DNA of 64,000 nt. It comes from a virus. Position numbers and translations under genes: made by a program. The DNA is taken from IMG/VR virus record IMGVR_UViG_3300042561_001206, positions 27,596 through 91,595 of that record, one strand, 5' to 3'. The number at the start of each line of letters is the position of its first letter. The first letter of the stretch is position 1. Positions 1-64,000 of the stretch are shown piece by piece. The notes beneath the pieces were generated by a model. The model saw only the letters and a program-made list of their open reading frames with translations, had not been told where the DNA came from and searched no databases.

Positions 1-914
1 AATCAAAACTTTCTGATAACATTAAAAAATTAAATAAAGAAATAGATTTTTTTGAAAAGAATAATGATTGCCCAACATGCCATCAGATCATTACTCATGA
101 TACTAAAACTAATCACATCACAACCAAAAAAGATAAAATACAAGAAATCGATGTGGCAAGTGAAAAGCTTTCTGATGAATTGAATAAATTACATTCCCGT
201 TTGGATCAAATTCAAAAAATACAGAAACATATTAATGAACATAACTCTGAAGTAGTTAAATTAAATACACAGATTTTTAGCGTTAATAAGTATAACCTTA
301 AACTAATTGAAGAAATAAAATCTCTAGAACAGAATACATTTTTTACAGAGAATGATAATGAAAAACTAAAAACTTTAAATGATGAATTAAAGAATGCAGA
401 AACAAATGGTAATGAATTATCTGTTCAAAAACAATATCATGAATTTGCTGCTACTCTTTTAAAAGATACAGGCATCAAGACTAAAATTATTAAGCAATAT
501 TTGCCAATAATGAATAAGTTGATCAATAAGTATTTAACTGCAATGGACTTTTTTGTTAATTTTAATCTAAATGAAAACTTCGAAGAAACTATTAAGTCAA
601 GGCATCGTGATGTTTTTTCTTACGCTTCCTTTTCTGAGGGAGAAAAGATGCGAATTGACCTCGCTCTATTATTTACGTGGAGACAAATAGCAAAATTAAA
701 AAATTCAACTAATACCAATTTGCTTATTCTAGATGAAGTTTTTGATTCTTCATTAGATGGTGTTGGCACAGAAGAATTTATGAAGCTTTTGAATACACTA
801 GATAATAACACTAACGTTTTTGTTATCTCACATAAGGGAGATCAACTGTTCGACAAGTTTAGATCCGTAATTAGATTTGAAAAGAAAAATAATTTTTCAC
901 AGGTGGTAAAATGA
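1..914 (+). CDS. 46: Recombination endonuclease large subunit gp46 (SbcC/Rad50-like), 3' part
   Basis: The gene enters the window already open: the frame is open from base 3, so the GTG at 153 is internal. Bases 69-80 encode Cys-Pro-Thr-Cys, the CxxC zinc hook that dimerises Rad50/SbcC coiled coils. It is followed by a long Lys/Glu/Asn-rich coiled coil, then an ABC-ATPase C-terminal half with a signature-like SFSEGEK near base 630 and a Walker B-like LLILDEVFD near 720-745. In T4 this subunit works with gp47 to resect DNA ends for recombination-dependent replication. The stop overlaps the deformylase start (ATGA). The identification is firm; the N-terminal Walker A lies outside the window. 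Confidence 0.9.
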   Translation, partial: SKLSDNIKKLNKEIDFFEKNNDCPTCHQIITHDTKTNHITTKKDKIQEIDVASEKLSDELNKLHSRLDQIQKIQKHINEHNSEVVKLNTQIFSVNKYNLKLIEEIKSLEQNTFFTENDNEKLKTLNDELKNAETNGNELSVQKQYHEFAATLLKDTGIKTKIIKQYLPIMNKLINKYLTAMDFFVNFNLNENFEETIKSRHRDVFSYASFSEGEKMRIDLALLFTWRQIAKLKNSTNTNLLILDEVFDSSLDGVGTEEFMKLLNTLDNNTNVFVISHKGDQLFDKFRSVIRFEKKNNFSQVVK

Positions 915-1558
915 CTGATGTAATTAAAGAAAACGATGTTATCCGAATTAATACAGATCCATATAAAAATGAACCTTCCGTTTTACAAGAAAAGATTCGT
1001 ATTTTCGATCTGGTGCCTGAAGCCCATCCTGCTTTAAAAAAAGTTTTACCAGATTTTGATTTTAAAAAGCCACCAGTTGACCCTAATTTTTTCGCCAGTT
1101 CGTTGGTTGAAACCTGCAAACTTCATAATGGATTGGGGCTGTCAGCTAACCAATGCGGATTTGAATATCGAGTGTTTGTAATGGGTTCTGCTGACAACTA
1201 TGTGGCATTTTTTAATCCTAAAATTTTAAAGTCTTCCGAACAGCAAAGTAAAATGGAAGAAGGTTGCTTATCCTACAAAGGTTTGTTTTTGAACGTAGAA
1301 AGACCAGCAGAAATTGAGGTAGAATACCAAGATTTTAATGGTATTTTAAGGCAAGCAAAGTTTACCGGTATGACTGCTAGATGTTTTCAACATGAACTTG
1401 ACCATATGAACGGAATCACGTATCATAGTCATGTAGGCACCGTATCAATACAACTTGCTCAGAAAAGACGAAGCAAGTATCTAAAACTATTATCCAAAAC
1501 TTTGAAAGAAACAAATAATGGAAACAATCGAAGCGGAAATTACAGAAACATTCGATAA
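911..1558 (+). CDS. def: Peptide deformylase
   Basis: All three deformylase motifs are visible: GLGLSANQ (residues 74-81), EEGCLS (116-121) and QHELDH (160-165), which supply the Cys and two His metal ligands and the catalytic Glu. The enzyme removes the formyl group from nascent N-terminal fMet. Phage deformylases are known from marine myoviruses, where they are thought to speed processing of phage or organelle-type proteins. At 215 aa it is slightly longer than typical bacterial enzymes, with an N-terminal extension of about 35 residues. Its start overlaps the gp46 stop, and its 3' end overlaps the next gene by 41 bases, so it is part of one operon. Confidence 0.93.
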   Translation: MTDVIKENDVIRINTDPYKNEPSVLQEKIRIFDLVPEAHPALKKVLPDFDFKKPPVDPNFFASSLVETCKLHNGLGLSANQCGFEYRVFVMGSADNYVAFFNPKILKSSEQQSKMEEGCLSYKGLFLNVERPAEIEVEYQDFNGILRQAKFTGMTARCFQHELDHMNGITYHSHVGTVSIQLAQKRRSKYLKLLSKTLKETNNGNNRSGNYRNIR

Positions 1559-2891
1559 AGAAAAATGGCCAGATTTTGTAAAAAAACAATGGGAAGATTG
1601 GAGTTCTAAAAACCCGTGTTCAAATTTTGAACACATTGATACAAATCAGCTAACAGAAATACTTACCAGTGACCTGTCATATGCGTCAAAAATGGACGTA
1701 AAAGAGTACACGTTATATCAAAAGTGGTGTGAAATTCAAGAGAAGTATCCTGTAAAAGAAACTACGTCAGTTTTTGGTGATGTAGAAAAGCATCTTGTAG
1801 ATGCTTCTCAAGAGCAATATATTAATTTTGTTAAAAATAACATTTGGATTCCAGAATCTCCTGACGATTTTATAAAACTTAAACCCGTCATGGAATACAC
1901 CGATGATTCTGGTGAAGTTTTTGTTACTGCTGTTGATGGATCTAAAACAAAGAAAGACAAAAAAAGAACAAAAGATTTACCTGTAATTTGGAATACCGCA
2001 AGAACATTTATTTCCACCATGAAAAACAATTCTAATATCGGAAGAAATTTGAACTTCATGGTAAAGGATGACGTAACAGGTAAATACTTGGGTGTTATTT
2101 GTATCTCATCCGACTTTCTTGATTTGACACCAAGAGATAAGTTTATTGGATGGGAACGTGAAAAGAAAACACAGGGTGGTATGATCAATTATACTGCTAT
2201 TGGTTCTTCGATAGTACCATTTCAGCCTCTAGGGTTTAATTACATGGGTGGCAAATTGCTTGCCCTTCTATGTCTCTCTGATGATGTACAGAGAATTTGG
2301 AAAGAAAAATATGGTAATACTTTGGTCGGAGTGACCACAACTTCACTTTACGGAAATACAAAAGCAAACGGATTGAGTCAATATGATGGGCTGGAATATT
2401 GGCAGAAAATGGGTTTTTCTTCAGGTTCAGTAGCATTTGAACCGAGGAAAAATACACTTCAAATGCTTTGGAACTGGTTGAAAGAAAACCATACTGAAAA
2501 ATATTTTGAATGGTGGGAAGCTAAGAACGCACAAGGTTTGCCGTTTAAGCGTGATCACAAGAATCGTTCTTTGCATTTTGCATATCCTAAATTTGGTATT
2601 CCAAAAGAACTTACGAAAACAGACCATCAAAGAGGAATTTATTTTTCACCTCTGTATAATAACACCTGTGAATTTCTGCGTGGTGAAATAACTGAGGATA
2701 AACTTGTTAAATCTTTTGATACAAGCTGCGAAGCATTATCGGAAATCTGGAAAACTAAGTATGCAAAACCCAGGATTTCTATGCTGAAGAAGAAAAATAA
2801 TGTTTCCAAAGAATCTCTTTTCTATGATGATTTGATCTATCTTACATGGGAAGAAGCTAAACAAAAATATTTGCCTCAGGTTGGTCGGTAA
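1518..2891 (+). CDS. DUF4338 / DruA-like protein
   Basis: 457 aa. The central part (about residues 170-300) reads LGVICISSDFLDLTPRDKFIGW, then an INYTAIGSSIVPFQP segment, then LALLCLSDDVQRIWKEKYG and a TTSLYG motif. This resembles the core of DUF4338, the domain of DruA from Druantia defence loci (similar order: LG-xI-x-S-x, RD-x-IGW, NN-x-RFLILP, W-x-x-YG). The biochemical role of DUF4338 is not established. The gene overlaps the deformylase by 41 bases and has only a weak ribosome site (GAAAGAAAC), suggesting translational coupling. The domain assignment is from memory of the family pattern and needs a profile search; a phage hypothetical of another family is the alternative. Confidence 0.5.
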   Translation: METIEAEITETFDKEKWPDFVKKQWEDWSSKNPCSNFEHIDTNQLTEILTSDLSYASKMDVKEYTLYQKWCEIQEKYPVKETTSVFGDVEKHLVDASQEQYINFVKNNIWIPESPDDFIKLKPVMEYTDDSGEVFVTAVDGSKTKKDKKRTKDLPVIWNTARTFISTMKNNSNIGRNLNFMVKDDVTGKYLGVICISSDFLDLTPRDKFIGWEREKKTQGGMINYTAIGSSIVPFQPLGFNYMGGKLLALLCLSDDVQRIWKEKYGNTLVGVTTTSLYGNTKANGLSQYDGLEYWQKMGFSSGSVAFEPRKNTLQMLWNWLKENHTEKYFEWWEAKNAQGLPFKRDHKNRSLHFAYPKFGIPKELTKTDHQRGIYFSPLYNNTCEFLRGEITEDKLVKSFDTSCEALSEIWKTKYAKPRISMLKKKNNVSKESLFYDDLIYLTWEEAKQKYLPQVGR

Positions 2892-2917
2892 TAATCAATG
2901 TTTACCTCACAAACCCA

Positions 2918-2946
2918 TTGACAAATATACTACATAGTAGTATGAT
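2918..2946 (+). promoter_or_regulatory. Consensus sigma70 promoter with overlapping palindromic operator
   Basis: TTGACA at 2918-2923, 17-nt spacer, TATGAT at 2941-2946. A perfect 7-bp inverted repeat, ATACTAC-ATA-GTAGTAT (2927-2943), covers the spacer and the start of the -10 box, where a bound protein would block RNA polymerase. It drives the winged-HTH gene at 3001. Confidence 0.8.
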
Positions 2947-3000
2947 GTGCGTACTCGTTTGATCGAGTTTTATTTTTATTTTTTGATATAGGAGTTAGTT

Positions 3001-3273
3001 ATGAGTAAAACCAGTGCAAAAGAACGTATGCTTAATACTTTGAAACAGACTAAAGGATATAATACCTTTAGTGTTGCACAAGCTCGTGTTCGGTTTGGTG
3101 TTAAAAATGTTGCTGCTCGAATCCATGAACTCCGTAAGGAAGGGTATGCAATTTATACCAACACTCGGATTCGTGGTAATGGTACTAAAGTATCCGTTTA
3201 TCGCCTAGGAAAACCTTCAAAATCTATGAAGGCTCAGTTCCGTTCTATGGGTGTACGCGCACAAACCGCTTAA
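3001..3273 (+). CDS. Small winged helix-turn-helix protein (HTH_39-like)
   Basis: 90 aa, basic. Residues about 20-75 (YNTFSVAQARVRFGVKNVAARIHELRKEGY, then a hairpin with R-I-R-G-N-G-T-K and VYRL) fit a DNA-binding winged helix: helix-turn-helix followed by a beta wing. Such proteins occur in many tailed phages; their targets are mostly unknown. It is a single-gene transcription unit with its own consensus promoter and operator-like palindrome (2918-2946), a clear AGGAG ribosome site before the ATG, and a strong terminator immediately after. I infer that it may repress its own promoter; no direct evidence exists in the sequence beyond position. Confidence 0.75.
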   Translation: MSKTSAKERMLNTLKQTKGYNTFSVAQARVRFGVKNVAARIHELRKEGYAIYTNTRIRGNGTKVSVYRLGKPSKSMKAQFRSMGVRAQTA

Positions 3274-3288
3274 TAATGGTTTGATACA

Positions 3289-3328
3289 GGAGAGGTCATT
3301 AATTTGGTGACCTCTCCTTTTTTATTTT
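3289..3328 (+). terminator. Rho-independent terminator
   Basis: Perfect 10-bp stem (GGAGAGGTCA at 3289-3298, TGACCTCTCC at 3308-3317), 9-nt loop, then six T, A, four T. It ends the winged-HTH unit just before the glycosyltransferase gene. Confidence 0.92.
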
Positions 3329-3337
3329 GGAGTGCAA

Positions 3338-4156
3338 ATGGAAATTCAAATAAAAACAGATGAACTTAGAAAGAAAAGTCTATTTGTTGCTACACCCATG
3401 TATGGTGGTATGAACCATGGTTTGTATATGAAAGCATGCCTTGATCTTCAAGGTATGTGTATTCAATACGGTATCAATGTTAAATTTTCCTTCTTATTTA
3501 ATGAATCACTAATTACTAGGGCGAGAAATTATCTTGTAGATGAATTCTACAATCGTTCAGAATGCACACATCTACTTTTCATCGATTCGGATATCTGTTT
3601 TAATCCGCAAGATGTTATTGCCATGTTGGCTCTAGACAAAGATGTTATTGGCGGACCTTATCCTAAAAAAGCGATTAAGTGGAAAAGCGTTCAAAAGGCT
3701 GCGCTTCTTCATCCAGAAATTGCACCACACGACCTAGAAAAGGTTGCTGGTGATTTTGTATTTAATCCTGTTAAAGGTACTGCACAATTTCAAGTTTCTG
3801 AGCCACTAGAAGTTATGGAAATTGGAACAGGTTTCATGTTAATTAACCGTGAAGTCTTTCCGAAAATGGAAGAAGCATATCCTCAGCTTCGTTATAAACC
3901 AGATCATGTTGGGCAACAACATTTTGACGGTTCACGTTACATTCATGCTTTCTTCGATACTATTATTGACACAAAAGATTCTGCAACTGGTGGCGGTTCA
4001 GATCGTTATCTGTCAGAAGATTATATGTTTTGTCAACTTTGGAGAAAAATTGGTGGAAAAATTTGGTTGTGCCCATGGATGAGAACACAACATATCGGAA
4101 CTTATCACTTTCATGGTGATATGCCTGCTGTAGCAAGTTTTGTTGGTGAAATGTAA
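3338..4156 (+). CDS. GT-A-type glycosyltransferase
   Basis: 272 aa. An N-terminal VATPMYGG strand, then LLFIDSDICF carrying the DxD motif that binds nucleotide-sugar and metal in GT-A enzymes, then ADK-type sequence and a GGPYPKK segment. It probably transfers a sugar to DNA, virion protein or a host surface polymer; the acceptor cannot be told. ATG 3338 is chosen because GGAG at 3329-3332 lies 5 nt upstream; a GTG at 3332 overlaps that ribosome site. The stop overlaps the next start (TAATG). Confidence 0.8.
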   Translation: MEIQIKTDELRKKSLFVATPMYGGMNHGLYMKACLDLQGMCIQYGINVKFSFLFNESLITRARNYLVDEFYNRSECTHLLFIDSDICFNPQDVIAMLALDKDVIGGPYPKKAIKWKSVQKAALLHPEIAPHDLEKVAGDFVFNPVKGTAQFQVSEPLEVMEIGTGFMLINREVFPKMEEAYPQLRYKPDHVGQQHFDGSRYIHAFFDTIIDTKDSATGGGSDRYLSEDYMFCQLWRKIGGKIWLCPWMRTQHIGTYHFHGDMPAVASFVGEM

Positions 4157-4830
4157 TGATCGTTGGTGTAGTAGGGTTCATCGGTTCCGGAAAAGGAACC
4201 GTTGGTGATTTTCTAAAAACTGAATTTGGATTTCACTCATTAAGCTTTGCTTCACACTTAAAAGACGTTGCTTCAGTCCTCTTCGGTTGGGAAAGGAATC
4301 TTTTGGAGGGTGATACAGAAGAATCTAGAAAATTCAGAGAAAGACCGGACGGTTTTTGGTCTAAAAAAATCGGTGAACACTTTACACCACGATTAGCACT
4401 TCAACTACTTGGTACAGAAGCAGGAAGAAAAGTCTTTCATGAAGACTTTTGGGTTTATGCATTAGAAAATAAAATCAATAACTTAGGAGCAAATCAAAAT
4501 GTGGTGGTAACCGACGTTAGATTTAAAAATGAAATTGAATGGATAAAAAGCAAAGAAGGTATTCTAATTGAAGTTAGAAGAGGTTCAAGACCTTCTTGGT
4601 TTCATATTGCAGCCGATGCCAATAAACACGGTGGTTCTGTTTTTTCGGAAAAATTTATGTTGGAAAAATCTGGTGTTCATGAATCAGAATGGAGATGGAT
4701 TGGAAGTGGAATAGATTACATTATTGATAATATTGGCACACTGGAAAACTTGAAAGAAAGAGTCACTGAATGCTTGAAAAGTTATTACGGAAGTAATATA
4801 ATTGAATCCCTTAGACAAAGGAGTTTGTAA
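4156..4830 (+). CDS. 1: Deoxynucleoside monophosphate kinase (T4 gp1-like)
   Basis: 224 aa. The P-loop GFIGSGKGT is at residues 7-15, followed by FASHLKD and RLALQLLGTEAGR segments and a VVVTDVRFKNEI strand-helix, matching the phage dNMP kinase family of T4 gene 1. The enzyme phosphorylates dNMPs (in T4 dTMP, dGMP and hydroxymethyl-dCMP) to dNDPs for the phage dNTP synthesis complex. It is adjacent to the sliding-clamp gene, coupled by TAATG overlaps at both ends. Confidence 0.9.
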   Translation: MIVGVVGFIGSGKGTVGDFLKTEFGFHSLSFASHLKDVASVLFGWERNLLEGDTEESRKFRERPDGFWSKKIGEHFTPRLALQLLGTEAGRKVFHEDFWVYALENKINNLGANQNVVVTDVRFKNEIEWIKSKEGILIEVRRGSRPSWFHIAADANKHGGSVFSEKFMLEKSGVHESEWRWIGSGIDYIIDNIGTLENLKERVTECLKSYYGSNIIESLRQRSL

Positions 4831-5510
4831 TGAAGTTGACAAATAATACCATGAATGTATTGAAGAATTTTTCTACAATTAATCAAAACATTTATGTTAA
4901 ACCTGGTAATGTTATTGAAACTGTTTCAAAGCAGAAAAATATTTTGGCTAAAGCAACAGTGGAAGAAAACTTTCCACAAGAGTTCGGCATTTACGATCTA
5001 AACAATTTTTTGGGCGTTCTATCCCTTTCTAAAGGTACTTTACCTGAACTTGATTTTGAAGATCAAAAAATTATTATCCGCAATCGAGTAGGCAAAAGTA
5101 GCACGACATATCATCAATCTAAAAAGGAACTTTTACTTCTTGCACCTGAGAAAAAGGTCAGCATGGAAAATGCTGAAATTATTTTCACCATCACAGAAGA
5201 GGATCTTGATTGGTGTTTGAAAGCTGCATCTGCACTTAACTCAACGAATATCGCTTTTGTTTCTGATGGTGTAAATGTCACGGTTGATGTTTTTAATGTA
5301 AAAGATGATTCATCTAACGTAAATACAACAACTATTGCAGAAGGTGATGGCAAAACTTTTAAAATGATTTTTGCTATAGAAAATTTTAAGTTTATTCTTG
5401 GTTCATACGATGTTACAATTCATTCTCGTGGAATTGGGCACTTTAAAAACAAGTCTGTACCAATTGAATATTGGGTCACCACTGAACCTGGTTCTACTTA
5501 CGGAGCTTAA
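4830..5510 (+). CDS. 45: Sliding clamp, DNA polymerase processivity factor gp45
   Basis: 226 aa, close to T4 gp45 (228 aa). The N-terminus MKLTNNTMNVLKNFSTIN and the motif IYDLNNFLGVLSLS align with T4 gp45 (MKLSKDTTALLKNF, IYDLNGFLGILSL), and the C-terminal half keeps the second clamp fold. The homotrimer encircles DNA, tethers gp43 and, in T4, couples replication to late transcription. It sits between dNMP kinase and DsbA-like genes and overlaps neighbours at start and stop, so it is translated from a polycistronic message. Confidence 0.95.
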   Translation: MKLTNNTMNVLKNFSTINQNIYVKPGNVIETVSKQKNILAKATVEENFPQEFGIYDLNNFLGVLSLSKGTLPELDFEDQKIIIRNRVGKSSTTYHQSKKELLLLAPEKKVSMENAEIIFTITEEDLDWCLKAASALNSTNIAFVSDGVNVTVDVFNVKDDSSNVNTTTIAEGDGKTFKMIFAIENFKFILGSYDVTIHSRGIGHFKNKSVPIEYWVTTEPGSTYGA

Positions 5511-5788
5511 TGATGACTGATATTGTTACACAATATGGTACTTTTAAAGAAGAAGATTTGAAATCGATCAAAGAAGCTTTGAATGAAATTTCAAATGAGC
5601 TTGACATTATCTCTCAGCATAAAGATGCAATCAAAGATGTTATCAATGCAGTCTTTGATAATTATAAAATCCCTAAAAAAGTAATTCGCCGTTTGGCAAA
5701 AGCACATCATAAAAATTCTTTTCAGGAAGAACTTGCGCATGATAGTGAATTTGAGACCCTCTATATCGGGCTTACGGAGGCAAAATGA
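5510..5788 (+). CDS. dsbA: DsbA-like double-stranded DNA-binding protein
   Basis: 92 aa, small, helical and charged. The pattern EDLKSIKEALNEISNEL, then KDAIKDVINAVFDNYKI-KKVIRRLAKAHHK and a C-terminal FETLYIG resembles T4 DsbA (89 aa), a dsDNA-binding protein that binds near late promoters and modulates late transcription. GGAG of the upstream clamp gene end serves as ribosome site for ATG 5510 or 5513. Its position next to gp45, itself a late-transcription activator in T4, supports the call. Similarity is modest because the protein is short. Confidence 0.65.
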   Translation: MMTDIVTQYGTFKEEDLKSIKEALNEISNELDIISQHKDAIKDVINAVFDNYKIPKKVIRRLAKAHHKNSFQEELAHDSEFETLYIGLTEAK

Positions 5789-6117
5789 ATGAAGAACGTA
5801 GAGGGTTTACTAAAGGTTTAGGTCTAGCAGGATTTGTTGCAGTTGGAATTGCTGGTTATAAAGAAGCAAAAGAAAGGATTGTTTATAAACAGGATGAAAT
5901 TCCAACACCTGAGTTAGAAAAACAATTAGAAACAAAACCCGTTCTACAATTGTCCGCTACTTACGGAGAAGAAATGCCTCCTTCATCTGACTTATACGTA
6001 TTCTCATTTGGTCCAAATTACAAACCTGGAACAGAAAACCATGTAAATGTTAAAATTGTTCCTGGTCCCGATGGCAAACTATACGTAAAAGAAAACGATA
6101 GTTGGAGAAAAATATGA
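5785..6117 (+). CDS. Unknown protein with twin-arginine-like N-terminus
   Basis: 110 aa, family not recognised. The N-terminus ERRGFTKGLGLAGFVAVGIAGY has two Arg followed by a hydrophobic stretch (residues about 5-24), like a Tat signal or a short membrane anchor. The rest is a soluble, Pro- and Val-rich domain ending in KLYVKENDSWRKI. It overlaps the DsbA-like gene by 4 bases and the next gene by ATGA, so it is cotranslated. If the signal is real, the product would be exported folded or anchored in the inner membrane. Confidence 0.75.
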   Translation: MNEERRGFTKGLGLAGFVAVGIAGYKEAKERIVYKQDEIPTPELEKQLETKPVLQLSATYGEEMPPSSDLYVFSFGPNYKPGTENHVNVKIVPGPDGKLYVKENDSWRKI

Positions 6118-6857
6118 ATGTAGCAATGATTGCTTCCGGGCAACCTCGATACAAAAAATATATTTTCGACAATTATTATAAAATAAAAGACGCAACTAGC
6201 ATAGAACTTTATTTCTATATGTGGAGTAATTATTACTTAGAAAACGATGATAAAAATATTTTTGAAGGTGGAGGTTCGGTTGAGGAACAAATAATTAAGG
6301 GGCTACCTAAACACTGCATCATAAAAAAATTCATAACTGAAAATGAACCTTCTATTGAAAAATTATTTAATAATGAACTAGAAATATTAGTAGAAAAAAC
6401 TCTTGGAGCAAATCATATATTTGAGCCTGATAGAATGAGAACCAGTCTTATTGATCTATATTATCAAAGATATTCAGCAATGAAAGCTTTTGAATTACTT
6501 GACAAAGAATATGATTGTGTTATAAGATATAGACCCGATTGTTACCTCGCTGATGATGTTTACTTAAAGGAAGTAGATTTAGATAAAGGAATTTATGTTC
6601 CTAGGAACATGGGAGGAGGAGGTATGAACGATCAATTTGCAATCGGAAATATGAAAAATATGAAGGTATATTTTGATGCGTTCAACAGTTTATTTGTCGA
6701 TCAAATGGAAAATAAAGAGTTGGTTCAACAGGAAACTTCTTTAAAATATCATCTATCAAAAAATAATATTAATATTCATGGACTACCTAATAATGCACGA
6801 TATTTTATGGTAAGAATAGAAAAAGGAGATGGTGGAAAAAAACTTCAAAGAATTTAA
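6114..6857 (+). CDS. Glycosyltransferase-like paralogue 1 (SGQPR / VIRxRxD / NDQFAIG family)
   Basis: 247 aa. First of five related proteins in this window. Shared marks: an N-terminal strand ending SGQPR, an aromatic-rich LYFYMWS, YDCVIRYRPD in the middle and MNDQFAIGN about 35 residues later. The RxRxD and NDQFAIG elements look like the metal and substrate site of a GT-A-like fold, so a sugar transferase role is inferred, not shown. ATG 6114 is preferred over TTG 6102 because GGAG at 6104-6107 is 6 nt before it and it overlaps the previous stop (ATGA). Copies 2-5 are at 12137, 34183, 34894 and 36034. Confidence 0.8.
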   Translation: MNVAMIASGQPRYKKYIFDNYYKIKDATSIELYFYMWSNYYLENDDKNIFEGGGSVEEQIIKGLPKHCIIKKFITENEPSIEKLFNNELEILVEKTLGANHIFEPDRMRTSLIDLYYQRYSAMKAFELLDKEYDCVIRYRPDCYLADDVYLKEVDLDKGIYVPRNMGGGGMNDQFAIGNMKNMKVYFDAFNSLFVDQMENKELVQQETSLKYHLSKNNINIHGLPNNARYFMVRIEKGDGGKKLQRI

Positions 6858-6888
6858 AGTATTTCATTTTACATTATGGAGATTGTGA

Positions 6889-7830
6889 TTGGAAAATAAA
6901 CAAATTTTATGGGTAGAAAAATATCGCCCGAATAAAGTTGAAGACTGTATACTTCCCGAAAACATCAAAACTATATTTCAAGAATATGTCAACAGAAAAG
7001 AAATCCCAAATTTGTTACTTGCTGGATCCGCAGGCGTTGGTAAAACAACAATCGCTAAAGCCCTCTGCGAAGAAATTGGCTGTGATTACATCATCATCAA
7101 TGGGTCAGATGAAAGCGGCATTGACACATTCCGCACCAAGATCAAAAACTATGCATCAGCAATGAGTTTTTCTGGTGACCGGAGGGTCATCATCATTGAT
7201 GAAGCAGACTATCTAAATCCCAATTCTACACAGCCCGCCCTACGTGGTGCCATTGAAGAGTTTTCAATTAATTGTTCTTTTATTTTCACTTGTAATTTTA
7301 AGAATAGGATTATTGAACCTCTTCATTCACGTTGTTCCGTTATTGAATTTAAACTTCAAAATGGGCAAAAGGCTAAGATGGCGGCTCAGTTCTTTAAACG
7401 TGTTGAATGGATCTTAAAACAAGAAAACATTCCATATGAAAAAGATGTTGTTGCAGCCGTCATTACAAAATACTTTCCTGATAACCGACGCATTCTAAAT
7501 GAATTACAACGATATTCAGTTTCAGGAGCAATCGATAAAGGTATTTTGTCAAATGTTTCAGACGTAAACATTGCAACGCTTATCAAATCCATTAAAGAAA
7601 AAGATTTTGGATCAGCAAGAAAATGGGTCACTTCGAATCTTGACAATGATGCAGCAACCATAATCAGAAAAATATATGATTCGATGTATGAATATTTAAC
7701 TCCTGACAGCATTCCACCTGCTGTTTTAATTTTGTCAAAATACCAATATCAATCTGCATTCGTGGCGGATCAGGAAATTAACTTAATGGCCTGTTTGACC
7801 GAATTTATGGTTGAATGTTCCTTTAAGTGA
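6889..7830 (+). CDS. 44: Clamp loader large subunit gp44
   Basis: 313 aa AAA+ ATPase, near T4 gp44 (319 aa). WVEKYRP at the N-terminus, Walker A GSAGVGKT at residues 46-53, Walker B IIIDEAD at 101-107 and the arginine-finger SRC motif near 147-149. Four copies with one gp62 load the gp45 clamp using ATP. The start appears to be TTG at 6889: GGAG at 6878-6881 lies 7 nt upstream and no ATG or GTG in frame fits better. A TTG start may keep expression low. An endonuclease VII-like gene separates it from gp62, which follows gp44 directly in T4. Confidence 0.95.
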   Translation: MENKQILWVEKYRPNKVEDCILPENIKTIFQEYVNRKEIPNLLLAGSAGVGKTTIAKALCEEIGCDYIIINGSDESGIDTFRTKIKNYASAMSFSGDRRVIIIDEADYLNPNSTQPALRGAIEEFSINCSFIFTCNFKNRIIEPLHSRCSVIEFKLQNGQKAKMAAQFFKRVEWILKQENIPYEKDVVAAVITKYFPDNRRILNELQRYSVSGAIDKGILSNVSDVNIATLIKSIKEKDFGSARKWVTSNLDNDAATIIRKIYDSMYEYLTPDSIPPAVLILSKYQYQSAFVADQEINLMACLTEFMVECSFK

Positions 7831-7838
7831 GAAGGAAC

Positions 7839-8252
7839 ATGTTTCAAACGAAAATATATGATTTATTTGGTGATGAAATTCTTTTGAATAGTAAAAGCTG
7901 TGTTTATTGTGGAATACAGAAAAAAATAATAGAGTTTCCTAAACATATTCATCGAAATGATGGATACGATTCTAGATGCAAAGAATGCAAAAATAAAAGA
8001 GGAAAACTTGTAGATCAAATAAGAAAAAATTCTCCACCAAAACCTGAAATATGTGATTGTTGTGGAAAAAAACCTAAGGAAGGCAATGGTAGAAGAAAAA
8101 TTGGATTAGCACTTGATCATTGCCCTAAAACTAATACCTTTAGAGGTTGGCTTTGTTTTGATTGTAATCTTGGGATTGGTTTATTAGGTGACGATACTCA
8201 AGGATTAAAAAGAGCTTTAGACTATTTGGTGAAACATGACCGACCTATTTAA
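7839..8252 (+). CDS. Endonuclease VII-like HNH nuclease
   Basis: 137 aa. N-terminal Cys pairs (CVYC, then CKEC about 25 residues on) and later CDCC form zinc knuckles, followed by ALDHCPKTNTFRGWLCFDCNLGIGLLGDD. This is the DH-x8-RG-x-LC-x-x-CN-x-G-x-G signature of the recombination endonuclease VII family (T4 gp49), a His-Me finger nuclease. Short freestanding members often act as mobile or homing-type nucleases, whereas gp49 resolves junctions before packaging. Its place between clamp-loader genes 44 and 62 suggests an inserted element. ATG 7839 follows AAGGA; GTG 7827 is an alternative. It overlaps gp62 by 17 bases. Confidence 0.85.
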   Translation: MFQTKIYDLFGDEILLNSKSCVYCGIQKKIIEFPKHIHRNDGYDSRCKECKNKRGKLVDQIRKNSPPKPEICDCCGKKPKEGNGRRKIGLALDHCPKTNTFRGWLCFDCNLGIGLLGDDTQGLKRALDYLVKHDRPI

Positions 8253-8616
8253 AGAAATCTTACCAAGCATTCTTCAAACGAAGAAAGACGTTCTAGAAAA
8301 TGAATCTGATTATAAACCTTTTATCATAAATCGCTCACTCTCATATCATATGGATTGTATTTTATATGCAAATCAAATGAATATGTGTGGAAATTTACCT
8401 CCAAAACTACAATACCAATATTTTCTAAATACCGTAAGACCAATGAAACGTAAGTTTCAGTCTTGGCAAAAGCAAGAGACCATCAAAAATTTAGATTGCG
8501 TTAAAGAATATTTTGGTTATTCAAATGAAAAAGCCAAAGAGGCCTTGCGTATTCTAACCGATGAACATATCGCTTTCATAAAAGAACAATTAGAAAAAGG
8601 TGGAGTGAAAAAATAA
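8236..8616 (+). CDS. 62: Clamp loader small subunit gp62
   Basis: 126 aa, the short form found in T4-like phages of aquatic bacteria (T4 gp62 is 187 aa). The core INRSLSYHMDCILYANQMN and QYQYFLNTVRPMKRKFQSW matches that form. One gp62 joins four gp44 to make the clamp loader. It overlaps the endonuclease gene upstream and ends one base into the RegA start (AATG), the gene order 44-62-regA being that of T4. Confidence 0.87.
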   Translation: MTDLFKEILPSILQTKKDVLENESDYKPFIINRSLSYHMDCILYANQMNMCGNLPPKLQYQYFLNTVRPMKRKFQSWQKQETIKNLDCVKEYFGYSNEKAKEALRILTDEHIAFIKEQLEKGGVKK

Positions 8617-9026
8617 TGGTAAAAATAGAAAACATGGTAGAGGTGACTCTAAAGGAAAAAGATGACTTTTTAAAAGTTCGTGAAACTTTAACGCGAATCG
8701 GTGTCGCTTCCAAAAAAGAAAAAGTTCTTTACCAGTCTTGTCACATTCTACATAAGCAAGGCAGATACTACATCGTACACTTTAAAGAACTTTTTGCATT
8801 AGATGGTAAAAATACAGACTTTTCCGAGAACGATATTGCAAGAAGAAATACAATTGCAAAATTGTTGGAGGACTGGGAACTGTTAAAAATTGTTGATAAG
8901 AATATGGTTGAAGACCCCATAGTTTCTTTATCTCAAATTAAAATTCTTTCGCATAAAGAAAAAGAAGATTGGCAATTAATTACCAAATATAATATTGGTA
9001 AAAAAGCACAGAACGTGAATAAATAA
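8616..9026 (+). CDS. regA: Translational repressor RegA
   Basis: 136 aa. The sequence VEVTLKEKDDFLKVRETLTRIG, KVLYQSCHILHKQGRYYIVHFKELF and a late LLEDWELLKIV align clearly with T4 RegA (122 aa), with an N-terminal extension of about six residues and a longer tail. RegA binds translation initiation regions of several early mRNAs, including 44, 45 and itself in T4, and blocks ribosome loading. The order 45 ... 44-62-regA is conserved here. A structured RNA segment (9031-9107) follows the stop. Confidence 0.95.
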   Translation: MVKIENMVEVTLKEKDDFLKVRETLTRIGVASKKEKVLYQSCHILHKQGRYYIVHFKELFALDGKNTDFSENDIARRNTIAKLLEDWELLKIVDKNMVEDPIVSLSQIKILSHKEKEDWQLITKYNIGKKAQNVNK

Positions 9027-9030
9027 CCAT

Positions 9031-9107
9031 ATCCCAATCGGGATGGGCTAGCCTACCGAGGTTAAGGCTAGTAAAATAAACCTCGGACCAACGCCTTATG
9101 GGTTGGT
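9031..9107 (+). ncRNA. Leader RNA: hairpin, H-type pseudoknot, hairpin
   Basis: Three structures in 77 nt between regA and hsp20. (1) Hairpin 9031-9035 / 9040-9044. (2) H-type pseudoknot: stem 1 CTAGCCT 9048-9054 with AGGCTAG 9065-9071 (7 bp); stem 2 CCGAGGTT 9056-9063 with AACCTCGG 9079-9086 (8 bp); loops 1 nt (9055), 1 nt (9064) and 7 nt A-rich (9072-9078). (3) Hairpin ACCAAC 9087-9092 / GTTGGT 9102-9107. All pairs are Watson-Crick. The geometry is that of the T4/T2 gene 32 leader pseudoknot. It ends 56 nt before the hsp20 start. Confidence 0.75.
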
Positions 9108-9141
9108 ATTTTATTAACTCGCTTATTTTAAGGAGAAAAGC

Positions 9142-9585
9142 ATGACTCTTCACTACGGCAAATCTTTGCTGCCTGCAACTGTTGGTTTCGAACGTCTTCT
9201 TAGCACATTTGAAGAATTTGATAGGGCGGTCAAACCACAAACCTACCCTCCATACAATTTAGTAAAAACAAGTGATACCAATTGGACTATTGAAATCGCT
9301 ATTGCGGGGTTTACCCGAGATGAAATTGATATTACTCTTGACGATGGTAAACTTTTGGTCACAGGTAAAAGTGCCGATAAAGATACTACTCGTGAATTTA
9401 TCCACTATGGTATTGCAAAGCGGGACTTCAATCATCGATTTATTTTGGCACAAACGGTACAGGTAAAATCTGCTAATATTGTCGATGGGCTTCTTATAAT
9501 TGAACTGGAAAATATTATTCCAGAAGAAAGAAAGCCAAAGAAAATTCAAATTGGTAGCAAAAATACAACACTCTTGACAGAATAG
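9142..9585 (+). CDS. Small heat-shock protein Hsp20
   Basis: 147 aa. Residues about 38-135 form an alpha-crystallin domain: YNLVKTSDTNWTIEIAIAGFTRDEIDI, DGKLLVTGK, then FNHRFIL and a late DGLLIIELE. Hsp20 holds unfolding proteins in solution; it is a common accessory gene of T4-like phages of aquatic bacteria, perhaps aiding capsid or scaffold assembly. An AAGGAG ribosome site precedes the ATG and the RNA pseudoknot lies upstream. The last bases of the gene contain the promoter for the downstream unit. Confidence 0.92.
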   Translation: MTLHYGKSLLPATVGFERLLSTFEEFDRAVKPQTYPPYNLVKTSDTNWTIEIAIAGFTRDEIDITLDDGKLLVTGKSADKDTTREFIHYGIAKRDFNHRFILAQTVQVKSANIVDGLLIIELENIIPEERKPKKIQIGSKNTTLLTE

Positions 9586-9602
9586 TCATTTTCGAGTATA
9601 AT
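9574..9602 (+). promoter_or_regulatory. Perfect consensus sigma70 promoter
   Basis: TTGACA 9574-9579, 17-nt spacer, TATAAT 9597-9602, overlapping the end of hsp20. It should read into the small membrane gene at 9628 and the phosphoesterase unit. An A-tract plus ACAAC (9561-9569) lies just upstream. Confidence 0.88.
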
Positions 9603-9627
9603 TTTATTATGGATGCGGTGAGTTAAC

Positions 9628-9759
9628 ATGGAAACATACTTGACAATGACAACTTTTACTGCCTTTGCTTTGGGTGCCTTTCTTGGTGCACTAGTTGGAA
9701 GGTTGGTAACATTTTGTCTCATGTCAGTATGTTTCCTTTTCTTATTGTTTAAGCTATGA
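9628..9759 (+). CDS. Small membrane protein, 43 aa
   Basis: Starting ATG 9628, this short reading frame encodes two hydrophobic stretches (TAFALGAFLGALVG and TFCLMSVCFLFLLF) separated by one Arg, consistent with a helical hairpin in the inner membrane. The stop overlaps the next ATG (ATGA at 9756-9759), a coupling used throughout this genome, which supports that it is real. It is the first gene after the perfect promoter at 9574. The ribosome site (GGTGAG) is weak. No family recognised. Confidence 0.6.
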   Translation: METYLTMTTFTAFALGAFLGALVGRLVTFCLMSVCFLFLLFKL

Positions 9760-9947
9760 ATACAAAAGATCAACCAATTAAAATGCGCAATCGCTTTAAT
9801 TTGACGGATGTTTATTACACATTAGCGCACTGGCCGTCTAAAGAAATTGATGGTGTTTTGTTTCTACCTGTAGTAAAAAATTATCCTTCAAATCAAAAAC
9901 AACCTTTACATTATATCCGAAAAGATTCTTTGGAAAAAACTAAATGA
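9756..9947 (+). CDS. Small conserved-looking hypothetical
   Basis: 63 aa, no family recognised. Composition is normal for a soluble protein: RFNLTDVYYTLAHWPSKEIDGVLFLPVVK, then a QKQPLHYIRKDSLEK tail. It is tightly packed between the 43-aa membrane gene (ATGA overlap) and the phosphoesterase (ATGA overlap), so it is cotranslated with both. Confidence 0.7.
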   Translation: MNTKDQPIKMRNRFNLTDVYYTLAHWPSKEIDGVLFLPVVKNYPSNQKQPLHYIRKDSLEKTK

Positions 9948-10723
9948 AAATTGCACTTGCATCTGACGTTCATCTGGAATTCGGTACTACATCATTCAAT
10001 AACACTGATAATGCAGATGTTCTTATTTTATCGGGTGATATTTGTGTCGCTAACAATTTTCATCCTACAGATAAAAAATTTTTTCGTGAATGTTCTGAGC
10101 GTTTTCCAAATGTGATTTATATCATGGGAAACCATGAACACTACAATGGTGATTATACACTGACCGAAAATCTTCTTCGTGAAGAGTTGGAAGAATTTAC
10201 AAATATTCATCTGCTTGAAAAGCAAACGGTTGAGATCAATGGCTACACTTTTATTGGTGCTACTCTTTGGACCGACATGAACAAAAACGATCCTAATACT
10301 TTGTGGCATGTTAGCCGTGTAATGAACGATTTTCGTATTATTCGTAATAGTGGAGCGATTGAAGATCGAGAAAAACTTACTCCAATGTTTGTGTATAATG
10401 AACATGTGAGTACAATGCACTATATCAAGAGTGTCATTGACGCTAACCCTGAAGGTAAGTTCGTAGTTGTTGGGCATCATGCACCATCTAAGAAGTCAGT
10501 GAAACCTCGCTATCATGGCGATATTCTTACGAACGGTGCTTATTCTTCGGACTTGTCGGAGTTTATTCTTGACCACCCACAAATCAAACTATGGACGCAT
10601 GGGCACACTCATGATGTTTTTGATTATATGATCGGTGATACTCGTATATTGTGTAATCCTCGTGGATATGCTCTATACGAAGAGCGCGCTGATGAATTTG
10701 AATTGCTTTTTACGGAGATTTAA
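9944..10723 (+). CDS. Calcineurin-like metallophosphoesterase
   Basis: 259 aa. All metal-site motifs of the family are visible in order: ASDVHLE (residues 6-12), LSGDI, MGNHEHY, VVGHHAPS and THGHTHD near the C-terminus. It hydrolyses a phosphoester with two bound metals; the substrate (nucleic acid, nucleotide or phosphoprotein) cannot be told from sequence. It belongs to the unit started by the 9574 promoter. Confidence 0.88.
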   Translation: MKIALASDVHLEFGTTSFNNTDNADVLILSGDICVANNFHPTDKKFFRECSERFPNVIYIMGNHEHYNGDYTLTENLLREELEEFTNIHLLEKQTVEINGYTFIGATLWTDMNKNDPNTLWHVSRVMNDFRIIRNSGAIEDREKLTPMFVYNEHVSTMHYIKSVIDANPEGKFVVVGHHAPSKKSVKPRYHGDILTNGAYSSDLSEFILDHPQIKLWTHGHTHDVFDYMIGDTRILCNPRGYALYEERADEFELLFTEI

Positions 10724-10724
10724 A

Positions 10725-11006
10725 ATGCCTATTTTTATGATTGATACTGTTCACACTTTTCGCCATAAGTGGCTGATTGAAGCAGAGACATTGGAACACG
10801 CTTACGATGAAATGGTGATGACTGAACATGATCGTAAGTTTGATGAACTGACACAAAAATGTCTCGGTGAAATGATTATTGATGGGCGTGAAGTGACACG
10901 TGAAGAAATTGATAAAGTAGTTGCAACTCTTAAAGAGGACAAGGATGAATGGGTAAATCATTGGCTTGTGGATAAATGTATTCATAAAGTCGATTATTCT
11001 AAATAA
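10725..11006 (+). CDS. Hypothetical acidic/aromatic protein
   Basis: 93 aa from ATG 10725, which has GGAG at 10714-10717 and lies just after the phosphoesterase stop; an in-frame upstream start inside that gene lacks a ribosome site. The sequence is Glu/Asp- and His-rich (KWLIEAETLEHAYDEMVMTEHD ..., DEWVNHWLVDKCIHKV), probably helical. No family recognised. A tRNA-Arg gene follows within 6 bases. Confidence 0.75.
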   Translation: MPIFMIDTVHTFRHKWLIEAETLEHAYDEMVMTEHDRKFDELTQKCLGEMIIDGREVTREEIDKVVATLKEDKDEWVNHWLVDKCIHKVDYSK

Positions 11007-11011
11007 TATTT

Positions 11012-11086
11012 CTGGCCGTCGTTCAATGGATAGGACAGCATTCTTCTAAAGTGCGAATGGGGGTTCGATTCCCTCCGGCCGGGCCA
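11012..11086 (+). tRNA. tRNA-Arg(TCT)
   Basis: Acceptor CTGGCCG/CGGCCGG with one T-G pair, anticodon loop CTTCTAA, encoded CCA at 11084-11086. It reads AGA, the Arg codon favoured by an AT-rich genome. It stands apart from the main array, between protein genes. Confidence 0.93.
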
Positions 11087-11103
11087 AACAATTTCGAGGT
11101 TTT

Positions 11104-11562
11104 GTGAAAGAAAAATTTATTAATGCATATATGAAGGTAGCCGAAACGTTTGCCGAATTGTCATCGGCTCGGCGCCTTCATGTTGGCGCGATTATTGTAA
11201 AAGATGATCGTATCATTTCCATTGGTTATAATGGAATGCCCTCTGGTTGGGACAATGATTGTGAGGATTTAGTTGTCTATAGAAAAGAAATCGAACCTGG
11301 CATTTTTAACAACGAATATAAACATGAATGGAAAACAAAACCCGAAGTCCTTCACGCTGAGACGAATGCAATTGCTAAGTTAGCTAAATCTACCGAATCT
11401 GGAAACGGCTCAACTTTATTTGTTACGCATGCACCTTGTATGGATTGTGCAAAACTAGTTTATCAAAGTGGCATTAGTTCAGTTTACTATAGAAATACTT
11501 ACCGTTCCGAAGATGGTATTAATTTTTTAAATGCTGCTGGAGTGAACGTAAACAGAGTATAA
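11104..11562 (+). CDS. cd: dCMP deaminase
   Basis: 152 aa. Zinc-binding motifs are clear: LHAETNA (His-Ala-Glu) and APCMDCAK (PCxxC), preceded by ARRLHVGAIIVKDDRIISIGYNG and PSGWDNDCED. It converts dCMP to dUMP, feeding thymidylate synthesis; ThyX, ribonucleotide reductase and a MazG-like enzyme later in the window complete that pathway. The start is GTG 11104, with GAGG 7 nt upstream. Confidence 0.92.
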   Translation: MKEKFINAYMKVAETFAELSSARRLHVGAIIVKDDRIISIGYNGMPSGWDNDCEDLVVYRKEIEPGIFNNEYKHEWKTKPEVLHAETNAIAKLAKSTESGNGSTLFVTHAPCMDCAKLVYQSGISSVYYRNTYRSEDGINFLNAAGVNVNRV

Positions 11563-11587
11563 TTCACCAGATGAAAAATCCATTGCT

Positions 11588-11594
11588 CTAAATA
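11588..11594 (+). promoter_or_regulatory. Possible T4-type late promoter (CTAAATA)
   Basis: CTAAATA lies 26 nt before the ATG of the 11620 gene in a short intergenic gap, close to the T4 late -10 box TATAAATA. A partial hairpin (GCTCTA / TGGAGC) surrounds it. A single short AT motif in an AT-rich genome is weak evidence. Confidence 0.3.
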
Positions 11595-11619
11595 AAATGG
11601 AGCATACCTGGAGGATTAT

Positions 11620-12135
11620 ATGCATCTCAGAGTGATCAATAGTCCAGAAAAAAATTTCACCCCATTTGTAAGAAAAGCCTCACTTTTTTATGCGGAATAT
11701 CTGATGCCAAGTAAAAGGCTCAGAGATAACGTGCATCTAAAAATAAAGTTCAATAAAAAAAGTAACTATTGGGGTTTGGCATACATTGATGATAATAATG
11801 ATGCTAAAAAACCTAGAAAGTTTGTAGTAGAATTACATCCTTGGATCGGCGCAAGAGAAATTTTTATAACCTTAGCACATGAAATGGTGCACATTCGACA
11901 ATATGTCAAGGGTGACACCAATGAAAATTTATCCAAATGGAAAGGTGAAAGAATCAATTCAGAAGTGATGGATTATTACCATCATCCATGGGAAATGGAA
12001 GCTTATAGTTTAGAAACTTGTCTATATACCAAGTTCGCTATAAAAGAACAATTATGGTATGTTTTTAAAGATATAGGTAATCCAGAATTACCAATCAAAG
12101 AAGAAAAAATAAAATGGAGAAGTAAACCAATTTAA
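11620..12135 (+). CDS. SprT/zincin-like protease-fold protein
   Basis: 171 aa. LAHEMVHIRQY holds the HExxH zinc motif near residue 87, and HHPWEMEAY about 40 residues later offers a third (Glu) ligand, as in SprT-type or minigluzincin proteins. Before it, VVELHPWIGAREIFI is the usual amphipathic helix. Function in phages is unknown; host DNA-protein crosslink or virion processing are possibilities. GGAGG 6 nt upstream marks the start. The next gene follows 1 base after the stop. Confidence 0.75.
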   Translation: MHLRVINSPEKNFTPFVRKASLFYAEYLMPSKRLRDNVHLKIKFNKKSNYWGLAYIDDNNDAKKPRKFVVELHPWIGAREIFITLAHEMVHIRQYVKGDTNENLSKWKGERINSEVMDYYHHPWEMEAYSLETCLYTKFAIKEQLWYVFKDIGNPELPIKEEKIKWRSKPI

Positions 12136-12136
12136 T

Positions 12137-12880
12137 ATGAAAACTGCTTTATTATTGACAGGTAATCCAAGATTTTCAAAAGACTTCGATTCACAGATAC
12201 ATAATCTAAAAAATAGCGAAATAGATTGGTATATTTGTTTTTGGAAAAGAGAAGAAGGTTTTGATCCAAAAATATCCAAAAATTGGCATGTGAAAAATTC
12301 TTGGCAAGTGTTGGAAAAAATAAAACCTTTTCTTCCACCTGGGCATAGAATTAAATATATTGAACTTCTCGATCCTAACGATTACTCCGTTTTGCCTTAC
12401 GATTATCAAGACTATTACAGTAATCCAATAAACATCTGGCAACAATATAAAATATTACAATATTGTGATAGGTGGAGAAGAGAATTAGATTCTTATGATT
12501 TAGTTATTCGTTCAAGAACAGATTTAGGGCTTAGTGAAAATATCGATTTAAAATTGGCGTACAGTTGTTTGTCTAAAGATTCGAAGGTCATTTATACACC
12601 TAATAATCAAAGAAACGGCTATATAGCAAATGTCGGTGGTTATCAAACCGGATTTTGTGACCAATTTGCAATAGGGTTACCACACATAATATCGGCATAT
12701 TGTGATTCTATAGATAAATTTCATGATTTGTATATGTCAGGCACAAAATACAATCCGGAATATCTTTTACAAACTGCACTGATGAACGAAGGTATAACTT
12801 GGCCTCCAACTTCTTTTGAGATAATAAGAGAAAATATACACTGGCAACCTATTGACCATGGAAAATGGGCGAACGTGTAA
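12137..12880 (+). CDS. Glycosyltransferase-like paralogue 2
   Basis: 247 aa. It carries the family marks: LLLTGNPRFSKDF at the N-terminus, WYICFWKR, YDLVIRSRTDLGL around residue 120 and GFCDQFAIGLPH around 175. The central region has extra Pro and Tyr (ILQYCDRWRREL). It is probably a sugar transferase of the same type as copies 1, 3, 4 and 5 but the sequences have diverged widely, so acceptors may differ. It follows the zincin gene closely and is the last long gene before the tRNA array. Confidence 0.78.
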   Translation: MKTALLLTGNPRFSKDFDSQIHNLKNSEIDWYICFWKREEGFDPKISKNWHVKNSWQVLEKIKPFLPPGHRIKYIELLDPNDYSVLPYDYQDYYSNPINIWQQYKILQYCDRWRRELDSYDLVIRSRTDLGLSENIDLKLAYSCLSKDSKVIYTPNNQRNGYIANVGGYQTGFCDQFAIGLPHIISAYCDSIDKFHDLYMSGTKYNPEYLLQTALMNEGITWPPTSFEIIRENIHWQPIDHGKWANV

Positions 12881-12946
12881 ATATTTTTATAAAAAATTAA
12901 TAAAAAGCCTATATACCTGTATATTAAATTTTTTACGGAGATTTTT

Positions 12947-13051
12947 GTGTTAGTCTTATCCAAACCTACCTTTACAACATGCGAGTATCGCCCAAGCATT
13001 GCCGGCGATAATCTGTCATGGATACAAGGTACAAGGGGTTTGATGAGTTAA
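12947..13051 (+). CDS. Possible 34-aa peptide
   Basis: A GTG start at 12947 with GGAG at 12937-12940 (6-nt spacing) opens a 34-codon frame ending TAA at 13049-13051, followed 30 bases later by a strong terminator. The product has two Cys-free halves apart from one TTCEYRPS segment and no known family. Good ribosome-site spacing and the terminator favour it, but it is short and may be chance. Confidence 0.35.
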   Translation: MLVLSKPTFTTCEYRPSIAGDNLSWIQGTRGLMS

Positions 13052-13080
13052 AGTTCCAAAAAGTTCCAAAAATTCTCAAA

Positions 13081-13109
13081 CCCCTAGATCGAAAGACTAG
13101 GGGTTTTTT
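13081..13109 (+). terminator. Rho-independent terminator before tRNA array
   Basis: CCCCTAG 13081-13087 pairs with CTAGGGG 13097-13103 across a 9-nt loop, followed by six T. AAAC upstream could extend the stem with the T tract. It isolates the tRNA array from upstream transcription. Confidence 0.92.
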
Positions 13110-13111
13110 GT

Positions 13112-13163
13112 TGTTGTATAAAAACAACAGTGTATTGCCAAGACAAGCAAATGCTACTATAAT
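13112..13163 (+). promoter_or_regulatory. tRNA-array promoter 1 with GTTGT-N6-ACAAC element
   Basis: TTGCCA 13135-13140, 17-nt spacer, TATAAT 13158-13163. Upstream, GTTGT-ATAAAA-ACAAC (13113-13128) is an inverted repeat, extended to 6 bp by T/A. The same 16-nt pattern precedes promoters at 13692 and 14665. Confidence 0.85.
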
Positions 13164-13172
13164 ACACATATA

Positions 13173-13181
13173 CGTTCTTTA
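13173..13181 (+). promoter_or_regulatory. boxA-like antitermination element 1
   Basis: CGTTCTTTA, just after the expected start of promoter 1, resembles bacterial rRNA boxA (TGCTCTTTA), which binds NusB/NusE to prevent Rho termination on untranslated RNA. Followed by AAAATTAG. Confidence 0.5.
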
Positions 13182-13200
13182 AAAATTAGATGTAACTTGT

Positions 13201-13274
13201 TGGGGTGTGGTGAAATGGTATCACACAGGATTTTGATTCCCGTATTCTTGGTTCGATTCCAAGCACCCCTGCCA
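13201..13274 (+). tRNA. tRNA-Gln(TTG)
   Basis: TGGGGTG/CACCCCT acceptor with an open T1-T72 pair (glutamine tRNAs commonly have a weak first pair), anticodon loop TTTTGAT, one A-C mismatch in the anticodon stem, encoded CCA. Confidence 0.9.
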
Positions 13275-13281
13275 AAATTTA

Positions 13282-13369
13282 GGAAGCGTGGTCGAGTGGT
13301 CTATGGCGCCAGTCTTGAAATCTGGAGGTCCGAAAGGGTCCGTGAGTTCGAATCTCACCGCTTCCGCCA
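13282..13369 (+). tRNA. tRNA-Ser(TGA)
   Basis: Acceptor GGAAGCG/CGCTTCC, anticodon loop CTTGAAA, long variable arm (GGAGGTCC...), discriminator G, encoded CCA. Confidence 0.94.
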
Positions 13370-13377
13370 AATTTAAT

Positions 13378-13467
13378 GGAGTGATCCCATAATGGTATTG
13401 GAGCGGATTGCTAATCCGTCGGTTTGCGAAAGCAGGCTTCTGGGTTCGAGTCCCAGTCACTCCGCCA
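13378..13467 (+). tRNA. tRNA-Ser(GCT)
   Basis: Acceptor GGAGTGA/TCACTCC, anticodon loop TTGCTAA, long variable arm, discriminator G, encoded CCA. Second serine isoacceptor, reading AGU/AGC. Confidence 0.94.
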
Positions 13468-13469
13468 AC

Positions 13470-13564
13470 GGTAGGTAGCACTGGTGTGCGGCTGAGTCTT
13501 ATAAGCTCGGGAGATCGGTCAGATGGGCTGAAACGGAAGGGTTCGAATCCCTTACCTACTACCA
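13470..13564 (+). tRNA. Anomalous 95-nt tRNA, anticodon TAT (Ile?)
   Basis: Acceptor GGTAGGT/ACCTACT (13470-13476 / 13554-13560, one G-T), T arm AAGGG-TTCGAAT-CCCTT, discriminator A and encoded CCA are normal. The rest is not: the D arm is GCAC-TGGT-GTGC with only a 4-nt loop, the anticodon stem can form 6 bp (13492-13497 / 13505-13510) around loop CTTATAA, and a 26-nt extra region (13511-13536) replaces the variable loop. Short D loop, long extra arm and 95-nt length recall tRNA-Sec or allo-tRNA architecture. Charging identity is uncertain. Confidence 0.6.
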
Positions 13565-13571
13565 AATACAT

Positions 13572-13649
13572 GCACAGGTGGCAGAGAGGCCCAATGCAAG
13601 AGTCTGCAAAACTCTAAAGCCGTCGGTTCGAATCCGACCCTGTGCTCCA
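13572..13649 (+). tRNA. tRNA-Cys(GCA)
   Basis: Acceptor GCACAGG/CCTGTGC, anticodon stem AGAGT/ACTCT around CTGCAAA, discriminator T as in bacterial Cys tRNAs, encoded CCA. Confidence 0.94.
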
Positions 13650-13665
13650 GTTGCAATAAAACAAC

Positions 13666-13719
13666 GTTGTAAAAATACAACAAAATCGAAGTTGACAACG
13701 GTACCAATACCTGTATAAT
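13666..13719 (+). promoter_or_regulatory. tRNA-array promoter 2 with GTTGT-N6-ACAAC element
   Basis: TTGACA 13692-13697, 16-nt spacer, TATAAT 13714-13719. Upstream GTTGTA-AAAA-TACAAC (13666-13681) is a perfect 6-bp inverted repeat of the same 16-nt form as at promoters 1 and 3. Confidence 0.87.
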
Positions 13720-13752
13720 TGATTCTGTTGTCGATGCAGTAGTGATAACAAA

Positions 13753-13761
13753 CGATCTTTA
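13753..13761 (+). promoter_or_regulatory. boxA-like antitermination element 2
   Basis: CGATCTTTA followed by A-rich sequence, in the leader between promoter 2 and tRNA-Glu, matching element 1 (CGTTCTTTA) in position and form. Confidence 0.45.
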
Positions 13762-13780
13762 AAAAAAATAGCTGTTCAAT

Positions 13781-13855
13781 GCACGGTTCGTCTATCGGTT
13801 AGGACGCTAGCCTTTCACGCTGGAAAGACGGGTTCGATTCCCGTACCGTGTACCA
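13781..13855 (+). tRNA. tRNA-Glu(TTC)
   Basis: Acceptor GCACGGT/ACCGTGT (G-T first pair), anticodon stem CTAGC/GCTGG around CTTTCAC, T arm ACGGG/CCCGT, encoded CCA, which is also the first three bases of a long inverted repeat. Confidence 0.93.
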
Positions 13856-13976
13856 TATTGAAGCACATTAGAATCTGTAAAAAGATCCAGGGTTGGTACA
13901 CCTCATGACTTTCGGCCGTGCTGAGTTTACGGAAACAAGCGGAAGCATGCATAGACCGTAGTGTGTTTCAATATGG
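13856..13976 (+). ncRNA. Structured RNA A closed by a 15-bp stem
   Basis: CCATATTGAAGCACA (13853-13867, sharing the CCA of tRNA-Glu) pairs with TGTGTTTCAATATGG (13962-13976), 15 bp with one G-T, enclosing 94 nt. No tRNA or reading frame lies inside. The terminal stem nearly repeats that of RNA B at 14392-14489, so both are likely processed spacer RNAs of one type. Possible analogy: the extra stable RNAs (C and D) of the T4 tRNA cluster. Confidence 0.6.
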
Positions 13977-14150
13977 TAATAGGGTTCTGTCCCGTAAGGG
14001 AATGGTAACGAAAGTGCCTTCCAATATGTTCGGTGGCCAACGAGCATAGATGCGGAATGTATGAGTAGAGAGGTGAACGAAAGTTTGCGATAAAGCCCCG
14101 GTAGGCCTAAGCATGTAATGTGTACAAAGTACATCCCTGTATCAATTTTC
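13977..14150 (+). other. tRNA-free spacer, possible structured RNA
   Basis: 174 nt between RNA A and tRNA-Tyr. It holds local hairpins (TCCC-GTAA-GGGA near 13989; TGTAC-AAA-GTACA near 14121-14133) and purine-rich stretches but no reading frame or tRNA. It is probably transcribed with the array. I cannot match it to RNase P RNA, tmRNA or another known RNA. Confidence 0.35.
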
Positions 14151-14237
14151 GGGTGCGTAGCCAAATGGTTGACGGCAGCAGACTGTAAATCTGTGACATA
14201 AGAAACGCTGGTGGTTCGAATCCATCCGCACCCACCA
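14151..14237 (+). tRNA. tRNA-Tyr(GTA)
   Basis: Acceptor GGGTGCG/CGCACCC, anticodon loop CTGTAAA on CAGA/TCTG, long variable arm, discriminator A, encoded CCA. Confidence 0.93.
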
Positions 14238-14239
14238 AT

Positions 14240-14313
14240 GCGGGTATAACTTAGTGGTAAAGTAGCTGGCTTTTAACCAGCAAATCCGAGTTCGATTCTC
14301 GGTGCCCGTACCA
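14240..14313 (+). tRNA. tRNA-Lys(TTT)
   Basis: Acceptor GCGGGTA/TGCCCGT, anticodon stem GCTGG/CCAGC around CTTTTAA, T arm CCGAG/CTCGG, discriminator A, encoded CCA. The D arm is weak. Confidence 0.9.
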
Positions 14314-14317
14314 AATT

Positions 14318-14394
14318 GCCCTCTTACTCCAATTGGTAGAGAGGACGGTCTTAGAAGCCGTAGAGTCTCAGTTCGAATCTGAGAGAGGGCACCA
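14318..14394 (+). tRNA. tRNA with anticodon TAG and short variable loop (Leu?)
   Basis: Acceptor GCCCTCT/AGAGGGC, D arm CTC/GAG, anticodon stem ACGGT/GCCGT around CTTAGAA (anticodon TAG, codon CUA = Leu), variable loop only AGAGT (5 nt), T arm CTCAG/CTGAG, discriminator A, CCA. Bacterial Leu tRNAs have a long variable arm, as tRNA-Leu(TAA) at 17244 does; this one is class I. Its CCA begins the stem of RNA B. Confidence 0.85.
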
Positions 14395-14487
14395 TATTGA
14401 AGCATTCTAAACTGGACGCAGGATCGGGGAAAGTCAAAAGCGGGTTGATCACCACAAGTAGACTGGAGATCAAGAGTGCTTTAATAT
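14395..14487 (+). ncRNA. Structured RNA B closed by a 17-bp stem
   Basis: Bases 14392-14408 pair with 14473-14489 (17 bp, two G-T), the ends being the CCA of the preceding tRNA and the 5' GG of tRNA-Asp. The enclosed 64 nt include GGATCGGGGAAAGTC and a GATC...GATC pairing possibility. The outer 13 bases (CCATATTGAAGCA) are identical to those of RNA A. No coding frame is present. Confidence 0.6.
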
Positions 14488-14562
14488 GGTTCCATAGTAT
14501 ATCGGCGAGTATAGCGCCCTGTCACGGCGCAGGAACGGGTTCGAATCCCGTTGGGACCGCCA
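14488..14562 (+). tRNA. tRNA-Asp(GTC)
   Basis: Acceptor GGTTCCA/TGGGACC, anticodon stem GCGCC/GGCGC around CTGTCAC, T arm ACGGG/CCCGT, discriminator G, encoded CCA. The 5' GG also closes the stem of RNA B. Confidence 0.93.
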
Positions 14563-14564
14563 AT

Positions 14565-14638
14565 ACCTGATTAGCTCAAAGGTAGAGCACCCGGCTGATA
14601 ACCGGAAGACACTGGATCGTTACCAGTATCAGGTACCA
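14565..14638 (+). tRNA. tRNA-Ile(GAT)
   Basis: Acceptor ACCTGAT/ATCAGGT, D arm TAGCTC...GAGCA, anticodon CTGATAA on CCGG/CCGG, encoded CCA. The T loop is ATCGTTA instead of TTCGAAT, an unusual base at position 54. Confidence 0.88.
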
Positions 14639-14644
14639 GATTTA

Positions 14645-14693
14645 GTTGTTTATATACAACAGTATTGCCAAGTTCGATATATAGTTATATAAT
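14645..14693 (+). promoter_or_regulatory. tRNA-array promoter 3 with GTTGT-N6-ACAAC element
   Basis: TTGCCA 14665-14670, 17-nt spacer, TATAAT 14688-14693. GTTGT-TTATAT-ACAAC (14645-14660) lies 4 nt upstream of the -35 box. ACAACAGTATTGCCAAG repeats almost exactly the promoter 1 region. Confidence 0.85.
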
Positions 14694-14699
14694 GTTTTT

Positions 14700-14961
14700 C
14701 AAGTCGGGAGACTTTAAGAAGTACGCCGTTTCCTTCGGGTAACCCTGTATACGGTAAGCAGGATTTTTATTGTTGTCGTTTTGGAAAATACCTGTGAACG
14801 CAGGTTAGTGAATCTGTCAATGTGTGGTTAATTCGAATAGACCACGTATACAGTTGTTATCAAGTGAAGACCTTTTGGACGCATTAGGAATAAGCTTGGT
14901 CGTTAAAATCAAACGCCAGTACGGTGAAGGCTGGCTATAACGAAACGACAACAATAAAAAT
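14700..14961 (+). ncRNA. Structured RNA C with 19-bp perfect terminal stem
   Basis: Directly downstream of promoter 3. It starts with hairpin AAGTC-GGGA-GACTT (near 14700-14713) and a 5' domain to 14762; then 14763-14781 pair perfectly with 14943-14961 (19 bp), enclosing 161 nt. Inside are hairpins ACCTG/CAGGT (near 14790-14805), GTGGT...ACCAC (near 14824-14846), GACC...GGTC (near 14868-14901) and GCCAG/CTGGC (near 14913-14936). tRNA-Ala begins 2 nt after the stem. No known RNA class recognised. Confidence 0.65.
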
Positions 14962-14962
14962 T

Positions 14963-15037
14963 GGGCTGCTAGTGATAATGGGAGCACGCCGCCTTTGCAC
15001 GGCGGAGGTTGGAGTTCGATCCTCCAGCGGTCCACCA
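14963..15037 (+). tRNA. tRNA-Ala(TGC)
   Basis: Acceptor GGGCTGC/GCGGTCC with G-T pairs, anticodon stem CCGCC/GGCGG around TTTGCAC, T arm TGGAG/CTCCA, encoded CCA. It directly follows structured RNA C. Confidence 0.92.
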
Positions 15038-15043
15038 AGTTTC

Positions 15044-15117
15044 GCCCCTATAGTTAAATGGTATAACAGTTGACTTGTAATCATCAATTTCCAGTTCGAT
15101 TCCGGGTGGGGGCACCA
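15044..15117 (+). tRNA. tRNA-Thr(TGT)
   Basis: Acceptor GCCCCTA/TGGGGGC, anticodon loop CTTGTAA on a stem with one T-T mismatch, T stem with one A-C mismatch, discriminator A, encoded CCA. Confidence 0.88.
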
Positions 15118-15125
15118 ATTTTAAG

Positions 15126-15203
15126 CCGAGTGTAGGATAGCCCGGTCATTCCGCCTGCTTTGGGAGCAGGAAATCGTGTGTTCGAATCACACCACTCGGA
15201 CCA
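15126..15203 (+). tRNA. tRNA-Pro(TGG)
   Basis: Acceptor CCGAGTG/CACTCGG, anticodon stem CCTGC/GCAGG around TTTGGGA, T arm GTGTG/CACAC, discriminator A, encoded CCA. Confidence 0.93.
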
Positions 15204-15209
15204 GTTTAT

Positions 15210-15285
15210 TCCGGAGTAGCACAGAGGTAGTTGCGTCTGACTGTTAATCAGAATGTCGTTGGTTCGATCCCAGCCTCCGGAGCCA
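15210..15285 (+). tRNA. tRNA-Asn(GTT)
   Basis: Acceptor TCCGGAG/CTCCGGA, anticodon stem TCTGA/TCAGA around CTGTTAA, discriminator G, encoded CCA. Confidence 0.93.
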
Positions 15286-15291
15286 GTTGAA

Positions 15292-15366
15292 GGTAATGTA
15301 GCATAACGGTAGTGCGCCTCCTTCATACGGAGAAAAGTGTTGGTTCAACTCCAACCATTACCACCA
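15292..15366 (+). tRNA. tRNA-Met/Ile2(CAT)
   Basis: Acceptor GGTAATG/CATTACC, anticodon loop TTCATAC on CTCC/GGAG, T arm TTGG-TTCAACT-CCAA, encoded CCA. CAT could read Met or, with lysidine, Ile AUA; sequence alone does not decide. First pair is intact, so not the initiator. Confidence 0.88.
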
Positions 15367-15378
15367 AAGGAGATTATT

Positions 15379-16266
15379 ATGTTGTTGGATGAAATTATTT
15401 CTGTTCCATATACTACTCATCCTAAGATGACGAAAAATAAAGGCAACATTTTCAACAAAACTCCAAATTTAGATTATATTCGTTCTAAAGAAAAAGAGTT
15501 AAAACAATTTGCTCCTGATTTGTGTGCCGAGACATTTGAAAATATCTCAAAGCAACTTGTTCGAAAAAGTTCAATCTACTGTGGTGTACCACAAACAGAT
15601 TCAATGATTGAATTTGCAATGAATTTTGAAGAAGATGTTGCAATTATGCATAACGGAAAATTATCAGGAATTTGTTTCTGTTTTCCAAGCAGTTGGATTC
15701 CTAAAAAACGCATAGGTATGTCTCTAGAAGATATTCATTCACAAGTTGCGGATAATGAAAGACTTATAAAAATGAGCGCAAAAATTGCAAGCACAATGGC
15801 TGATCCTGTTTTAGGTTCTTTTCGAAGATATGTATGGACGATTACAAATAATCCTGAATTGAGTAATCATCCAAAAAGAAAAAGTATGATTGTTCCTAAA
15901 AGTTTAGATGATTTGTATTTTAGACTTGAAACTCAAACAACTGCACCTATAGGTGACTGTGTGACAAGTTTGTTCTTTGTTAAAGTTCAAGTAATTCCTC
16001 TTAGTCATGTCTGGGGAAGTTACGGTAAACTAATTACTAACAGTGTAAATTCTATGAGTGATGCAATCTTGGAATACAAAAATCTAAAGCATATTAAAAC
16101 GGTCCTTAGTTCAATGGATCAGAACACCGGGCTACGAACCCGTGAGGTTGGGAGTTCGAATCTCTCAGGACCGGCCAACCATAATTTGAAAGATGAGTAT
16201 TATGATATTCTTACAACTGAAGATTGTTTAGTTAAAGATTCTCCCAGTGGTGTAAAGGCAACATAA
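15379..16266 (+). CDS. DUF3445-like (heme-dependent N-demethylase-type) protein with tRNA-containing 3' end
   Basis: ATG 15379 follows AAAGGAG; the frame runs 295 codons. Residues about 60-200 (VAIMHNGKLSGICFCFPSSWIPKK, then SLEDIHSQVADNERL, later FRRYVWTITNNPEL and LYFRLETQT) resemble DUF3445, the heme-dependent oxidative N-demethylase family. From 16100 the frame passes without a stop through tRNA-Arg(ACG), then 21 normal-looking codons, then stops inside tRNA-Trp. The native C-terminus is therefore unclear: the tRNA may have been inserted in frame near the gene's end. Family call moderate, coding status of the first 240 codons good. Confidence 0.6.
   Translation: MLLDEIISVPYTTHPKMTKNKGNIFNKTPNLDYIRSKEKELKQFAPDLCAETFENISKQLVRKSSIYCGVPQTDSMIEFAMNFEEDVAIMHNGKLSGICFCFPSSWIPKKRIGMSLEDIHSQVADNERLIKMSAKIASTMADPVLGSFRRYVWTITNNPELSNHPKRKSMIVPKSLDDLYFRLETQTTAPIGDCVTSLFFVKVQVIPLSHVWGSYGKLITNSVNSMSDAILEYKNLKHIKTVLSSMDQNTGLRTREVGSSNLSGPANHNLKDEYYDILTTEDCLVKDSPSGVKAT
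16100..16177 (+). tRNA. tRNA-Arg(ACG), inside an open reading frame
   Basis: Acceptor CGGTCCT/AGGACCG, D arm TAGTTCAATGGATCAGAAC, anticodon loop CTACGAA on CGGG/CCCG, discriminator G, encoded CCA. It is 78 nt (26 codons) and leaves the surrounding frame open. Confidence 0.93.
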
Positions 16267-16314
16267 GAGTCTCCAAAACTTTTGATTGCGGTTCGAATCC
16301 GTACTGGGAGGCCA
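16241..16314 (+). tRNA. tRNA-Trp(CCA)
   Basis: Acceptor CTCCCAG/CTGGGAG, anticodon loop CTCCAAA on AGAGT/ACTTT, T arm TGCGG/CCGTA-type pairing, discriminator G, encoded CCA. The D stem is weak. Its first third carries the stop of the upstream reading frame. Confidence 0.85.
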
Positions 16315-16332
16315 TTTTATCAGAGGTGGATT

Positions 16333-16803
16333 ATGTACAACAAAAAAATTAATCTAGAAGAAGTTAAATCGTTTATTGAAAGCTGTGGTCCCAATACCAA
16401 AGTTTATCTTGGTTGTGACTCGGAAAAAGTTAAAATGAATGGTGTTTGGCATGCTGATTATATTATAGCCATTGTTGTGCATATGAATAGCAAAAATGGT
16501 TGTAAAATTTTCGGGCAAATCACTCGTGAACGTGACTATGATCAAGCTCGCAATAAGCCACGTATGCGTCTGATGAATGAAGTTTATAAAGTTGCAGAAA
16601 TGTATCTGAATCTTGCGGCAATCATTGATGTGGATATTGAAGTACATCTTGACATTAACCCAAATGAAGAGTATAATTCAAATATCGTAATTAATGAAGC
16701 AATTGGCTATATAAAAGGCATGTGTAATGTTGTTCCTCTTGTAAAACCAAATGCTTTTGCTGCGTCTTATGCAGCAGATAGATTGAAGAGTCTTGCAGCA
16801 TAG
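16333..16803 (+). CDS. RNase H-like YkuK/DUF458 family protein
   Basis: 156 aa from ATG 16333 (GAGGTGG upstream). VYLGCDSEKVK, a central IIAIVVHMNSKNGCKIFG strand pair, ARNKPRMRLMNEVYKVAEMYL, EVHLDINPNEEYNSN and KPNAFAASYAADR match the DUF458/YkuK family, with the acidic residues of an RNase H-like fold (Asp in GCDS, Asp in HLDI, Asp in AADR). The bacterial family has no settled role. It lies within the tRNA array, so an RNA-related function is a fair guess but not shown. Confidence 0.75.
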   Translation: MYNKKINLEEVKSFIESCGPNTKVYLGCDSEKVKMNGVWHADYIIAIVVHMNSKNGCKIFGQITRERDYDQARNKPRMRLMNEVYKVAEMYLNLAAIIDVDIEVHLDINPNEEYNSNIVINEAIGYIKGMCNVVPLVKPNAFAASYAADRLKSLAA

Positions 16804-16809
16804 AATATA

Positions 16810-16884
16810 GCGGGTATGATGTTAACGGTAGCATGACAGCCTTCCAAGCTGATCGAATCGGTTCGAATCCGATTACCCGCTCCA
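16810..16884 (+). tRNA. tRNA-Gly(TCC)
   Basis: Acceptor GCGGGTA/TACCCGC, anticodon loop CTTCCAA on CAGC/GCTG, discriminator T, encoded CCA. Confidence 0.93.
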
Positions 16885-16890
16885 AAATTT

Positions 16891-16967
16891 GCGGCTATGG
16901 TGTTTAACGGTTAGCACGAGACCTTGCCAAGGTTTAGGTTCCAGTTCGAATCTGGATAGCCGCTCCA
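16891..16967 (+). tRNA. tRNA-Gly(GCC)
   Basis: Acceptor GCGGCTA/TAGCCGC, anticodon loop TTGCCAA on GACC/GGTT, discriminator T, encoded CCA. Confidence 0.93.
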
Positions 16968-16973
16968 ATCAAT

Positions 16974-17048
16974 GGTGTCTATGGTGTAGTGGAAGCATTA
17001 CTCTCTGTGAAAGAGTAGGTACGAGGTCGGTACTCGTTAGACACCCCA
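16974..17048 (+). tRNA. tRNA-His(GTG)
   Basis: Encoded G-1 at 16974 opposite C73, acceptor GTGTCTA/TAGACAC, anticodon CTGTGAA on CTCT/AGAG, encoded CCA. The T loop is GTCGGTA rather than TTCGAAT. The encoded G-1 is the HisRS identity element. Confidence 0.9.
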
Positions 17049-17049
17049 G

Positions 17050-17123
17050 GCTTCGTTAGTTTAATGGTAGAACACCGCCCTTACAAGACGGTTACGGCAG
17101 TTCGATTCTGTCACGAAGCACCA
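17050..17123 (+). tRNA. tRNA-Val(TAC)
   Basis: Acceptor GCTTCGT/ACGAAGC, anticodon loop CTTACAA on a stem with one C-A mismatch, discriminator A, encoded CCA. Confidence 0.9.
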
Positions 17124-17127
17124 ATTT

Positions 17128-17203
17128 GCCGCTTTAGCTGATGTGGTCATAGCAACGGTCTGAAGAGCCGTGGAATCTGGTTCGATTCCAGAAGGCGGTA
17201 CCA
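17128..17203 (+). tRNA. tRNA-Phe(GAA)
   Basis: Acceptor GCCGCTT/AGGCGGT with G-T pairs, anticodon loop CTGAAGA on ACGGT/GCCGT, T arm TCTGG/CCAGA, encoded CCA. Confidence 0.91.
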
Positions 17204-17204
17204 T

Positions 17205-17233
17205 TTGACAAGTTACATTTAATTTGATATAAT
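17205..17233 (+). promoter_or_regulatory. tRNA-array promoter 4 (perfect consensus)
   Basis: TTGACA 17205-17210, 17-nt spacer, TATAAT 17228-17233, beginning one base after tRNA-Phe and 11 bases before tRNA-Leu. Unlike promoters 1-3 it has no GTTGT-N6-ACAAC element upstream. Confidence 0.88.
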
Positions 17234-17243
17234 GTTTTATAAT

Positions 17244-17331
17244 GCGGATGTGGCGAAATTGGTGAAACGCAGCAGACTTAAAATCTGCCACATTAGAAAC
17301 ACTGCGGGTTCGAATCCCGCCATCCGCACCA
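17244..17331 (+). tRNA. tRNA-Leu(TAA)
   Basis: Acceptor GCGGATG/CATCCGC, anticodon loop CTTAAAA on CAGA/TCTG, normal long variable arm, discriminator A, encoded CCA. Confidence 0.95.
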
Positions 17332-17339
17332 AGTTTAAA

Positions 17340-17418
17340 GGGCCTCTAGCTCATGCATGGTTAGAGCAGCGAACTCATAATTCGTTGGTGCGGGGTTCGA
17401 CTCCCCGGGGGCCCACCA
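17340..17418 (+). tRNA. tRNA-Met(CAT), elongator or Ile2
   Basis: Acceptor GGGCCTC/GGGGCCC, D arm TAGCTCATGCATGGTTAGAGCA, anticodon stem GCGAA/TTCGT around CTCATAA, T arm CGGGG/CCCCG, encoded CCA. All acceptor pairs form, so it is not the initiator. Confidence 0.91.
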
Positions 17419-17426
17419 GATTCAAT

Positions 17427-17500
17427 CGCGGGTTAGAGAAACGGTATCTCAGAAGCCTCATAAGCTTCAGTTGTTGGTTCGACTCCAGCACCCGCTACCA
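17427..17500 (+). tRNA. tRNA-fMet(CAT)-like initiator
   Basis: CGCGGGT/ACCCGCT acceptor with a C1-T72 mismatch, the diagnostic open first pair of bacterial initiators (C1-A72 in E. coli). Anticodon CTCATAA on GAAGC/GCTTC (without the usual three G-C pairs), D arm GAGA/TCTC, encoded CCA. Its last bases overlap the stop of the minus-strand gene. Confidence 0.8.
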
Positions 17501-18013
17501 CTTTCCTGCTTCTCTACCAAAATCAAAAAACCATACACAAAATCGTATTGCAACTGTTAATGTAATAATAAGAATTATTCCCCAAAAAGTATTTTCAATA
17601 AATCTCTTTCTTCGAATTGCTTGATCACGAATCATTCTTTCTCTTTTTTCACGTATGTCTCTTCTTAAATGAAGAAACTGACTGTAACCTTCTGCACCAA
17701 GATGTTGAAGTTCCCCATAGTAAAACATATGATATATCTCTGCTTCCATTTCACGGAGTTTTTGTTGTGCAATGATAATATCAAATGCTTCGGCTGTTTC
17801 GCTTTGCCCAAATCCTATCTTTTCAAATAAACCTAATTTTCTCTCACCCGAATCATTTTTACTATTGTTTATAAGTTGTTGTAATTGCCCAGCAGCATCA
17901 GCCCATTTTGAAAGCTGTCGATAAACACCTTCAATTTCTTGCCCAACTTTAACCGCAGCCTTTAAGCCATTAAAGGCGGCTGTCACTGTTCCCATTAGAG
18001 TTATTGGATCCAT
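17495..18013 (-). CDS. Membrane-anchored helical protein
   Basis: 172 aa, no family recognised. The N-terminal half is Ala/Gly/Lys-rich and amphipathic (TVTAAFNGLKAAVKVGQEIEGVYRQLS), the middle a charged helix with many Arg (RRDIREKRERMIRDQAIRRKRF), and residues about 148-168 (FWGIILIITLTVAIRFCVWFF) a transmembrane helix near the C-terminus. This tail-anchor layout places the protein on the inner membrane facing the cytoplasm. Its stop codon lies antisense within tRNA-fMet, so the two are convergent. It is the last gene of the minus-strand cluster. Confidence 0.8.
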   Translation of the reverse strand: MDPITLMGTVTAAFNGLKAAVKVGQEIEGVYRQLSKWADAAGQLQQLINNSKNDSGERKLGLFEKIGFGQSETAEAFDIIIAQQKLREMEAEIYHMFYYGELQHLGAEGYSQFLHLRRDIREKRERMIRDQAIRRKRFIENTFWGIILIITLTVAIRFCVWFFDFGREAGKW

Positions 18014-19017
18014 CAGTTTACCTTTACAAGGTTATTCCTAAAAATACGCCATGCATTCTCCCAACTCCATTCTTTACTCTTTTCAAGTACAACATCTCGG
18101 TTTAAATTTAAACAATCATCCACTGCGATTGAAAGATTGTCGTTCATATATCCAGTTAGTCCTTGTGATACTATGTCTTTAGGTCCTCTACATGGATATG
18201 CCGCTATAGGTGTTCCGCATGCCATAGCCTCAATCATGACGATACCAAATGTTTCCCATTTGCTCGGAAAAACAAATACATCAGCATTAGCATAATAATA
18301 TGCTAAGTCTAAACCCGTTTTAAAGCCAACGAATTCAACGTCTGGATAATTCTTTTCATATACATCTCGCATAGGTCCATCACCCACCATAATCTTGTGA
18401 GAATTCGGATAATCGATATTAAAGAAATCTTCTAGATTTTTTTCTTTACTAACTCTACTCACACATACAAGCAATTTTTTATCATCAGACTTGTTGCGCT
18501 GACTAGGATTAAATATTGCCCTATCAACTCCTCTTGTCCATGAAATTAGCTCACCATCAAACCCATTTTCGCGTAGATGCTTTACCATCGTATCTGTAGT
18601 AGTTAATACTTTTCCCGAATGCTTGTGAAACCAACGTATTAAAGGCCAAGTAAGGGCTTCAGGAATTCCAAAAAGTTTTCTAAGTCCTTCCGGAAAATTA
18701 GTGTGATAAGCAGTATTGTACCGATAACCGCGTTTGTCAAGATATTGTCGAGCACACAAACCAAGAGGACCCTCGGTGGCGATATGGATATGATCCGGAG
18801 ATATCTCCTCAATCTTCTCGCCGATTTTCCTGGGATAGGCAATCTTGACTTCGTTGTAGCCAGGGCAATCAATGTAGTTGAACCACCCGGGATTAAGATA
18901 TACAAAACGATAACCGTCCAAAAGCGCACAAGCCTCGATATTTTTGTAGGTTGTGACCACTCCATTTATTTGATCCTGCAAGTTGTCTGTAATAATTAGT
19001 ACAATTTTTTCAGACAT
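18013..19017 (-). CDS. GT4-family glycosyltransferase (MgtA/SqdX-like)
   Basis: 334 aa with a GT-B fold. N-terminal: NGVVTTYKNI, HIATEGPLGLCARQYL, YNTAYHTNFPEGL. C-terminal: LVCVSRVSKEKNLEDF, GDGPMRD, and VFVFPSKWETFGIVMIEAMACGTPIAA, the E-x7-E nucleotide-sugar site. The arrangement resembles GDP-mannose- or UDP-sugar-dependent transferases acting on lipid acceptors (MgtA, PimB, SqdX types). It overlaps the LpxH-like gene by 8 bases; the same gene pair is found in bacterial chromosomes, so a captured host lipid-glycosylation cassette is likely. Substrate not determinable. Confidence 0.85.
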   Translation of the reverse strand: MSEKIVLIITDNLQDQINGVVTTYKNIEACALLDGYRFVYLNPGWFNYIDCPGYNEVKIAYPRKIGEKIEEISPDHIHIATEGPLGLCARQYLDKRGYRYNTAYHTNFPEGLRKLFGIPEALTWPLIRWFHKHSGKVLTTTDTMVKHLRENGFDGELISWTRGVDRAIFNPSQRNKSDDKKLLVCVSRVSKEKNLEDFFNIDYPNSHKIMVGDGPMRDVYEKNYPDVEFVGFKTGLDLAYYYANADVFVFPSKWETFGIVMIEAMACGTPIAAYPCRGPKDIVSQGLTGYMNDNLSIAVDDCLNLNRDVVLEKSKEWSWENAWRIFRNNLVKVN

Positions 19018-19774
19018 TCTCCACTTCCTCTTCTATTTCTTTCAACCATGTTACTATTTCCCATCTGCCGTCATAGTGTTCAACTAATGCTGTACAACTT
19101 TCTACCCAATCACCGTCATTCATATAAACTACGCCGTTAATGGTTTTTATCTCAGCCAAATGAATGTGCCCACATATGACGCCATCAAATTTTCTTTTCT
19201 TACAATATTCTGAAAGCGTATTTTCAAACTTAAAAATAAAGTCTACTGCTCTTTTCACCTTCACTTTAAGAAATTTTGATAAACTCCAGTAGCCGAATCC
19301 TAACCTTCTTCTAAACCAATTAAACTTAGTGTTGAAAGATAATATTGCATCATATGCTGAATCACCTAAGAACGATATCCATTTATGCAATCGTACAACG
19401 CCATCGAAAAAATCTCCGTGAGTAACAAGATATCTTTTACCGTCTATACCTAAGTGAGTACACTGATTTACGACTTCAATATTACCGAAGTTTGTATTAT
19501 AGGGTATCAACAATCTTAGAAACTCATCATGATTACCCGCTACGTAAGTTACTTTGGTGCCGCTTTTTGCGAATCCCAGAATTTTTCTTATGACTCTCGT
19601 ATGTGATTCTTTCCATTTTAATTTATTTTTCTTAACTTTCCATCCATCGATAATGTCACCAACAAGATATAATTCATCACATTGATTGTGAGTTAAAAAA
19701 TTTAATAAAAGATTTGCTTTGCAATCTTTTGTTCCAAGATGAACATCGCTGATGAATATTGATTTGTATTTCAT
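19010..19774 (-). CDS. LpxH-like UDP-2,3-diacylglucosamine diphosphatase-type phosphoesterase
   Basis: 254 aa. Metallophosphoesterase motifs in order: FISDVHLGT, LVGDIIDGW, YVAGNHDEF, VTHGDFFD and GHIHLAE, with MNDGDWVESCTAL near the end. This set, including GDIIDGWK and NDGDWVES, is typical of the LpxH-type family that cleaves a pyrophosphate bond in lipid A or related lipids. In the phage, with the adjoining GT4 gene, it may alter the host envelope. Start ATG at 19774; the next upstream gene ends one base away. Confidence 0.85.
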   Translation of the reverse strand: MKYKSIFISDVHLGTKDCKANLLLNFLTHNQCDELYLVGDIIDGWKVKKNKLKWKESHTRVIRKILGFAKSGTKVTYVAGNHDEFLRLLIPYNTNFGNIEVVNQCTHLGIDGKRYLVTHGDFFDGVVRLHKWISFLGDSAYDAILSFNTKFNWFRRRLGFGYWSLSKFLKVKVKRAVDFIFKFENTLSEYCKKRKFDGVICGHIHLAEIKTINGVVYMNDGDWVESCTALVEHYDGRWEIVTWLKEIEEEVENV

Positions 19775-20440
19775 TTAATTTGCCAGAGGATTATCCAATG
19801 CTTTCTTAATCTTATCATCCACTTCACGGCGAATAGTTCTAAGTTCAGCATTTGTTTCACGCTCAATACGATTGACACGCTCATTAACATTTTGTACGGT
19901 AGAGTCAACTTGCTTTTGCATCTCTCTTACTTGTGAATCAGCACTGCGGCGAATCTCTTTTATTTCTGCTTCAGTACCAAGTCTAATTTCTTTTATTTCA
20001 CTGTCAATCTGTCTTCTAATTTGGTTTATATCTTTTTCAACTTCACGTTGAGCAACTTTCGATCCGCGTTCAACACCTTCCAGTACAGTCTCAGTTCTAC
20101 GAATATCACCTTTTAAATTTTGATTAATATCGCGGGTATATCCGACAACTTTTTCGCTGTTCTCTTCTAATTTAATAATACGTGCTTCATACTCACTGAA
20201 GTCGGGAGCAACATAATTTGCAATTTTCTTCTTCATGCCCTCATAATCTTTATACGCTTCGAATACACCGTACATACCACCAATCACAGATGAAACAATA
20301 CCAAAAGCAATCATAAGTTTTGCAGGTGTAAAACTATAACCACCAATACTGATAACAGTATCTTTACTAGCATACTTCTTCATTGCATCTTGAAGTTCAT
20401 CGACTTTTTTATCAACGTTTTTATCTTCTGTACTGCTCAT
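19775..20440 (-). CDS. Coiled-coil membrane protein
   Basis: 221 aa, no family recognised. Residues about 30-60 (SIGGYSFTPAKLMIAFGIVSSVIGGMYGVFEAY) form one transmembrane segment; from about 85 onward the protein is a long heptad-rich coiled coil of Glu/Lys/Arg/Ile/Val with repeated IRR/IKEIR elements. An N-in anchor with a long rod in the periplasm or cytoplasm is likely. It could be a scaffold or spanin-like rod, but no Rz features are seen. It overlaps the Cys-repeat gene by 20 bases. Confidence 0.8.
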   Translation of the reverse strand: MSSTEDKNVDKKVDELQDAMKKYASKDTVISIGGYSFTPAKLMIAFGIVSSVIGGMYGVFEAYKDYEGMKKKIANYVAPDFSEYEARIIKLEENSEKVVGYTRDINQNLKGDIRRTETVLEGVERGSKVAQREVEKDINQIRRQIDSEIKEIRLGTEAEIKEIRRSADSQVREMQKQVDSTVQNVNERVNRIERETNAELRTIRREVDDKIKKALDNPLAN

Positions 20441-22112
20441 CTACCATCTCCTTATGGATTCTATCTGATCTTTGATTAAGTTGCCTTAAAGCTCTTGCGT
20501 TATCACTAATAGTTGCTCTCTTATAAATATCTTCTGCTTTGTAAAAAGGCAGGTCAGGCAATTTCGCCTGTTCATACGCACTAAAACCAGGAACAGTCGA
20601 TAATGAAGCCATCACATCATCTTGTGGGTCCTTTTGAGCGTTTCTTTGGGAAGATTGTTGACTTCTCTGTTGATCACCCGCGCGTCGTTGTTGTTCTCTT
20701 ATTTGTTGCCTTTGTTGTTGGGGTGACTGTGGCGAAACATTACGACTTGTTATACCAGTTCCTAGTTGCTGAGATTGTTGGTTAGAACTCAGGGCTTGAT
20801 TAACAATTGGATCACTTGTTACTTGTGATGTAGTTAATAACTTTGCAACATCTTCATTACCCACCGAAGGCACAGGAAGTGATGTTGTTGTAGTTACTGT
20901 GTTAATTTGCTGTGCAGTGGTATAACCTGGGCACTGTGGATTGCTTTGTGGGTTAGCAGAACATGCATCAGCAATTTGTTTCTTTCTAAAAGCGTCGGCA
21001 TATCCTGGGCAACCAGAATTGTATAGAGGATTTATTGTGCATTGTTGATTGAAGTATGCCTGTTGGTACAGTGGGCAAGATGTAGAAAAAAGGGGATTAG
21101 AAGTACACTGTTGGTTTAAATATGCTGATTCATAAAGTGGACATGATGTACTCGAAAGCGGATTTTCATTGCAGGTCTTATCAAATAAGGCTTTAGCATA
21201 TCCTGGACAAGATGAGTTATAAAGAGGATTTGCTGTGCATTGTTGGGTAAAATATGCTTGTTGATATTCAGGACATAAAGGAGAAAATAGTTGATTTAAA
21301 CTACATTGTTGTGCTTGATAAGCAGCAGCATAGCCTGGGCAATTCGATCCAAATAGGGGATTTGCTGAACATTGTTGATTGAACCATGCTTGTTGCCACC
21401 CCGGGCAAGACTGACTGTAAAGTGGACTAATTGCACATTGTTGCTGTAGAAATGCCTGTTGATAACCTTCGCATGTTGGTGATGCGAGAGGATTTGCACC
21501 GCAAGGATCAACAGAATATCTTAAACGAACATCTATATCTCTTATTTCAGGACCATAATAACCTTTCCATTGCCCATCATCTCGACTTGAAATATCTATG
21601 GAAACATTTCCTACAGATGCTAAACTATACTTATTTTTAAAATCTTCAATTCCCGTAAATCGTGTCCAGTCATTAATACGTCTACCATAATCGAAAGTTT
21701 TATTTTCTATGATGTTGATATTCGTATTATCGTAAAGAGATACACGAATAGTTAAAGGATCAAAAGATGGGTTTTGATTTGATCCTGCATTAGCATTTTT
21801 AATAGTCCAGCCGTATTGATACCCACGAACCTGAATACCAGTTCCAGATAGTGCTTGATTGACGGCTATGTTTTGGTGTAAAATTGAGCCGCCATAGCTA
21901 AAAAGTATAGCTCCGTCTGCTGACCTTTGAACTGGGCAAGGACCTCCTGTTGTACCACCCCAAATCATTCCGTTATGCTGAGTTAAACATCCTTGCCAAC
22001 CTGTTTGGTTGATTATGTTTGAGGATGTTTGTATATCCTGAGCGTTACAGAAGAAGGAGAAGAACAGCCAAGACGCCAAGCCCAGCAGAAACTTTTTGCC
22101 AGAAACTTGCAT
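20421..22112 (-). CDS. Secreted protein with nine 22-residue Cys repeats
   Basis: 563 aa. Residues 1-24 (KKFLLGLASWLFFSFFCNA-Q) are a signal peptide. Residues about 25-200 form a beta-rich domain (GWQGCLTQHNGMIWGGTTGGPCP, then ISSRDDGQWKGYYGPEIRDIDVRLRY). About 205-400 contain nearly perfect 22-residue repeats of the form QQC-x-x-NPLY-x-x-x-CPGY-x-x-AY-x, two Cys per unit. The tail is Gln/Ser/Arg-rich and ends in charged helices. Paired Cys suggest disulfides in the periplasm or outside the cell. The start overlaps the upstream gene by 68 bases; an internal start is possible. Family not recognised. Confidence 0.8.
   Translation of the reverse strand: MQVSGKKFLLGLASWLFFSFFCNAQDIQTSSNIINQTGWQGCLTQHNGMIWGGTTGGPCPVQRSADGAILFSYGGSILHQNIAVNQALSGTGIQVRGYQYGWTIKNANAGSNQNPSFDPLTIRVSLYDNTNINIIENKTFDYGRRINDWTRFTGIEDFKNKYSLASVGNVSIDISSRDDGQWKGYYGPEIRDIDVRLRYSVDPCGANPLASPTCEGYQQAFLQQQCAISPLYSQSCPGWQQAWFNQQCSANPLFGSNCPGYAAAYQAQQCSLNQLFSPLCPEYQQAYFTQQCTANPLYNSSCPGYAKALFDKTCNENPLSSTSCPLYESAYLNQQCTSNPLFSTSCPLYQQAYFNQQCTINPLYNSGCPGYADAFRKKQIADACSANPQSNPQCPGYTTAQQINTVTTTTSLPVPSVGNEDVAKLLTTSQVTSDPIVNQALSSNQQSQQLGTGITSRNVSPQSPQQQRQQIREQQRRAGDQQRSQQSSQRNAQKDPQDDVMASLSTVPGFSAYEQAKLPDLPFYKAEDIYKRATISDNARALRQLNQRSDRIHKEMVDEQYRR
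20960..21510 (-). repeat. Tandem 66-bp coding repeats
   Basis: The minus strand encodes successive 22-residue units starting with Cys-Gly-Ala-Asn-Pro-Leu and ending around base 20960. Units are diverged at the DNA level (for example GGATTTGCTGAACATTG versus GGATTTATTGTGCATTG on the plus strand) while Cys, Pro, Tyr and Gln positions hold, so selection acts on the protein. Confidence 0.8.
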
Positions 22113-22593
22113 TCGAATTCTCGCTTATAGGTTTAGGTTTACGATCTGGAGATGATTCCCAAATTCTTTTAGCATCCTCACCTATTCTACCATCAACTGG
22201 GCATGGGGTTCCAGCATTCATCATGGCATCAAAAACTCTATCATCTTGGCATAAAGTAGCCACAGCAGCAACCTTCATACCCATATCGTATAAGTTTTTG
22301 GCAAGTTTTAATCGTTCGCAATTTAAATCACGAACCATTGTTCCACCAGAAATACCCAAAATTTGTGTTTGAACGGCACCACCCACTCCTACGGTACATA
22401 AATCATTATTGAGTACATTAAAAGAAGGAGAGATAGCCGAAGCTGGAGGAGACCTAACAGTGGTATCATTCACACTATTAGAATTTGTAGTTACTGTGCT
22501 GGTACTTTTCGAATCAGTAACTATCACATCAGATTGAGCAAACGTTAATGAAGACATGACAAAAAGTACCAAGAAGGTTAACTTTTTGTACAT
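22045..22593 (-). CDS. Signal-peptide protein with conserved Cys, C-terminal membrane tail
   Basis: 182 aa from ATG 22591-22593, chosen because AGGATG lies just upstream and the N-terminus then is a signal peptide (YKKLTFLVLFVMSSLTFAQ); a longer in-frame start upstream lacks both. The mature part has NNDLCTVGVGGAVQTQILGISGG, RDLNCERLKLAKNLYDMGMK, CQDDRVFDAMMNAGTPCP and then a short hydrophobic C-terminus. I believe similar proteins are annotated as hypotheticals in other T4-like phages, but the function is unknown. It heads the minus-strand cluster and overlaps the Cys-repeat gene, its probable partner. Confidence 0.8.
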   Translation of the reverse strand: MYKKLTFLVLFVMSSLTFAQSDVIVTDSKSTSTVTTNSNSVNDTTVRSPPASAISPSFNVLNNDLCTVGVGGAVQTQILGISGGTMVRDLNCERLKLAKNLYDMGMKVAAVATLCQDDRVFDAMMNAGTPCPVDGRIGEDAKRIWESSPDRKPKPISENSNASFWQKVSAGLGVLAVLLLLL

Positions 22594-22607
22594 TTTACAT
22601 CCTTTTC

Positions 22608-22635
22608 TTGACTTTATAGACTTATATGATATAAT
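22608..22635 (+). promoter_or_regulatory. Sigma70-type promoter for polymerase-recombinase region
   Basis: TTGACT 22608-22613, 16-nt spacer, TATAAT 22630-22635, in the divergent gap between the minus-strand cluster and the 22680 gene. On the minus strand the same gap holds CATAAATA (about 22637-22644), a possible late promoter for the opposite cluster. Confidence 0.7.
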
Positions 22636-22679
22636 ATATTTATGAATATATAATGTTATAATTTCATTAAGGTGATAAA

Positions 22680-23240
22680 ATGACTCCATCAATTATGTTA
22701 TTCGATAATTTTTATGCAAATCCGACTGATGTTAGAAACTTTGCTCTCAGTATGGATTTTAATATTTCCGGTAATTTTCCTGGGTTTAGGACTAAACCTT
22801 TGGATGGTGAAAACAATAAAAACGCTAAACTATTAATGGAAAATATAATAAAAAAGAAAATAGTTTGGTGGCCAGAAGAGTATAATACTGCCTTTCAGTA
22901 TACAACTGAAAATGATGAAACATGGATTCATTACGACCCTACTAATTGGGCAGCCGTTTTGTATCTAACTCCTGATGCACCACTTGATTCTGGAACAGCC
23001 ATTTACATGCATAATGAAACTAAAATTTATATGTTGGACAGAAATGATCCAAAAACAGATTTGAATCAATATGGTAGAGATTTAACACAATGGACACCTA
23101 TTGCTAAGGTTTCAAATATTTTTAATAGATTGGTTGTATATCGTGGCAATTATTATCACAGAAGTGTCAAACCAGGGTTTGGGCAAAACCAACACAATGG
23201 TAGACTTTTTCAAACTTTCTTTTTCAATACTGAGGATTAA
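22680..23240 (+). CDS. 2OG-Fe(II) oxygenase-like protein (DUF6445 type)
   Basis: 186 aa. LFDNFYANPTDVRNFALSM at the start, WIHYDPTNWAAVLYLTPDAPLDSGTAIY in the middle (HxD iron ligands), FNRLVVYRGNYYHRSVKPGFG with the distal His, and GRLFQTFFFN with the Arg that would bind 2-oxoglutarate. This is the order of a double-stranded beta-helix dioxygenase. Many aquatic phages encode such enzymes; substrates (protein, nucleobase or other) are unknown. It is the first gene of the promoter at 22608. Confidence 0.8.
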   Translation: MTPSIMLFDNFYANPTDVRNFALSMDFNISGNFPGFRTKPLDGENNKNAKLLMENIIKKKIVWWPEEYNTAFQYTTENDETWIHYDPTNWAAVLYLTPDAPLDSGTAIYMHNETKIYMLDRNDPKTDLNQYGRDLTQWTPIAKVSNIFNRLVVYRGNYYHRSVKPGFGQNQHNGRLFQTFFFNTED

Positions 23241-23243
23241 AAA

Positions 23244-23555
23244 ATGAATATTTTAGGAATTAAACTTGTGACTGGTGAAGAAATCGTTGCAGATGTAACT
23301 TTCACTGAAGATGGTAGATTCAAATTAACAAACAGTGTTCAACTCAGGCTTATGCCACCGCAAAGACCTGGAACTGAACCGTCGATGGGATTTGCACCGT
23401 TTCCTGCTCTAGCAAAACAAGGTAAAGATGTTACGACCGTTATTGAACCTTTACATATTGTGTATACTTATGAGCCAGAAGATGTTATAATTGACAATTA
23501 TCGGGCAGCTTTTTCAGGCATCGTAACTCCAACCAAACAGATTATTACAGGATAA
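23244..23555 (+). CDS. Small Sm-like-fold hypothetical
   Basis: 103 aa. MNILGIKLVTGEEIVADV followed by DGRFKLTNSVQLRLMPP resembles a small beta-barrel of the Sm/LSm kind seen in T4-like phages of aquatic bacteria. The C-terminal half (IEPLHIVYTYEPEDVIIDNYRAAFSG) is a strand-helix. It directly precedes the polymerase gene and shares a base with its start, so the two are cotranslated. No function is known to me. Confidence 0.75.
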   Translation: MNILGIKLVTGEEIVADVTFTEDGRFKLTNSVQLRLMPPQRPGTEPSMGFAPFPALAKQGKDVTTVIEPLHIVYTYEPEDVIIDNYRAAFSGIVTPTKQIITG

Positions 23556-26089
23556 TGACAAACTTTTACACAAATGTGCAAGCCGTTGGTAGCAACATAC
23601 TTTTCAGAGGTGTTGTAAACGGCAAAAAAATCAAAAATAAGATCGCCTATCAACCAAGACTTTTCGAACTTGCAAAAAAGGTTACACCATATACCACTTT
23701 AAATGGTGAATATCTTCAAGAAATAAAATTCGATTCGATGAGAGAAGCCCGAGATTACCTTCGTCAATTTGAAGGTGTCTCTGGCAAAAAAATCTATGGC
23801 AATTCAAGATTCGAATATGCATTCATTGCTGACCAATATAAAGGTATGATCGAATGGGATTTAGATAAAATTTCAATCGCTATTCTAGATATTGAGGTCG
23901 GATCAGAGAATGGATTTCCAGATCCATATCAAGCAAATGAACCAGTTACAGCAATTTCTGTCAAGTATGTAAATGGTGATATTTACGTTTTTGGTTGTGG
24001 TGACTATAAAGTAAAGGGTGAAGAACGTTACACTAAATGTGTAGATGAATATAATCTTCTAAAGTTCTTTTTGAAATTGTGGGAACAGAAATGCCCAGAT
24101 ATTCTAACAGGCTGGAATACTAAGTTTTTTGATATTCCATATCTTGTTAATCGCATGAGGAAAATTCTAGGTCCTGATGAAGCAAAAAAGCTTTCACCTT
24201 GGAATATGATTTCTGAACGGGAAGCATATGTCATGAATCGAAAAATGACTGTGTATGAATTGGTTGGTATTGGTGATTTTGATTATCTTGAACTATACAA
24301 GTGGTATTCACCCAGCGGCAAATCACAGGAATCATACCGTCTAGATAATATTGCAAACGTAGAAATTGGTGAAAAGAAGATTGATTATTCAGAATACGAA
24401 TCATTACATCAACTTTATAGACTCGATTTTCAAAAGTTCATTGAATATAACATTAAAGACGTAGAACTTATTTTGAAACTTGATGACAAGTTGAAGTTGC
24501 TTGAACTCGGTATTACTCTTGCATATGACACAAAGTGTAACTATGATGATGTGTTTGCACAAACAAGAATGTGGGACGCACTGACGTATAATCATCTGCT
24601 TGAAAATAAAATTATAGTTCCGCCAAGAGTAATTAAAGAAAAAGATGCCGCATTTGAAGGTGCTTATGTAAAAGAGCCTCAAGTCGGAATGCATGAATGG
24701 GTTGCATCATTTGACCTTAATAGTCTTTACCCACACCTCATGATGCAGTATAATATTTCACCAGAGACTCTTATCGAGCCAGAGAAATACACTCAAGAAA
24801 TGAGAGATGTACTATCTCAAGGTGTTTCTGTCGATAAACTTTTGCATAAAAAAATCGATACATCAAGTTTGGAAAATGTGACTTTGACTCCCAATGGGCA
24901 ATTTTTTAGAACTGATTTTCAGGGCTTTCTACCAAAAATGATGGAAGAAATGTACGAAGACAGGAAAAAATTTAAGAAGTTAATGTTAACCGCCAAACAG
25001 GAGAAAGAAAAAGAAACAAATGAAAGCAAAAAATATGAGATTGAAAAGCGTATTGCTCGTTACAACAATCTACAACTTGCAAAAAAAGTTTCTCTAAACT
25101 CCGCTTACGGTGCTTTGGGAAGTCAGTATTTTCGTTTCTATGATTTGCGCATGGCTCTTGGTGTTACAACTGCTGGGCAATTAAGTATTCGTTGGATCGA
25201 AAAGAAGATGAATGAATATATGAACAATCTGTTGAAGACGGATAAAGATTTCATAATTGCTTCCGATACTGATTCGATTTATTTGAGATTGTCAGAACTT
25301 GTGTATAAAGTTTATGGTGCTGAAAACAAGATTGAATTGCCTAAAAGCAAAGTCATAGAGTTTATGGATCGTGTATGTGAACAAAAGATTCAACCATTTA
25401 TTGATAAATCATATGAAGAATTGGCACATTACGTTCATGCATATGCACAAAAAATGCAAATGAAGCGCGAAGCTTTGGCTGACAAAGGTATCTGGACGGC
25501 AAAGAAACGTTACATTATGCATGTATACAATAATGAAGGTGTACAGTATTCTGAGCCTGACATGAAAGTGATGGGTCTAGAAATGATTAAATCTTCCACG
25601 CCGGCGCCTGTGCGTGGTAAAATGAAAGAAGCTTTGCAGATAATGATGAAAGGTAAAGAAAGTGATATTCATCTTTTCATCGAGAACTTTAGGAAATATT
25701 TTAAAACATTGCCACCAGAAGATATTTCATTCCCCAGAGGTATAAATGGTTTGAAGGAGTACCATAACAAAACCACAATTTATTCAAAAGGTACGCCAAT
25801 TCATGTTAAGGGTGCATTGCTATATAATAAGTATCTTGAAGAAAAATCATTGACAAAAAAATATCCTTTTATTCAAGAAGGTGAAAAGATAAAGTTTGCA
25901 TATTTAAAACAGCCAAATCCAATTAAAGATACCGTAATTTCTTTTCCAAATATTTTACCACCCGAATTCAATCTTCAAAGCTTTATTGATTATGATATGC
26001 AATTCGAAAAAACTTTTTTAGATCCAATTAAAGTTGTTTTGGAATGTATGGGTTGGTCTACACATAAAACCGTTTCATTATTTGACTAA
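23555..26089 (+). CDS. 43: Family B DNA polymerase gp43
   Basis: 844 aa (T4 gp43: 898 aa), one uninterrupted gene without intron. The 3'-5' exonuclease motif AILDIEVGSENGF is near residue 110, then FDIPYLVNRM; polymerase motif A is FDLNSLYPHLMMQYN, motif B KVSLNSAYGALGSQ and motif C IIASDTDSIYLRL. The C-terminus ends VSLFD, consistent with the clamp-binding tail of T4 gp43 (short hydrophobic, D/F end). It replicates the phage genome with gp45. Confidence 0.97.
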   Translation: MTNFYTNVQAVGSNILFRGVVNGKKIKNKIAYQPRLFELAKKVTPYTTLNGEYLQEIKFDSMREARDYLRQFEGVSGKKIYGNSRFEYAFIADQYKGMIEWDLDKISIAILDIEVGSENGFPDPYQANEPVTAISVKYVNGDIYVFGCGDYKVKGEERYTKCVDEYNLLKFFLKLWEQKCPDILTGWNTKFFDIPYLVNRMRKILGPDEAKKLSPWNMISEREAYVMNRKMTVYELVGIGDFDYLELYKWYSPSGKSQESYRLDNIANVEIGEKKIDYSEYESLHQLYRLDFQKFIEYNIKDVELILKLDDKLKLLELGITLAYDTKCNYDDVFAQTRMWDALTYNHLLENKIIVPPRVIKEKDAAFEGAYVKEPQVGMHEWVASFDLNSLYPHLMMQYNISPETLIEPEKYTQEMRDVLSQGVSVDKLLHKKIDTSSLENVTLTPNGQFFRTDFQGFLPKMMEEMYEDRKKFKKLMLTAKQEKEKETNESKKYEIEKRIARYNNLQLAKKVSLNSAYGALGSQYFRFYDLRMALGVTTAGQLSIRWIEKKMNEYMNNLLKTDKDFIIASDTDSIYLRLSELVYKVYGAENKIELPKSKVIEFMDRVCEQKIQPFIDKSYEELAHYVHAYAQKMQMKREALADKGIWTAKKRYIMHVYNNEGVQYSEPDMKVMGLEMIKSSTPAPVRGKMKEALQIMMKGKESDIHLFIENFRKYFKTLPPEDISFPRGINGLKEYHNKTTIYSKGTPIHVKGALLYNKYLEEKSLTKKYPFIQEGEKIKFAYLKQPNPIKDTVISFPNILPPEFNLQSFIDYDMQFEKTFLDPIKVVLECMGWSTHKTVSLFD

Positions 26090-26098
26090 GGGCACAAA

Positions 26099-27148
26099 AT
26101 GAGTATTCTTGAAAAAATTAAGAAAAATTCTAGCATTAAAGAATCTGCTATTCTTTCTAAGTCAAAATTTTTTACACAGAAAGATATGATTCCTACTTCT
26201 ATTCCTATCATCAATGTGGCTTTGAGTGGGCGTCTCGATGGTGGGCTAACACCAGGGCTAACGATGTGGGCAGGTCCATCAAAACATTTCAAGACGGCTT
26301 TTAGTTTACTGATGGCAAAATCTTATTTGGAAAAATATGAAGATTCCGCACTATTGTATTATGATTCAGAATTCGGTACACCTCAATCGTATTTCGACAC
26401 TTTTGGTATTAACACTGATAGAGTTCTACATACTCCCATAACAGATATTGAACAACTAAAATTCGATATTATGAACCAACTTCAAAATTTAGAACGAGGT
26501 GAACATCTAATTATTATCGTCGATTCAATTGGCAATCTTGCTTCAAAAAAAGAAGTTGAAGATGCCCTCGAACAAAAATCCGTTGCAGATATGAGTAGGG
26601 CAAAACAAATTAAATCTCTTTTTCGTATGGTAACACCCCACCTTACGATGAAGGATATTCCAATGGTAGTTGTAAACCACACTTACAAAGAAATTGGAAT
26701 GTTCCCTAAAGATATTGTTGGTGGCGGAACAGGCTCTTATTATTCTGCTGACAATATTTTCATTATTGGCCGACAACAAGAGAAAGAAGGAACAGAAATT
26801 GTCGGGTACAATTTTATCATCAACGTCGAGAAATCAAGATATGTCAAAGAAAAATCTAAAATACCTGTTACTGTATCTTTTGATGGTGGCATTAGTAAGT
26901 GGTCTGGCCTTTTGGATATCGCATTGGAATCCGGGCATGTTATCAAGCCATCAAATGGTTGGTATTCAAAAGTAAACATGGAAACTGGAGAAATGGAAGA
27001 CCAGAAATTCCGGGAAAAAGATACAAACACAAGGGATTTTTGGATGCCGATCTTGAAGCAAGAATCATTTCAAAATTTTATTAAAAACAAATATCAAGTT
27101 GCAGCCGGTGAAATAATCCAATCTGAAGAGGAAGAAAATGCAATTTAA
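26099..27148 (+). CDS. uvsX: RecA-like recombinase UvsX
   Basis: 349 aa. The P-loop has the UvsX form GPSKHFKTAFSL, followed by YYDSEFGTPQSYFDTFGI, Walker B-like LIIIVDSIGNLASKKEVEDA and VVNHTYKEIG. It forms filaments on ssDNA for strand exchange and recombination-dependent replication. Placed between gp43 and gp41 as in other T4-like phages of aquatic bacteria. Its end overlaps the next gene by 11 bases. Confidence 0.95.
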   Translation: MSILEKIKKNSSIKESAILSKSKFFTQKDMIPTSIPIINVALSGRLDGGLTPGLTMWAGPSKHFKTAFSLLMAKSYLEKYEDSALLYYDSEFGTPQSYFDTFGINTDRVLHTPITDIEQLKFDIMNQLQNLERGEHLIIIVDSIGNLASKKEVEDALEQKSVADMSRAKQIKSLFRMVTPHLTMKDIPMVVVNHTYKEIGMFPKDIVGGGTGSYYSADNIFIIGRQQEKEGTEIVGYNFIINVEKSRYVKEKSKIPVTVSFDGGISKWSGLLDIALESGHVIKPSNGWYSKVNMETGEMEDQKFREKDTNTRDFWMPILKQESFQNFIKNKYQVAAGEIIQSEEEENAI

Positions 27149-27461
27149 AGAAGGTGTTGATTACAACTATGTAATTCCAGAAAACGAAAGTACAACAGTT
27201 GGTATAAAATTATTAACAGGTCCTTTTAGAGATGTTGTGTATCAATATGGTAAAGTAAAGTTTGAAGAGGGCGCTAATGATGACATTTATCTAGGATTCA
27301 TTTATAATGTCATAGAGTCACCTTACGAAAAAGATTATTTGAACGAAAAATTCAAAAATTATATTGGTGACATTCTTGTGGAAATTATGTCGCAAAACAT
27401 TGAAAAAGGACTTCTAGATGAGGCTGGAACAGACTATATTGAGGACTCTGATACAAAGTGA
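27138..27461 (+). CDS. Conserved-position hypothetical between UvsX and helicase
   Basis: 107 aa, acidic. VDYNYVIPENESTTVGIKLLTGPFRDVVYQYGKVKFEE..., DDIYLGFIYNVIESPY, ending in Glu/Asp-rich sequence. A small alpha/beta protein of unknown role, in a slot that similar phages also fill with a short gene. GAGGAAG in the UvsX end is the ribosome site. It overlaps the helicase gene by 44 bases. Confidence 0.8.
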   Translation: MQFKEGVDYNYVIPENESTTVGIKLLTGPFRDVVYQYGKVKFEEGANDDIYLGFIYNVIESPYEKDYLNEKFKNYIGDILVEIMSQNIEKGLLDEAGTDYIEDSDTK

Positions 27462-28797
27462 AGATTTCCTTAGAAAAGTTCTTCCGTTTATTAAAGATGA
27501 ATATTTTTCCGATAGAGTTGAAAAGTATATCTTTAAAGAAATAAATGTATATGCTAACCAATACAACACCACTCCGTCTGTAGAAGCTTTGATTCTTGCT
27601 TCAAAGGAAAGTAAGAATATTACTGATGAAGAATTTAAGAGTTGTGAAGAATACCTTAAAGAAATCGATAAGCATAATCGTGAGCTGGAAACACCGAATC
27701 AGGAATGGCTAATCGACAAAACGGAAAAATTTTGTCAGGAAAAGGCCATTTACAATGCAGTTCGTAATTCAATCACAATCTTAGAAGGAAAAGATAAAAC
27801 GAACGACAAAGGTTCAATACCAAAACTATTGTCAGATGCTCTTGCTGTAAGCTTTGACAATTCAATTGGGCATGATTATTTGGAGAACTCCGATGAACGA
27901 TATGAATTCTATCACCGAAAAGAGGAACGAATCCCGTTCGACCTTGAATTTTTCAACAAGATCACCAAAGGAGGTCTCCCTGCCAAGACACTTAACATTG
28001 CTCTTGCTGGGACCGGTGTTGGTAAGTCTCTTTTCATGTGTCATGTTGCCGCTGGTTGTATGTCGCAAGGAAAAAATGTTCTATACATCACCCTTGAAAT
28101 GGCAGAGGAAAAAATAGCCGAACGTATTGATGCGAATCTATTAAATGTATCAATAGACAATTTAATGGAGTTGCCGAAAGATATATATGATAAGAAAGTG
28201 AAACGTGTCAAAGAAATGACAACGGGCAAATTGATTATCAAAGAATATCCAACGGCATCAGCTTCAGCAATCCACTTTAGAACACTTCTGAATGAACTCA
28301 ACCTTAAAAGGAATTTTGTTCCTGATATCATTTTTATTGATTATCTTAACATCTGCTGTTCTTCACGAATTAAAGCGGGAGCGAATGTTAACTCTTATAC
28401 TTACGTCAAATCTATTGCAGAAGAGTTACGAGGATTGGCTGTTGAGTTTGGGGTGCCAATTGTTTCAGCTACCCAAACAACACGAAGCGGATACACAAAC
28501 TCAGATCCAGGGCTTGAAGACACCAGTGAAAGTTTTGGTTTGCCGGCTACAGCAGACCTGATGTTTGCTTTGATTTCATCAGAAGAACTTGAGGCACTCA
28601 ATCAAATCATGGTCAAACAGTTGAAGAATCGATATTCTGATCCGACAACACACAAAAGGTTTGTTCTTGGTATTGATAGGTCGAAGATGAAGTTATATGA
28701 TGTCGAACAAGATGCTCAAATAGGTATTGCGGATGCTGGGCAACAATATGTGCCGCAGGAAAAACCCAAAAATAAATTTGGTGGATTTAAAGTATAA
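27418..28797 (+). CDS. 41: Replicative helicase gp41
   Basis: 459 aa (T4 gp41: 475 aa). N-terminal LEQTILRTLIQSEDFLRKVLPFIKDEYF matches the gp41/DnaB-like start; Walker A AGTGVGKSLF near residue 205, Walker B IIFIDYLNICC, and VSATQTTRSGYTNSDPG with the arginine-finger region. It unwinds DNA 5'-3' at the fork and associates with gp61. The start lies within the preceding small gene. The gene ends just before a late-promoter/hairpin element. Confidence 0.95.
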   Translation: MRLEQTILRTLIQSEDFLRKVLPFIKDEYFSDRVEKYIFKEINVYANQYNTTPSVEALILASKESKNITDEEFKSCEEYLKEIDKHNRELETPNQEWLIDKTEKFCQEKAIYNAVRNSITILEGKDKTNDKGSIPKLLSDALAVSFDNSIGHDYLENSDERYEFYHRKEERIPFDLEFFNKITKGGLPAKTLNIALAGTGVGKSLFMCHVAAGCMSQGKNVLYITLEMAEEKIAERIDANLLNVSIDNLMELPKDIYDKKVKRVKEMTTGKLIIKEYPTASASAIHFRTLLNELNLKRNFVPDIIFIDYLNICCSSRIKAGANVNSYTYVKSIAEELRGLAVEFGVPIVSATQTTRSGYTNSDPGLEDTSESFGLPATADLMFALISSEELEALNQIMVKQLKNRYSDPTTHKRFVLGIDRSKMKLYDVEQDAQIGIADAGQQYVPQEKPKNKFGGFKV

Positions 28798-28820
28798 ATA
28801 TCTCCATCATTAGGAGATAT
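28793..28820 (+). promoter_or_regulatory. Late promoter inside an SD-sequestering hairpin
   Basis: TATAAATA (28793-28800) is the exact T4 late -10 box. ATATCTCC (28798-28805) pairs perfectly over 8 bp with GGAGATAT (28813-28820), loop 7 nt, hiding the GGAG ribosome site of the 28824 gene. A transcript started by the late box would begin near 28806, in the loop, and lack the 5' arm. Confidence 0.7.
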
Positions 28821-28823
28821 AAA

Positions 28824-29651
28824 ATGGCTCAAAAAGGTTTTGAATATGAACAAAATGCATATAATGCATTAGCAAAATATGGCATAACGACCGGTGGTGT
28901 TGCTGGTGCATCACATGATAAACCCGATTTAACTATGGGTGCTGGAAATATAAAAACTGGTTGTGAACTAAAAAATTCACCCACTGCCGCAGGTTCTTTA
29001 GTTATGAAATATTATAATGGAAAATGGGATTTTGGTGACTATAAAGGTGAAGCAGAAAAGGAAATGTTAGTAAGCATAGCAAAAAAAGTGAATTTGTTGC
29101 GTGAAATGAACACTTCAGGTTCAGCGGGAAAACTATGGAGAGAATCTGTACCGATTTTACAAAATGATAATTCTGGTAAAAAGAGGTTACTCATAGGTGA
29201 CATTAAAAAACTTGCTGATAAGAAAAAAGCATATTCGATTGACATAGAAAATTACGGTGGAAAAAAAGAAGTTCATATTGATGTTGGCTCAAAAGCGATA
29301 TGTGATTATTACATAACAAAAAAATGTTCGTATATTAATATCGGTACACATGGTTTCTTTACATTAGGCAGAGACGATTTACGTTTAAATGAAAAAATGA
29401 AAAGACTAGGATTGGATCCAATACCAAACTTTGCAACAAATTCAAAAACAATTATTAGAGTCAGATGCCAACCAAAAAGTATATCGAAAATGGATTATCA
29501 ATTCGCTTTAACTTTACAGTTTAGTTCCGTTAAAATGTCTCCATATAATTTAGCTCCACTAAAAAAAGGTTCAAAAGCAGAAATTGATACTGAGGCATTA
29601 CAACAGGATAGTTTACGTAAAGTCTTTTTAGCATTCTATTCATTAATGTAA
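28824..29651 (+). CDS. PD-(D/E)xK nuclease-like protein
   Basis: 275 aa. GFEYEQNAYNALAKYGI at the start offers the Glu of the fold, HDKPDLTM the central Asp after a KPD turn, and GCELKNSPTAAGSL the E-x-K pair, in the spacing of restriction-like or Holliday junction resolvase-type nucleases. The C-terminal 150 residues are not recognised. The likely role is DNA cleavage, but this rests on three short motifs. Translation should depend on the hairpin at 28798-28820, which suggests late expression. Confidence 0.65.
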   Translation: MAQKGFEYEQNAYNALAKYGITTGGVAGASHDKPDLTMGAGNIKTGCELKNSPTAAGSLVMKYYNGKWDFGDYKGEAEKEMLVSIAKKVNLLREMNTSGSAGKLWRESVPILQNDNSGKKRLLIGDIKKLADKKKAYSIDIENYGGKKEVHIDVGSKAICDYYITKKCSYINIGTHGFFTLGRDDLRLNEKMKRLGLDPIPNFATNSKTIIRVRCQPKSISKMDYQFALTLQFSSVKMSPYNLAPLKKGSKAEIDTEALQQDSLRKVFLAFYSLM

Positions 29652-29665
29652 TCTGAAGATATATT

Positions 29666-30403
29666 ATGAAACCTTTGATCACAATCATAACACCGACAAC
29701 AGGTAATTCACATTTAGCCGAAGCCGTTCGGTCGGTTGAAAAACAAACATATGAAAAAATACAGTATCTTGTTGTTGTAGACGGACAACAAAGATTAGAA
29801 AATACTAACAAAGTATTAAACTCTCTCGGTTGCAATAGATACAATACTGTTGTTTTACCTGAAGCTACAGGATATGAACAATACAATGGTCACAGAATTT
29901 ATGGTGCAATGACATACATCGCAGAAGGTGAATATCTTTGTTTTCTAGATGAAGATAATTGGTATGAACCTAATCATGTCGAGTCTCTTGTAGAAGCAGT
30001 TCAAGGAAAAACCTGGGCTTACTCACTCAGAAAAATTGTTGACCAAGAAAATAATTATATCTGTAATGATGATTGTGAATCTCTGGGTAAATGGAAGTCG
30101 GTGTTAAATGATAATTTCATCGATGTTGGTTGTTTTATGCTACCTAAAAAAATAGCAATTCAATTTTCGCCAGGTTGGTACAGACGAGCCAGACATCCAC
30201 AAGAACAACCTGAAGTGGACAGATTACTTTCTCATATACTGTTCACACAAATACCACACGAACAGGTTGACACCAATGGTCAATATACATTAAACTACAG
30301 AGTTGCCAGTAGAGGTGACTCTGTTCAAGGATCTTTTTTTGAAAAAGGTAATGAACACATGAAAAACATTATGAATGGAGAATACCCATGGAGAAAGATT
30401 TAA
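29666..30403 (+). CDS. GT2-family glycosyltransferase
   Basis: 245 aa. LITIITPTTGNSHLAEAVRSVEKQTYEKIQYLVVVDGQ is the typical nucleotide-binding start of GT2 enzymes, and YLCFLDEDNWYEPNHVESL carries the D-x-D metal motif. A late RARHPQEQPEVDRLL may be the acceptor side. First gene of the sugar-related island that extends to 36768; it overlaps the next gene by 16 bases. Confidence 0.85.
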   Translation: MKPLITIITPTTGNSHLAEAVRSVEKQTYEKIQYLVVVDGQQRLENTNKVLNSLGCNRYNTVVLPEATGYEQYNGHRIYGAMTYIAEGEYLCFLDEDNWYEPNHVESLVEAVQGKTWAYSLRKIVDQENNYICNDDCESLGKWKSVLNDNFIDVGCFMLPKKIAIQFSPGWYRRARHPQEQPEVDRLLSHILFTQIPHEQVDTNGQYTLNYRVASRGDSVQGSFFEKGNEHMKNIMNGEYPWRKI

Positions 30404-31272
30404 TTATAGGAGCATTCACAAATTATACAGACTATGATGTATTAAAGCCGTGGGTGCAATCAATTAAAGATACAGGTTTTGAAGGTGACATTGTACTGTC
30501 AGCAATCGATGCTACCGATACGATTGTTCAAAAACTAGAGTCTGAGGGAGTAAAAGTTCTAAGGTCTAGTAACTCTCAAAAAATGATGGTACATATGTTG
30601 AGATTCCTTTCAATTTATGATTATTTAAAAAGCAATAAAAACAAATACCGTTTTGTGGTGACAACAGATGTAAGAGATGTTATTTTTCAAAGCAATCCGA
30701 TTGATTTCATTAAAACAAAATTTTATAATATTGGATTAATTGCTGCATCTGAAGCGATTAAAATAAAAGATGAAAAATGGAATCGTGAAAATATTATTAA
30801 AAATTTTGGACCTTATTTTTACAATGATGTTTCTGAGAGAGAAGTTTTAAATGTGGGGCTAATTGCAGGAAAAGCCGAACTCGTGAAAGACCTTTGTTTC
30901 ACACTCTTTCAAATGTCTTCAAATCGCCCAGACTGGGTAGCCGATCAAGCCGCATATAATATGATACTTTCATTTGAACCTTGGAAATCTAAGTGTGCAA
31001 TATTGAGATTAAGAGATGCATGGGCACTTAATGCTCATGTTACAAATAAGCCGGATCAAATGGAAGAATTTGGTCCATATTTATTGGAAAATCGCCCCTA
31101 CATGGACGAAAATGGTAAAGTTGTAAACTCAGAAGGAAAACCTTTTGTTATTGTACATCAATATGATAGAATTCCAGAATGGATGGAATATTTCTCTAAA
31201 AAATATGGAATAAAAATTACAAAAGATACAAATACTGGCACATCACCTAAATACTTCCTATATAAATCGTAA
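30388..31272 (+). CDS. Glycosyltransferase-like protein with TDVRD motif
   Basis: 294 aa. IIGAFTNYTDYDVLKPWVQSI at the start, FVVTTDVRDVIFQSNP around residue 90 (a D-x-R-D variant of the metal site), LNVGLIAGKAELV and DQAAYNMIL around 190. This layout is found in GT-A-type proteins of capsule and surface-glycan loci. Acceptor unknown. It overlaps the previous gene by 16 bases, as expected of a cotranslated unit. Confidence 0.75.
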   Translation: MEKDLIIGAFTNYTDYDVLKPWVQSIKDTGFEGDIVLSAIDATDTIVQKLESEGVKVLRSSNSQKMMVHMLRFLSIYDYLKSNKNKYRFVVTTDVRDVIFQSNPIDFIKTKFYNIGLIAASEAIKIKDEKWNRENIIKNFGPYFYNDVSEREVLNVGLIAGKAELVKDLCFTLFQMSSNRPDWVADQAAYNMILSFEPWKSKCAILRLRDAWALNAHVTNKPDQMEEFGPYLLENRPYMDENGKVVNSEGKPFVIVHQYDRIPEWMEYFSKKYGIKITKDTNTGTSPKYFLYKS

Positions 31273-31295
31273 TTTTATAAATATGAGGTTTTGAA

Positions 31296-32126
31296 ATGAG
31301 CAAAATCACTTTAGTTACCGCTTTCTATGATATCGGGCGCGGTGACTGGTCAACAAATGTCCACAAAAATGGTGGACCTCTCCCGCATTATCTTCAACGT
31401 TCTGTTGACAAATACATTGAACACTTCACAAGAATGTGTGAAATCGACACCGAAATAATCGTCTACACTTCACCGGATTTGGTTGAACGTCTTTCAAATA
31501 TTTCTCCTAACGTAAAAGTTGTTTCATATGATTACGAGAATGTACAACAGGAACTAAGAGAAAAAATTCACAACATTCAAAGTTCTCCAGAATTTACAAG
31601 GAGAATCAATCCTTATCAAGTTCGAAACCCTGAATATTGGTCAAAAGATTATGTTGGAGTTACTTCACTCAAAGCTTTTTATGTTTATGACGCTTTTGAA
31701 AAGGGGCTCATTACTAATGATTGGGCATCATGGATCGATTTTGGATATTGTAGAGATGATGAACATATTCCTAAATCAAAAAAATGGGAATACGATTTTA
31801 CTCCAGGAAAAATGCATTTCTTTAATTACAGGGAACCTGTATTGTCAAGAGCGATGGAGCAAATTCAAACGGCCGTTCTGAATAACCTTGTTTATATTAT
31901 TGGTGGAGTTTTTGTAGGAGAAAAAGAACAATGGTGCATGCTAAAAACACACATGGAAAAATCTTTAAATGTTCTTTTTGAAAACAACTTGGTCGATGAT
32001 GATCAAGGGCTTTTGCTCATGTCCTACTTCAGAAATCCTGAAAAATATGAACTTCATAAAATGCCTCTAGATCAGGATATTGAGCAAGTTCGTTCGATTT
32101 TGAGGAGATTTAATAAACATGAATAA
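31296..32126 (+). CDS. HtrL/YibB-family protein
   Basis: 276 aa. The N-terminus ITLVTAFYDIGRGDW is the hallmark of the HtrL_YibB family, with WASWIDFGYCRDD in the middle and DDDQGLLLMSYF near the end, again GT-A-like in layout. E. coli YibB lies in the LPS core region; its reaction is not known. It overlaps the next gene by 8 bases. A TATAAATA box at 31276-31283 is too close to the start to serve it as a promoter. Confidence 0.82.
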   Translation: MSKITLVTAFYDIGRGDWSTNVHKNGGPLPHYLQRSVDKYIEHFTRMCEIDTEIIVYTSPDLVERLSNISPNVKVVSYDYENVQQELREKIHNIQSSPEFTRRINPYQVRNPEYWSKDYVGVTSLKAFYVYDAFEKGLITNDWASWIDFGYCRDDEHIPKSKKWEYDFTPGKMHFFNYREPVLSRAMEQIQTAVLNNLVYIIGGVFVGEKEQWCMLKTHMEKSLNVLFENNLVDDDQGLLLMSYFRNPEKYELHKMPLDQDIEQVRSILRRFNKHE

Positions 32127-33501
32127 GTTAGTCATATTTGATCTCGATGGTGTGTTAATTGATTCTAGAGAATTACATTATGATGCTTTGAACAAAGCTC
32201 TTGAAAAGATTGATCCGAAATATGTGATTTCTAGAGATGAACATCTAAGCATTTACGATGGGTTAAACACAACAAAAAAACTTAAAATGTTGACTGAAAG
32301 AAAAGGTCTACCCACATCTTCATACGATAAGGTTTGGGCTGATAAACAAGAAGCAACATTTAATTTAGTTCGTGGTTTTATGCCTAATTATTTTTTATCT
32401 GCATTGTTTTCGGATATTAAAAAAAGAGGATATAAAATTGCCGTTGCATCAAATTCAATTCGTGAAACAGTAAAATTGTCATTACTAAGTATTGGCGTAC
32501 TAGATTCAGTAGACTATTACGTTAGTAACGAAGATGTTTCAAGGACAAAACCATATCCAGAAATGTACTGGAAATGCATGACGGCTTTGAACGCTCTTCC
32601 AAAAAACACTATTATAGTAGAAGATAGCCACATCGGAAGACAAGGCGCCATGGATTCAGGAGCGCATTTATTACCAGTTGAAAATTCACATGAAGTAAAT
32701 TCTGATAGATTTTTAAAAAGGTTGACTGATATGATTCAAACGATTGAAGGAAAAAGTAAAAAATCATTACCTTGGAGGGACAGTAGGCTTAATGTTCTGA
32801 TTCCAATGGCGGGTGCTGGCTCAAGGTTTGCATCTGTTGGTTATACTTTTCCAAAACCTCTAATTGAAGTTCGTGGAAAGCCAATGATTCAAGTAGTTGT
32901 TGAGAACTTAAACATTGAAGCAAACTATATTTTTATTGTACAAAAAGAACATTATGAAAAATATAATTTAAAATATCTGCTTAATGTCATTGCACCTGAC
33001 TGCAAGATTGTACAGGTTGATGGGCTCACTGAAGGTGCAGCATGTACAACATTACTTGCAAAGGAATTTATTGATAATGATGCACCATTGGTAATGGCTA
33101 ATTCAGATCAATTTGTTGAATGGAACTCAAATGAATGCTTATATGCATTTACTGCCGACTCTATTGACGGTGGAATCGTCACATTCGAAGCAACACATCC
33201 TAAATGGTCTTATGCAAAATTAGGAGAAGATGGTTTCGTGTCTGAAGTTGCAGAGAAACGCCCTATTAGTAATCTTGCAACAGTTGGCATTTATTATTGG
33301 AAACAAGGATCCGATTATGTTAAATATGCTGAACAAATGATTCAAAAAAATATTCGTGTCAATAATGAATTTTATGTTTGCCCAGTTTTCAATGAAGCAA
33401 TTCAGGATAACAAAAAAATACGTATAAAAAATATCGAACGTATGTGGGGAATTGGAACACCAGAAGATTTAAATTATTTTTTGGATAACTACAAAGAATA
33501 A
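32119..33501 (+). CDS. HAD phosphatase fused to sugar nucleotidyltransferase
   Basis: 460 aa. Residues 1-205 are a HAD hydrolase: VIFDLDGVLIDSRELH (motif I), IAVASNSIRETVK, SRTKPYPEMYW and TIIVEDSHIGRQGA (motif IV). Residues about 225-460 are a nucleotidyltransferase: LNVLIPMAGAGSRFASVGYTFPKPLIEVRGKPMI, then MANSDQFVEW (metal Asp). Together they could dephosphorylate a sugar phosphate and activate another as NDP-sugar, supplying the transferases next door. The fusion is continuous with no stop or frameshift at the joint. Confidence 0.88.
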   Translation: MNKLVIFDLDGVLIDSRELHYDALNKALEKIDPKYVISRDEHLSIYDGLNTTKKLKMLTERKGLPTSSYDKVWADKQEATFNLVRGFMPNYFLSALFSDIKKRGYKIAVASNSIRETVKLSLLSIGVLDSVDYYVSNEDVSRTKPYPEMYWKCMTALNALPKNTIIVEDSHIGRQGAMDSGAHLLPVENSHEVNSDRFLKRLTDMIQTIEGKSKKSLPWRDSRLNVLIPMAGAGSRFASVGYTFPKPLIEVRGKPMIQVVVENLNIEANYIFIVQKEHYEKYNLKYLLNVIAPDCKIVQVDGLTEGAACTTLLAKEFIDNDAPLVMANSDQFVEWNSNECLYAFTADSIDGGIVTFEATHPKWSYAKLGEDGFVSEVAEKRPISNLATVGIYYWKQGSDYVKYAEQMIQKNIRVNNEFYVCPVFNEAIQDNKKIRIKNIERMWGIGTPEDLNYFLDNYKE

Positions 33502-33520
33502 CCTATAGAGAGAATGTAAT

Positions 33521-34186
33521 ATGTTAGAATCATTATTTCAAAATCATTATAATGATTGGAGGGAAAAGAGAATAAAAAAAATAGAAAATCTTTTGTCTGT
33601 TGATTTTATCAAAAATAAATCTATTTTGGAAGTAGCATGTGGGCTAGGTGATATAGGAAATTATTTTAGAACTACACATAATTGTAGTATTACATTCACA
33701 GAAGGCAGAAAAGAATATCTACCTATAATTCGGTCAAAAAATCCAAATAGTGAAATACATCAATTAAATCATGAAGAAAACTGGAACCTAAACAAAAAAT
33801 TTGATATTGTGATAAATTTTGGATTACTTTATCACCTTTATAATTGGAAACAAGATTTAATTTGTTCACTGAATCATACTGACATTTTGGTTTTAGAAAC
33901 GGAAGTAGCAGATTCGGATAAGCCCCTCTTCGAATATGAATTTACCGATAGAAATGATTACGACCAATCGATAACAGAAACTAGAAGAGTTAAAAGAGTT
34001 TCTGCAAACCACATAGAACATGTTTTAGAAGAAAACAATTTTTCGTTTGTTAGGTATGATGATGAAGATTTAAATTCAACAATGCACATTTATGATTGGA
34101 AAGTATCAGGGTCATCTGAAAAAGAAAATTTGGATCCCAATAATGACATGGGTAGAAGAAGATTCTGGATAGCAAGAAGAAAATGA
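33521..34186 (+). CDS. SAM-dependent methyltransferase
   Basis: 221 aa class I methyltransferase. SILEVACGLGDIGNYF (motif I, SAM binding), ITFTEGRKEYLPII, then FDIVINFGLLYHLYNW (motif IV region). In a sugar island it may methylate a glycan residue, but a small molecule or protein is possible. ATGA overlap with the next gene. Confidence 0.83.
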   Translation: MLESLFQNHYNDWREKRIKKIENLLSVDFIKNKSILEVACGLGDIGNYFRTTHNCSITFTEGRKEYLPIIRSKNPNSEIHQLNHEENWNLNKKFDIVINFGLLYHLYNWKQDLICSLNHTDILVLETEVADSDKPLFEYEFTDRNDYDQSITETRRVKRVSANHIEHVLEENNFSFVRYDDEDLNSTMHIYDWKVSGSSEKENLDPNNDMGRRRFWIARRK

Positions 34187-34890
34187 AGATAGCGATGGTT
34201 ACTGGTGGTCAACCGAGATTTAGAAATGCATGGATAACAAATATCACATCACTGCCAAGTGATAATGAAATACACCTTTATATGTATCTATGGAAAGATT
34301 ACGGTAAAGCCAAAAAATTTGACAATGACGAAAAAGAAATAACTGAAAATAATGTTGAAAGATTAATCGTAAAAAATTTACCTAATAATTGCTTGTTAAA
34401 AAAATTTATTCAATGTGAAATGCCAAAATATGAAGAAATAGTACCAGAAGATATTGTTTCATTTCCGGGAGCAAATGGTTCTGTTCCTTCTGGTAAAAAT
34501 TATATAGAGAGACTTTATATGCAACATTACTCTCTGCATAAAGCTTTCTGTTTAATTGACGAAGAATATGATTGTGTGATAAGATATAGGTTAGACGGAA
34601 ACACAGAATATAAAATTGATTTAAACAAATTTAATTTAGAAGAAGGCATTTATATACCTGATAGTATGAAATTTTCTGAATATCGTGATTTTTGTCCGGA
34701 AATTAATGACCAGTATGCAATTGGAAGTATGAAATCTATGAAAGTTTATTTCGATCTTTATAACAAACTCTCTCAATATATAAGAGAAGATTCAAAATGT
34801 TTTCATTTCGAAACAATACTAAGTTATCACATGGTTAAAAATTCTATAAACGTAAAATCGGCTGAATTCCAATACAGGTTAGAAAGGTGA
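34183..34890 (+). CDS. Glycosyltransferase-like paralogue 3
   Basis: 235 aa, the closest relative of copy 1 at 6114: both start with AM-(I/V)-x-x-GQPR, have LYMYLWKD/LYFYMWSN, a NNC/HC-LLKKFI segment, YDCVIRYR-x-D and NDQ(F/Y)AIG-x-MK-x-MKVYFD. The pair probably arose by duplication and may use the same donor. It follows the methyltransferase (ATGA overlap) and precedes copy 4 by 3 bases. Confidence 0.8.
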   Translation: MKIAMVTGGQPRFRNAWITNITSLPSDNEIHLYMYLWKDYGKAKKFDNDEKEITENNVERLIVKNLPNNCLLKKFIQCEMPKYEEIVPEDIVSFPGANGSVPSGKNYIERLYMQHYSLHKAFCLIDEEYDCVIRYRLDGNTEYKIDLNKFNLEEGIYIPDSMKFSEYRDFCPEINDQYAIGSMKSMKVYFDLYNKLSQYIREDSKCFHFETILSYHMVKNSINVKSAEFQYRLER

Positions 34891-34893
34891 AAA

Positions 34894-35610
34894 ATGAAAG
34901 TTGCTATTGTACTTACCGGGCATATGAGGTGTTGGAAACAAGTTTATCCAAATTTCAAACAACGTCTTGTTGAGAGGTATGATCCGGATATTTTTATTGA
35001 GACATGGGAAGATGAGGCGTATTGGGATCCACATAGTCAACATGGAATAGTTAAAGATGCTCCAAAAGTGAACTTTGACGATCTAAGAAATACTTACAGA
35101 CCGATTGCAATGAGATTTGACTCATATGAAAAATATCAAACCTCATTCGAAGAAAGATCAAAGCAATATTCAAACTTCTATCATGTTCCTAAAAACATCA
35201 TATCGATGTTATTTAAATTAGGGCGAGGAATTTTAATGTTAGAAGATTATATGTTTCTAACAGGTAAAACTTATGATCTTGTTATAAGAATGCGCCCAGA
35301 TTTAGTTTTTAATGAACCTCTTCCTGAATTTGATCCGAATAAATTTTATACGTTAGGGTATAGGAACCATATGGGGCAAGGAACCTCAGATATGATTCAA
35401 GTGGGCAATTTTTTTACAATAAGCCTTTTCTCTAAACTATTACACCATCTTCCTCAGATTTATAGAGAAACAGGATTACTTTGCCCGCATGTTGTTTCAG
35501 AACATTTCATAAGAAGATTGGGTTTCCCATGGGAAGAATTCATGATTGATAAAACTATTATGCATACACCTCTCGGTGAATATAAACGAAAGGAGATGTA
35601 TTTGAAATGA
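34894..35610 (+). CDS. Glycosyltransferase-like paralogue 4
   Basis: 238 aa. VAIVLTGHMRCWKQVYPNF, DIFIETWED, YDLVIRMRPDLVF and a degenerate third motif GTSDMIQVGNFFT in place of NDQFAIG. The third motif's change suggests altered substrate binding. It overlaps the GDPD-like gene by 4 bases. Same family reasoning as copies 1, 3 and 5; function inferred from layout only. Confidence 0.78.
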   Translation: MKVAIVLTGHMRCWKQVYPNFKQRLVERYDPDIFIETWEDEAYWDPHSQHGIVKDAPKVNFDDLRNTYRPIAMRFDSYEKYQTSFEERSKQYSNFYHVPKNIISMLFKLGRGILMLEDYMFLTGKTYDLVIRMRPDLVFNEPLPEFDPNKFYTLGYRNHMGQGTSDMIQVGNFFTISLFSKLLHHLPQIYRETGLLCPHVVSEHFIRRLGFPWEEFMIDKTIMHTPLGEYKRKEMYLK

Positions 35611-36098
35611 GATACATAGCACATCGAGGCTTATTGAATGGCCCGGACAAAAATTTAGAAAACTCTCCCGATCAAATTGAAAAAGTTCTAAAACACGGTT
35701 ATGATTGCGAAGTAGACGTATGGGCAATTTATGATAAATGGTTTCTTGGGCATGATGAACCTCAATATGAAGTTCCTGTTAGTTTCTTAGGTAAACAGGG
35801 GCTCTGGATACATTGCAAAAATCTAGATGCATTGTATAAACTTAATGATTTACCTATTCATTATGAATATTTCTGGCATCAAAACGATGATTTCACGTTA
35901 ACTTCAGGCAAGTTTATATGGACATATCCTGGCAAACATTTAACGAGAAAATCTATTGCTGTATTACCTGAAATAAATCAAGAATATTGGGATTATGTAA
36001 AAAGTTTAAATATTTTTGGAGTTTGCACAGATTATGTCGAAAAATTCATTTCCGAAATTAGCTCTTTGCCTGTCGGGCCAACCAAGAAGTTATTTTGA
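35607..36098 (+). CDS. Glycerophosphodiester phosphodiesterase-like protein
   Basis: 163 aa, much shorter than full GDPDs (about 250 aa or more). IAHRGLLNGPDKNLENSPDQIEKVLKHGYDCEVDVW contains the H-R, E-N and E-x-D metal and catalytic residues, and FLGHDEPQYEVP the second His. It may cleave a glycerophosphodiester of lipid or teichoic-like polymer; in a sugar island it may release a glycerol-P-linked unit. The end overlaps copy 5 of the paralogue family by 65 bases. Confidence 0.8.
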   Translation: MRYIAHRGLLNGPDKNLENSPDQIEKVLKHGYDCEVDVWAIYDKWFLGHDEPQYEVPVSFLGKQGLWIHCKNLDALYKLNDLPIHYEYFWHQNDDFTLTSGKFIWTYPGKHLTRKSIAVLPEINQEYWDYVKSLNIFGVCTDYVEKFISEISSLPVGPTKKLF

Positions 36099-36768
36099 TG
36101 CCTATCAATATGTTAAAAAGAACCTCTTAGATCATTTCACTGTTGATGTTTTTGCGCACTCTTGGAAAAGTTCAAATCAATTAAATCAACTAAAAATATA
36201 TGAAGAAATAAACGCAATCTATTCTCCATTGCTTTTATTGTTTGACAAGCCTTTGAATACCAACATCAATAGTGATATGGTAGTTACTAATTCGTCACAT
36301 CCAGCAAATTTCTGTACCTCGATGTTTTACTCGATACAAAAGGCTGACCATTTTAGGGTTGTCACAGAAGCCACTTTGAGTAAAAAATATGATTTTGTAA
36401 TTCGAAGTAGATTTGATTTGGCCTTGAATTCTGTTATAGATTTCACAAAATTAGAAAAAGGAAAAGTCTATATTTCAAAAGATTTTGATGGTCCAAATCC
36501 ATTATTAAATGATCAATTTGCAATAGCTGATCCGGATACAATGAATATTTACTCAAGCACATATTTTTTTCTGAGATATCACTATGATAGAGGTGTGACA
36601 CTTTGTGGGCACTCTATGTTGGAAGCACAATTAAAATTGTTCAACATTCCAGTAGAAAGGATTGACATTAATCACCCATTCCAAGACGGTAGGTTTAATA
36701 TAGGAAGGCATTCTCTTATCAGATCAGATATGGACAAATGGGTGGACATTAAAATCTGGGGTTACTAA
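36034..36768 (+). CDS. Glycosyltransferase-like paralogue 5
   Basis: 244 aa from ATG 36034. LALCLSGQPRSYFDAYQYV, DVFAHSWKSS, YDFVIRSRFDLAL and LLNDQFAIADP show all three family motifs. The start lies 65 bases inside the GDPD-like gene; GGAG at 36018-36021 is 12 nt upstream, a wide spacing, and a TTG at 36016 is the alternative. It ends the sugar island; CTAAATA at its stop may be a late promoter for the virion genes. Confidence 0.77.
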   Translation: MSKNSFPKLALCLSGQPRSYFDAYQYVKKNLLDHFTVDVFAHSWKSSNQLNQLKIYEEINAIYSPLLLLFDKPLNTNINSDMVVTNSSHPANFCTSMFYSIQKADHFRVVTEATLSKKYDFVIRSRFDLALNSVIDFTKLEKGKVYISKDFDGPNPLLNDQFAIADPDTMNIYSSTYFFLRYHYDRGVTLCGHSMLEAQLKLFNIPVERIDINHPFQDGRFNIGRHSLIRSDMDKWVDIKIWGY

Positions 36769-36771
36769 ATA
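36765..36771 (+). promoter_or_regulatory. Possible late promoter (CTAAATA) before capsid-internal genes
   Basis: CTAAATA, 34 nt before the 36806 start, at the transition from sugar island to virion genes, which T4-like phages transcribe late. Short motif, moderate context support. Confidence 0.35.
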
Positions 36772-36805
36772 CCAAATAGTCACAGCGCACTACCCAGAGG
36801 TTTTA

Positions 36806-37990
36806 ATGTTACCATTTAGGCGATTTTTAATCGAAGAAGCTTCTTCTCAGGACGAGGGGGAAAAACTTGTTCACATTGAACATCTGGAAGATCATCCTAT
36901 AAATGATGGTTCTAAAGGCTTTGAACACGCTGTTGGAGCATTAGATCAAGCTCATCAACACATTATAGCTGGTGCACATGATTCTTCTCTTACTATGAAA
37001 CATGATGGTTCACCATCAATAGTTTACGGCACTCATCCTGAAACAGGTAAATTCTTTGTGGCATCAAAATCCGCTTTCAATAAAACACCAAAAATCAATT
37101 ATACACCAGAAGATATAGTTAAAAACCATGGGCACGCGCCTGGGCTGGTCGAAAAATTGACACATGCCCTGCATCATTTACCAAAAATAACACCACCTCA
37201 AGGAGTTTTTCAAGGTGACGTTTTGTTTTCCGGAAAAGATAAAGAGAAGGAAAATGGTAAAGTTAAGTTCAAACCTAATACCATAACATATTCAACCGAT
37301 GAAAATTCAGACGATGGTAAGAAAATAAAGAAAGCTAAATTTGGTATATACAATCATACGGAATACGTGGGTTCTGATGCAAAATCCATGAAGGCGAATT
37401 ACAGCCCAGATTTATCTAATTTTAAAAATCACCCAGATGTATATCATCGACCTCCTGGACATGATACTTCTAAGATTAAAATGTCTGGAGCACAACATCT
37501 AGAATATGCAAAGCATGTGAAGGTAGCACAGGACATACATGACAAACATGGAGATTACATATATGATTCCGTTTCTGGCCCTATTAAAGATCATGTCAAA
37601 ACATATATAAATTCCACAGTAGACACTCAGGAAATGCCATCTGTTAAAGGATTGCAAGACCATCTAGAAAAGAAATATACAAAAGAAATAGACAAGAAGA
37701 AAACTGACGCTGGTAAAAAGAAATATCAAGATGAATTGGCCAGTATGATAAAACATACGAAATTACATAAACAAAATCTAGAAAATGTTTTCAAAGTTCA
37801 CCATCACCTACAACAAGCAAAAAATGTTTTAGTGAATGTACTATCACAGCACACAGGTGATTTAGAACACGAAATCAAAGGTCAAAAAGTTAAACCTGAA
37901 GGATTCGTGATAAACCATCAGGGCAAATTATCCAAATTTAATGATAGAAACGAATTTAACCGTCTAAATCGATTGGCAAGAGCTAAATGA
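36806..37990 (+). CDS. Nucleotidyltransferase (ligase)-fold phage protein, capsid-associated?
   Basis: 394 aa. TMKHDGSPSIVYG has the K-x-D-G motif I of ATP-dependent DNA/RNA ligases, GVFQGDVLFSG resembles motif III/IIIa, and PEGFVINHQGKLSKF near the C-terminus resembles motifs IV (EG-x-V) and V (K-x-x-K). The spacing fits the nucleotidyltransferase core. The N-terminus LPFRRFLIEEA resembles T4 capsid-targeting peptides. It might seal nicks or adenylylate a target from within the virion, or be a scaffold with a dead fold. GAGG before ATG 36806. Confidence 0.7.
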   Translation: MLPFRRFLIEEASSQDEGEKLVHIEHLEDHPINDGSKGFEHAVGALDQAHQHIIAGAHDSSLTMKHDGSPSIVYGTHPETGKFFVASKSAFNKTPKINYTPEDIVKNHGHAPGLVEKLTHALHHLPKITPPQGVFQGDVLFSGKDKEKENGKVKFKPNTITYSTDENSDDGKKIKKAKFGIYNHTEYVGSDAKSMKANYSPDLSNFKNHPDVYHRPPGHDTSKIKMSGAQHLEYAKHVKVAQDIHDKHGDYIYDSVSGPIKDHVKTYINSTVDTQEMPSVKGLQDHLEKKYTKEIDKKKTDAGKKKYQDELASMIKHTKLHKQNLENVFKVHHHLQQAKNVLVNVLSQHTGDLEHEIKGQKVKPEGFVINHQGKLSKFNDRNEFNRLNRLARAK

Positions 37991-39903
37991 AGTCATTTCT
38001 ACAAATTTCAGAAGAACAGAACAAAAAAATAGCCATACTTTTTGGTAGAATGAACCCTCCAACCAAAGGCCATGAGGAAAATGTAGAGGGGTTAAAAACA
38101 ATGGCCAATAAACAAGGTGCAGATCACCTTGTTATTGCTTCACATTCCCAAGATGCCAAGAAAAATCCTCTTTCACCAGATGTTAAATTAAAACATTTAA
38201 AAAGGGCATTTCCAAACACTAATATTATCACATCCAGCAAAGAAAAACCAACAATATTACATCATGCAGCGGATGCTCATGCAAAAGGCTATACACATTT
38301 AACAGTTGTTGCTGGTGCAGATAGAGTCGATGAATATAAGAGATTATTGAATCACTACAACGGAAAAGGTGCCGATGAAGCAGGTCGCCCACTTAGACAT
38401 GGAAATTATAATTTTAAAACGATAAATGTGGTGTCTAGCGGAGAAAGAAAAGAAGGAATATCTGGCACAGATATGAGAAATCATGCTACAAATAATGATT
38501 ATGAATCCTTTAAGAAAAATCTTTCTTCTAGTATGAGAAATAATGATGCCCATGCGAGAGAATTGTTCAAAGATGTTCGTAGAGGAATGGGCATGAACGA
38601 AAACGTCAATCGTGGGTTATTCAAAGCAATTTTCGTTTCTGGAGGTCCAGGTTCTGGTAAAGATATAGTAATACGAGAAGCTATTTCAGAAAGAAAGGCT
38701 GTTGAAATCAATGCCCCCCTAGCTTTGGCAATACTAAATGATAAACATAAATTATTCGAACAGACTAGAGATATTAGAAGAGAAGCGATACGTAATAGAT
38801 ACCCACTCATAATTAATGGAACCACAAAAGACTATTCTGAAATAATTTCCGTTAAAGAAGAATTGGAAGAGTTAGGGTATGAAACAATGATGGTTTTTGT
38901 AAATACAACCGATGAATCTTCCAGAAAAAGAAATGAGAATCACACAAGAGTTATGGAAGAAAGTATTAGGAAAGAACGTTGGGAAAAAACTCAAATAATT
39001 GCACAGTCCTTCAATGAAAATTTCACCAAATACTTGGAATTTGACAATTCAATTAACTTAAATGAAGCTACTTTTTTTGAAAAACAAGAAAAGGAAGAGG
39101 ATCTTTCCTTAATTTTCGAAATGACAAATTGGTTTTTTGATATTTCAGTCGAAAATGATATTTCGAATAAATGGTTGATGAGAAATAAAAAAATCAACAT
39201 GAACAGTTTATTCGAACAAGCTTTCTTAAAAAATAATATGGGAGAAAATTATGTTTCAAAAAATAAAACAAATAGCAAGTCTTTTGATGCCAAAACAGAA
39301 AGCTGCACCTGTGGAACCTCAAAGGCACCCTCTAGACTCTTTAGTGGATTCCCAAGAAAGAAAGGTCAACGCATTCTTGACAACATCTGCCCCTCTTGCC
39401 AACTCACAGCCAAAGCAGGAAGAATCGATGATGTCCGTGACGGAGATATCGCGTCAAACACCAAGTACACCTTCAGAACCTATCACGAAGGAAGTCAGCC
39501 AACCTCTCCTACAGTTACAAGAGCCCCAGAAGCCAAAGAAACAAAGTTCCAACAAGACGCAGACAAAATCAAAGCCAAAAAACAAAAGACAAACAACTCA
39601 GAAGCAGGGAAAGTAATGAAAGTTTCGGGTATATCACCCGAGTATGATACACGAGGTTCAGGTACCGTATATCCAATGTCTGGGCTTGGAATGGTAACAT
39701 ATAGAGAACAAAAAGAAGATAAATATACCAGTGCCGCAGAGGTAAAGCAAAAATCTTTTAATAAATTTAGAAAAGAAGCAATTGATTCTCCTGGCATAGA
39801 TATGGGTGTCACTGGTACAGCCCACGGGCCAACTAATAAAGAACCTTTAGAAACTTTAAATAAGATTGAAACAAATCCTATAATAAAAAAGAAGAAAAAA
39901 TGA
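37987..39903 (+). CDS. NMNAT-type nucleotidyltransferase fused to P-loop kinase
   Basis: 638 aa. Residues 14-205: AILFGRMNPPTKGHEENV (T-x-GH nucleotidyltransferase motif) and EGISGTDMRNHA (IS-x-T-x-x-R), as in NMN or cytidylyl transferases. Residues 210-350: FVSGGPGSGKDIVIREA is a Walker A motif and RKRNENHTRVMEESIRKERWEKTQ a kinase lid. Residues about 420-545 are low-complexity with two Cys pairs and overlap another frame (39251-39616). The last 95 residues (SPEYDTRGSGTVYPMSGLG...) look like a separate conserved domain that could start at its own ATG 39616. Function inferred from motifs. Confidence 0.75.
   Translation: MKSFLQISEEQNKKIAILFGRMNPPTKGHEENVEGLKTMANKQGADHLVIASHSQDAKKNPLSPDVKLKHLKRAFPNTNIITSSKEKPTILHHAADAHAKGYTHLTVVAGADRVDEYKRLLNHYNGKGADEAGRPLRHGNYNFKTINVVSSGERKEGISGTDMRNHATNNDYESFKKNLSSSMRNNDAHARELFKDVRRGMGMNENVNRGLFKAIFVSGGPGSGKDIVIREAISERKAVEINAPLALAILNDKHKLFEQTRDIRREAIRNRYPLIINGTTKDYSEIISVKEELEELGYETMMVFVNTTDESSRKRNENHTRVMEESIRKERWEKTQIIAQSFNENFTKYLEFDNSINLNEATFFEKQEKEEDLSLIFEMTNWFFDISVENDISNKWLMRNKKINMNSLFEQAFLKNNMGENYVSKNKTNSKSFDAKTESCTCGTSKAPSRLFSGFPRKKGQRILDNICPSCQLTAKAGRIDDVRDGDIASNTKYTFRTYHEGSQPTSPTVTRAPEAKETKFQQDADKIKAKKQKTNNSEAGKVMKVSGISPEYDTRGSGTVYPMSGLGMVTYREQKEDKYTSAAEVKQKSFNKFRKEAIDSPGIDMGVTGTAHGPTNKEPLETLNKIETNPIIKKKKK
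39251..39616 (+). CDS. Possible overlapping gene in the +2 frame, 121 aa
   Basis: ATG 39251 has GGAG 6 nt upstream, a better ribosome site than many neighbours. The frame runs 121 codons through the low-complexity part of the kinase gene and stops at TAA 39614-39616, overlapping an ATG of the main frame (TAATG). The product is Pro/Gln/Ser/Lys-rich (KQKAAPVEPQRHPLDSL, TPSTPSEPITKEVSQP). Either this gene is real and the main frame is passenger here, or both frames are used. Third-position composition does not separate them. Confidence 0.45.
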   Translation: MFQKIKQIASLLMPKQKAAPVEPQRHPLDSLVDSQERKVNAFLTTSAPLANSQPKQEESMMSVTEISRQTPSTPSEPITKEVSQPLLQLQEPQKPKKQSSNKTQTKSKPKNKRQTTQKQGK

Positions 39904-40220
39904 AAAGTTTCAAACAGTTTATCAACGAAGAAGTAATAAATGAAGCCACACCAGCTTGGCAAAGGAAAGAAGGTAAGTCTCAATCTGGTGGGTTGAATAG
40001 AAAAGGTATTGCTTCATATCGAAGAGAAAACCCAGGTTCAAAGCTTTCGATGGCAGTTACAACTAAACCATCAAAGCTTAAAAAAGGTTCTAAAGCATGG
40101 AACAGACGTAAATCATTTTGTTCCAGAATGACGGGGATGAAGAAAAGATTGACTTCTGCTAAAACGGCAAGAGATCCTAATTCAAGAATTAATAAATCAC
40201 TTAGAAAGTGGAACTGCTAA
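39900..40220 (+). CDS. Basic capsid-internal-type protein with targeting-like N-terminus
   Basis: 106 aa, strongly basic. The N-terminus MKSFKQFINEE resembles the T4 capsid-targeting sequence (MKTYQEFIAE) that directs internal proteins into the prohead and is cut by gp21 after an acidic site. The body, AWQRKEGKSQSGGLNRKGIASYRRENPGSKL, VTTKPSKLKKGSKAWNRRKSFC and LRKWNC, is a family I recall as hypothetical in T4-like phages of aquatic bacteria. Possibly a DNA-binding protein packed with the genome. Confidence 0.75.
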   Translation: MKSFKQFINEEVINEATPAWQRKEGKSQSGGLNRKGIASYRRENPGSKLSMAVTTKPSKLKKGSKAWNRRKSFCSRMTGMKKRLTSAKTARDPNSRINKSLRKWNC

Positions 40221-40232
40221 ACGGAGAAAAAG

Positions 40233-41075
40233 ATGTTCACAAATAATAAATTTGCTAAGATGGATTCTATTGCGAACCTGGTTAAAAATATCCTTGAGGC
40301 CGACACAAAGGCTAAAATGGAAGAATTAAAAGGTAATCAGCATAAGATTGATAAGAATAAGAATAACAAAATCGATGCGCATGATTTTGCGATTCTCCGT
40401 GGGCAGAAGAAGGGTATGAAAGAAGAAGCCGAACAGGTTGATGAAGCAAGAGTCAAGGGCAAAGGGTACGACAACCCTGAAAATGAGCGCAAAGCTCCTG
40501 AAGGGCATGTATCAATGACAAGTCTAATGCCTGGGCATGATGAACGTGCAGCCAAGTTCCTAGCTCGTCAAGCTAAAGGTAAATTGGTTAAAGGTAAAGC
40601 ACAAAGTGCACCACAAAAAGAAGAAACTGATCCAAATAAAACCACCACAGATACATTAAAGGGTAGAGAAAAATCTTCTTCTAATCCTTTTCTTTCAAAG
40701 AAAGTTATGATGGATGTTCCTGATAATGTCAAAGAAGAAGTGGAACAAATTGATGAACTAAAAATAAGTACAATGGTACGTTATGCAACTAAAGCCAATA
40801 AAGCTCTGATAGGTGGAGATAGAAGTAAGGAAGATAAAAGAATCAAAGGTATTAAAACTGCTCAATACAAAATACAAAAACAGAAAGCAAACAAAATTAA
40901 AGAAGAAGATGAACAAATTGATGAACGTACACTAACAAAACCAGAAACAGCAGAGAAAGAGCGTATCGTAAAAGGTATGAAAAAGAGTCTCGCTGGTTTC
41001 AAATCTCGTTATGGTGAAAAAGCAAAAAGCGTAATGTATGCAACTGCTACAGCAAGAGCAAAAGAAAAGAAATAA
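40233..41075 (+). CDS. Charged virion/prohead-type protein with EF-hand-like loop
   Basis: 280 aa. Residues about 40-52 (DKNKNNKIDAHDF) match a calcium-binding EF-hand or dockerin loop. The rest is Lys/Glu-rich with repeated short elements EQVDEAR, EQIDELK and EQIDERT, each after an EE run. Such repeats resemble gp21-type prohead protease sites (hydrophobic-x-Glu) and recur in the next gene. I infer a scaffold or capsid-internal protein that is cut during maturation. No enzyme motif. Confidence 0.7.
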   Translation: MFTNNKFAKMDSIANLVKNILEADTKAKMEELKGNQHKIDKNKNNKIDAHDFAILRGQKKGMKEEAEQVDEARVKGKGYDNPENERKAPEGHVSMTSLMPGHDERAAKFLARQAKGKLVKGKAQSAPQKEETDPNKTTTDTLKGREKSSSNPFLSKKVMMDVPDNVKEEVEQIDELKISTMVRYATKANKALIGGDRSKEDKRIKGIKTAQYKIQKQKANKIKEEDEQIDERTLTKPETAEKERIVKGMKKSLAGFKSRYGEKAKSVMYATATARAKEKK

Positions 41076-41085
41076 GGATTAAACC

Positions 41086-43572
41086 ATGAGTGAACGCAGA
41101 AAACAGATATTTTTGGAAGCGATGAAAAAAACCAAAAAAGAATCTGTTATGGGTAAGTTAGCAAATGGTGACACCGATCCTATGGAGCCATGGTCAAAAA
41201 AACATGCACCATTGGATGAAGTCAACACTCAAATCCTTTGGAAATACATCAAGGCTATGGGTCGTGATCCAAGAACTATACCATTAGCTGACAGACTCAA
41301 TCTTGCAAGAACAGATAGATTTAAAAAGTTCTCAAGAGATCATGCAAAGTATGATGATCTTGGAATGAAAGAGGATGCGATAAACGAAATGGATAATCGT
41401 ACATCAAGTGGTGATCGCAGAGAACAGCGAAATAACAGCCCAGAAGCAATAGCCCAGCGTGAAAAAAAGCAACAAGAAAGATTAAAGTCTTTAAGCCCTG
41501 AAATGCGTAAAAAATTACGTCTTCCTGAACCAAAAGAAAGTGTGGCGGAAGAAATAGAACAAATTGATGAGATTAGTTCACAAACTAAATCATCTTATGT
41601 TCAGAAAGCAAAAGCACAAGTAAAAGAACTTCAACCTCATGCTAAAAAAGGTGAATATAAAGATTTAGCTAAGAACCTAATAGCACGCCGCAAAAAAGGT
41701 ATTGCTATGGCTTCCGAAGAAACAGTAAATGAAGCTGGCACAGGTTTACTTATGTCATTCATCAAAGCAAAGGGATTAGATCCAAGAAGCATGGACGGCA
41801 ATCAAAAAAACAAATATTCAAAATCAAGTGAATATAAAACTTTTAAGCACAGAAGAGTCGAAGCATCTGGTATGGGTGAACGCGGTGAGGATTGGAATGA
41901 AGAAAAGAAACCGGTCAAAGAAGCTGTAGATGCAAAAGATACTGTGACAATGGACATTCCATTGCTGATTCGTGTTCTTGAATATGCTCGTGAAGATGCA
42001 AAGACAGATATGGATCTACACAAAGTTGTAGAGAATCTTATCAATATGAGAAAAGATACCTTAACAATGAATGACTATGATTCAATAGTCAGCATCAAAG
42101 AAGAAGTTCAAATTGAAGAAGCGTTTGATGGATCGAAAGTTCGTATTCATTCTCCTGGGCACGAAATGCATGGTAAAATTGGTAGAGTGTTTGACCGCCA
42201 CGAAGATGGTCGTGTAAATGCTCAATTTGAAATCGGACCTAAAAAACATCAAGTCCGAAACTATACACTTAAACCTGGTCAATTTAAAGAAGTTACAAAT
42301 GAATCTCTTGCAGATGACATGATAGCACATTTAAGAAGTAAAGGTTTACCTGCTAAAAAACCTATGTCTAAAGCAGATTCAGATGCCTTTCTAAAAGCTA
42401 GAGCTGAAAAATTTAAACGTGAAAATCCTCCAAGACAACCAGAACCTTACAAAGAAAAGTATCCTTTAGGTGGTAGAGATGAAAGGTCTGGAAGAAGCTA
42501 TAGTGAAGAAACTGAACATATCACCGAACTCAAAAAACAACCCGATAATCAAGATGCTGATGCTCATATTACACGAGAAGATTTAAGAAAATGGTTTGAT
42601 CCAAAACATCCAGAAGGTGGTTGGAAAAGAATCAATAGTAAAGGTGAAGCAATCGGCCCATGCGCACGTGAACCAGGTGAACCAAAGCCTAAATGCATGT
42701 CAAATGAGAAAAGAGCAAAGCTGTCAAAAAAAGAAAGAGCGTCAGCAGTAGCAGCAAAACGTAAGCATGATCCTGTTGCTGATCGACCAAGCAAAGGCGG
42801 AAAGCCAGTCAATGTTTCAAACTTCGGCAAAGGTAAAATTTCTGAAGAAGAAACAAATGAAGCTTGTTGGGATACACACAAACAAGTTGGATTGAAGAAA
42901 AAAGGTGGCAAAATGGTGCCAAATTGTGTACCAAAAAATGAAGAAGTTGAAATGATTGATGAAAAGAATTCACCAACGAATCCAAAACTTTGGGCCAGAG
43001 CAAAATCTCTAGCTCGTTCGAAGTTCGATGTTTATCCATCCGCTTATGCAAACGGCTGGGCATCCAAATGGTATAAATCAAAGGGTGGCGGTTGGAAAGC
43101 AACAAAAGAAGAAGTTGAGATTGAAGAACAAAGAACATCAAATGATCCACGTAAATCAGGTACTTTTGAAAAGCAGCCAGACGGATCATTTAAGAGGGTT
43201 TCAAATCTTGATAAACTCAAAAGAAGATTAATGCAAAAGCATGGTGATAAATTAAAAAAGAAAATAAATGAGGGTATTTATGGTATAGAAGATTCACCAA
43301 TGTCCGCAACAAATTCTGTAAAAGCTATGGAATCTAGAATGGCTAAAGAGAAATCTAAATCCGCCAGAATTATAAAAGCTATTTACAGGAAAAAGGGCAT
43401 CAAAGAAACACTGTACGATTGGGAAAAATCAGAAAAAGGTGGTTCAAAAGAAGCTGATGCAAAAATTATCATTAAAGGTGGTAAAACTATGACTGGTCAA
43501 GAAAGAGATACGGTTGAAATCGACCCTGTACTCAAGACCAAATTGAACAGCCCGAATGGTAGACCCAATTAA
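41086..43572 (+). CDS. Large repetitive virion/scaffold-type protein
   Basis: 828 aa, charged and mostly helical. It contains repeated cores after acidic runs: EEIEQIDEISSQTKSSYVQKA, EEVQIEEAF, EEVEMIDEK and EEVEIEEQR, plus two related segments LLMSFIKAKGLDPRSM-D and ILWKYIKAMGRDPRTI-P that look like an internal duplication. Also a CWDTHKQVGLKKKGGKMVPNC segment. The repeat type links it to the 40233 gene. A prohead core or internal protein is the best inference; no T4 counterpart recognised. Confidence 0.7.
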   Translation: MSERRKQIFLEAMKKTKKESVMGKLANGDTDPMEPWSKKHAPLDEVNTQILWKYIKAMGRDPRTIPLADRLNLARTDRFKKFSRDHAKYDDLGMKEDAINEMDNRTSSGDRREQRNNSPEAIAQREKKQQERLKSLSPEMRKKLRLPEPKESVAEEIEQIDEISSQTKSSYVQKAKAQVKELQPHAKKGEYKDLAKNLIARRKKGIAMASEETVNEAGTGLLMSFIKAKGLDPRSMDGNQKNKYSKSSEYKTFKHRRVEASGMGERGEDWNEEKKPVKEAVDAKDTVTMDIPLLIRVLEYAREDAKTDMDLHKVVENLINMRKDTLTMNDYDSIVSIKEEVQIEEAFDGSKVRIHSPGHEMHGKIGRVFDRHEDGRVNAQFEIGPKKHQVRNYTLKPGQFKEVTNESLADDMIAHLRSKGLPAKKPMSKADSDAFLKARAEKFKRENPPRQPEPYKEKYPLGGRDERSGRSYSEETEHITELKKQPDNQDADAHITREDLRKWFDPKHPEGGWKRINSKGEAIGPCAREPGEPKPKCMSNEKRAKLSKKERASAVAAKRKHDPVADRPSKGGKPVNVSNFGKGKISEEETNEACWDTHKQVGLKKKGGKMVPNCVPKNEEVEMIDEKNSPTNPKLWARAKSLARSKFDVYPSAYANGWASKWYKSKGGGWKATKEEVEIEEQRTSNDPRKSGTFEKQPDGSFKRVSNLDKLKRRLMQKHGDKLKKKINEGIYGIEDSPMSATNSVKAMESRMAKEKSKSARIIKAIYRKKGIKETLYDWEKSEKGGSKEADAKIIIKGGKTMTGQERDTVEIDPVLKTKLNSPNGRPN

Positions 43573-43609
43573 TAATAAATAGTAAATAGATTCTTTTAAG
43601 GAGTTAAAA

Positions 43610-44467
43610 ATGTCCTCATGGGGAAATAACGATAATGCAGCAAACGCACCATACTGGGCTGTAAGTACAGTATCTACAGGTGTCAATCAAGCCGCTGCCG
43701 CTCCTACAGCGGCAAACGTTGCGTTACTTTATGGAAACACAACGCCTGACGTATATGTCACTAATACAACAGTTGGTTTGTTTTTAGTTGACAAAACCGA
43801 AATCACAGCAGGTGATGACAATGTTGTTGATATTTCAATCGTATCTGGTGGTTCCGGTTATGTTGAGGCTCCTGGTGTCACATTTAGTGGTGGCGGTGGT
43901 ACAAGTGCAGCAGCAACAGCTTCCATTTCTGGTGGTGCCGTTAACAATATCCAAGTGACAAACGTTGGTTCGGGATATACATCGGATCCTACTGTCACAA
44001 TTCAAGTACCTGTAATGACTATTGCCACAAGTATAGTTGTTGCAGCAAACGATACTATCATGTATGCCGCCCACGGGCAGGCAAATTCTGCGGCAGTTAC
44101 ATACAATAATGGTGGTTCAACCACAATGAACGGGTTGGTACAAGGTAACACCTATTTCATTATTCCAACAACTGCTAATAAATTTCAACTTGCAAATACT
44201 GCATCTGAAGCTGCTAGTGGTGTTGCTGTTAATATTCTTGGAACCGGTAATAACGGGCAATTTTTCACAATTGGCAATGGTGTGAGAGCAACTGCTGTTG
44301 CTGATCGCGGTTTAGGTCCAACTGGAGAACAGGCTGCACACATTGGTTGGAACTTAAAACGAGTTGGTGAAGGTGGACGTGCAGGTCGAGTAACATTTGA
44401 AACACTTGTAGCACTATCAAATCCGATTGGTGACGGTTCAGACGATATTACTTTACCTGACTCATAA
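43610..44467 (+). CDS. Virion structural protein (Gly/Thr-rich beta)
   Basis: 285 aa, Ala/Gly/Thr/Val-rich, low in charged residues. The start [20 protein letters not shown] and the body [43 protein letters not shown] are typical of beta-structured virion proteins of T4-like phages of aquatic bacteria. The end [25 protein letters not shown] is the likely conserved C-terminal element. AAGGAG precedes the start and a strong terminator follows, as expected for an abundant structural protein. The exact position in the virion is unknown. Confidence 0.8.
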
Positions 44468-44471
44468 AATA

Positions 44472-44491
44472 GGGGCTTTAAGCCCCTTTTT
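44472..44491 (+). terminator. Rho-independent terminator
   Basis: GGGGCT 44472-44477 pairs with AGCCCC 44481-44486 around a 3-nt loop, followed by five T. It closes the structural gene at 43610. Confidence 0.9.
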
Positions 44492-44496
44492 AAATA

Positions 44497-44883
44497 ATGT
44501 TTGAAGATTTGGATGAAGATAACTTTTTAATGTATGCTATGAAAGCATACAATTCACCTCATTGTATCATGAGTGAATTTGAAGGAGATTTAAAGAGAAC
44601 AAAGTATTTAAAAAGGCTCTTTAGAAGATATAAGATTACAAAAGTATTAAAAGAGAGATTGATTCTGAATCATTTAATACTACTTTACAATGTTTTTGGT
44701 GTCGAAGCAGCAACAAGAATTTTATTTTTCAGAGTAGATGAAATTGACTATGACATATTAAAAACATTTTTAATATATTTGAATTACATGCCTGAAAAAG
44801 TTAAAGGTATAAAAGGAAAAGACATTCACTCTTCTGATATATTAATTGACATGAATGTTGCAGAAGTTTTGAGGAAAATATGA
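44497..44883 (+). CDS. Conserved-type hypothetical helical protein
   Basis: 128 aa, helical. FLMYAMKAYNSPHCIMSEFEGDLKRTKYLKRLFRRYK, then LKERLILNHLILLYNVFGVEAATRILFFRVD and LKTFLIYLNYMPE. I recall this pattern as a conserved hypothetical of T4-like phages of aquatic bacteria; its role is unknown. Its stop overlaps the next ATG (ATGA). It starts 5 bases after the terminator's T tract. Confidence 0.8.
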   Translation: MFEDLDEDNFLMYAMKAYNSPHCIMSEFEGDLKRTKYLKRLFRRYKITKVLKERLILNHLILLYNVFGVEAATRILFFRVDEIDYDILKTFLIYLNYMPEKVKGIKGKDIHSSDILIDMNVAEVLRKI

Positions 44884-45062
44884 AAACATTCAAACAATTC
44901 AATGAAGATGCAATGGCATCAGCAGGACCTACAAACGTAGTATCTACGGGTGCTATAGCCGGTTCTGGTGAAAAAGGTGGTGAACCTGGTGTGCATTTAA
45001 AAAGAAAAAGAGCAGTCATAATTCAACCAATGGCTAAGAGAAAGCCACCAAAAATTACATAA
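44880..45062 (+). CDS. Small basic protein with capsid-targeting-like N-terminus
   Basis: 60 aa. MKTFKQFNEDAM closely follows the T4 capsid-targeting sequence form (M-K-T-aromatic-x-x-F-x-E). The rest is Gly/Ala/Ser-rich then strongly basic (VHLKRKRAVIIQPMAKRKPPK), suitable for binding DNA within the head. ATGA overlap with the upstream gene; the next gene starts one base after the stop region. Confidence 0.75.
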   Translation: MKTFKQFNEDAMASAGPTNVVSTGAIAGSGEKGGEPGVHLKRKRAVIIQPMAKRKPPKIT

Positions 45063-45063
45063 A

Positions 45064-45498
45064 ATGTGGATACTGCAATGGTTACCAAATTGGTTATTTT
45101 ATGTGATACTTCTTTTAGGTTTGATAGCGTTTTTAGTAACCTATCTTCTTAAATTTATTCCAATTCCTGCATTATACATTTACAGAACACCCATACAAAT
45201 TGTTTCGGTGATAATGATTGTGTTTGGTGTTTATATGGCCGGTTCAATAGCAAATAATGAATCATGGTTAGCGAAAGTGAAAGAAGTTGAAGCTAAATTG
45301 GCTGAAGCGGAAGCAAAAGGTGCGCAAGAAACTGTTAAAATTGTTGAAAAAGTTGTAGTGCAGAAACAAGTTATAAAAGAGAGAGGTCAAGACATAGTTA
45401 AATATGTCGATAGAGAAGTTGTTAAATACGATAATAAATGTGAGATACCTCCACCTTTTGTAGAAGCGCACAATAAAGCAGCAGAAAAAATACAATGA
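45064..45498 (+). CDS. i-spanin-like (Rz-type) inner-membrane lysis protein
   Basis: 144 aa. Two hydrophobic segments at residues about 8-30 and 42-62, then a long coiled coil (WLAKVKEVEAKLAEAEAKGAQETVKIVEKVVVQKQVIKERG) and a short tail with one Cys (DNKCEIPPP). Rz proteins have an N-terminal membrane anchor and periplasmic coiled coil; here the anchor is double. It is followed by a lipoprotein and an endolysin, overlapping both in series, which makes the lysis role convincing. Confidence 0.8.
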   Translation: MWILQWLPNWLFYVILLLGLIAFLVTYLLKFIPIPALYIYRTPIQIVSVIMIVFGVYMAGSIANNESWLAKVKEVEAKLAEAEAKGAQETVKIVEKVVVQKQVIKERGQDIVKYVDREVVKYDNKCEIPPPFVEAHNKAAEKIQ

Positions 45499-45758
45499 AA
45501 TATGTTGTACTTATTCTGTTAGTATTTGTTGCAGGATGTTCAACTCCTGTTCCAATTAAACCTAAGTTTCCAGAAGCACCATCAATGCTAATGGAACCAT
45601 GTCTTGAATTAAAAAGATTAGAAAATGATGCAAAGTTAAGTGATGTGGCTAAAACAGTATCCGAAAATTATGCATTTTATCATGATTGTTCTTTGAAAAG
45701 CCGTGCGTGGGCTGAATGGTATAAAGTACAGAAAAAAATTTTTGAGGATGCAAAATGA
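45495..45758 (+). CDS. o-spanin-like (Rz1-type) lipoprotein
   Basis: 87 aa. VLILLVFVAGCS is a signal peptide with lipobox, the Cys (residue 15) being lipidated. PVPIKPKFPEAP is the Pro-rich stretch usual in Rz1 outer-membrane spanins. Two further Cys (in EPCLEL and HDCSLK) may form a disulfide. With the i-spanin it would fuse inner and outer membranes in the last step of lysis. Starts within the i-spanin stop and overlaps the endolysin start by 4 bases. Confidence 0.82.
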   Translation: MKYVVLILLVFVAGCSTPVPIKPKFPEAPSMLMEPCLELKRLENDAKLSDVAKTVSENYAFYHDCSLKSRAWAEWYKVQKKIFEDAK

Positions 45759-46378
45759 TTACACAGGAACAATTAAAACAATTATTACCAAAAAATCCTT
45801 ATATCTCTCATTGGCATAAGGCACTTGAGCAGTTGTTTCCAGATTATGAAATTAATACACCACAAAGAATGGCCTCTTTCATAGCTCAATGTGCGCATGA
45901 GTCGGCAGGGTTCACTGCACTAGTAGAAAATTTAAACTATCGTTGGCAGTCATTAAGAAAAGTATTTCCAAAATATTTTCCAGATGATGCAATTGCACAA
46001 GACTATGCTTCACGCCCAAACAAGCAAGAAGCAATAGCAAATAGAATCTATGCAAGCCGGATGGGTAATGGTCCAGAAGAATCGGGTGATGGTTACCGTT
46101 ATCGCGGAAGAGGTTTGATACAACTCACTGGTAGAAGCAATTATACATGGTTCGCAGCATCACTTGAAATATCTCCAGAAGAAGCATCAGAATATCTAAC
46201 AACCTTTGAAGGTGCTGCACAATCAGCTTGTTGGTTTTGGGAAAGCAATAAACTAAATCAATGGGCTGACAAGGGCGATATTCTTACATTAACAAAGAGA
46301 ATTAATGGTGGAACGATAGGACTAGATGATCGAATCAAACATTATGAACATGCTTTACACGTATTAGGAACACATTAA
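45755..46378 (+). CDS. Endolysin, GH19 chitinase-like muramidase
   Basis: 207 aa. MASFIAQCAHESAGFTALVENLNY holds the catalytic Glu (HES) of GH19, followed by YASRMGNG, GDGYRYRGRGLIQLTGRSNYTWF, and SACWFWESNKLNQWADKGD. It cleaves the peptidoglycan glycan backbone. No signal peptide, so export to the periplasm would require a holin; small membrane genes at 47858 and 48312 are candidates. The last 17 codons (DDRIKHYEHALHVLGTH) recur as a remnant at 47524-47574. Confidence 0.92.
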   Translation: MITQEQLKQLLPKNPYISHWHKALEQLFPDYEINTPQRMASFIAQCAHESAGFTALVENLNYRWQSLRKVFPKYFPDDAIAQDYASRPNKQEAIANRIYASRMGNGPEESGDGYRYRGRGLIQLTGRSNYTWFAASLEISPEEASEYLTTFEGAAQSACWFWESNKLNQWADKGDILTLTKRINGGTIGLDDRIKHYEHALHVLGTH

Positions 46379-47523
46379 TGTCAAATAAAACATTCAAATT
46401 ATTTGCTGAAAAAATGGGTGGCAGACCTTCCGCCTCTTTTATCGGTAGAGCTGGTGAATTATTCTATGATCCAGAAATTGGATCTATCAAACTTTCTAAC
46501 GGTACAACCTCAGGTGGTATAACCATCACGGAACCTGTTAGTGTTAACGTAGCAGACAATCAATGGTATGTTGATCCAAGTAGAACAGATATTGTAGCTG
46601 GTACTTCAACTGGAAGTGAAAACAATCCTTTCTTATCAATCACTGCTGCTTTGGCATATATTGAAGCAAGAATTGCTGATGGTAGTTTGACGATTGACAT
46701 ATCAGGAGGAATTGTTGATAACCCACAGTTTATTATTCTAAAAAGTGCAACTACAGAAAATATTACATTAACTCGTGGTCATATTTTTATTGTTGGTGAT
46801 ACACCAGACGCAGGACACATACCGATATGGATTCACGGACACGTTATTATTACACCATCTGTTTCTGGAGCAACTGCTCTAGATGTTAATCACTTTGGTT
46901 TGTTTCACGTTGCTATTCTTCCAACAGGTGCTTATCACGGCATTGAAATAAATGGTTCTAATACTTGTAGAATTTATCTAGAAGATACTTATGTGTACCA
47001 ACAAAACAGTAGTAAATCTTGTGTATATGCAAATAATACTGGCAATGATACACGTGTATCATTGCTTAATTGCTCTATGTCGAGAGCATCTGGTTCAACT
47101 CATCTTATTGATATTCAGCGTGGATATTGTCAGATTGACAATCTTGAAACTAATGGAATTGGACAAGTATTGAACCTAGCAAACGATTCAACTGGAACTA
47201 TGTTGAATAGTTCCATTGATGCTAATACGGGCGCTGTTATAACATTAAGTGGAACAGCACAATTTGGTATGGCTACTTGTATCCTTAATAATACTGGCGC
47301 TGCTGCTAACACTTATGGAGTTACAATGAGTGGAACTGCCAGTATGCAATTTGGCGTGGTTACATTTAATGTATCAAATGCACAAGCAACCAATCGTGCT
47401 ATCAACGGTGTAGCAGGAAATGTGGTATTATATGCTAATCCAATATTCCGATATCTAACTTGCAGTAAGATATCAACAGCAATAACATTGATACCATTAG
47501 ACACCGCGTTTACCGCAGTATAA
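46378..47523 (+). CDS. Tail fibre or receptor-type protein with beta-helix
   Basis: 381 aa. An N-terminal IGRAGELFYDPEIGSIKLSNGTTSGG segment is the short repeat found at the start of many phage fibre and neck proteins. The rest is Asn/Thr/Gly/Ser-rich with short strands, e.g. HGIEINGSNTCRIYLEDTYVYQQ and TRVSLLNCSMSRASGSTHLIDIQ, as in right-handed beta-helices. It may bind a host surface glycan. Inserted between the endolysin and a remnant of an endolysin-like 3' end, suggesting a recent insertion or duplication event. Starts on the endolysin stop (TAATG). Confidence 0.75.
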   Translation: MSNKTFKLFAEKMGGRPSASFIGRAGELFYDPEIGSIKLSNGTTSGGITITEPVSVNVADNQWYVDPSRTDIVAGTSTGSENNPFLSITAALAYIEARIADGSLTIDISGGIVDNPQFIILKSATTENITLTRGHIFIVGDTPDAGHIPIWIHGHVIITPSVSGATALDVNHFGLFHVAILPTGAYHGIEINGSNTCRIYLEDTYVYQQNSSKSCVYANNTGNDTRVSLLNCSMSRASGSTHLIDIQRGYCQIDNLETNGIGQVLNLANDSTGTMLNSSIDANTGAVITLSGTAQFGMATCILNNTGAAANTYGVTMSGTASMQFGVVTFNVSNAQATNRAINGVAGNVVLYANPIFRYLTCSKISTAITLIPLDTAFTAV

Positions 47524-47574
47524 TATGATCACCTTAAACATTACGAACACACTTTACACGTTCTGGGGGTATAA
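47524..47574 (+). pseudogene. Remnant of an endolysin-like gene 3' end
   Basis: Directly after the fibre stop, in the same frame, 16 codons read YDHLKHYEHTLHVLGV then TAA, matching the endolysin C-terminus DDRIKHYEHALHVLGTH in 11 of the 15 residues aligned from the second residue. The DNA matches through a run including AAACATTA(C/T)GAACA. It has no start of its own. The TAA abuts ATG 47575, and its GGGGGT acts as ribosome site for the next gene. Confidence 0.75.
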
Positions 47575-47868
47575 ATGGTGAGCGATAGAAAACTATTTCT
47601 TGGTCTACTCATTTTGTTATTACTTCCTCTTACACTAGCAATATTTGGTGGAGATCGTTTTAGATATCCTTGTCAAGATCCTAAAAATTGGGATAAGGAA
47701 ATGTGTAAGATGCCGTATTGTGATGTAACAAGAACATGCCCCGAACACATATTCAAAGGACAACGTGATCCAAGATTAGGACCACCAGAAACGAGAAATC
47801 AACCACTAACACAAACTGGACAAACATGTCAAGCATGTCCCCCGCAAGGAGTGAATAATGCAAAATAA
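47575..47868 (+). CDS. Membrane-anchored Cys-rich small protein
   Basis: 97 aa. Residues about 5-24 (KLFLGLLILLLLPLTLAIFGG) form one membrane segment or uncleaved signal. The rest has seven Cys in short pairs (RYPCQDPKNW, EMCKMPYCDVTRTCPE, TCQACPPQ) suited to periplasmic disulfides. Similar proteins accompany lysis genes in related phages as far as I recall; role unknown. It overlaps the next gene by 11 bases. Confidence 0.75.
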   Translation: MVSDRKLFLGLLILLLLPLTLAIFGGDRFRYPCQDPKNWDKEMCKMPYCDVTRTCPEHIFKGQRDPRLGPPETRNQPLTQTGQTCQACPPQGVNNAK

Positions 47869-48310
47869 TACGCCATTTGTATATACTGAAGATCAGTTGA
47901 TGGCAAGATTGAAATTCTTTATTGGAGTTTGTCTTGCGCTAACACTCACAGGCATTGTATTCGTTGTATTGTATTCAATTATTTTTGTAACACAACCATT
48001 GAATGCAATGTCACCAATCGATCAGAAATTCTTTGAGCTAATTGTTCCGATTGCAACATTCCTAACAGGCACATTATCGGGTATTATGTTAGCGGGTAGA
48101 CCGAAAGAAGAACAAGAAGCTATGCTTGCAGCACAAAAGCAAGCAACTGAGTCTTTCAAAACAACGATGGAAGAAACAAGAAAGCCTGCTCCAGAAGTAA
48201 AAAGAGCGGAGAAAGTTGAACCTTCACTAAGCCCACAAACAACAATACCTCCCGCACCAGGATTTGGTGGTAAACTAGCACCACCCCCTGCACCACAACC
48301 GGAGATTTAA
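47858..48310 (+). CDS. Two-helix membrane protein, holin candidate
   Basis: 150 aa. Transmembrane helices at about residues 18-44 (FFIGVCLALTLTGIVFVVLYSIIFV) and 62-84 (FFELIVPIATFLTGTLSGIMLAG), then a charged and Pro-rich cytoplasmic tail (PQTTIPPAPGFGGKLAPPPAPQ). Two helices near an endolysin fit a holin, but length and Pro tail are not classical, and a structural membrane protein is possible. Confidence 0.7.
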   Translation: MQNNTPFVYTEDQLMARLKFFIGVCLALTLTGIVFVVLYSIIFVTQPLNAMSPIDQKFFELIVPIATFLTGTLSGIMLAGRPKEEQEAMLAAQKQATESFKTTMEETRKPAPEVKRAEKVEPSLSPQTTIPPAPGFGGKLAPPPAPQPEI

Positions 48311-48311
48311 A

Positions 48312-48560
48312 ATGCCACCAATTGTAAGTATTTTCCAATCAAGCATAACCGATGATGGTCTGAGCAGTAAAAGAATAGTTACGTTTCTCGCTTTTATACT
48401 TTGCAGTGTCGCCTTTTTAGCAAATCTATTTTTTGGTTTCAAAATAGATACACATCTTTTTGACGGTATGATGTATATCTCAATTGCAGGATTAGGTGTA
48501 ACAGTAGCCGAGAGATTTGCACCAAAACCTCCAGCAACACCACAACCATTACTTAAATAA
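48312..48560 (+). CDS. Small two-helix membrane protein, holin candidate
   Basis: 82 aa. Hydrophobic helices at residues about 22-44 (IVTFLAFILCSVAFLANLFFG) and 50-70 (FDGMMYISIAGLGVTVAERF), short charged N-terminus and a Pro-rich tail. The size and layout fit class II or III holins and phage small membrane proteins. GGAG just before the ATG, one base after the previous stop. Confidence 0.7.
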   Translation: MPPIVSIFQSSITDDGLSSKRIVTFLAFILCSVAFLANLFFGFKIDTHLFDGMMYISIAGLGVTVAERFAPKPPATPQPLLK

Positions 48561-48570
48561 GGGGCTAAAT

Positions 48571-48789
48571 ATGAAACTGATTATAACAGCAGCAATCATA
48601 GGTTTAATTCCTCTGCTAAGTTATCATAATATCTCATTTGCCGCAGCAGAAGTGAAAAAAGTATGTGTCGATAAAATAACAAATGATGGCAAAAAAGTTT
48701 TAGATAAAGATGGTAAACCTGTTCAAGAATGTAAAGAAATCAAAGTGCACCAAAAACTAGAAGGCACGAAAGTTCCAGAGAAAAAATAA
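48571..48789 (+). CDS. Small secreted protein
   Basis: 72 aa from ATG 48571, chosen because GGGG lies 6 nt upstream and a signal peptide follows (LIITAAIIGLIPLLSYHNISFAAA); an upstream in-frame ATG inside the preceding gene lacks both. The mature part is short, charged, with two Cys (KKVCVDK, QECKEIK). It overlaps the next gene by one base. No family recognised. Confidence 0.65.
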   Translation: MKLIITAAIIGLIPLLSYHNISFAAAEVKKVCVDKITNDGKKVLDKDGKPVQECKEIKVHQKLEGTKVPEKK

Positions 48790-49223
48790 TGGACGAAAAA
48801 GAGTCGGTACAGATGAAAGTGGATGTAGGTGTACTTAAAACACAAGTAGCCTCACTGACTCAACTCTGTGATAAAATGGACAAAGTAATAGAAAAACTTA
48901 TGGACAATCAAGACAAAAATGTCAACCAAATATATTCAGATATGGATAAAAGAAAAAATGATACAATTATGGATATAAAAGAGCTGCATTCCAGAATAAC
49001 AACAGTCGATAGAAACTTATCTGATAAAATAGAGTTGACTGAACGAAGGATTATGGAAGAAATTAAGTCTCTTCGTGATCATATAGAACAACACAATAAA
49101 AAAGAAGATGGTGAAATTAAAAAAATACTAGAATGGAAATGGATGGCAGCAGGAGGTATTGTTGCATTGGCATGGTTGATTTCTAACGTAAATCTTGATA
49201 TGATTAGTAAAATGTTCAATTAA
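48789..49223 (+). CDS. Coiled-coil protein with C-terminal membrane anchor
   Basis: 144 aa. A charged coiled coil over residues 5-110 (VGVLKTQVASLTQLCDKMDKVIEKLMDN ...), then WKWMAAGGIVALAWLISNVNLDMI as a C-terminal membrane helix. Tail-anchored, rod facing the cytoplasm. Function unknown; it ends the membrane/lysis group and lies 19 bases before the primase gene. Confidence 0.78.
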   Translation: MDEKESVQMKVDVGVLKTQVASLTQLCDKMDKVIEKLMDNQDKNVNQIYSDMDKRKNDTIMDIKELHSRITTVDRNLSDKIELTERRIMEEIKSLRDHIEQHNKKEDGEIKKILEWKWMAAGGIVALAWLISNVNLDMISKMFN

Positions 49224-49242
49224 ACTTTTCTACACTTTTGTT

Positions 49243-50268
49243 ATGTCAATATACATTGATCGAAAATTCTTAAAACTCCTTTCACCAAAATTGAGTAGGT
49301 TCTCTGAGAAAAAAGAGGACTTATATAATTTTAGGTGCCCCTTTTGCGGTGATTCTAAAAAGAATCAACTCAAGGCTAGAGGGTATGTTTACAGAAAGAA
49401 AAATGATTATTATTTTAAATGCCAGAACTGTGGTGTCGGGCATACAATGTATAATCTTATCAATTTATTAGATGGCAATCTTGCAAAAGATTATGCGTTG
49501 GAAAGGTTTACAAATGGCGAGACAAAAAATCATAATTATCCCAAACCAGAAAAACCAGAAATAAAATTTGAAGCGCCAGTATTTACCAAAAAGAAAATGG
49601 TAATTAATCTTCCTAACATCAAAAATTTGTCAGAAGAGCATTTTGCAAGACAGTATTGCATAGGAAGAAAAATTCCACAGGATACATATGATAATCTATA
49701 CTATGCTGAAGATTTTAAATCTTTCGTAAACGAAATCTTTCCTGATAATGAAAAGGATTTAAAAGACGATGATCCTAGACTTGTAATACCCTTTTATGAT
49801 GAAGATGGTTCTCTTTTAGCGGTTCAAGGTAGAGCATTACGTGATTCAAAAATCAGATACATTACAATTAAATTTAATGAAGATTCTATAAAAGTATTTG
49901 GTTTAAACAAAGTAAACAAAAACGAAAAGGTCTATGTTACTGAGGGCCCTATTGACTCTTTATTTTTACCAAATGCTGTAGCAACTGCTGATGCAAATTT
50001 AACAAATTCATCGAAGTATATTCCTAAAGAAAATATAGTATTGATTTTTGATAATGAACCAAGAAATAAAGATATTTGTAAAATGATGGATAAAGCAATC
50101 GAAAATCATTTTTCAATATGTATTTGGCCAGAGATGATTGAAGAAAAAGATATAAATGAGATGATTTTAAGCGGATTTACACAAGAAGAATTAATTGATA
50201 TAATTGACAAAAATACCTTTGTGAATTTAAGAGCGAAAATGGAGTATATACAATGGAAGAAAATTTAG
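49243..50268 (+). CDS. 61: DNA primase gp61
   Basis: 341 aa (T4 gp61: 342 aa). N-terminal zinc finger FRCPFCGDS ... FKCQNCGVG, then a Toprim-like core: KVYVTEGPIDSLFLPNAVATADANL, IVLIFDNEPRN and INEMILSG. It synthesises RNA primers for lagging-strand replication with gp41. It overlaps the ThyX gene by 16 bases. Confidence 0.93.
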   Translation: MSIYIDRKFLKLLSPKLSRFSEKKEDLYNFRCPFCGDSKKNQLKARGYVYRKKNDYYFKCQNCGVGHTMYNLINLLDGNLAKDYALERFTNGETKNHNYPKPEKPEIKFEAPVFTKKKMVINLPNIKNLSEEHFARQYCIGRKIPQDTYDNLYYAEDFKSFVNEIFPDNEKDLKDDDPRLVIPFYDEDGSLLAVQGRALRDSKIRYITIKFNEDSIKVFGLNKVNKNEKVYVTEGPIDSLFLPNAVATADANLTNSSKYIPKENIVLIFDNEPRNKDICKMMDKAIENHFSICIWPEMIEEKDINEMILSGFTQEELIDIIDKNTFVNLRAKMEYIQWKKI

Positions 50269-50918
50269 TAAAGTTAATTAGTTACTCAAGAGGTGAAGAT
50301 GGTAAAAATTTATTGGAACAAATTGCTTTTGTTGCAAGAGTCTCAAATCCATCTAATCAAAACAACGATGCAACAGCAGAAAAGTTAGTTCGTTATCTGA
50401 TTAAAAATAATCACTGGTCTCCTCTTGAAATGGTTTCCGCTTGTCTTGAAATCAATACAACAAGAGATATTGCAAGACAAATCATCAGGCATCGTTCTTT
50501 CTCTTTTCAAGAGTTTAGTCAGCGATATGCGGTAGCTGATATGGGATTTAAACTAAAAGAAGCAAGATTGCAAGATACGAAAAATAGGCAAAACTCTGTA
50601 GAAATTGATTTCAATAACGACAAGGAAAGGCAGCTTGCTTATCAATGGGAGATGATGCAACAAAGAGTTCTTACGGAGGCAAAAAGTGCTTATGAATGGG
50701 CTATCGATAAAGGTATTGCAAAGGAGCAAGCAAGAGGTGTTCTACCTGAAATAACAGTATCTAGAATTTACATGGCAGGAACCATTAGGTCCTGGGTTCA
50801 CTACATACAACTCCGCTCCGCAAACGGGACACAAAAAGAACATCGTGAAATAGCTCTTGCTTGTGCAGATACACTTGAATCTATTTTTCCAATGATTAAG
50901 GAGTTTGTTAATGTATAA
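50253..50918 (+). CDS. thyX: Flavin-dependent thymidylate synthase ThyX
   Basis: 221 aa. The ThyX signature R-H-R-x7-S-x-R is seen as RHRSFSFQEFSQRY, with HWSPLEMVSACLEI upstream and TIRSWVHYIQLRSANGTQKEHREIA downstream. It makes dTMP from dUMP using methylene-tetrahydrofolate and FAD, replacing the T4 ThyA. Together with dCMP deaminase, MazG-like and RNR genes it forms the dNTP pathway of the phage. Confidence 0.95.
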   Translation: MEENLVKLISYSRGEDGKNLLEQIAFVARVSNPSNQNNDATAEKLVRYLIKNNHWSPLEMVSACLEINTTRDIARQIIRHRSFSFQEFSQRYAVADMGFKLKEARLQDTKNRQNSVEIDFNNDKERQLAYQWEMMQQRVLTEAKSAYEWAIDKGIAKEQARGVLPEITVSRIYMAGTIRSWVHYIQLRSANGTQKEHREIALACADTLESIFPMIKEFVNV

Positions 50919-51255
50919 TGATGTGGTTAAATTTATCGAAGCGTGTGAACAAGAACGTTGTATTGAAAATATTAGTCTGTATCGAAATCTTATTAAAGAA
51001 GAGTTTTGGGAATTTCAAGATGGCTTAAAAAAACAAGATGATATTGAACAACTTGACGCATGTATGGATATGATTTGGGTTATTCTGGGTTATTGTTATA
51101 TGAAAGGTTATAATGTAGAAGGTGCTTGGAAGGAAGTTGCAAACTCAAATTTGTCTAAAATAGATCCTGTGACAGGCAAAGTTAAAAAGCGTGATGATGG
51201 TAAAGTTTTAAAACCAGAAGGGTGGAAGCCTCCACAACTAGAATTGTTTGTATAA
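50911..51255 (+). CDS. MazG-like nucleotide pyrophosphohydrolase
   Basis: 114 aa from ATG 50911, where AAGGAGTTTGTTA precedes it. EEFWEFQDGL and EQLDACMDMIWVILGY carry the E-x-x-E and E-x-x-D metal-binding helices of the all-alpha NTP pyrophosphohydrolase fold; the C-terminal NLSKIDPVTGKVKKRDDGKVLKPEGWKPP is frequent in phage members. It hydrolyses (d)NTPs to monophosphates, possibly dUTP or ppGpp-related nucleotides. It overlaps ThyX by 8 bases. Confidence 0.85.
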   Translation: MYNDVVKFIEACEQERCIENISLYRNLIKEEFWEFQDGLKKQDDIEQLDACMDMIWVILGYCYMKGYNVEGAWKEVANSNLSKIDPVTGKVKKRDDGKVLKPEGWKPPQLELFV

Positions 51256-51264
51256 GGAAAAAAC

Positions 51265-53052
51265 ATGCAGTATTTGGATATTGATATAGATTTAAGTAGG
51301 GATAATTTATTCGACACTCTTGGAATAAAAAGATTGCAAGAATCCTATATGATGGAAAACGAAACATCACCACAACATAGGTTTGCGTATGTATCAAAAG
51401 CATTCTCTTCCTCGCCGGAACACGCTCAAAGGTTATATGAGTACAGCAGTCAGCATTGGCTCAGTTATTCTACTCCCATTTTGTCTTTTGGGCGTTCTCG
51501 TCGTGGCCTGCCTATTTCATGTTTTCTACCCTACCTACACGATAGCGCAGAAGGTTTGGTGTACTGTCTTTCAGAGGTAAACTGGCTATCAATGTTAGGA
51601 GGCGGAATTGGAATTGGTCTTGGAATACGTTCTGCTGATGACAAGTCTGTTGGCATTATGCCTCACCTTCGTACTTACGATGCCTCCTCGTTGGCATATC
51701 GTCAAGGTCGCACTCGCCGCGGTTCTTATGCTGCATATCTTAATGTTTCCCACCCTGATATTCATCTCTTCCTTGAAATGCGGAAACCAACAGGCGATCC
51801 TAATATGCGAGCATTAAATCTGCATCATGGTATTAATATCACTGATGATTTTATGCAGATTATTGAGAAGTGCATGCTAGATTCAAGTGCTGATGATTCT
51901 TGGAATCTAGTTGATCCAAATAATGGTGAAGTTAGAGACACAGTTTCAGCCAGAGAACTGTGGCAAAAAATTCTTGAAACGAGAATGCTCACCGGTGAAC
52001 CTTACATTCACTTCATTGATACAAGCAATCGTCACTTGCCTTGGTTTCAAAAAGAAAAAGGATTGTCTATTAAACAATCAAATCTTTGTAGTGAGATTGT
52101 ATTGCCAACAGATAAAGATCGAACCGCAGTATGTTGTTTGTCCTCATTAAATCTGGAGTATTATGATGATTGGAAAGATAACGAACTTTTTCTTCGGGAC
52201 GTGGCCGAGATGCTTGATAACGTTCTACAGTATTTCATTGATAATGCTCCTGATAGCATTTCACGAGCAAGATATTCTGCTTCTATGGAACGCTCTATTG
52301 GTATTGGTGCCCTCGGTTTTCATGCATATCTACAAAAGAAAAACATCCCCTGGGAATCATCACTCGCAGTGAGCGTAAACAAAAGAATCTTTAACAATGT
52401 GAGAGGTAAACTCGATGTTGCAAATAAAGAATTGGGCACCGAACGCGGTGAAGCCCCCGATTGCGTTGGCTCTGGGAATCGTTTTGCCCATCTTATGGCT
52501 ATTGCTCCCAATGCAAGCTCATCTATTATTATGGGTAATACCAGCCCTAGTGTTGAGCCTTATCGCGCTAATGCTTATCGTCAAGACACTCTATCGGGAT
52601 CTTTCTTGAATAAAAATAAGTTTCTCGATAAAATCATTAAGGAGAAGTTTGATGAACAATCAGTGGACTACCAAGAAATCTGGTCAAGCATTATTGCAAA
52701 CGACGGATCAGTTCAGCACCTTAGTATACTATCTGACTGGGAAAAAGACGTATTCAAAACGTCTATGGAGATTGACCAGCGATGGATTGTGGAACACGCA
52801 AGTCACCGACAGAATTTCATTGACCAAGCGCAATCCATTAACCTCTTTTTCAGACCTGACGTAGACATTAAATATCTTCATGCTGTACACTTTCAAGCTT
52901 GGAAACAAGGTCTCAAAACTCTTTATTATTGTAGATCAGAAAAAATCGGCAAAGCGGATAAAGTTTCAAACAAAATTGAAAGGCAAGTTATTCAAGAGGT
53001 CGATCTCAAAGCACTTGCACGTGGTGAAGAATGTTTAGCGTGTGAGGGTTGA
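51265..53052 (+). CDS. nrdA: Ribonucleotide reductase large subunit NrdA (class I)
   Basis: 595 aa, shorter than E. coli NrdA (761 aa) because the N-terminal ATP cone is missing, so dATP feedback through that site is absent. Active-site cysteines appear in LPISCFLPYL, in NLCSEIVLP and in AVCCLSSLNLE; MGNTSPSVEPYRANAYRQDT is the substrate loop; C-terminal ECLACEG supplies the redox pair reduced by thioredoxin. It makes dNDPs from NDPs with NrdB (53937) and the adjacent thioredoxin. Confidence 0.95.
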   Translation: MQYLDIDIDLSRDNLFDTLGIKRLQESYMMENETSPQHRFAYVSKAFSSSPEHAQRLYEYSSQHWLSYSTPILSFGRSRRGLPISCFLPYLHDSAEGLVYCLSEVNWLSMLGGGIGIGLGIRSADDKSVGIMPHLRTYDASSLAYRQGRTRRGSYAAYLNVSHPDIHLFLEMRKPTGDPNMRALNLHHGINITDDFMQIIEKCMLDSSADDSWNLVDPNNGEVRDTVSARELWQKILETRMLTGEPYIHFIDTSNRHLPWFQKEKGLSIKQSNLCSEIVLPTDKDRTAVCCLSSLNLEYYDDWKDNELFLRDVAEMLDNVLQYFIDNAPDSISRARYSASMERSIGIGALGFHAYLQKKNIPWESSLAVSVNKRIFNNVRGKLDVANKELGTERGEAPDCVGSGNRFAHLMAIAPNASSSIIMGNTSPSVEPYRANAYRQDTLSGSFLNKNKFLDKIIKEKFDEQSVDYQEIWSSIIANDGSVQHLSILSDWEKDVFKTSMEIDQRWIVEHASHRQNFIDQAQSINLFFRPDVDIKYLHAVHFQAWKQGLKTLYYCRSEKIGKADKVSNKIERQVIQEVDLKALARGEECLACEG

Positions 53053-53053
53053 A

Positions 53054-53692
53054 ATGTCTTTTCTAGTTGCAAACCTTCCTCCTGTACATTGTTATATTCG
53101 CCGTGAATTCCTTTATGATTTTGAAAAGGGTCACGGCGAATATGAACCGTGTATTTGGGTATCAATTAAAAGTTTGAGAAGTCAAGCTTTTCGAATCGAA
53201 TCATATCTTCCTAGATATGGGGCACTTTATGATAAATTACCTTTACATGCATATGTAAGCAGAAAGGATAATTTAGAGATATCTTCATTTTTACCTCTCG
53301 ATACTCTTCAAATATGGGATTGCTTCAGCTATAATATTGCAATCTTACAAAAGGCATTTCTTCGAAACTTATCATGTCAGTTTTATGCAAAAGATAAACA
53401 GCTTTATTCTGGCAATTATCTTTTTACTGTTGACAATGCAAGCCCAGATTTGAATATAATCGACACTAGCTATAGTGAATGGCCAGAAGATCATAAGTCA
53501 TTCAATTTTATTGAACTTGATAATGGGCAATATGCAGCACAGCCAAATAATCGATGTATATTTTTTGATGCTGCAAGCAACCCAAAACAAATGTTGTTTC
53601 CAGATTTTAAAGTTTGCACAAAAAAATATATTGTAGAAACAAATCCAAAATGGCGTTTGGGTGATACAACTGATGTAATGTATACCAAGTAA
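53054..53692 (+). CDS. Conserved-position hypothetical between RNR subunits
   Basis: 212 aa from ATG 53054 with GAGG 6 nt upstream. SFLVANLPPVHCYIRREFLYDFEKGHGEYEPCIWVSIKSL, YGALYDKLPLHAYV, LDTLQIWDCFSYNI and FNFIELDNGQYAAQPNNRCIFFDA. I recall the same protein, unnamed, near nrd genes in T4-like phages of aquatic bacteria. It is globular with no signal or membrane segment. Function unknown. Confidence 0.82.
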   Translation: MSFLVANLPPVHCYIRREFLYDFEKGHGEYEPCIWVSIKSLRSQAFRIESYLPRYGALYDKLPLHAYVSRKDNLEISSFLPLDTLQIWDCFSYNIAILQKAFLRNLSCQFYAKDKQLYSGNYLFTVDNASPDLNIIDTSYSEWPEDHKSFNFIELDNGQYAAQPNNRCIFFDAASNPKQMLFPDFKVCTKKYIVETNPKWRLGDTTDVMYTK

Positions 53693-53701
53693 AGGATTCA
53701 A

Positions 53702-53944
53702 ATGAAAAAGATTTATCGTTTTACTGCCTCTTGGTGTCAACCATGCAAGGCATTATCAAAAAATTTAGAGTTAGCTAATTTAGATATTCCAATTGAAGTG
53801 ATTGATATTGATGTTTTCGAAGATATTGCTATTGAATATGCAATTCGATCAGTTCCAACTTTAATTCTGAAAGATGGCGAAACTGAAAAAGGGTTGGTTG
53901 GAGTACATTCACCAGAACAAATAAGAGAGTGGGCAAATGGTTAA
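53702..53944 (+). CDS. Thioredoxin/glutaredoxin-like protein
   Basis: 80 aa. The redox site is ASWCQPCKALS (CxxC with QP), followed by a beta strand VIDIDVFEDIA and the cis-Pro motif RSVPTLIL. It lies between nrdA and nrdB and probably reduces the C-terminal Cys pair of NrdA. It is shorter than E. coli thioredoxin (109 aa). Its end overlaps nrdB by 8 bases. Confidence 0.9.
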   Translation: MKKIYRFTASWCQPCKALSKNLELANLDIPIEVIDIDVFEDIAIEYAIRSVPTLILKDGETEKGLVGVHSPEQIREWANG

Positions 53945-54926
53945 AAAGAAACTAAAACTAACAGATGAACGAAATTATTTTAAACCTTTCACATATCCTT
54001 GGGCATATGATTCATGGCTTAAACATGAACAAAGTCATTGGCTACACACTGAAGTTCCAATGATCGAAGATGTTAAAGATTGGAAAAACAAATTGACACA
54101 AAATGAAAAAGAATTTCTTACGCATATTTTTAGATTTTTTACGCAGGGAGATATTGATGTTGCTGGCGGTTACGTCCGTAATTACTTACCTCATTTTCCT
54201 CAGCCTGAAATTCGTATGATGTTATCTGGTTTTGCTGCGCGAGAAGCTTTACATATTGCTGCATATAGTCATTTGATTGAAACTCTTGGGCTACCAGAAA
54301 CTACATATAATCAATTCTTTGAATATCAAGAGATGCGTGATAAACATGATTACGTTTTGAATCAATCTAATAGCTTAGTGAACACATCATCTGTAGCAAA
54401 AAATATTGCATTATTCTCCGCTTTTACTGAAGGTATGCAATTGTTTAGTTCATTTATTATGCTGCTGAATTTTCCGCGTCAAGGAAAAATGAAAGGTATG
54501 GGTCAAATCGTAACTTGGTCGATTGTTGATGAAACTATGCACGCCGAGTCAATGATTAAATTGTTTAGAACCTACATAGAGGAAAATCGTGAAATTTGGA
54601 ACGATACTCTCAAATCTGAAATCTACACTATTGCAACAAGAATGGTTGACCTCGAAGATCGTTTTATTGATTTATCATTCGGCATGGGCGATATGCATAA
54701 TCTATCTTCTGATGACGTTAAAACCTATATTCGTTACATTACTGATCGTCGCCTTATTAGTCTTGGTCTCAAGGGCATAATGAAAGTGAAAAAGAATCCA
54801 TTGCCTTGGGTTGAAGAAATGATTAATGCACCAACTCATACCAATTTTTTTGAGAATCGTGCTACTGATTATGCAAAGGGTGCATTATCTGGAACATGGG
54901 ATGAAGTTTGGGGAAAAGCCGCTTAA
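53937..54926 (+). CDS. nrdB: Ribonucleotide reductase small subunit NrdB (class I)
   Basis: 329 aa. Di-iron ligands are visible: QGDIDVAGGY (Asp), REALHIAAYSH (Glu, His), FTEGMQLFSSF (Glu) and VDETMHAESM (Glu, His). The Tyr four residues after the first His (ALHIAAY) sits where E. coli Tyr122 forms the radical, so this looks like a class Ia tyrosyl-radical enzyme. It pairs with NrdA. Confidence 0.95.
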   Translation: MVKKKLKLTDERNYFKPFTYPWAYDSWLKHEQSHWLHTEVPMIEDVKDWKNKLTQNEKEFLTHIFRFFTQGDIDVAGGYVRNYLPHFPQPEIRMMLSGFAAREALHIAAYSHLIETLGLPETTYNQFFEYQEMRDKHDYVLNQSNSLVNTSSVAKNIALFSAFTEGMQLFSSFIMLLNFPRQGKMKGMGQIVTWSIVDETMHAESMIKLFRTYIEENREIWNDTLKSEIYTIATRMVDLEDRFIDLSFGMGDMHNLSSDDVKTYIRYITDRRLISLGLKGIMKVKKNPLPWVEEMINAPTHTNFFENRATDYAKGALSGTWDEVWGKAA

Positions 54927-54945
54927 TTTTGAAAGGAGAATAATC

Positions 54946-55131
54946 ATAGAAAAAGTAATAACAGCAGAGTGTTCTGAATGTGAATCATCTTTTGAGTTAG
55001 TCTATGAAGAAGAACTAGTATCTGACGATACGCCAAGTTTTTGCCCATTCTGTGGCGAGAAAATCGAGGACATCCAAGAAGAATATATAGATCAGGATGA
55101 CTTTGATGATGAGATAGAGGGATGGAAATAA
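54946..55131 (+). CDS. Small zinc-ribbon protein, probable ATA start
   Basis: 61 aa. VITAECSECESSFELVYEEELVSDDTPSFCPFCGEKIEDI shows two CxxC pairs of a zinc ribbon, then an acidic tail (QDDFDDEIEGW). The frame after nrdB has no ATG, GTG or TTG; GGAG at 54935-54938 lies 7 nt before ATA 54946, and similar proteins start at this residue, so a non-canonical start is likely. ATG 54901 inside nrdB is the alternative but lacks a good ribosome site. Confidence 0.7.
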   Translation: MEKVITAECSECESSFELVYEEELVSDDTPSFCPFCGEKIEDIQEEYIDQDDFDDEIEGWK

Positions 55132-55532
55132 ATTGGATTTACGAAGATAAAGATTTTTCTGAAGAGCAGATAGAGGATAACTATGGCTTTGTATATGTAA
55201 TTACAAATTTACAGACCGGTAAAAAATATATCGGGAAAAAGTTTTTTTACTCGTTAAAAACAAAAGTTATTAAAGGTAAGAAAAAACGGCAAAAATTATC
55301 TTCGGATTGGAAAACATACTTTGGTTCTAACACAGAACTACAAAATGATGTTAAACTACTTGGACAAAGTATGTTTAAAAGGGAAATAATTTATCTTTGT
55401 AAAACAAAAGGCGAGTGTGGTTACATGGAAGCAAAAGAACAATTTCAAAAATGTGTTCTTGAATCAAACGAATACTACAATACTTGGATAATGGTAAGAG
55501 TTAGAAAAAATCACCTAAAAGGTATTAAATGA
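55122..55532 (+). CDS. GIY-YIG-type nuclease-like protein
   Basis: 136 aa. GFVYVITNLQTGKKYIGKKFFYSLKTK has the two strands of the GIY-YIG fold (here YVI and YIG), followed by DWKTYFGSNTEL and FKREIIYLCKTKGECGYMEAKEQF with the Arg and Glu of the active site. In T4-like phages such short members are often free-standing homing-type (seg) or accessory nucleases. ATG 55122 overlaps the zinc-ribbon stop by 10 bases. Its location after nrdB fits an inserted element. Confidence 0.8.
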   Translation: MEINWIYEDKDFSEEQIEDNYGFVYVITNLQTGKKYIGKKFFYSLKTKVIKGKKKRQKLSSDWKTYFGSNTELQNDVKLLGQSMFKREIIYLCKTKGECGYMEAKEQFQKCVLESNEYYNTWIMVRVRKNHLKGIK

Positions 55533-55906
55533 TGGACTTAAAAAAGATTGATCCTAGTTTATATGACGGTGTTGATTTTTATCGTCAAGACAATCAATCA
55601 ATTAATATTTCGGCATTTAAACTAATAGAAACAGGTAATAAAAAAGACGGCTCGCCAATGGGCGATTTGTATGATATTATCATATTTCCTGATGTAAACA
55701 AAAAACCTTCTTTGCCAGAAAGATTTCAAGCAATATTAACTTCACCTTTAGATTATGTGGAAAGAATGGTTGAAAGTGGTTTTCTTGGTGTTGTTGTGCG
55801 AGCAACAGACACCTCTGATGACTACATGAAAGAAGTTTTCGATGAAATTAATGAAAACATGACTGTTTGTATTAAAAACTATGAGGAACGTGAAAATGTT
55901 AAATAA
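55529..55906 (+). CDS. Hypothetical protein
   Basis: 125 aa, no family recognised. KKIDPSLYDGVDFYRQDNQSINISAFKLIETG, MGDLYDIIIFPDVNKKP and LTSPLDYVERMVESGFLGVVVRAT suggest a small alpha/beta fold. It overlaps the GIY-YIG gene by 4 bases and the next by 11, so it is coupled to both. Confidence 0.75.
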   Translation: MMDLKKIDPSLYDGVDFYRQDNQSINISAFKLIETGNKKDGSPMGDLYDIIIFPDVNKKPSLPERFQAILTSPLDYVERMVESGFLGVVVRATDTSDDYMKEVFDEINENMTVCIKNYEERENVK

Positions 55907-56174
55907 GTATGAACTTAAAGAAGTTTTGCAAAATTCGGTTGTTACTGTTGTTTTCACGAAGGTTGACGGAACAGAAAGAGTGATGAATTGTACGTTGCTC
56001 CCGGAATACATTCCACAAGTTGTTGCAGAAAAACAACAACTTTTGACAGAAAGCTTGCCAAAAGCTGAAAATCCTAATACCATATCTGTATGGGACGTAG
56101 AAAGCAATGGTTGGCGTTCATTCCGTATTGACTCTGTAAAGACTGTAACTAAAAATGAGACTCACATCCGTTAA
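55896..56174 (+). CDS. Small SH3-like beta-barrel protein (WYL_2/DUF2693 type)
   Basis: 92 aa from ATG 55896. ELKEVLQNSVVTVVFTKVDGTERVMNCTLLPEYIP and ISVWDVESNGWRSFRIDSVKTV match the small phage beta-barrel family with the motif F-x-K-x-DG-x-E/R. These are common in T4-like phages; binding partners unknown. Overlaps the next gene by 20 bases. Confidence 0.72.
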   Translation: MLNKYELKEVLQNSVVTVVFTKVDGTERVMNCTLLPEYIPQVVAEKQQLLTESLPKAENPNTISVWDVESNGWRSFRIDSVKTVTKNETHIR

Positions 56175-57243
56175 AGATTATGAAAAGGTACTTTCAGGTG
56201 GTGAACCCACCTGGAAGAATGGCGAATCATCTATTGTCAAAGCATTGAATTGGTACAACTATCATTCAGATTCAAAAGATAGTAAAAAGTACACTATTCA
56301 TTATCTCAAAGAAAATAAAACCAAAAAAGAAACACTCGATTTGATCGAAAAGGCTCCAGAGGACCTTTTTTCAAATCTTGGTTTTGTTTGCCGTATTAAA
56401 ATGCGTGGCGGTCCAATTACTGAAAATAATCAGAAATGGATTGATACGACAATTCAAAGCATAGCAAAAAAAGTTCAGCCTGTTATAAAAGTAAAGGCAG
56501 AAGAAGTCAAGACTGTATCAATTCAAGATCGAATTCAAGAAAAATCAAAAGAAATAATTGGTGAACTTGAAAGTATTGTTGATGATTGCTTTTCTGTTCG
56601 TGATTTTGATGCAGTTGATCCGTATGAAATCATGCAAACACTCTCCGTAAAAGGTGTTCACGCCAATCATATCATTTCCTTTTTTAAGACTCGTGTATCT
56701 GAATTTGAAGAAGTGCTTTCAAGCAAAGATTCGCAATTGATTGAAGGTTATTCAAACTTTTCAAAAAGTGAACTCAAACAATATCTTGCATATCTTAAAA
56801 GAATCATTTCTGATGCGGAACGAATCACTCATGTAAATAAGTTGACACGGGCTCCTCGAAAGAAAAAAGCTAAACCTGTCGATAAAGTGATTTCAAAATT
56901 GCAATTCAAAAAAGAAGACTCAGAATACAAAGTCGCATCGGTGAACCCAGCGGATATTGTAGGCTGCACTCAACTTTGGGTGTTCAATACGAAGACACGT
57001 AAAGTCGGTGTGTACAATTCAATCGACGATGCTGGGCTTTCGGTAAAGGGTACTACAATCATCAATTTCAACGAATCAACCTCCGTACAAAAAACTCTTA
57101 GAAAGCCTGAAGTGTCTCTTCCTGAACTTATCAAAGCCGGTAAAGTTACACTTCGTAAATTTTTGAGTAATATCAATGCAGTCGAACAGTCGTTGACAGG
57201 AAGAATTAATTCTGATACTATTCTTGTCAGGATTATCAAATAA
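56155..57243 (+). CDS. Conserved-type hypothetical (two-domain)
   Basis: 362 aa, no family recognised. Residues about 1-80 are a small domain (SVKDYEKVLSGGEPTWKN, VKALNWYNYH); about 125-235 a helical middle (DRIQEKSKEIIGELESIVDDCF, YLAYLKRIISDAERI); a basic linker RAPRKKKAKP; then a beta C-terminal domain (VASVNPADIVGCTQLWVFNTKTRKVGVY). Position before RNase H recurs in similar phages, as I recall. DNA binding is possible from the basic linker. Confidence 0.75.
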   Translation: MRLTSVKDYEKVLSGGEPTWKNGESSIVKALNWYNYHSDSKDSKKYTIHYLKENKTKKETLDLIEKAPEDLFSNLGFVCRIKMRGGPITENNQKWIDTTIQSIAKKVQPVIKVKAEEVKTVSIQDRIQEKSKEIIGELESIVDDCFSVRDFDAVDPYEIMQTLSVKGVHANHIISFFKTRVSEFEEVLSSKDSQLIEGYSNFSKSELKQYLAYLKRIISDAERITHVNKLTRAPRKKKAKPVDKVISKLQFKKEDSEYKVASVNPADIVGCTQLWVFNTKTRKVGVYNSIDDAGLSVKGTTIINFNESTSVQKTLRKPEVSLPELIKAGKVTLRKFLSNINAVEQSLTGRINSDTILVRIIK

Positions 57244-57251
57244 AGGTTATC

Positions 57252-58094
57252 ATGATTTTAATTGATCTCAATCAGGTTCTATTGTCTGGCATCATGGCAC
57301 AAATTTCCGACAATAAAACCAAAATAGAAGAAGGGCTTGTTCGCCATCTTGTTTTGAATGTACTTCGCACACATATCAAACAGTTCAAAACTGAATATGG
57401 TGATGTTATTCTCTGTTGTGATAATAAAAACTATTGGCGCAAAGAATACTTTCCTTATTACAAAGCTGGGCGCAAAAAAGCGCGAGAAAAGACCGATCTT
57501 GACTGGCATCTGATTTTTCAAATTCTTGGTGAAATTAAAAAAGAATTGAAACTTTATTTCCCATATCGCGTACTTGATATTGATGGTGCAGAAGCCGACG
57601 ATATCATTGGCACACTTGCCGCAAAATATGCAACCCGTGAAAAGGTACTCATCATCTCAAGTGATGGCGACTTTCTTCAACTGCAAATAAACAAGAATGT
57701 TAAACAATACAATCCTGTTTTGAAAAAATATATCAAGTCGGATAATCCCGTTCTTGATCTAAAAGAAAAGATTATCAAGGGTGACAAAGGCGATGGTATT
57801 CCAAACATCATTTCACCCTCTAATTGTTTCATCATGGAACAAAGGCAAAAGCCCATCACTAAAAACAAACTGAGTGATTTTCTTGATACGCACCATTCTT
57901 TTTACGAAGAATCTGCAAGGCTCGGTTTTTCCCGCAATCAAACATTGATTGATCTTAGTTTTACACCACAAAATATCAAAGACCAAATCAATGAAGCTTT
58001 TGAAAACACAAAGCCGGCACCCAAGTCTGCTTTGATTAATTACTTCATGGAAAAGAAACTTAAAAACCTAATGGATGTTATCGAGGAATTTTAA
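57252..58094 (+). CDS. rnh: RNase H (5'-3' exonuclease/FEN-type, T4 rnh)
   Basis: 280 aa. IDLNQVLLSG, VILCCDNKNYWRKEYFPYYKAGRK, DIDGAEADDIIGTLA and VLIISSDGDFLQL, then GDKGDGIPN, give the acidic residues of the FEN-1-like active site in order; T4 RNase H is 305 aa. It removes RNA primers and adjacent DNA from Okazaki fragments. Adjacent gene overlaps one base. Confidence 0.9.
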   Translation: MILIDLNQVLLSGIMAQISDNKTKIEEGLVRHLVLNVLRTHIKQFKTEYGDVILCCDNKNYWRKEYFPYYKAGRKKAREKTDLDWHLIFQILGEIKKELKLYFPYRVLDIDGAEADDIIGTLAAKYATREKVLIISSDGDFLQLQINKNVKQYNPVLKKYIKSDNPVLDLKEKIIKGDKGDGIPNIISPSNCFIMEQRQKPITKNKLSDFLDTHHSFYEESARLGFSRNQTLIDLSFTPQNIKDQINEAFENTKPAPKSALINYFMEKKLKNLMDVIEEF

Positions 58095-58516
58095 TGAGAA
58101 AAAACATTTATGAAATTTTTGATGAGTTTGAACTCGCAAAAACAAAAAAAGATAAAATTGATGTTCTAGCAAAACATTGGTCGCCAACACTTAAACTGGT
58201 TTTGCAACTTGCATATCGACCAGAAGTTCAGTGGAAGTACAACAAATATCCGGAAGAATACCGACCTCAAAGCACTGTAGAAGGAATTTCTTTTGCATCA
58301 CTTGATACAGAACTAAAGAGGCTGTATATTTTTCAAAAAGGAAATCCAACCGCAGAGAAACTAACCGAAAAAAGAAGTAAAGAACTTCTTATTTTGGTTC
58401 TAGAATCTCTTGAACCACGTGAAGCGGATGTTGTTATGAATATTTTTAAAAAGGATCTGGATGTGAAAGGATTGACAGTTAAGTTTATCCGTGATAACAT
58501 TCCAGGAGTCTTGTAA
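58094..58516 (+). CDS. DUF6433-like hypothetical next to RNase H
   Basis: 140 aa, helical, basic and acidic patches. IYEIFDEFELAKTKKDKIDVLAKHWSPTLKLVLQLAYRPEVQWKYN, and later LLILVLESLEPREADVVMNIFKKDLDVKGLTVKFIRDNIPG. I recall this as a conserved neighbour of RNase H in T4-like phages of aquatic bacteria; in T4 the equivalent place is near dsbA/33/59. Its role is unknown. Confidence 0.75.
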   Translation: MRKNIYEIFDEFELAKTKKDKIDVLAKHWSPTLKLVLQLAYRPEVQWKYNKYPEEYRPQSTVEGISFASLDTELKRLYIFQKGNPTAEKLTEKRSKELLILVLESLEPREADVVMNIFKKDLDVKGLTVKFIRDNIPGVL

Positions 58517-58537
58517 ATTAACTACGGAGTATAATAA

Positions 58538-58735
58538 GTGTCAAAATTCGTTGGAAAGTTTCGTCAAAATCGTAACTATATGGACGATGATGATTATTCA
58601 AAGGGCTTCTCTAAAAATAAAAAACGCAAAAAAGATGAATATCGAGAAATGCGTAAAATGAAAATGCGAAATCAGGATGATGACGCATATGGTTATGATG
58701 ATCATGAAACACCAAAACGAATGAAATCGTATTAA
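58538..58735 (+). CDS. Small highly charged protein
   Basis: 65 aa, starting GTG 58538 with GGAG about 10 nt upstream. KFVGKFRQNRNYMDDDDY, then SKNKKRKKDEYREMRKMKMRNQDDDAYGYDDHE: alternating acidic and basic clusters, probably disordered. Could bind nucleic acid. Function unknown; the last gene before the 58747 promoter. Confidence 0.65.
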   Translation: MSKFVGKFRQNRNYMDDDDYSKGFSKNKKRKKDEYREMRKMKMRNQDDDAYGYDDHETPKRMKSY

Positions 58736-58746
58736 AAAAACAACAC

Positions 58747-58775
58747 TTGACAGGATCCGTCGGATGTGCTAGAAT
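58747..58775 (+). promoter_or_regulatory. Sigma70-type promoter
   Basis: TTGACA 58747-58752, 17-nt spacer, TAGAAT 58770-58775. An A-tract and ACAAC (58734-58744) lie 2 nt upstream of the -35 box, as at other promoters here. Reads into the 58799 gene. Confidence 0.82.
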
Positions 58776-58798
58776 AGCAGTTCGACGGAGAATACATT

Positions 58799-59131
58799 AT
58801 GCTAATCTACACTGCGACTCAAAAGTCAAAGCACAAACTCGCGCCTAAAAAAGAGCGAGAAGAATATGATGCTTGGCTCAAAAAACATCAGACCAATCGA
58901 GTTATTAAACCTATTACTGCAAAACCAAAATATGAACTAAAAGTACCTCCTGGTCGGTCTACGACAAAACACATTCCATCTGTGGATTCTGGGCTTTCCT
59001 TTGCGGCTGCTGCACCTCGCAAAGTTTACACTGGAGATAAAATCATCGGAATCGGCACTTTGCACAAATCCAATGCTGTTCCAATTTTTTCCGATGAAGA
59101 AGCCAAAGATATTGCTAAAATGAGGAGGTAA
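58799..59131 (+). CDS. Conserved-type hypothetical
   Basis: 110 aa, basic. KKEREEYDAWLKKHQTNR in the first half, then VPPGRSTTKHIPSVDSG and KVYTGDKIIGIGTLHKSNAVPIFSDEEAKDIAKMRR. The last part is a pattern I know from many phage and some bacterial hypotheticals. First gene after the promoter at 58747 (GGAG upstream), hence likely early. Function unknown. Confidence 0.78.
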   Translation: MLIYTATQKSKHKLAPKKEREEYDAWLKKHQTNRVIKPITAKPKYELKVPPGRSTTKHIPSVDSGLSFAAAAPRKVYTGDKIIGIGTLHKSNAVPIFSDEEAKDIAKMRR

Positions 59132-59132
59132 C

Positions 59133-59369
59133 ATGAACGAAAAATTTGAAGATATGCAACCCTGGCAACAACTGACACGAATTATTGATTCTTGGATCAA
59201 TCCTTTTGTGGGCTTTTGTACTATTGAAGATGCACCTGACGGTTCTGGTGACGGAATTCTGACTTTTCCTGATGGATTCTGTGAAAAAGTGGGCTGGGAA
59301 GAGGGAGACACAATAAATATTGAAGCTCCAGGTGACGGAACGCTTGTTTTGACAAAAAAACAACAGTAA
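59133..59369 (+). CDS. Small AbrB/MazE-like protein
   Basis: 78 aa. After a helical start (WQQLTRIIDSWINPF), the C-terminal half DGILTFPDGFCEKVGWEEGDTINIEAPGDGTLVL resembles the swapped-hairpin AbrB/SpoVT fold (L-P-x-x-x-x-x-x-GW-x-x-GD-x-I). AbrB-type proteins bind DNA or act as antitoxins; no toxin gene is seen nearby. It follows the previous gene by one base. Confidence 0.6.
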   Translation: MNEKFEDMQPWQQLTRIIDSWINPFVGFCTIEDAPDGSGDGILTFPDGFCEKVGWEEGDTINIEAPGDGTLVLTKKQQ

Positions 59370-59391
59370 AACTCGTAAAAACTCAAAAAAC

Positions 59392-59420
59392 TTGACTTTT
59401 TTGTCGAAAATTGCTAAAAT
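59392..59420 (+). promoter_or_regulatory. Sigma70-type promoter
   Basis: TTGACT 59392-59397, 17-nt spacer, TAAAAT 59415-59420, before the metalloprotease/VWA gene at 59456. Confidence 0.75.
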
Positions 59421-59455
59421 TTCACTCAAGTAAGCAATTTTAACAAGGAAAAGTG

Positions 59456-61609
59456 ATGCTTCTTCAATCAAAATCAAATCTTGCTCGTCTGATGGCTACG
59501 GAAAACATTTTCATCGAGCAAAAAAAAGTTTCAACTGCGTTTTTTGACCTAGAAAATCGCACTTTGACAATTCCTGTGCTAAACGGAAAACTCTCCGCTG
59601 AACTTTATGACCTTTTGCTTGGGCATGAAGTCGGGCATGCGCTGGAAACTCCAAAAGAAGGCTGGCATCATTCTGTTGTCGATCTAAAAGTCAATCGTAC
59701 CATACTCAACGTATGCGAAGATGCGCGTATCGAGAAAAAAATCAAACGCAAATTTCCTGGAATTCGCCCATCCTTTCTGAAAGGTTACCGCGAACTCATG
59801 GATATGGACTTTTTTGGTGTTAAAGGGCATGATCTGAATTATCTTAACTTTATTGACAGGCTCAACCTGTACACTAAAGGCGGTTCAGCGCAGGGGATTG
59901 AATTTCTTCCTGTTGAAGAAGAACTTCTACGCGAGGTTGAAGAAACAGAAACCTTCGATGAAGTTGTCAAAGTCGCGCTTAAAATTCAAGAGTATATGAA
60001 ACAATCGGCCGAAGAAGAAAAGAATCTTTCTTTGACTGATATATTCATTGATCTGGATGAACTCGAAGAATCAGATTATGATGAAGGTGATGACTTTTAT
60101 GAGGATGTTTTTGAAGTAGGCGGCTCAAAAAGCAACAGCAAAGAGAATAAGAGTAAAGAGGATAAGAAATCCAAACTCCGTGGTGCTGGGCTTGACGGTT
60201 CAATCGATTCAGAAACCGACAAAACTTTCCGTGAAAAGGAAAACCTTCTTCGTGATTCTTCATCACGTTATGGTTCAGTCTATGCTAACATTCCAAAATT
60301 GAACTTGGAAAATATCATCGTTCCATATTCCTATTTGATGAATGAGTTTGACAATGAAAACAAAAAATATTCTTTTTATTCACTAAACGAATATATTTCA
60401 AACTTCAACAAATTCAAAAACGAAAGTAGTAAAGTTGTTTCTTACCTTGTCAAAGAGTTCGAACTTCGTAAGAATGCGGAACAACAATCGAAAGTTCGCA
60501 TTTCTAAGACTGGCGATTTGAACATGAACCGTATTCATGAGTATAAATTGACCGATGATATCTTTGCGCGCCTTGCATCAGTGCCCAATGGTAAGTCACA
60601 TGGGCTTATCATGTTCATTGATTGGTCTGGTTCGATGACGAATCATATGAATAATACGGTAAGGCAACTTTTGAATCTTGTTTTATTCTGCAAGAAAATC
60701 AATATTCCGTTTGATGTATATGGTTTCTCGACACACCTTACACTTGAAAGGAGTATGAGAATTAATGATAATGAAGATATCTTGAGCAAAGAGGTAAAGA
60801 TTGGTGATCTTAGCCCAAATCCTTTTTCTCTTCTTCATTTGCTTTCAAGTAAAATGAAAGTTCGTGAGTTTACGAAAATGTGTTCAATTCTTCTTGGGCT
60901 TGGTGCGAAGCTTTCACGTACACAGATTGGTAAGCCACTTGAAAATGGTTTAGACATGTCGGTTCCAAACATTCTTTCGTTGTCGGGTACTCCTTTGAAC
61001 GAAGCCATTCTTGCTTGTTTTGAAATTATTCCAAAATTCAAGACCGACAATAAGGTACAGGTTGTCAATACGGTGTTTCTGACTGATGGTGAAGGTTCGA
61101 CCATTTATGGATATTATGAAGAGCAAAATGCAAGAAAGTTAAAAGGTTTCAATAATTACCGTGATCGAATCATCTTTCGTGATCCGGTGACAAAAGCAAT
61201 TGCAGAAGTGTATGATACGATTGGTAATCCTTCCACCCAGGGCACTGACCAATCGATTGCGCTTTTGAGATTGTTGAAACAGCGGACCGACAGTAACATC
61301 GTTGGTTTCTATATCACTTCAAGTCAAGATGCTCGCGCTTCAATTTCGAACTTCATTACAAGAGAAGAAAAGAAGTCAATTGATACTTTTATGTCAGAGT
61401 TTCGCCGAAACAAGTATGCGATCTTGCAGAATGCTGGATTTGACGAATATTACTTTCTTCGTTCAAACGATTTGGTTATCGATGACGAGAATGATTTTGA
61501 AGTCTCATCAACGACAACCCGAGCATTGGTCAGCGCATTTTCTAAATATACGACCAATCGAATTACAAATCGTATTGTACTTAATCGTTTTATTCAATTG
61601 ATTGCATAG
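59456..61609 (+). CDS. HEVGH metallopeptidase-like / VWA (CobT-like) protein
   Basis: 717 aa. HEVGH at residues 57-61, followed by NVCEDARIEKKIKRKFPG (third ligand region), makes an N-terminal zincin. Residues about 195-240 are acidic linker. The C-terminal half has LIMFIDWSGSMTNHMNNTV, the D-x-S-x-S MIDAS of VWA domains, and VVNTVFLTDGEGS. Phage proteins of this kind resemble CobT, the VWA partner of a MoxR-type AAA+ ATPase (CobS); no such ATPase is in this window. ATG 59456 follows AAGGAA; GTG 59453 is possible. Confidence 0.82.
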   Translation: MLLQSKSNLARLMATENIFIEQKKVSTAFFDLENRTLTIPVLNGKLSAELYDLLLGHEVGHALETPKEGWHHSVVDLKVNRTILNVCEDARIEKKIKRKFPGIRPSFLKGYRELMDMDFFGVKGHDLNYLNFIDRLNLYTKGGSAQGIEFLPVEEELLREVEETETFDEVVKVALKIQEYMKQSAEEEKNLSLTDIFIDLDELEESDYDEGDDFYEDVFEVGGSKSNSKENKSKEDKKSKLRGAGLDGSIDSETDKTFREKENLLRDSSSRYGSVYANIPKLNLENIIVPYSYLMNEFDNENKKYSFYSLNEYISNFNKFKNESSKVVSYLVKEFELRKNAEQQSKVRISKTGDLNMNRIHEYKLTDDIFARLASVPNGKSHGLIMFIDWSGSMTNHMNNTVRQLLNLVLFCKKINIPFDVYGFSTHLTLERSMRINDNEDILSKEVKIGDLSPNPFSLLHLLSSKMKVREFTKMCSILLGLGAKLSRTQIGKPLENGLDMSVPNILSLSGTPLNEAILACFEIIPKFKTDNKVQVVNTVFLTDGEGSTIYGYYEEQNARKLKGFNNYRDRIIFRDPVTKAIAEVYDTIGNPSTQGTDQSIALLRLLKQRTDSNIVGFYITSSQDARASISNFITREEKKSIDTFMSEFRRNKYAILQNAGFDEYYFLRSNDLVIDDENDFEVSSTTTRALVSAFSKYTTNRITNRIVLNRFIQLIA

Positions 61610-61616
61610 GAAAATT

Positions 61617-62168
61617 ATGATTCATATTCATCGAAATGTATTGTCGGATGAACTCATTGACAGACTGTTTGCGTGGAACGAAGAAACAAAAGGTGGTGAC
61701 GTATGGGCATCCAATCAGGCCAAATGGTTGGATGTTCTGAAGTATGCTACGACGGGAACGATTCTTTCCAGAGTTTTACCTGACAATTTTAAGAACGACA
61801 TTTTCAATGACCTCTATCAAAGAGGAAAGATTGATTGGATGCCGCATACTGCATCGGCGCTTTTTTACATGGGCTTTCCACTTTCCTGTGTAAACTGGCA
61901 TCCAGACTTTCCCGATTTTGATGCAATGTCGATTTATCTAAGTAAAGAGTGGGATTCAAATTGGGGTGGTTGGTTTGCATGGACCGATGAGCGAGCCGGA
62001 AATGATCTGACGCAACCGGCGTTTAATGTTCCGTATGGTAAGTTTTTTGTACCTAGTTACAATTCAGCCATACATTCGACGAACACCGAGTGGCATTGTA
62101 CGACGCCCATTTCACCAAAAGCACCAGTTAGATATTCGATTCAACTTTGGTTCTCAAAAAAGACATAA
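61617..62168 (+). CDS. 2OG-Fe(II) oxygenase (prolyl hydroxylase-like)
   Basis: 183 aa from ATG 61617 (AGGA 5 nt upstream). VNWHPDFPDFDAMSIYLSKEWDSNWGGWFAWTDE has the H-x-D iron ligands, and AIHSTNTEWHCTTPI-(x)-RYSIQLWF the distal His and the 2-oxoglutarate-binding Arg. Second such enzyme of the window (the first is at 22680); the substrate could be a virion or host protein, a nucleobase or a small molecule. Confidence 0.82.
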   Translation: MIHIHRNVLSDELIDRLFAWNEETKGGDVWASNQAKWLDVLKYATTGTILSRVLPDNFKNDIFNDLYQRGKIDWMPHTASALFYMGFPLSCVNWHPDFPDFDAMSIYLSKEWDSNWGGWFAWTDERAGNDLTQPAFNVPYGKFFVPSYNSAIHSTNTEWHCTTPISPKAPVRYSIQLWFSKKT

Positions 62169-62174
62169 TCTATA

Positions 62175-62600
62175 ATGCCTGACGATCAGAAATATTTCAA
62201 AGCTCATCTGATTAGGTATCGTGATCCAGACTCAGAGGATTATATCTGGTTCTGGATTCATCCTTCTACAGGTAGAAAGATATCAGGTGACTTTCTAAAC
62301 CAAGAAGACGCCGAGATATGGTTCAAAGAAGTCATGGAAATCCACACTCAAACAAACGACCTTATTGCCAGAGCAAGATATGGCAAGTTTTTCAAACTCA
62401 AAGCAACCCTAGATGAACCTTACATTTTAAAACCAAACTGCCCCTTTTACTTTACAGTCGAAGACGGTAACCTCCTTTCAATACGAATCCTCGCTTTAGA
62501 TATAAAAGAAGCCCAAGCCCGTACCAGAGAATACTTTAGAGTCAAAGAATGGATTAAAGGTAATCCAAAGAAAAAACCCGAGGAAAAGAAAAATGACTGA
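62175..62600 (+). CDS. Hypothetical protein
   Basis: 141 aa, no family recognised. YFKAHLIRYRDPDSEDYIWFWIHPSTGRKISGDFLNQEDAEIWF and FKLKATLDEPYILKPNCPFYFTVEDGNLLSIRILA suggest a mixed alpha/beta protein with a basic tail (KGNPKKKPEEKK). It overlaps the next gene by 8 bases. Confidence 0.72.
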   Translation: MPDDQKYFKAHLIRYRDPDSEDYIWFWIHPSTGRKISGDFLNQEDAEIWFKEVMEIHTQTNDLIARARYGKFFKLKATLDEPYILKPNCPFYFTVEDGNLLSIRILALDIKEAQARTREYFRVKEWIKGNPKKKPEEKKND

Positions 62601-62790
62601 TGTTAAACCTGACGATAAAAGCGATGATCAACTCCGTCAAGTAGTAGAAGAATGCATTAAAGTGATTGAAAGTACCAACCTTGGTGATACAGCCCGTACA
62701 TCCTACGATACTTCACTGGTAGAATACACCCGCCAGAGATTTATACGTGATATACGAAAACGATTCAATCTAACTAACAGTAACTACTAG
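62593..62790 (+). CDS. Small helical hypothetical
   Basis: 65 aa, acidic start and helical core DDQLRQVVEECIKVIESTN, then SLVEYTRQRFIRDIRKRFNL. No family recognised. Coupled to the previous gene by overlap. Confidence 0.65.
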   Translation: MTDVKPDDKSDDQLRQVVEECIKVIESTNLGDTARTSYDTSLVEYTRQRFIRDIRKRFNLTNSNY

Positions 62791-62802
62791 GAGTAAAAAG
62801 AA

Positions 62803-63033
62803 ATGACCGAAGTTAAAGATATCTCAACCGAAACAAAAACCTGCAAAATCTACCAAGATGCGAATGGTACGTATGTAGTAGAATTTATCAATGGTGAACT
62901 CGCAGTAATGGCTGGAGCATTCTCAACAGTAGAGAAAGCCGAAGAAAAAGGAAATGAACTGCTCGTCGCCGAACATGTCTCTGGTGAAATGCTGGTTGGT
63001 GATGTATTACCCACTGAAGCCTCCACTGAATAA
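62803..63033 (+). CDS. Small acidic hypothetical
   Basis: 76 aa. TKTCKIYQDANGTYVVEFINGELAVMAGAFSTVEKAEEKGNELL: a short beta hairpin followed by a helix, with an acidic tail. TAGGAG lies upstream of ATG 62803. Last gene of the AT-rich part of the window. Confidence 0.68.
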   Translation: MTEVKDISTETKTCKIYQDANGTYVVEFINGELAVMAGAFSTVEKAEEKGNELLVAEHVSGEMLVGDVLPTEASTE

Positions 63034-63044
63034 CTCTGGGCTAC

Positions 63045-63107
63045 TCTGGGGCCCCTGAAAAAAATTCCGTATTAGGAAAAATCGAAAATTTGTGAGGGGG
63101 CCCCAGA
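63045..63107 (+). repeat. Perfect 11-bp inverted repeat around an AT-rich spacer
   Basis: TCTGGGGCCCC (63045-63055) and its exact reverse complement GGGGCCCCAGA (63097-63107), 41 nt apart; each arm also holds the palindrome GGGGCCCC. It could be a terminator, recombination site or assembly scar. It stands at the edge of the GC-rich end segment. The rest of 63034-63282 has no gene I can support. Confidence 0.65.
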
Positions 63108-63228
63108 AAATAAATTTTTAAAAAAAAGAGTTTGGGCCATAGCACGAAATTACTTACACCACGTAATTTTTACGCAACTGGCCCCCTAATTTTAAGCTGT
63201 CGCCAAAAAACAACACTTTCCACCACAT

Positions 63229-63256
63229 TTGCCACAACCTCTGGTTCCTGTATACT
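63229..63256 (+). promoter_or_regulatory. Probable promoter of the GC-rich segment
   Basis: TTGCCA 63229-63234, 16-nt spacer, TATACT 63251-63256, then CGGAG before ATG 63283. An A-tract plus ACAAC (63205-63214) lies upstream, the pattern of the other promoters. Confidence 0.6.
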
Positions 63257-63282
63257 TGGCACATATCAACACGGAGCCATCC

Positions 63283-63507
63283 ATGAGCACCAAAGCGAAA
63301 CGTGAACTAGCCGATTCCCTCTCGAAAACCTTCGTCCTTGGCGTTAAGCGTAAGGCGTCCAAAAGCATCAACACCACCGAGATTGATCATGTGAACGCCT
63401 ACAGTCTGGGCTACCTTGAGTCCTTCCTAGCCGGGCTGATGGCGTCCAACCCTAAGGTGATGGCTGAGGTAGTAGAGCGGATGAAAGCCCACGCCACCGA
63501 GGAGTAA
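63283..63507 (+). CDS. Hypothetical protein, GC-rich segment
   Basis: 74 aa from ATG 63283 (CGGAG upstream). STKAKRELADSLSKTFVLGVKRKASKSINTTEIDHVNAYSLGYLESFLAGLMASNPKVM: helical, Ala/Lys/Ser-rich. Codons are visibly GC-richer than in the rest of the window. No family recognised. Confidence 0.7.
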   Translation: MSTKAKRELADSLSKTFVLGVKRKASKSINTTEIDHVNAYSLGYLESFLAGLMASNPKVMAEVVERMKAHATEE

Positions 63508-63510
63508 AGC

Positions 63511-63609
63511 ATGAGCCGATTTGAAAACCTGTATCCCTATGCGATGGTCGCCACCTACATCCTGGTGGCGGTGGTTGCGGTACTTGACCTGTTTATCTGG
63601 AGACCATAA
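63511..63609 (+). CDS. Small single-span membrane protein, 32 aa
   Basis: ATG 63511 with GGAG 6 nt upstream, directly after the previous stop; TA-ATG overlap with the next gene. The peptide has a short polar start and one helix (AMVATYILVAVVAVLDLFIW) then RP. Such peptides are common in phage early regions. Coupling to both neighbours supports it. Confidence 0.6.
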   Translation: MSRFENLYPYAMVATYILVAVVAVLDLFIWRP

Positions 63610-63992
63610 TGAAACCGTTAATCTCTGAACGTAAAGCGAAGGCTGAAGCCAAAAGGATCCACGAATTGGCCGTAGCCAAGCACACTAAACACGGCGAGGT
63701 CCGGACTCGGAAGGAAATTGTCTCCGTGGTCAGCGAGATGGAAGATGGTTCGGAAATTGAAGCTTGGCGGATGGCTTCCGCGGCTGCGATTATGGTCTAC
63801 GGTCCACGTGGTCCTAAATGGTCTGCCGCGAGGAAGGCGGAATACGTGGAAAAAGCCAGGGCTGCAACCAGGTTGGTCCACTACCACCTCCACTCTTATA
63901 TTGAAGAGTACAAAGCCAGGTTCGTGGCTTCCGCTGCGGAATGGGCTAGGAAGGAAAAGCTGAAAGAGGAAAAGCGAAAAGCTTCCAAATAA
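63609..63992 (+). CDS. Basic hypothetical protein
   Basis: 127 aa, Lys/Arg/Ala/Glu-rich, helical throughout (ISERKAKAEAKRIHELAVAKH, WRMASAAAIMVYG, KWSAARKAEYVEKARAATRLVHYHLHSYIEEYKAR). Ends with KEEKRKASK. GC-rich codons like its two upstream neighbours. No family recognised; possibly nucleic-acid binding. Confidence 0.65.
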   Translation: MKPLISERKAKAEAKRIHELAVAKHTKHGEVRTRKEIVSVVSEMEDGSEIEAWRMASAAAIMVYGPRGPKWSAARKAEYVEKARAATRLVHYHLHSYIEEYKARFVASAAEWARKEKLKEEKRKASK

Positions 63993-64000
63993 GTGTTGTT

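Follow-up and report, generated by a model that had tools for sequence, protein, structure and literature searches.

A putative late-promoter and hairpin switch behind the helicase gene gp41 of an uncultured T4-like phage

The genes e, soc, 49, and I-TevI of phage T4 are documented cases of a late-promoter/hairpin switch (PMC3014915), and the mechanism itself has been shown for e and I-TevI (PMC3014915; PMC2988022). With long transcripts of e, lysozyme synthesis is reported to be about 100-fold lower (PMC3014915). The genes under this control are late genes located on early or middle transcripts (PMC2988022). Here, a leader of the same type is described directly behind the helicase gene gp41 of a T4-like phage, ahead of a gene starting at position 28824 (the 28824 gene). 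Judging from its sequence and from the analogy with T4, this leader is likely to combine a T4-type late promoter with a translational off-switch that works by the known T4 mechanism.

The 28824 gene, its leader, and its product

The window, that is, the whole stretch of 64,000 bases analysed, comprises bases 27,596-91,595 of the virus record IMGVR_UViG_3300042561_001206 (91,595 bases in total). Its gene content is that of a T4-like phage. The window encodes DNA polymerase gp43, UvsX, gp41, the clamp gp45, the clamp loader gp62, and RegA; the portal, prohead-core, protease, scaffold, and major head genes are found outside it in the same record, together with a homologue of the late sigma factor gp55 (E 5e-23). 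A search of the record with gp33 of T4 gave no match. Besides these genes, 27 tRNA genes for most of the amino acids are predicted in one region of the window (11012-17500), and an endonuclease VII (gp49-like) gene lies directly before gp62 (7827-8252), without a TATAAATA box, unlike the hairpin-controlled gene 49 of T4.

The record contains six copies of the box TATAAATA, all on the + strand, and five of them lie up to about 55 bases ahead of a gene start. The genes preceded by it include those for the prohead core (gp67-like) and the scaffold (gp22). Since the box precedes these two genes and the phage encodes gp55 and gp45, the copy behind gp41 is in all likelihood a genuine late promoter. 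At 31276-31296 of the window, a second TATAAATA lies very near its gene (HtrL/YibB-like); a T4-type start at 31289 would give a 7-base leader without the GAGG of 31285-31288, and the late RNA would be nearly leaderless.

The sequence at the gp41 stop is GTATAAATATCTCCATCATTAGGAGATATAAAATG. The stop codon (TAA, 28795-28797) lies within the late box, and the 5' arm of the hairpin starts on the base right after it (Table 1). The arms form a perfect 8-bp stem around the loop ATCATTA, in which GGAG is buried. The original prediction had placed a late box at the base of a perfect 8-bp hairpin covering GGAG, and both the sequence of 28793-28820 and its fold bear this out.

Table 1. Features of the gp41-28824 junction (window positions)
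Feature	Position	Strand	Basis
gp41-like DnaB-type replicative helicase, upstream gene	27418..28797	+	phrog_19, E 2.7e-129; Pfam DnaB_C
T4-type late promoter box TATAAATA (very probable)	28793..28800	+	sequence; box also before gp67-like and gp22 genes; gp55 homologue
Hairpin 5' arm (anti-SD) ATATCTCC, upstream of predicted late start	28798..28805	+	sequence, fold
Predicted late transcription start, first loop base	28806	+	predicted because the T4 late box sits at -13 to -6 (PMC1524935)
Shine-Dalgarno (SD) AGGAG, ATG 7 bases on	28812..28816	+	sequence
Hairpin 3' arm GGAGATAT, holding the SD	28813..28820	+	sequence, fold
Putatively controlled gene, 275 aa, conserved protein with PD-(D/E)XK motifs	28824..29651	+	18-sequence alignment; model pLDDT 92.6; weak Hjc fold match

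The 34 bases from 28793 to 28826 fold with a minimum free energy of -9.7 kcal/mol (z -3.7), a value equalled by 1 of 200 shuffles. In RNA beginning at 28806, AGGAG is unpaired in the predicted minimum-energy structure, and the predicted probability that the SD is unpaired in an identical relative (L004) is 0.20 for readthrough RNA versus 0.71 for late RNA. Thus, readthrough RNA does hide the ribosome site in the predicted fold, as had been proposed. When the 53 SD-bearing starts of the record are ranked by a score for SD-hiding stems, the 28824 start comes first with a score of 19, which 114 of 20,000 sequences with shuffled upstream bases (0.6%) match. An Rfam search returned snoRNA matches only, all below gathering scores.

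The same stem scorer was applied to the T4 genome, where the top genes are I-TevI (24.5), e (23.5), 49 (22.5), and segB (12.5), all of them genes for which such control has been shown or proposed (PMC3014915; PMC2988022). The statement that T4 uses this switch for e, soc, and I-TevI is documented in the literature (PMC3014915) and, for e and I-TevI, mirrored by top scores; soc did not show a simple stem of this kind in the scan and was not recovered.

Regarding the working of the leader, we infer that early or middle RNA would continue past the end of gp41 into the 28824 gene, carrying both arms and thus, in the predicted structure, a hidden SD. Later, gp55, loaded by the gp45 clamp, would bring RNA polymerase to TATAAATA, and the late RNA, beginning at about 28806 without the entire 5' arm, would be translated. 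The 28824 protein would therefore be made mainly late, even though its gene immediately follows a replication gene that is transcribed earlier. In the scans, no promoter of the early or middle class could be assigned to gp41 with confidence, and no terminator-like site was found on the + strand between gp41 and the 28824 gene.

The product of the gene is a putative nuclease. Residues E9, P34, D35, E48, and K50 are invariant in the 18 aligned sequences, and they form, with E48-x-K50, a PD-(D/E)XK nuclease pattern. The structure is predicted with high confidence (pLDDT 92.6), but its top PDB fold match is the Hjc resolvase, a weak one (E 0.21, probability 0.35), and the good viral matches are unnamed proteins. 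Pfam and PDB sequence searches gave no match, and neither GIY-YIG, HNH, nor any other homing domain was found in domain and profile searches. Behind this gene (29666-36768) lie glycosyltransferase, YibB-like, HAD/nucleotidyltransferase, and methyltransferase genes, probably involved in sugar modification.

Leaders behind gp41 in related phages

Homologues of the 28824 gene are found in 20 viral contigs, 19 of which have gp41 upstream on the contig. Among 75 gp41 ends, 39 show an overlapping ATGA stop/start and 12 have the stop inside TATAAATA. A stem score of at least 12 is reached by 10 of the 17 distinct late boxes behind gp41, against none of 116 in the gp20-gp23 late region of related phages (Fisher 5.8e-11, a P value that is too small because the relatives are not independent). 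The gp22 late boxes of four relatives, whose records gave no gp21 match, were left out of comparisons. The mean predicted openness of the SD in readthrough RNA is likewise lower behind gp41 (0.33) than in the gp20-gp23 controls (0.56). The remaining seven late boxes behind gp41 lack a strong stem, and in three loci (L007, L008, L010) the assumed late RNA is predicted to keep the SD mostly paired. In one locus (L014), the late box comes directly after a strong terminator-like hairpin with a T run and there is no SD-hiding stem, which is what one would predict if readthrough were the sole reason for having the stem. In four loci (L026, L043, L076, L084), several apparently unrelated proteins occupy the slot behind gp41 after late boxes, with possible degenerate nuclease motifs (D...SLK/SIK/HKK).

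The pairing is kept while the sequence changes. In L083, AAATACTC pairs with GAGTATTT; in L012, CTCTATTA pairs with TAATAGGG; and the arms of L025 and L084 are different again. Two loci (L024, L027) use a CTAAATA-type box whose own bases enter the stem over the SD (CCTAAAT/ATTTAGG); CTAAATA is the late box reported for phage Aeh1 (PMC1524935). The matches listed in two IMG/VR pattern scans served only as a source of loci and not as a signal/control pair, the intended control pattern CCTC...GGAG having also picked up real CCTCC/GGAGG stems. In the contigs sampled, the inward stem extension of CTCC...GGAG sites exceeds all 2000 shuffles, with covariation of the inner stem bases, and other late boxes outside the search pattern have a strong stem in 17 of 91 cases versus 7.0 expected (maximum of 14 in 500 arm swaps). 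One contig (L181), accounting for 27 of the matches listed, was set aside as resembling a CRISPR-type array; from 6110 onward this contig, which is classed as viral, shows regular repeats of TATAAATACTCCCTTGATAGGGAGTTGGATTGAAAC every ~72 bases.

Alternative readings of the hairpin

The main rival to the late switch is translational coupling, where ribosomes ending gp41 at its stop codon would occupy the 5' arm, melt the hairpin, and permit starts at 28824. The hairpin would then link early translation of the 28824 gene to that of gp41 rather than forbid it, and the late promoter would add late expression. The arm begins on the very next base after the gp41 stop, and the ATGA overlap seen behind gp41 in 39 of the 75 relatives is a classical coupled layout. 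Nevertheless, the stops preceding T4 e and 49 are near the hairpin as well, 7-12 bases ahead of the 5' arm, and long e transcripts are reported to give strongly reduced lysozyme synthesis all the same (PMC3014915), which makes coupling the less likely explanation; it also leaves unexplained, taken alone, why the arm comes after the late box and before the late start. Coupling as the true account thus appears unlikely. It still bears on the claim of translation only from late transcripts. A T4-type switch is supported by the anatomy of the leader, the presence of gp55 and the clamp, the T4 control, and the 10/17 versus 0/116 contrast, but "only" goes too far, since the hairpin is moderately stable and a ribosome that finishes gp41 right beside it might allow a degree of coupled translation early on.

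The inverted repeat might instead function at the DNA level, perhaps as an operator through which the 28824 protein would repress the late promoter of its own gene. I-TevI binds an operator of this sort, which spans the late promoter from which it is itself expressed (PMC2988022); in the present leader, too, repeat and late promoter overlap, and the product is nuclease-like. This is very improbable given that the arms vary in sequence among relatives with similar proteins, that the SD side is always involved in pairing, and that related stems precede unrelated genes (L026, L084). No more credible is a coincidence in which an A/T-rich leader and a purine-rich SD yield both box and hairpin. Some shuffled leaders do reach the score, as given above, and CTCC-like bases often follow TATAAATA in the contigs sampled, many of them chosen by that very pattern; yet the stems cluster behind gp41, are absent from the gp20-gp23 region, and covary in their inner bases. 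Finally, a terminator scan lists the hairpin as terminator-like on the - strand. As a transcription terminator or RNA-processing signal it is nonetheless exceedingly improbable: the neighboring genes are all on the + strand, no T run follows the hairpin on that strand, and the stem has only three G-C pairs. Both the terminator and the operator were judged weaker explanations than an SD-hiding switch.

Comparison with described systems

The putative late switch in this leader indicates that a control known from a few T4 genes also operates in uncultured T4-like phages, where its place in the genome is fixed. Stems behind gp41 and none within the head-gene cluster place it where a late gene follows an early one, which fits the remark made for the known T4 cases (PMC2988022). 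In a broader reading, for which the balance is even, the region behind gp41 in aquatic T4-like phages would be a variable slot reserved for late PD-(D/E)XK-like proteins. This slot would have acquired a late promoter joined to an anti-SD arm time and again, the stop codon of gp41 often being part of the promoter, and the stem would have been re-created from different sequences, including diverged boxes (CTAAATA). Neither this instance nor its position behind gp41, the stop inside the promoter, or the recurrence in uncultured phages was found in the limited open-access literature consulted. Such leaders can serve to identify late genes concealed within early operons, and they draw attention to a family of late nuclease-like proteins that has gone unstudied.

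Among the described systems, P-SSM2 provides a homologous protein (PSSM2_192, T4-GC 188), whose gene is preceded by a AATAAATA box and a 9-bp hairpin finishing just before the ATG. This gene lacks a clear GGAG SD, however, and lies behind purH2 rather than gp41. The marine virus AG-345-E02 has the same box and 9-bp hairpin ahead of its homologue of the 28824 gene.

The leaders of T4 e and 49 share with the present one the late box, the SD-hiding hairpin, and the position close after the stop of the preceding gene, although that stop lies outside the box and the products are lysozyme and endonuclease VII. T4 segB and Aeh1 mobE are free-standing endonuclease genes whose SD is hidden on readthrough RNA (PMC2988022); they encode homing endonucleases, whereas the 28824 gene is not known to be capable of homing. 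T4 I-TevI has a late box, a pyrimidine-rich arm before the start, the SD in the 3' arm (AATAAATACTTCTATATTTAAAGAGGTATTTATG, score 24.5), and a nuclease-type product, but it is a GIY-YIG enzyme encoded within an intron, in contrast to the free-standing PD-(D/E)XK-like gene behind gp41. A nuclease made late would be in keeping with T4, where endonuclease VII and homing endonucleases are among the products controlled in this way.
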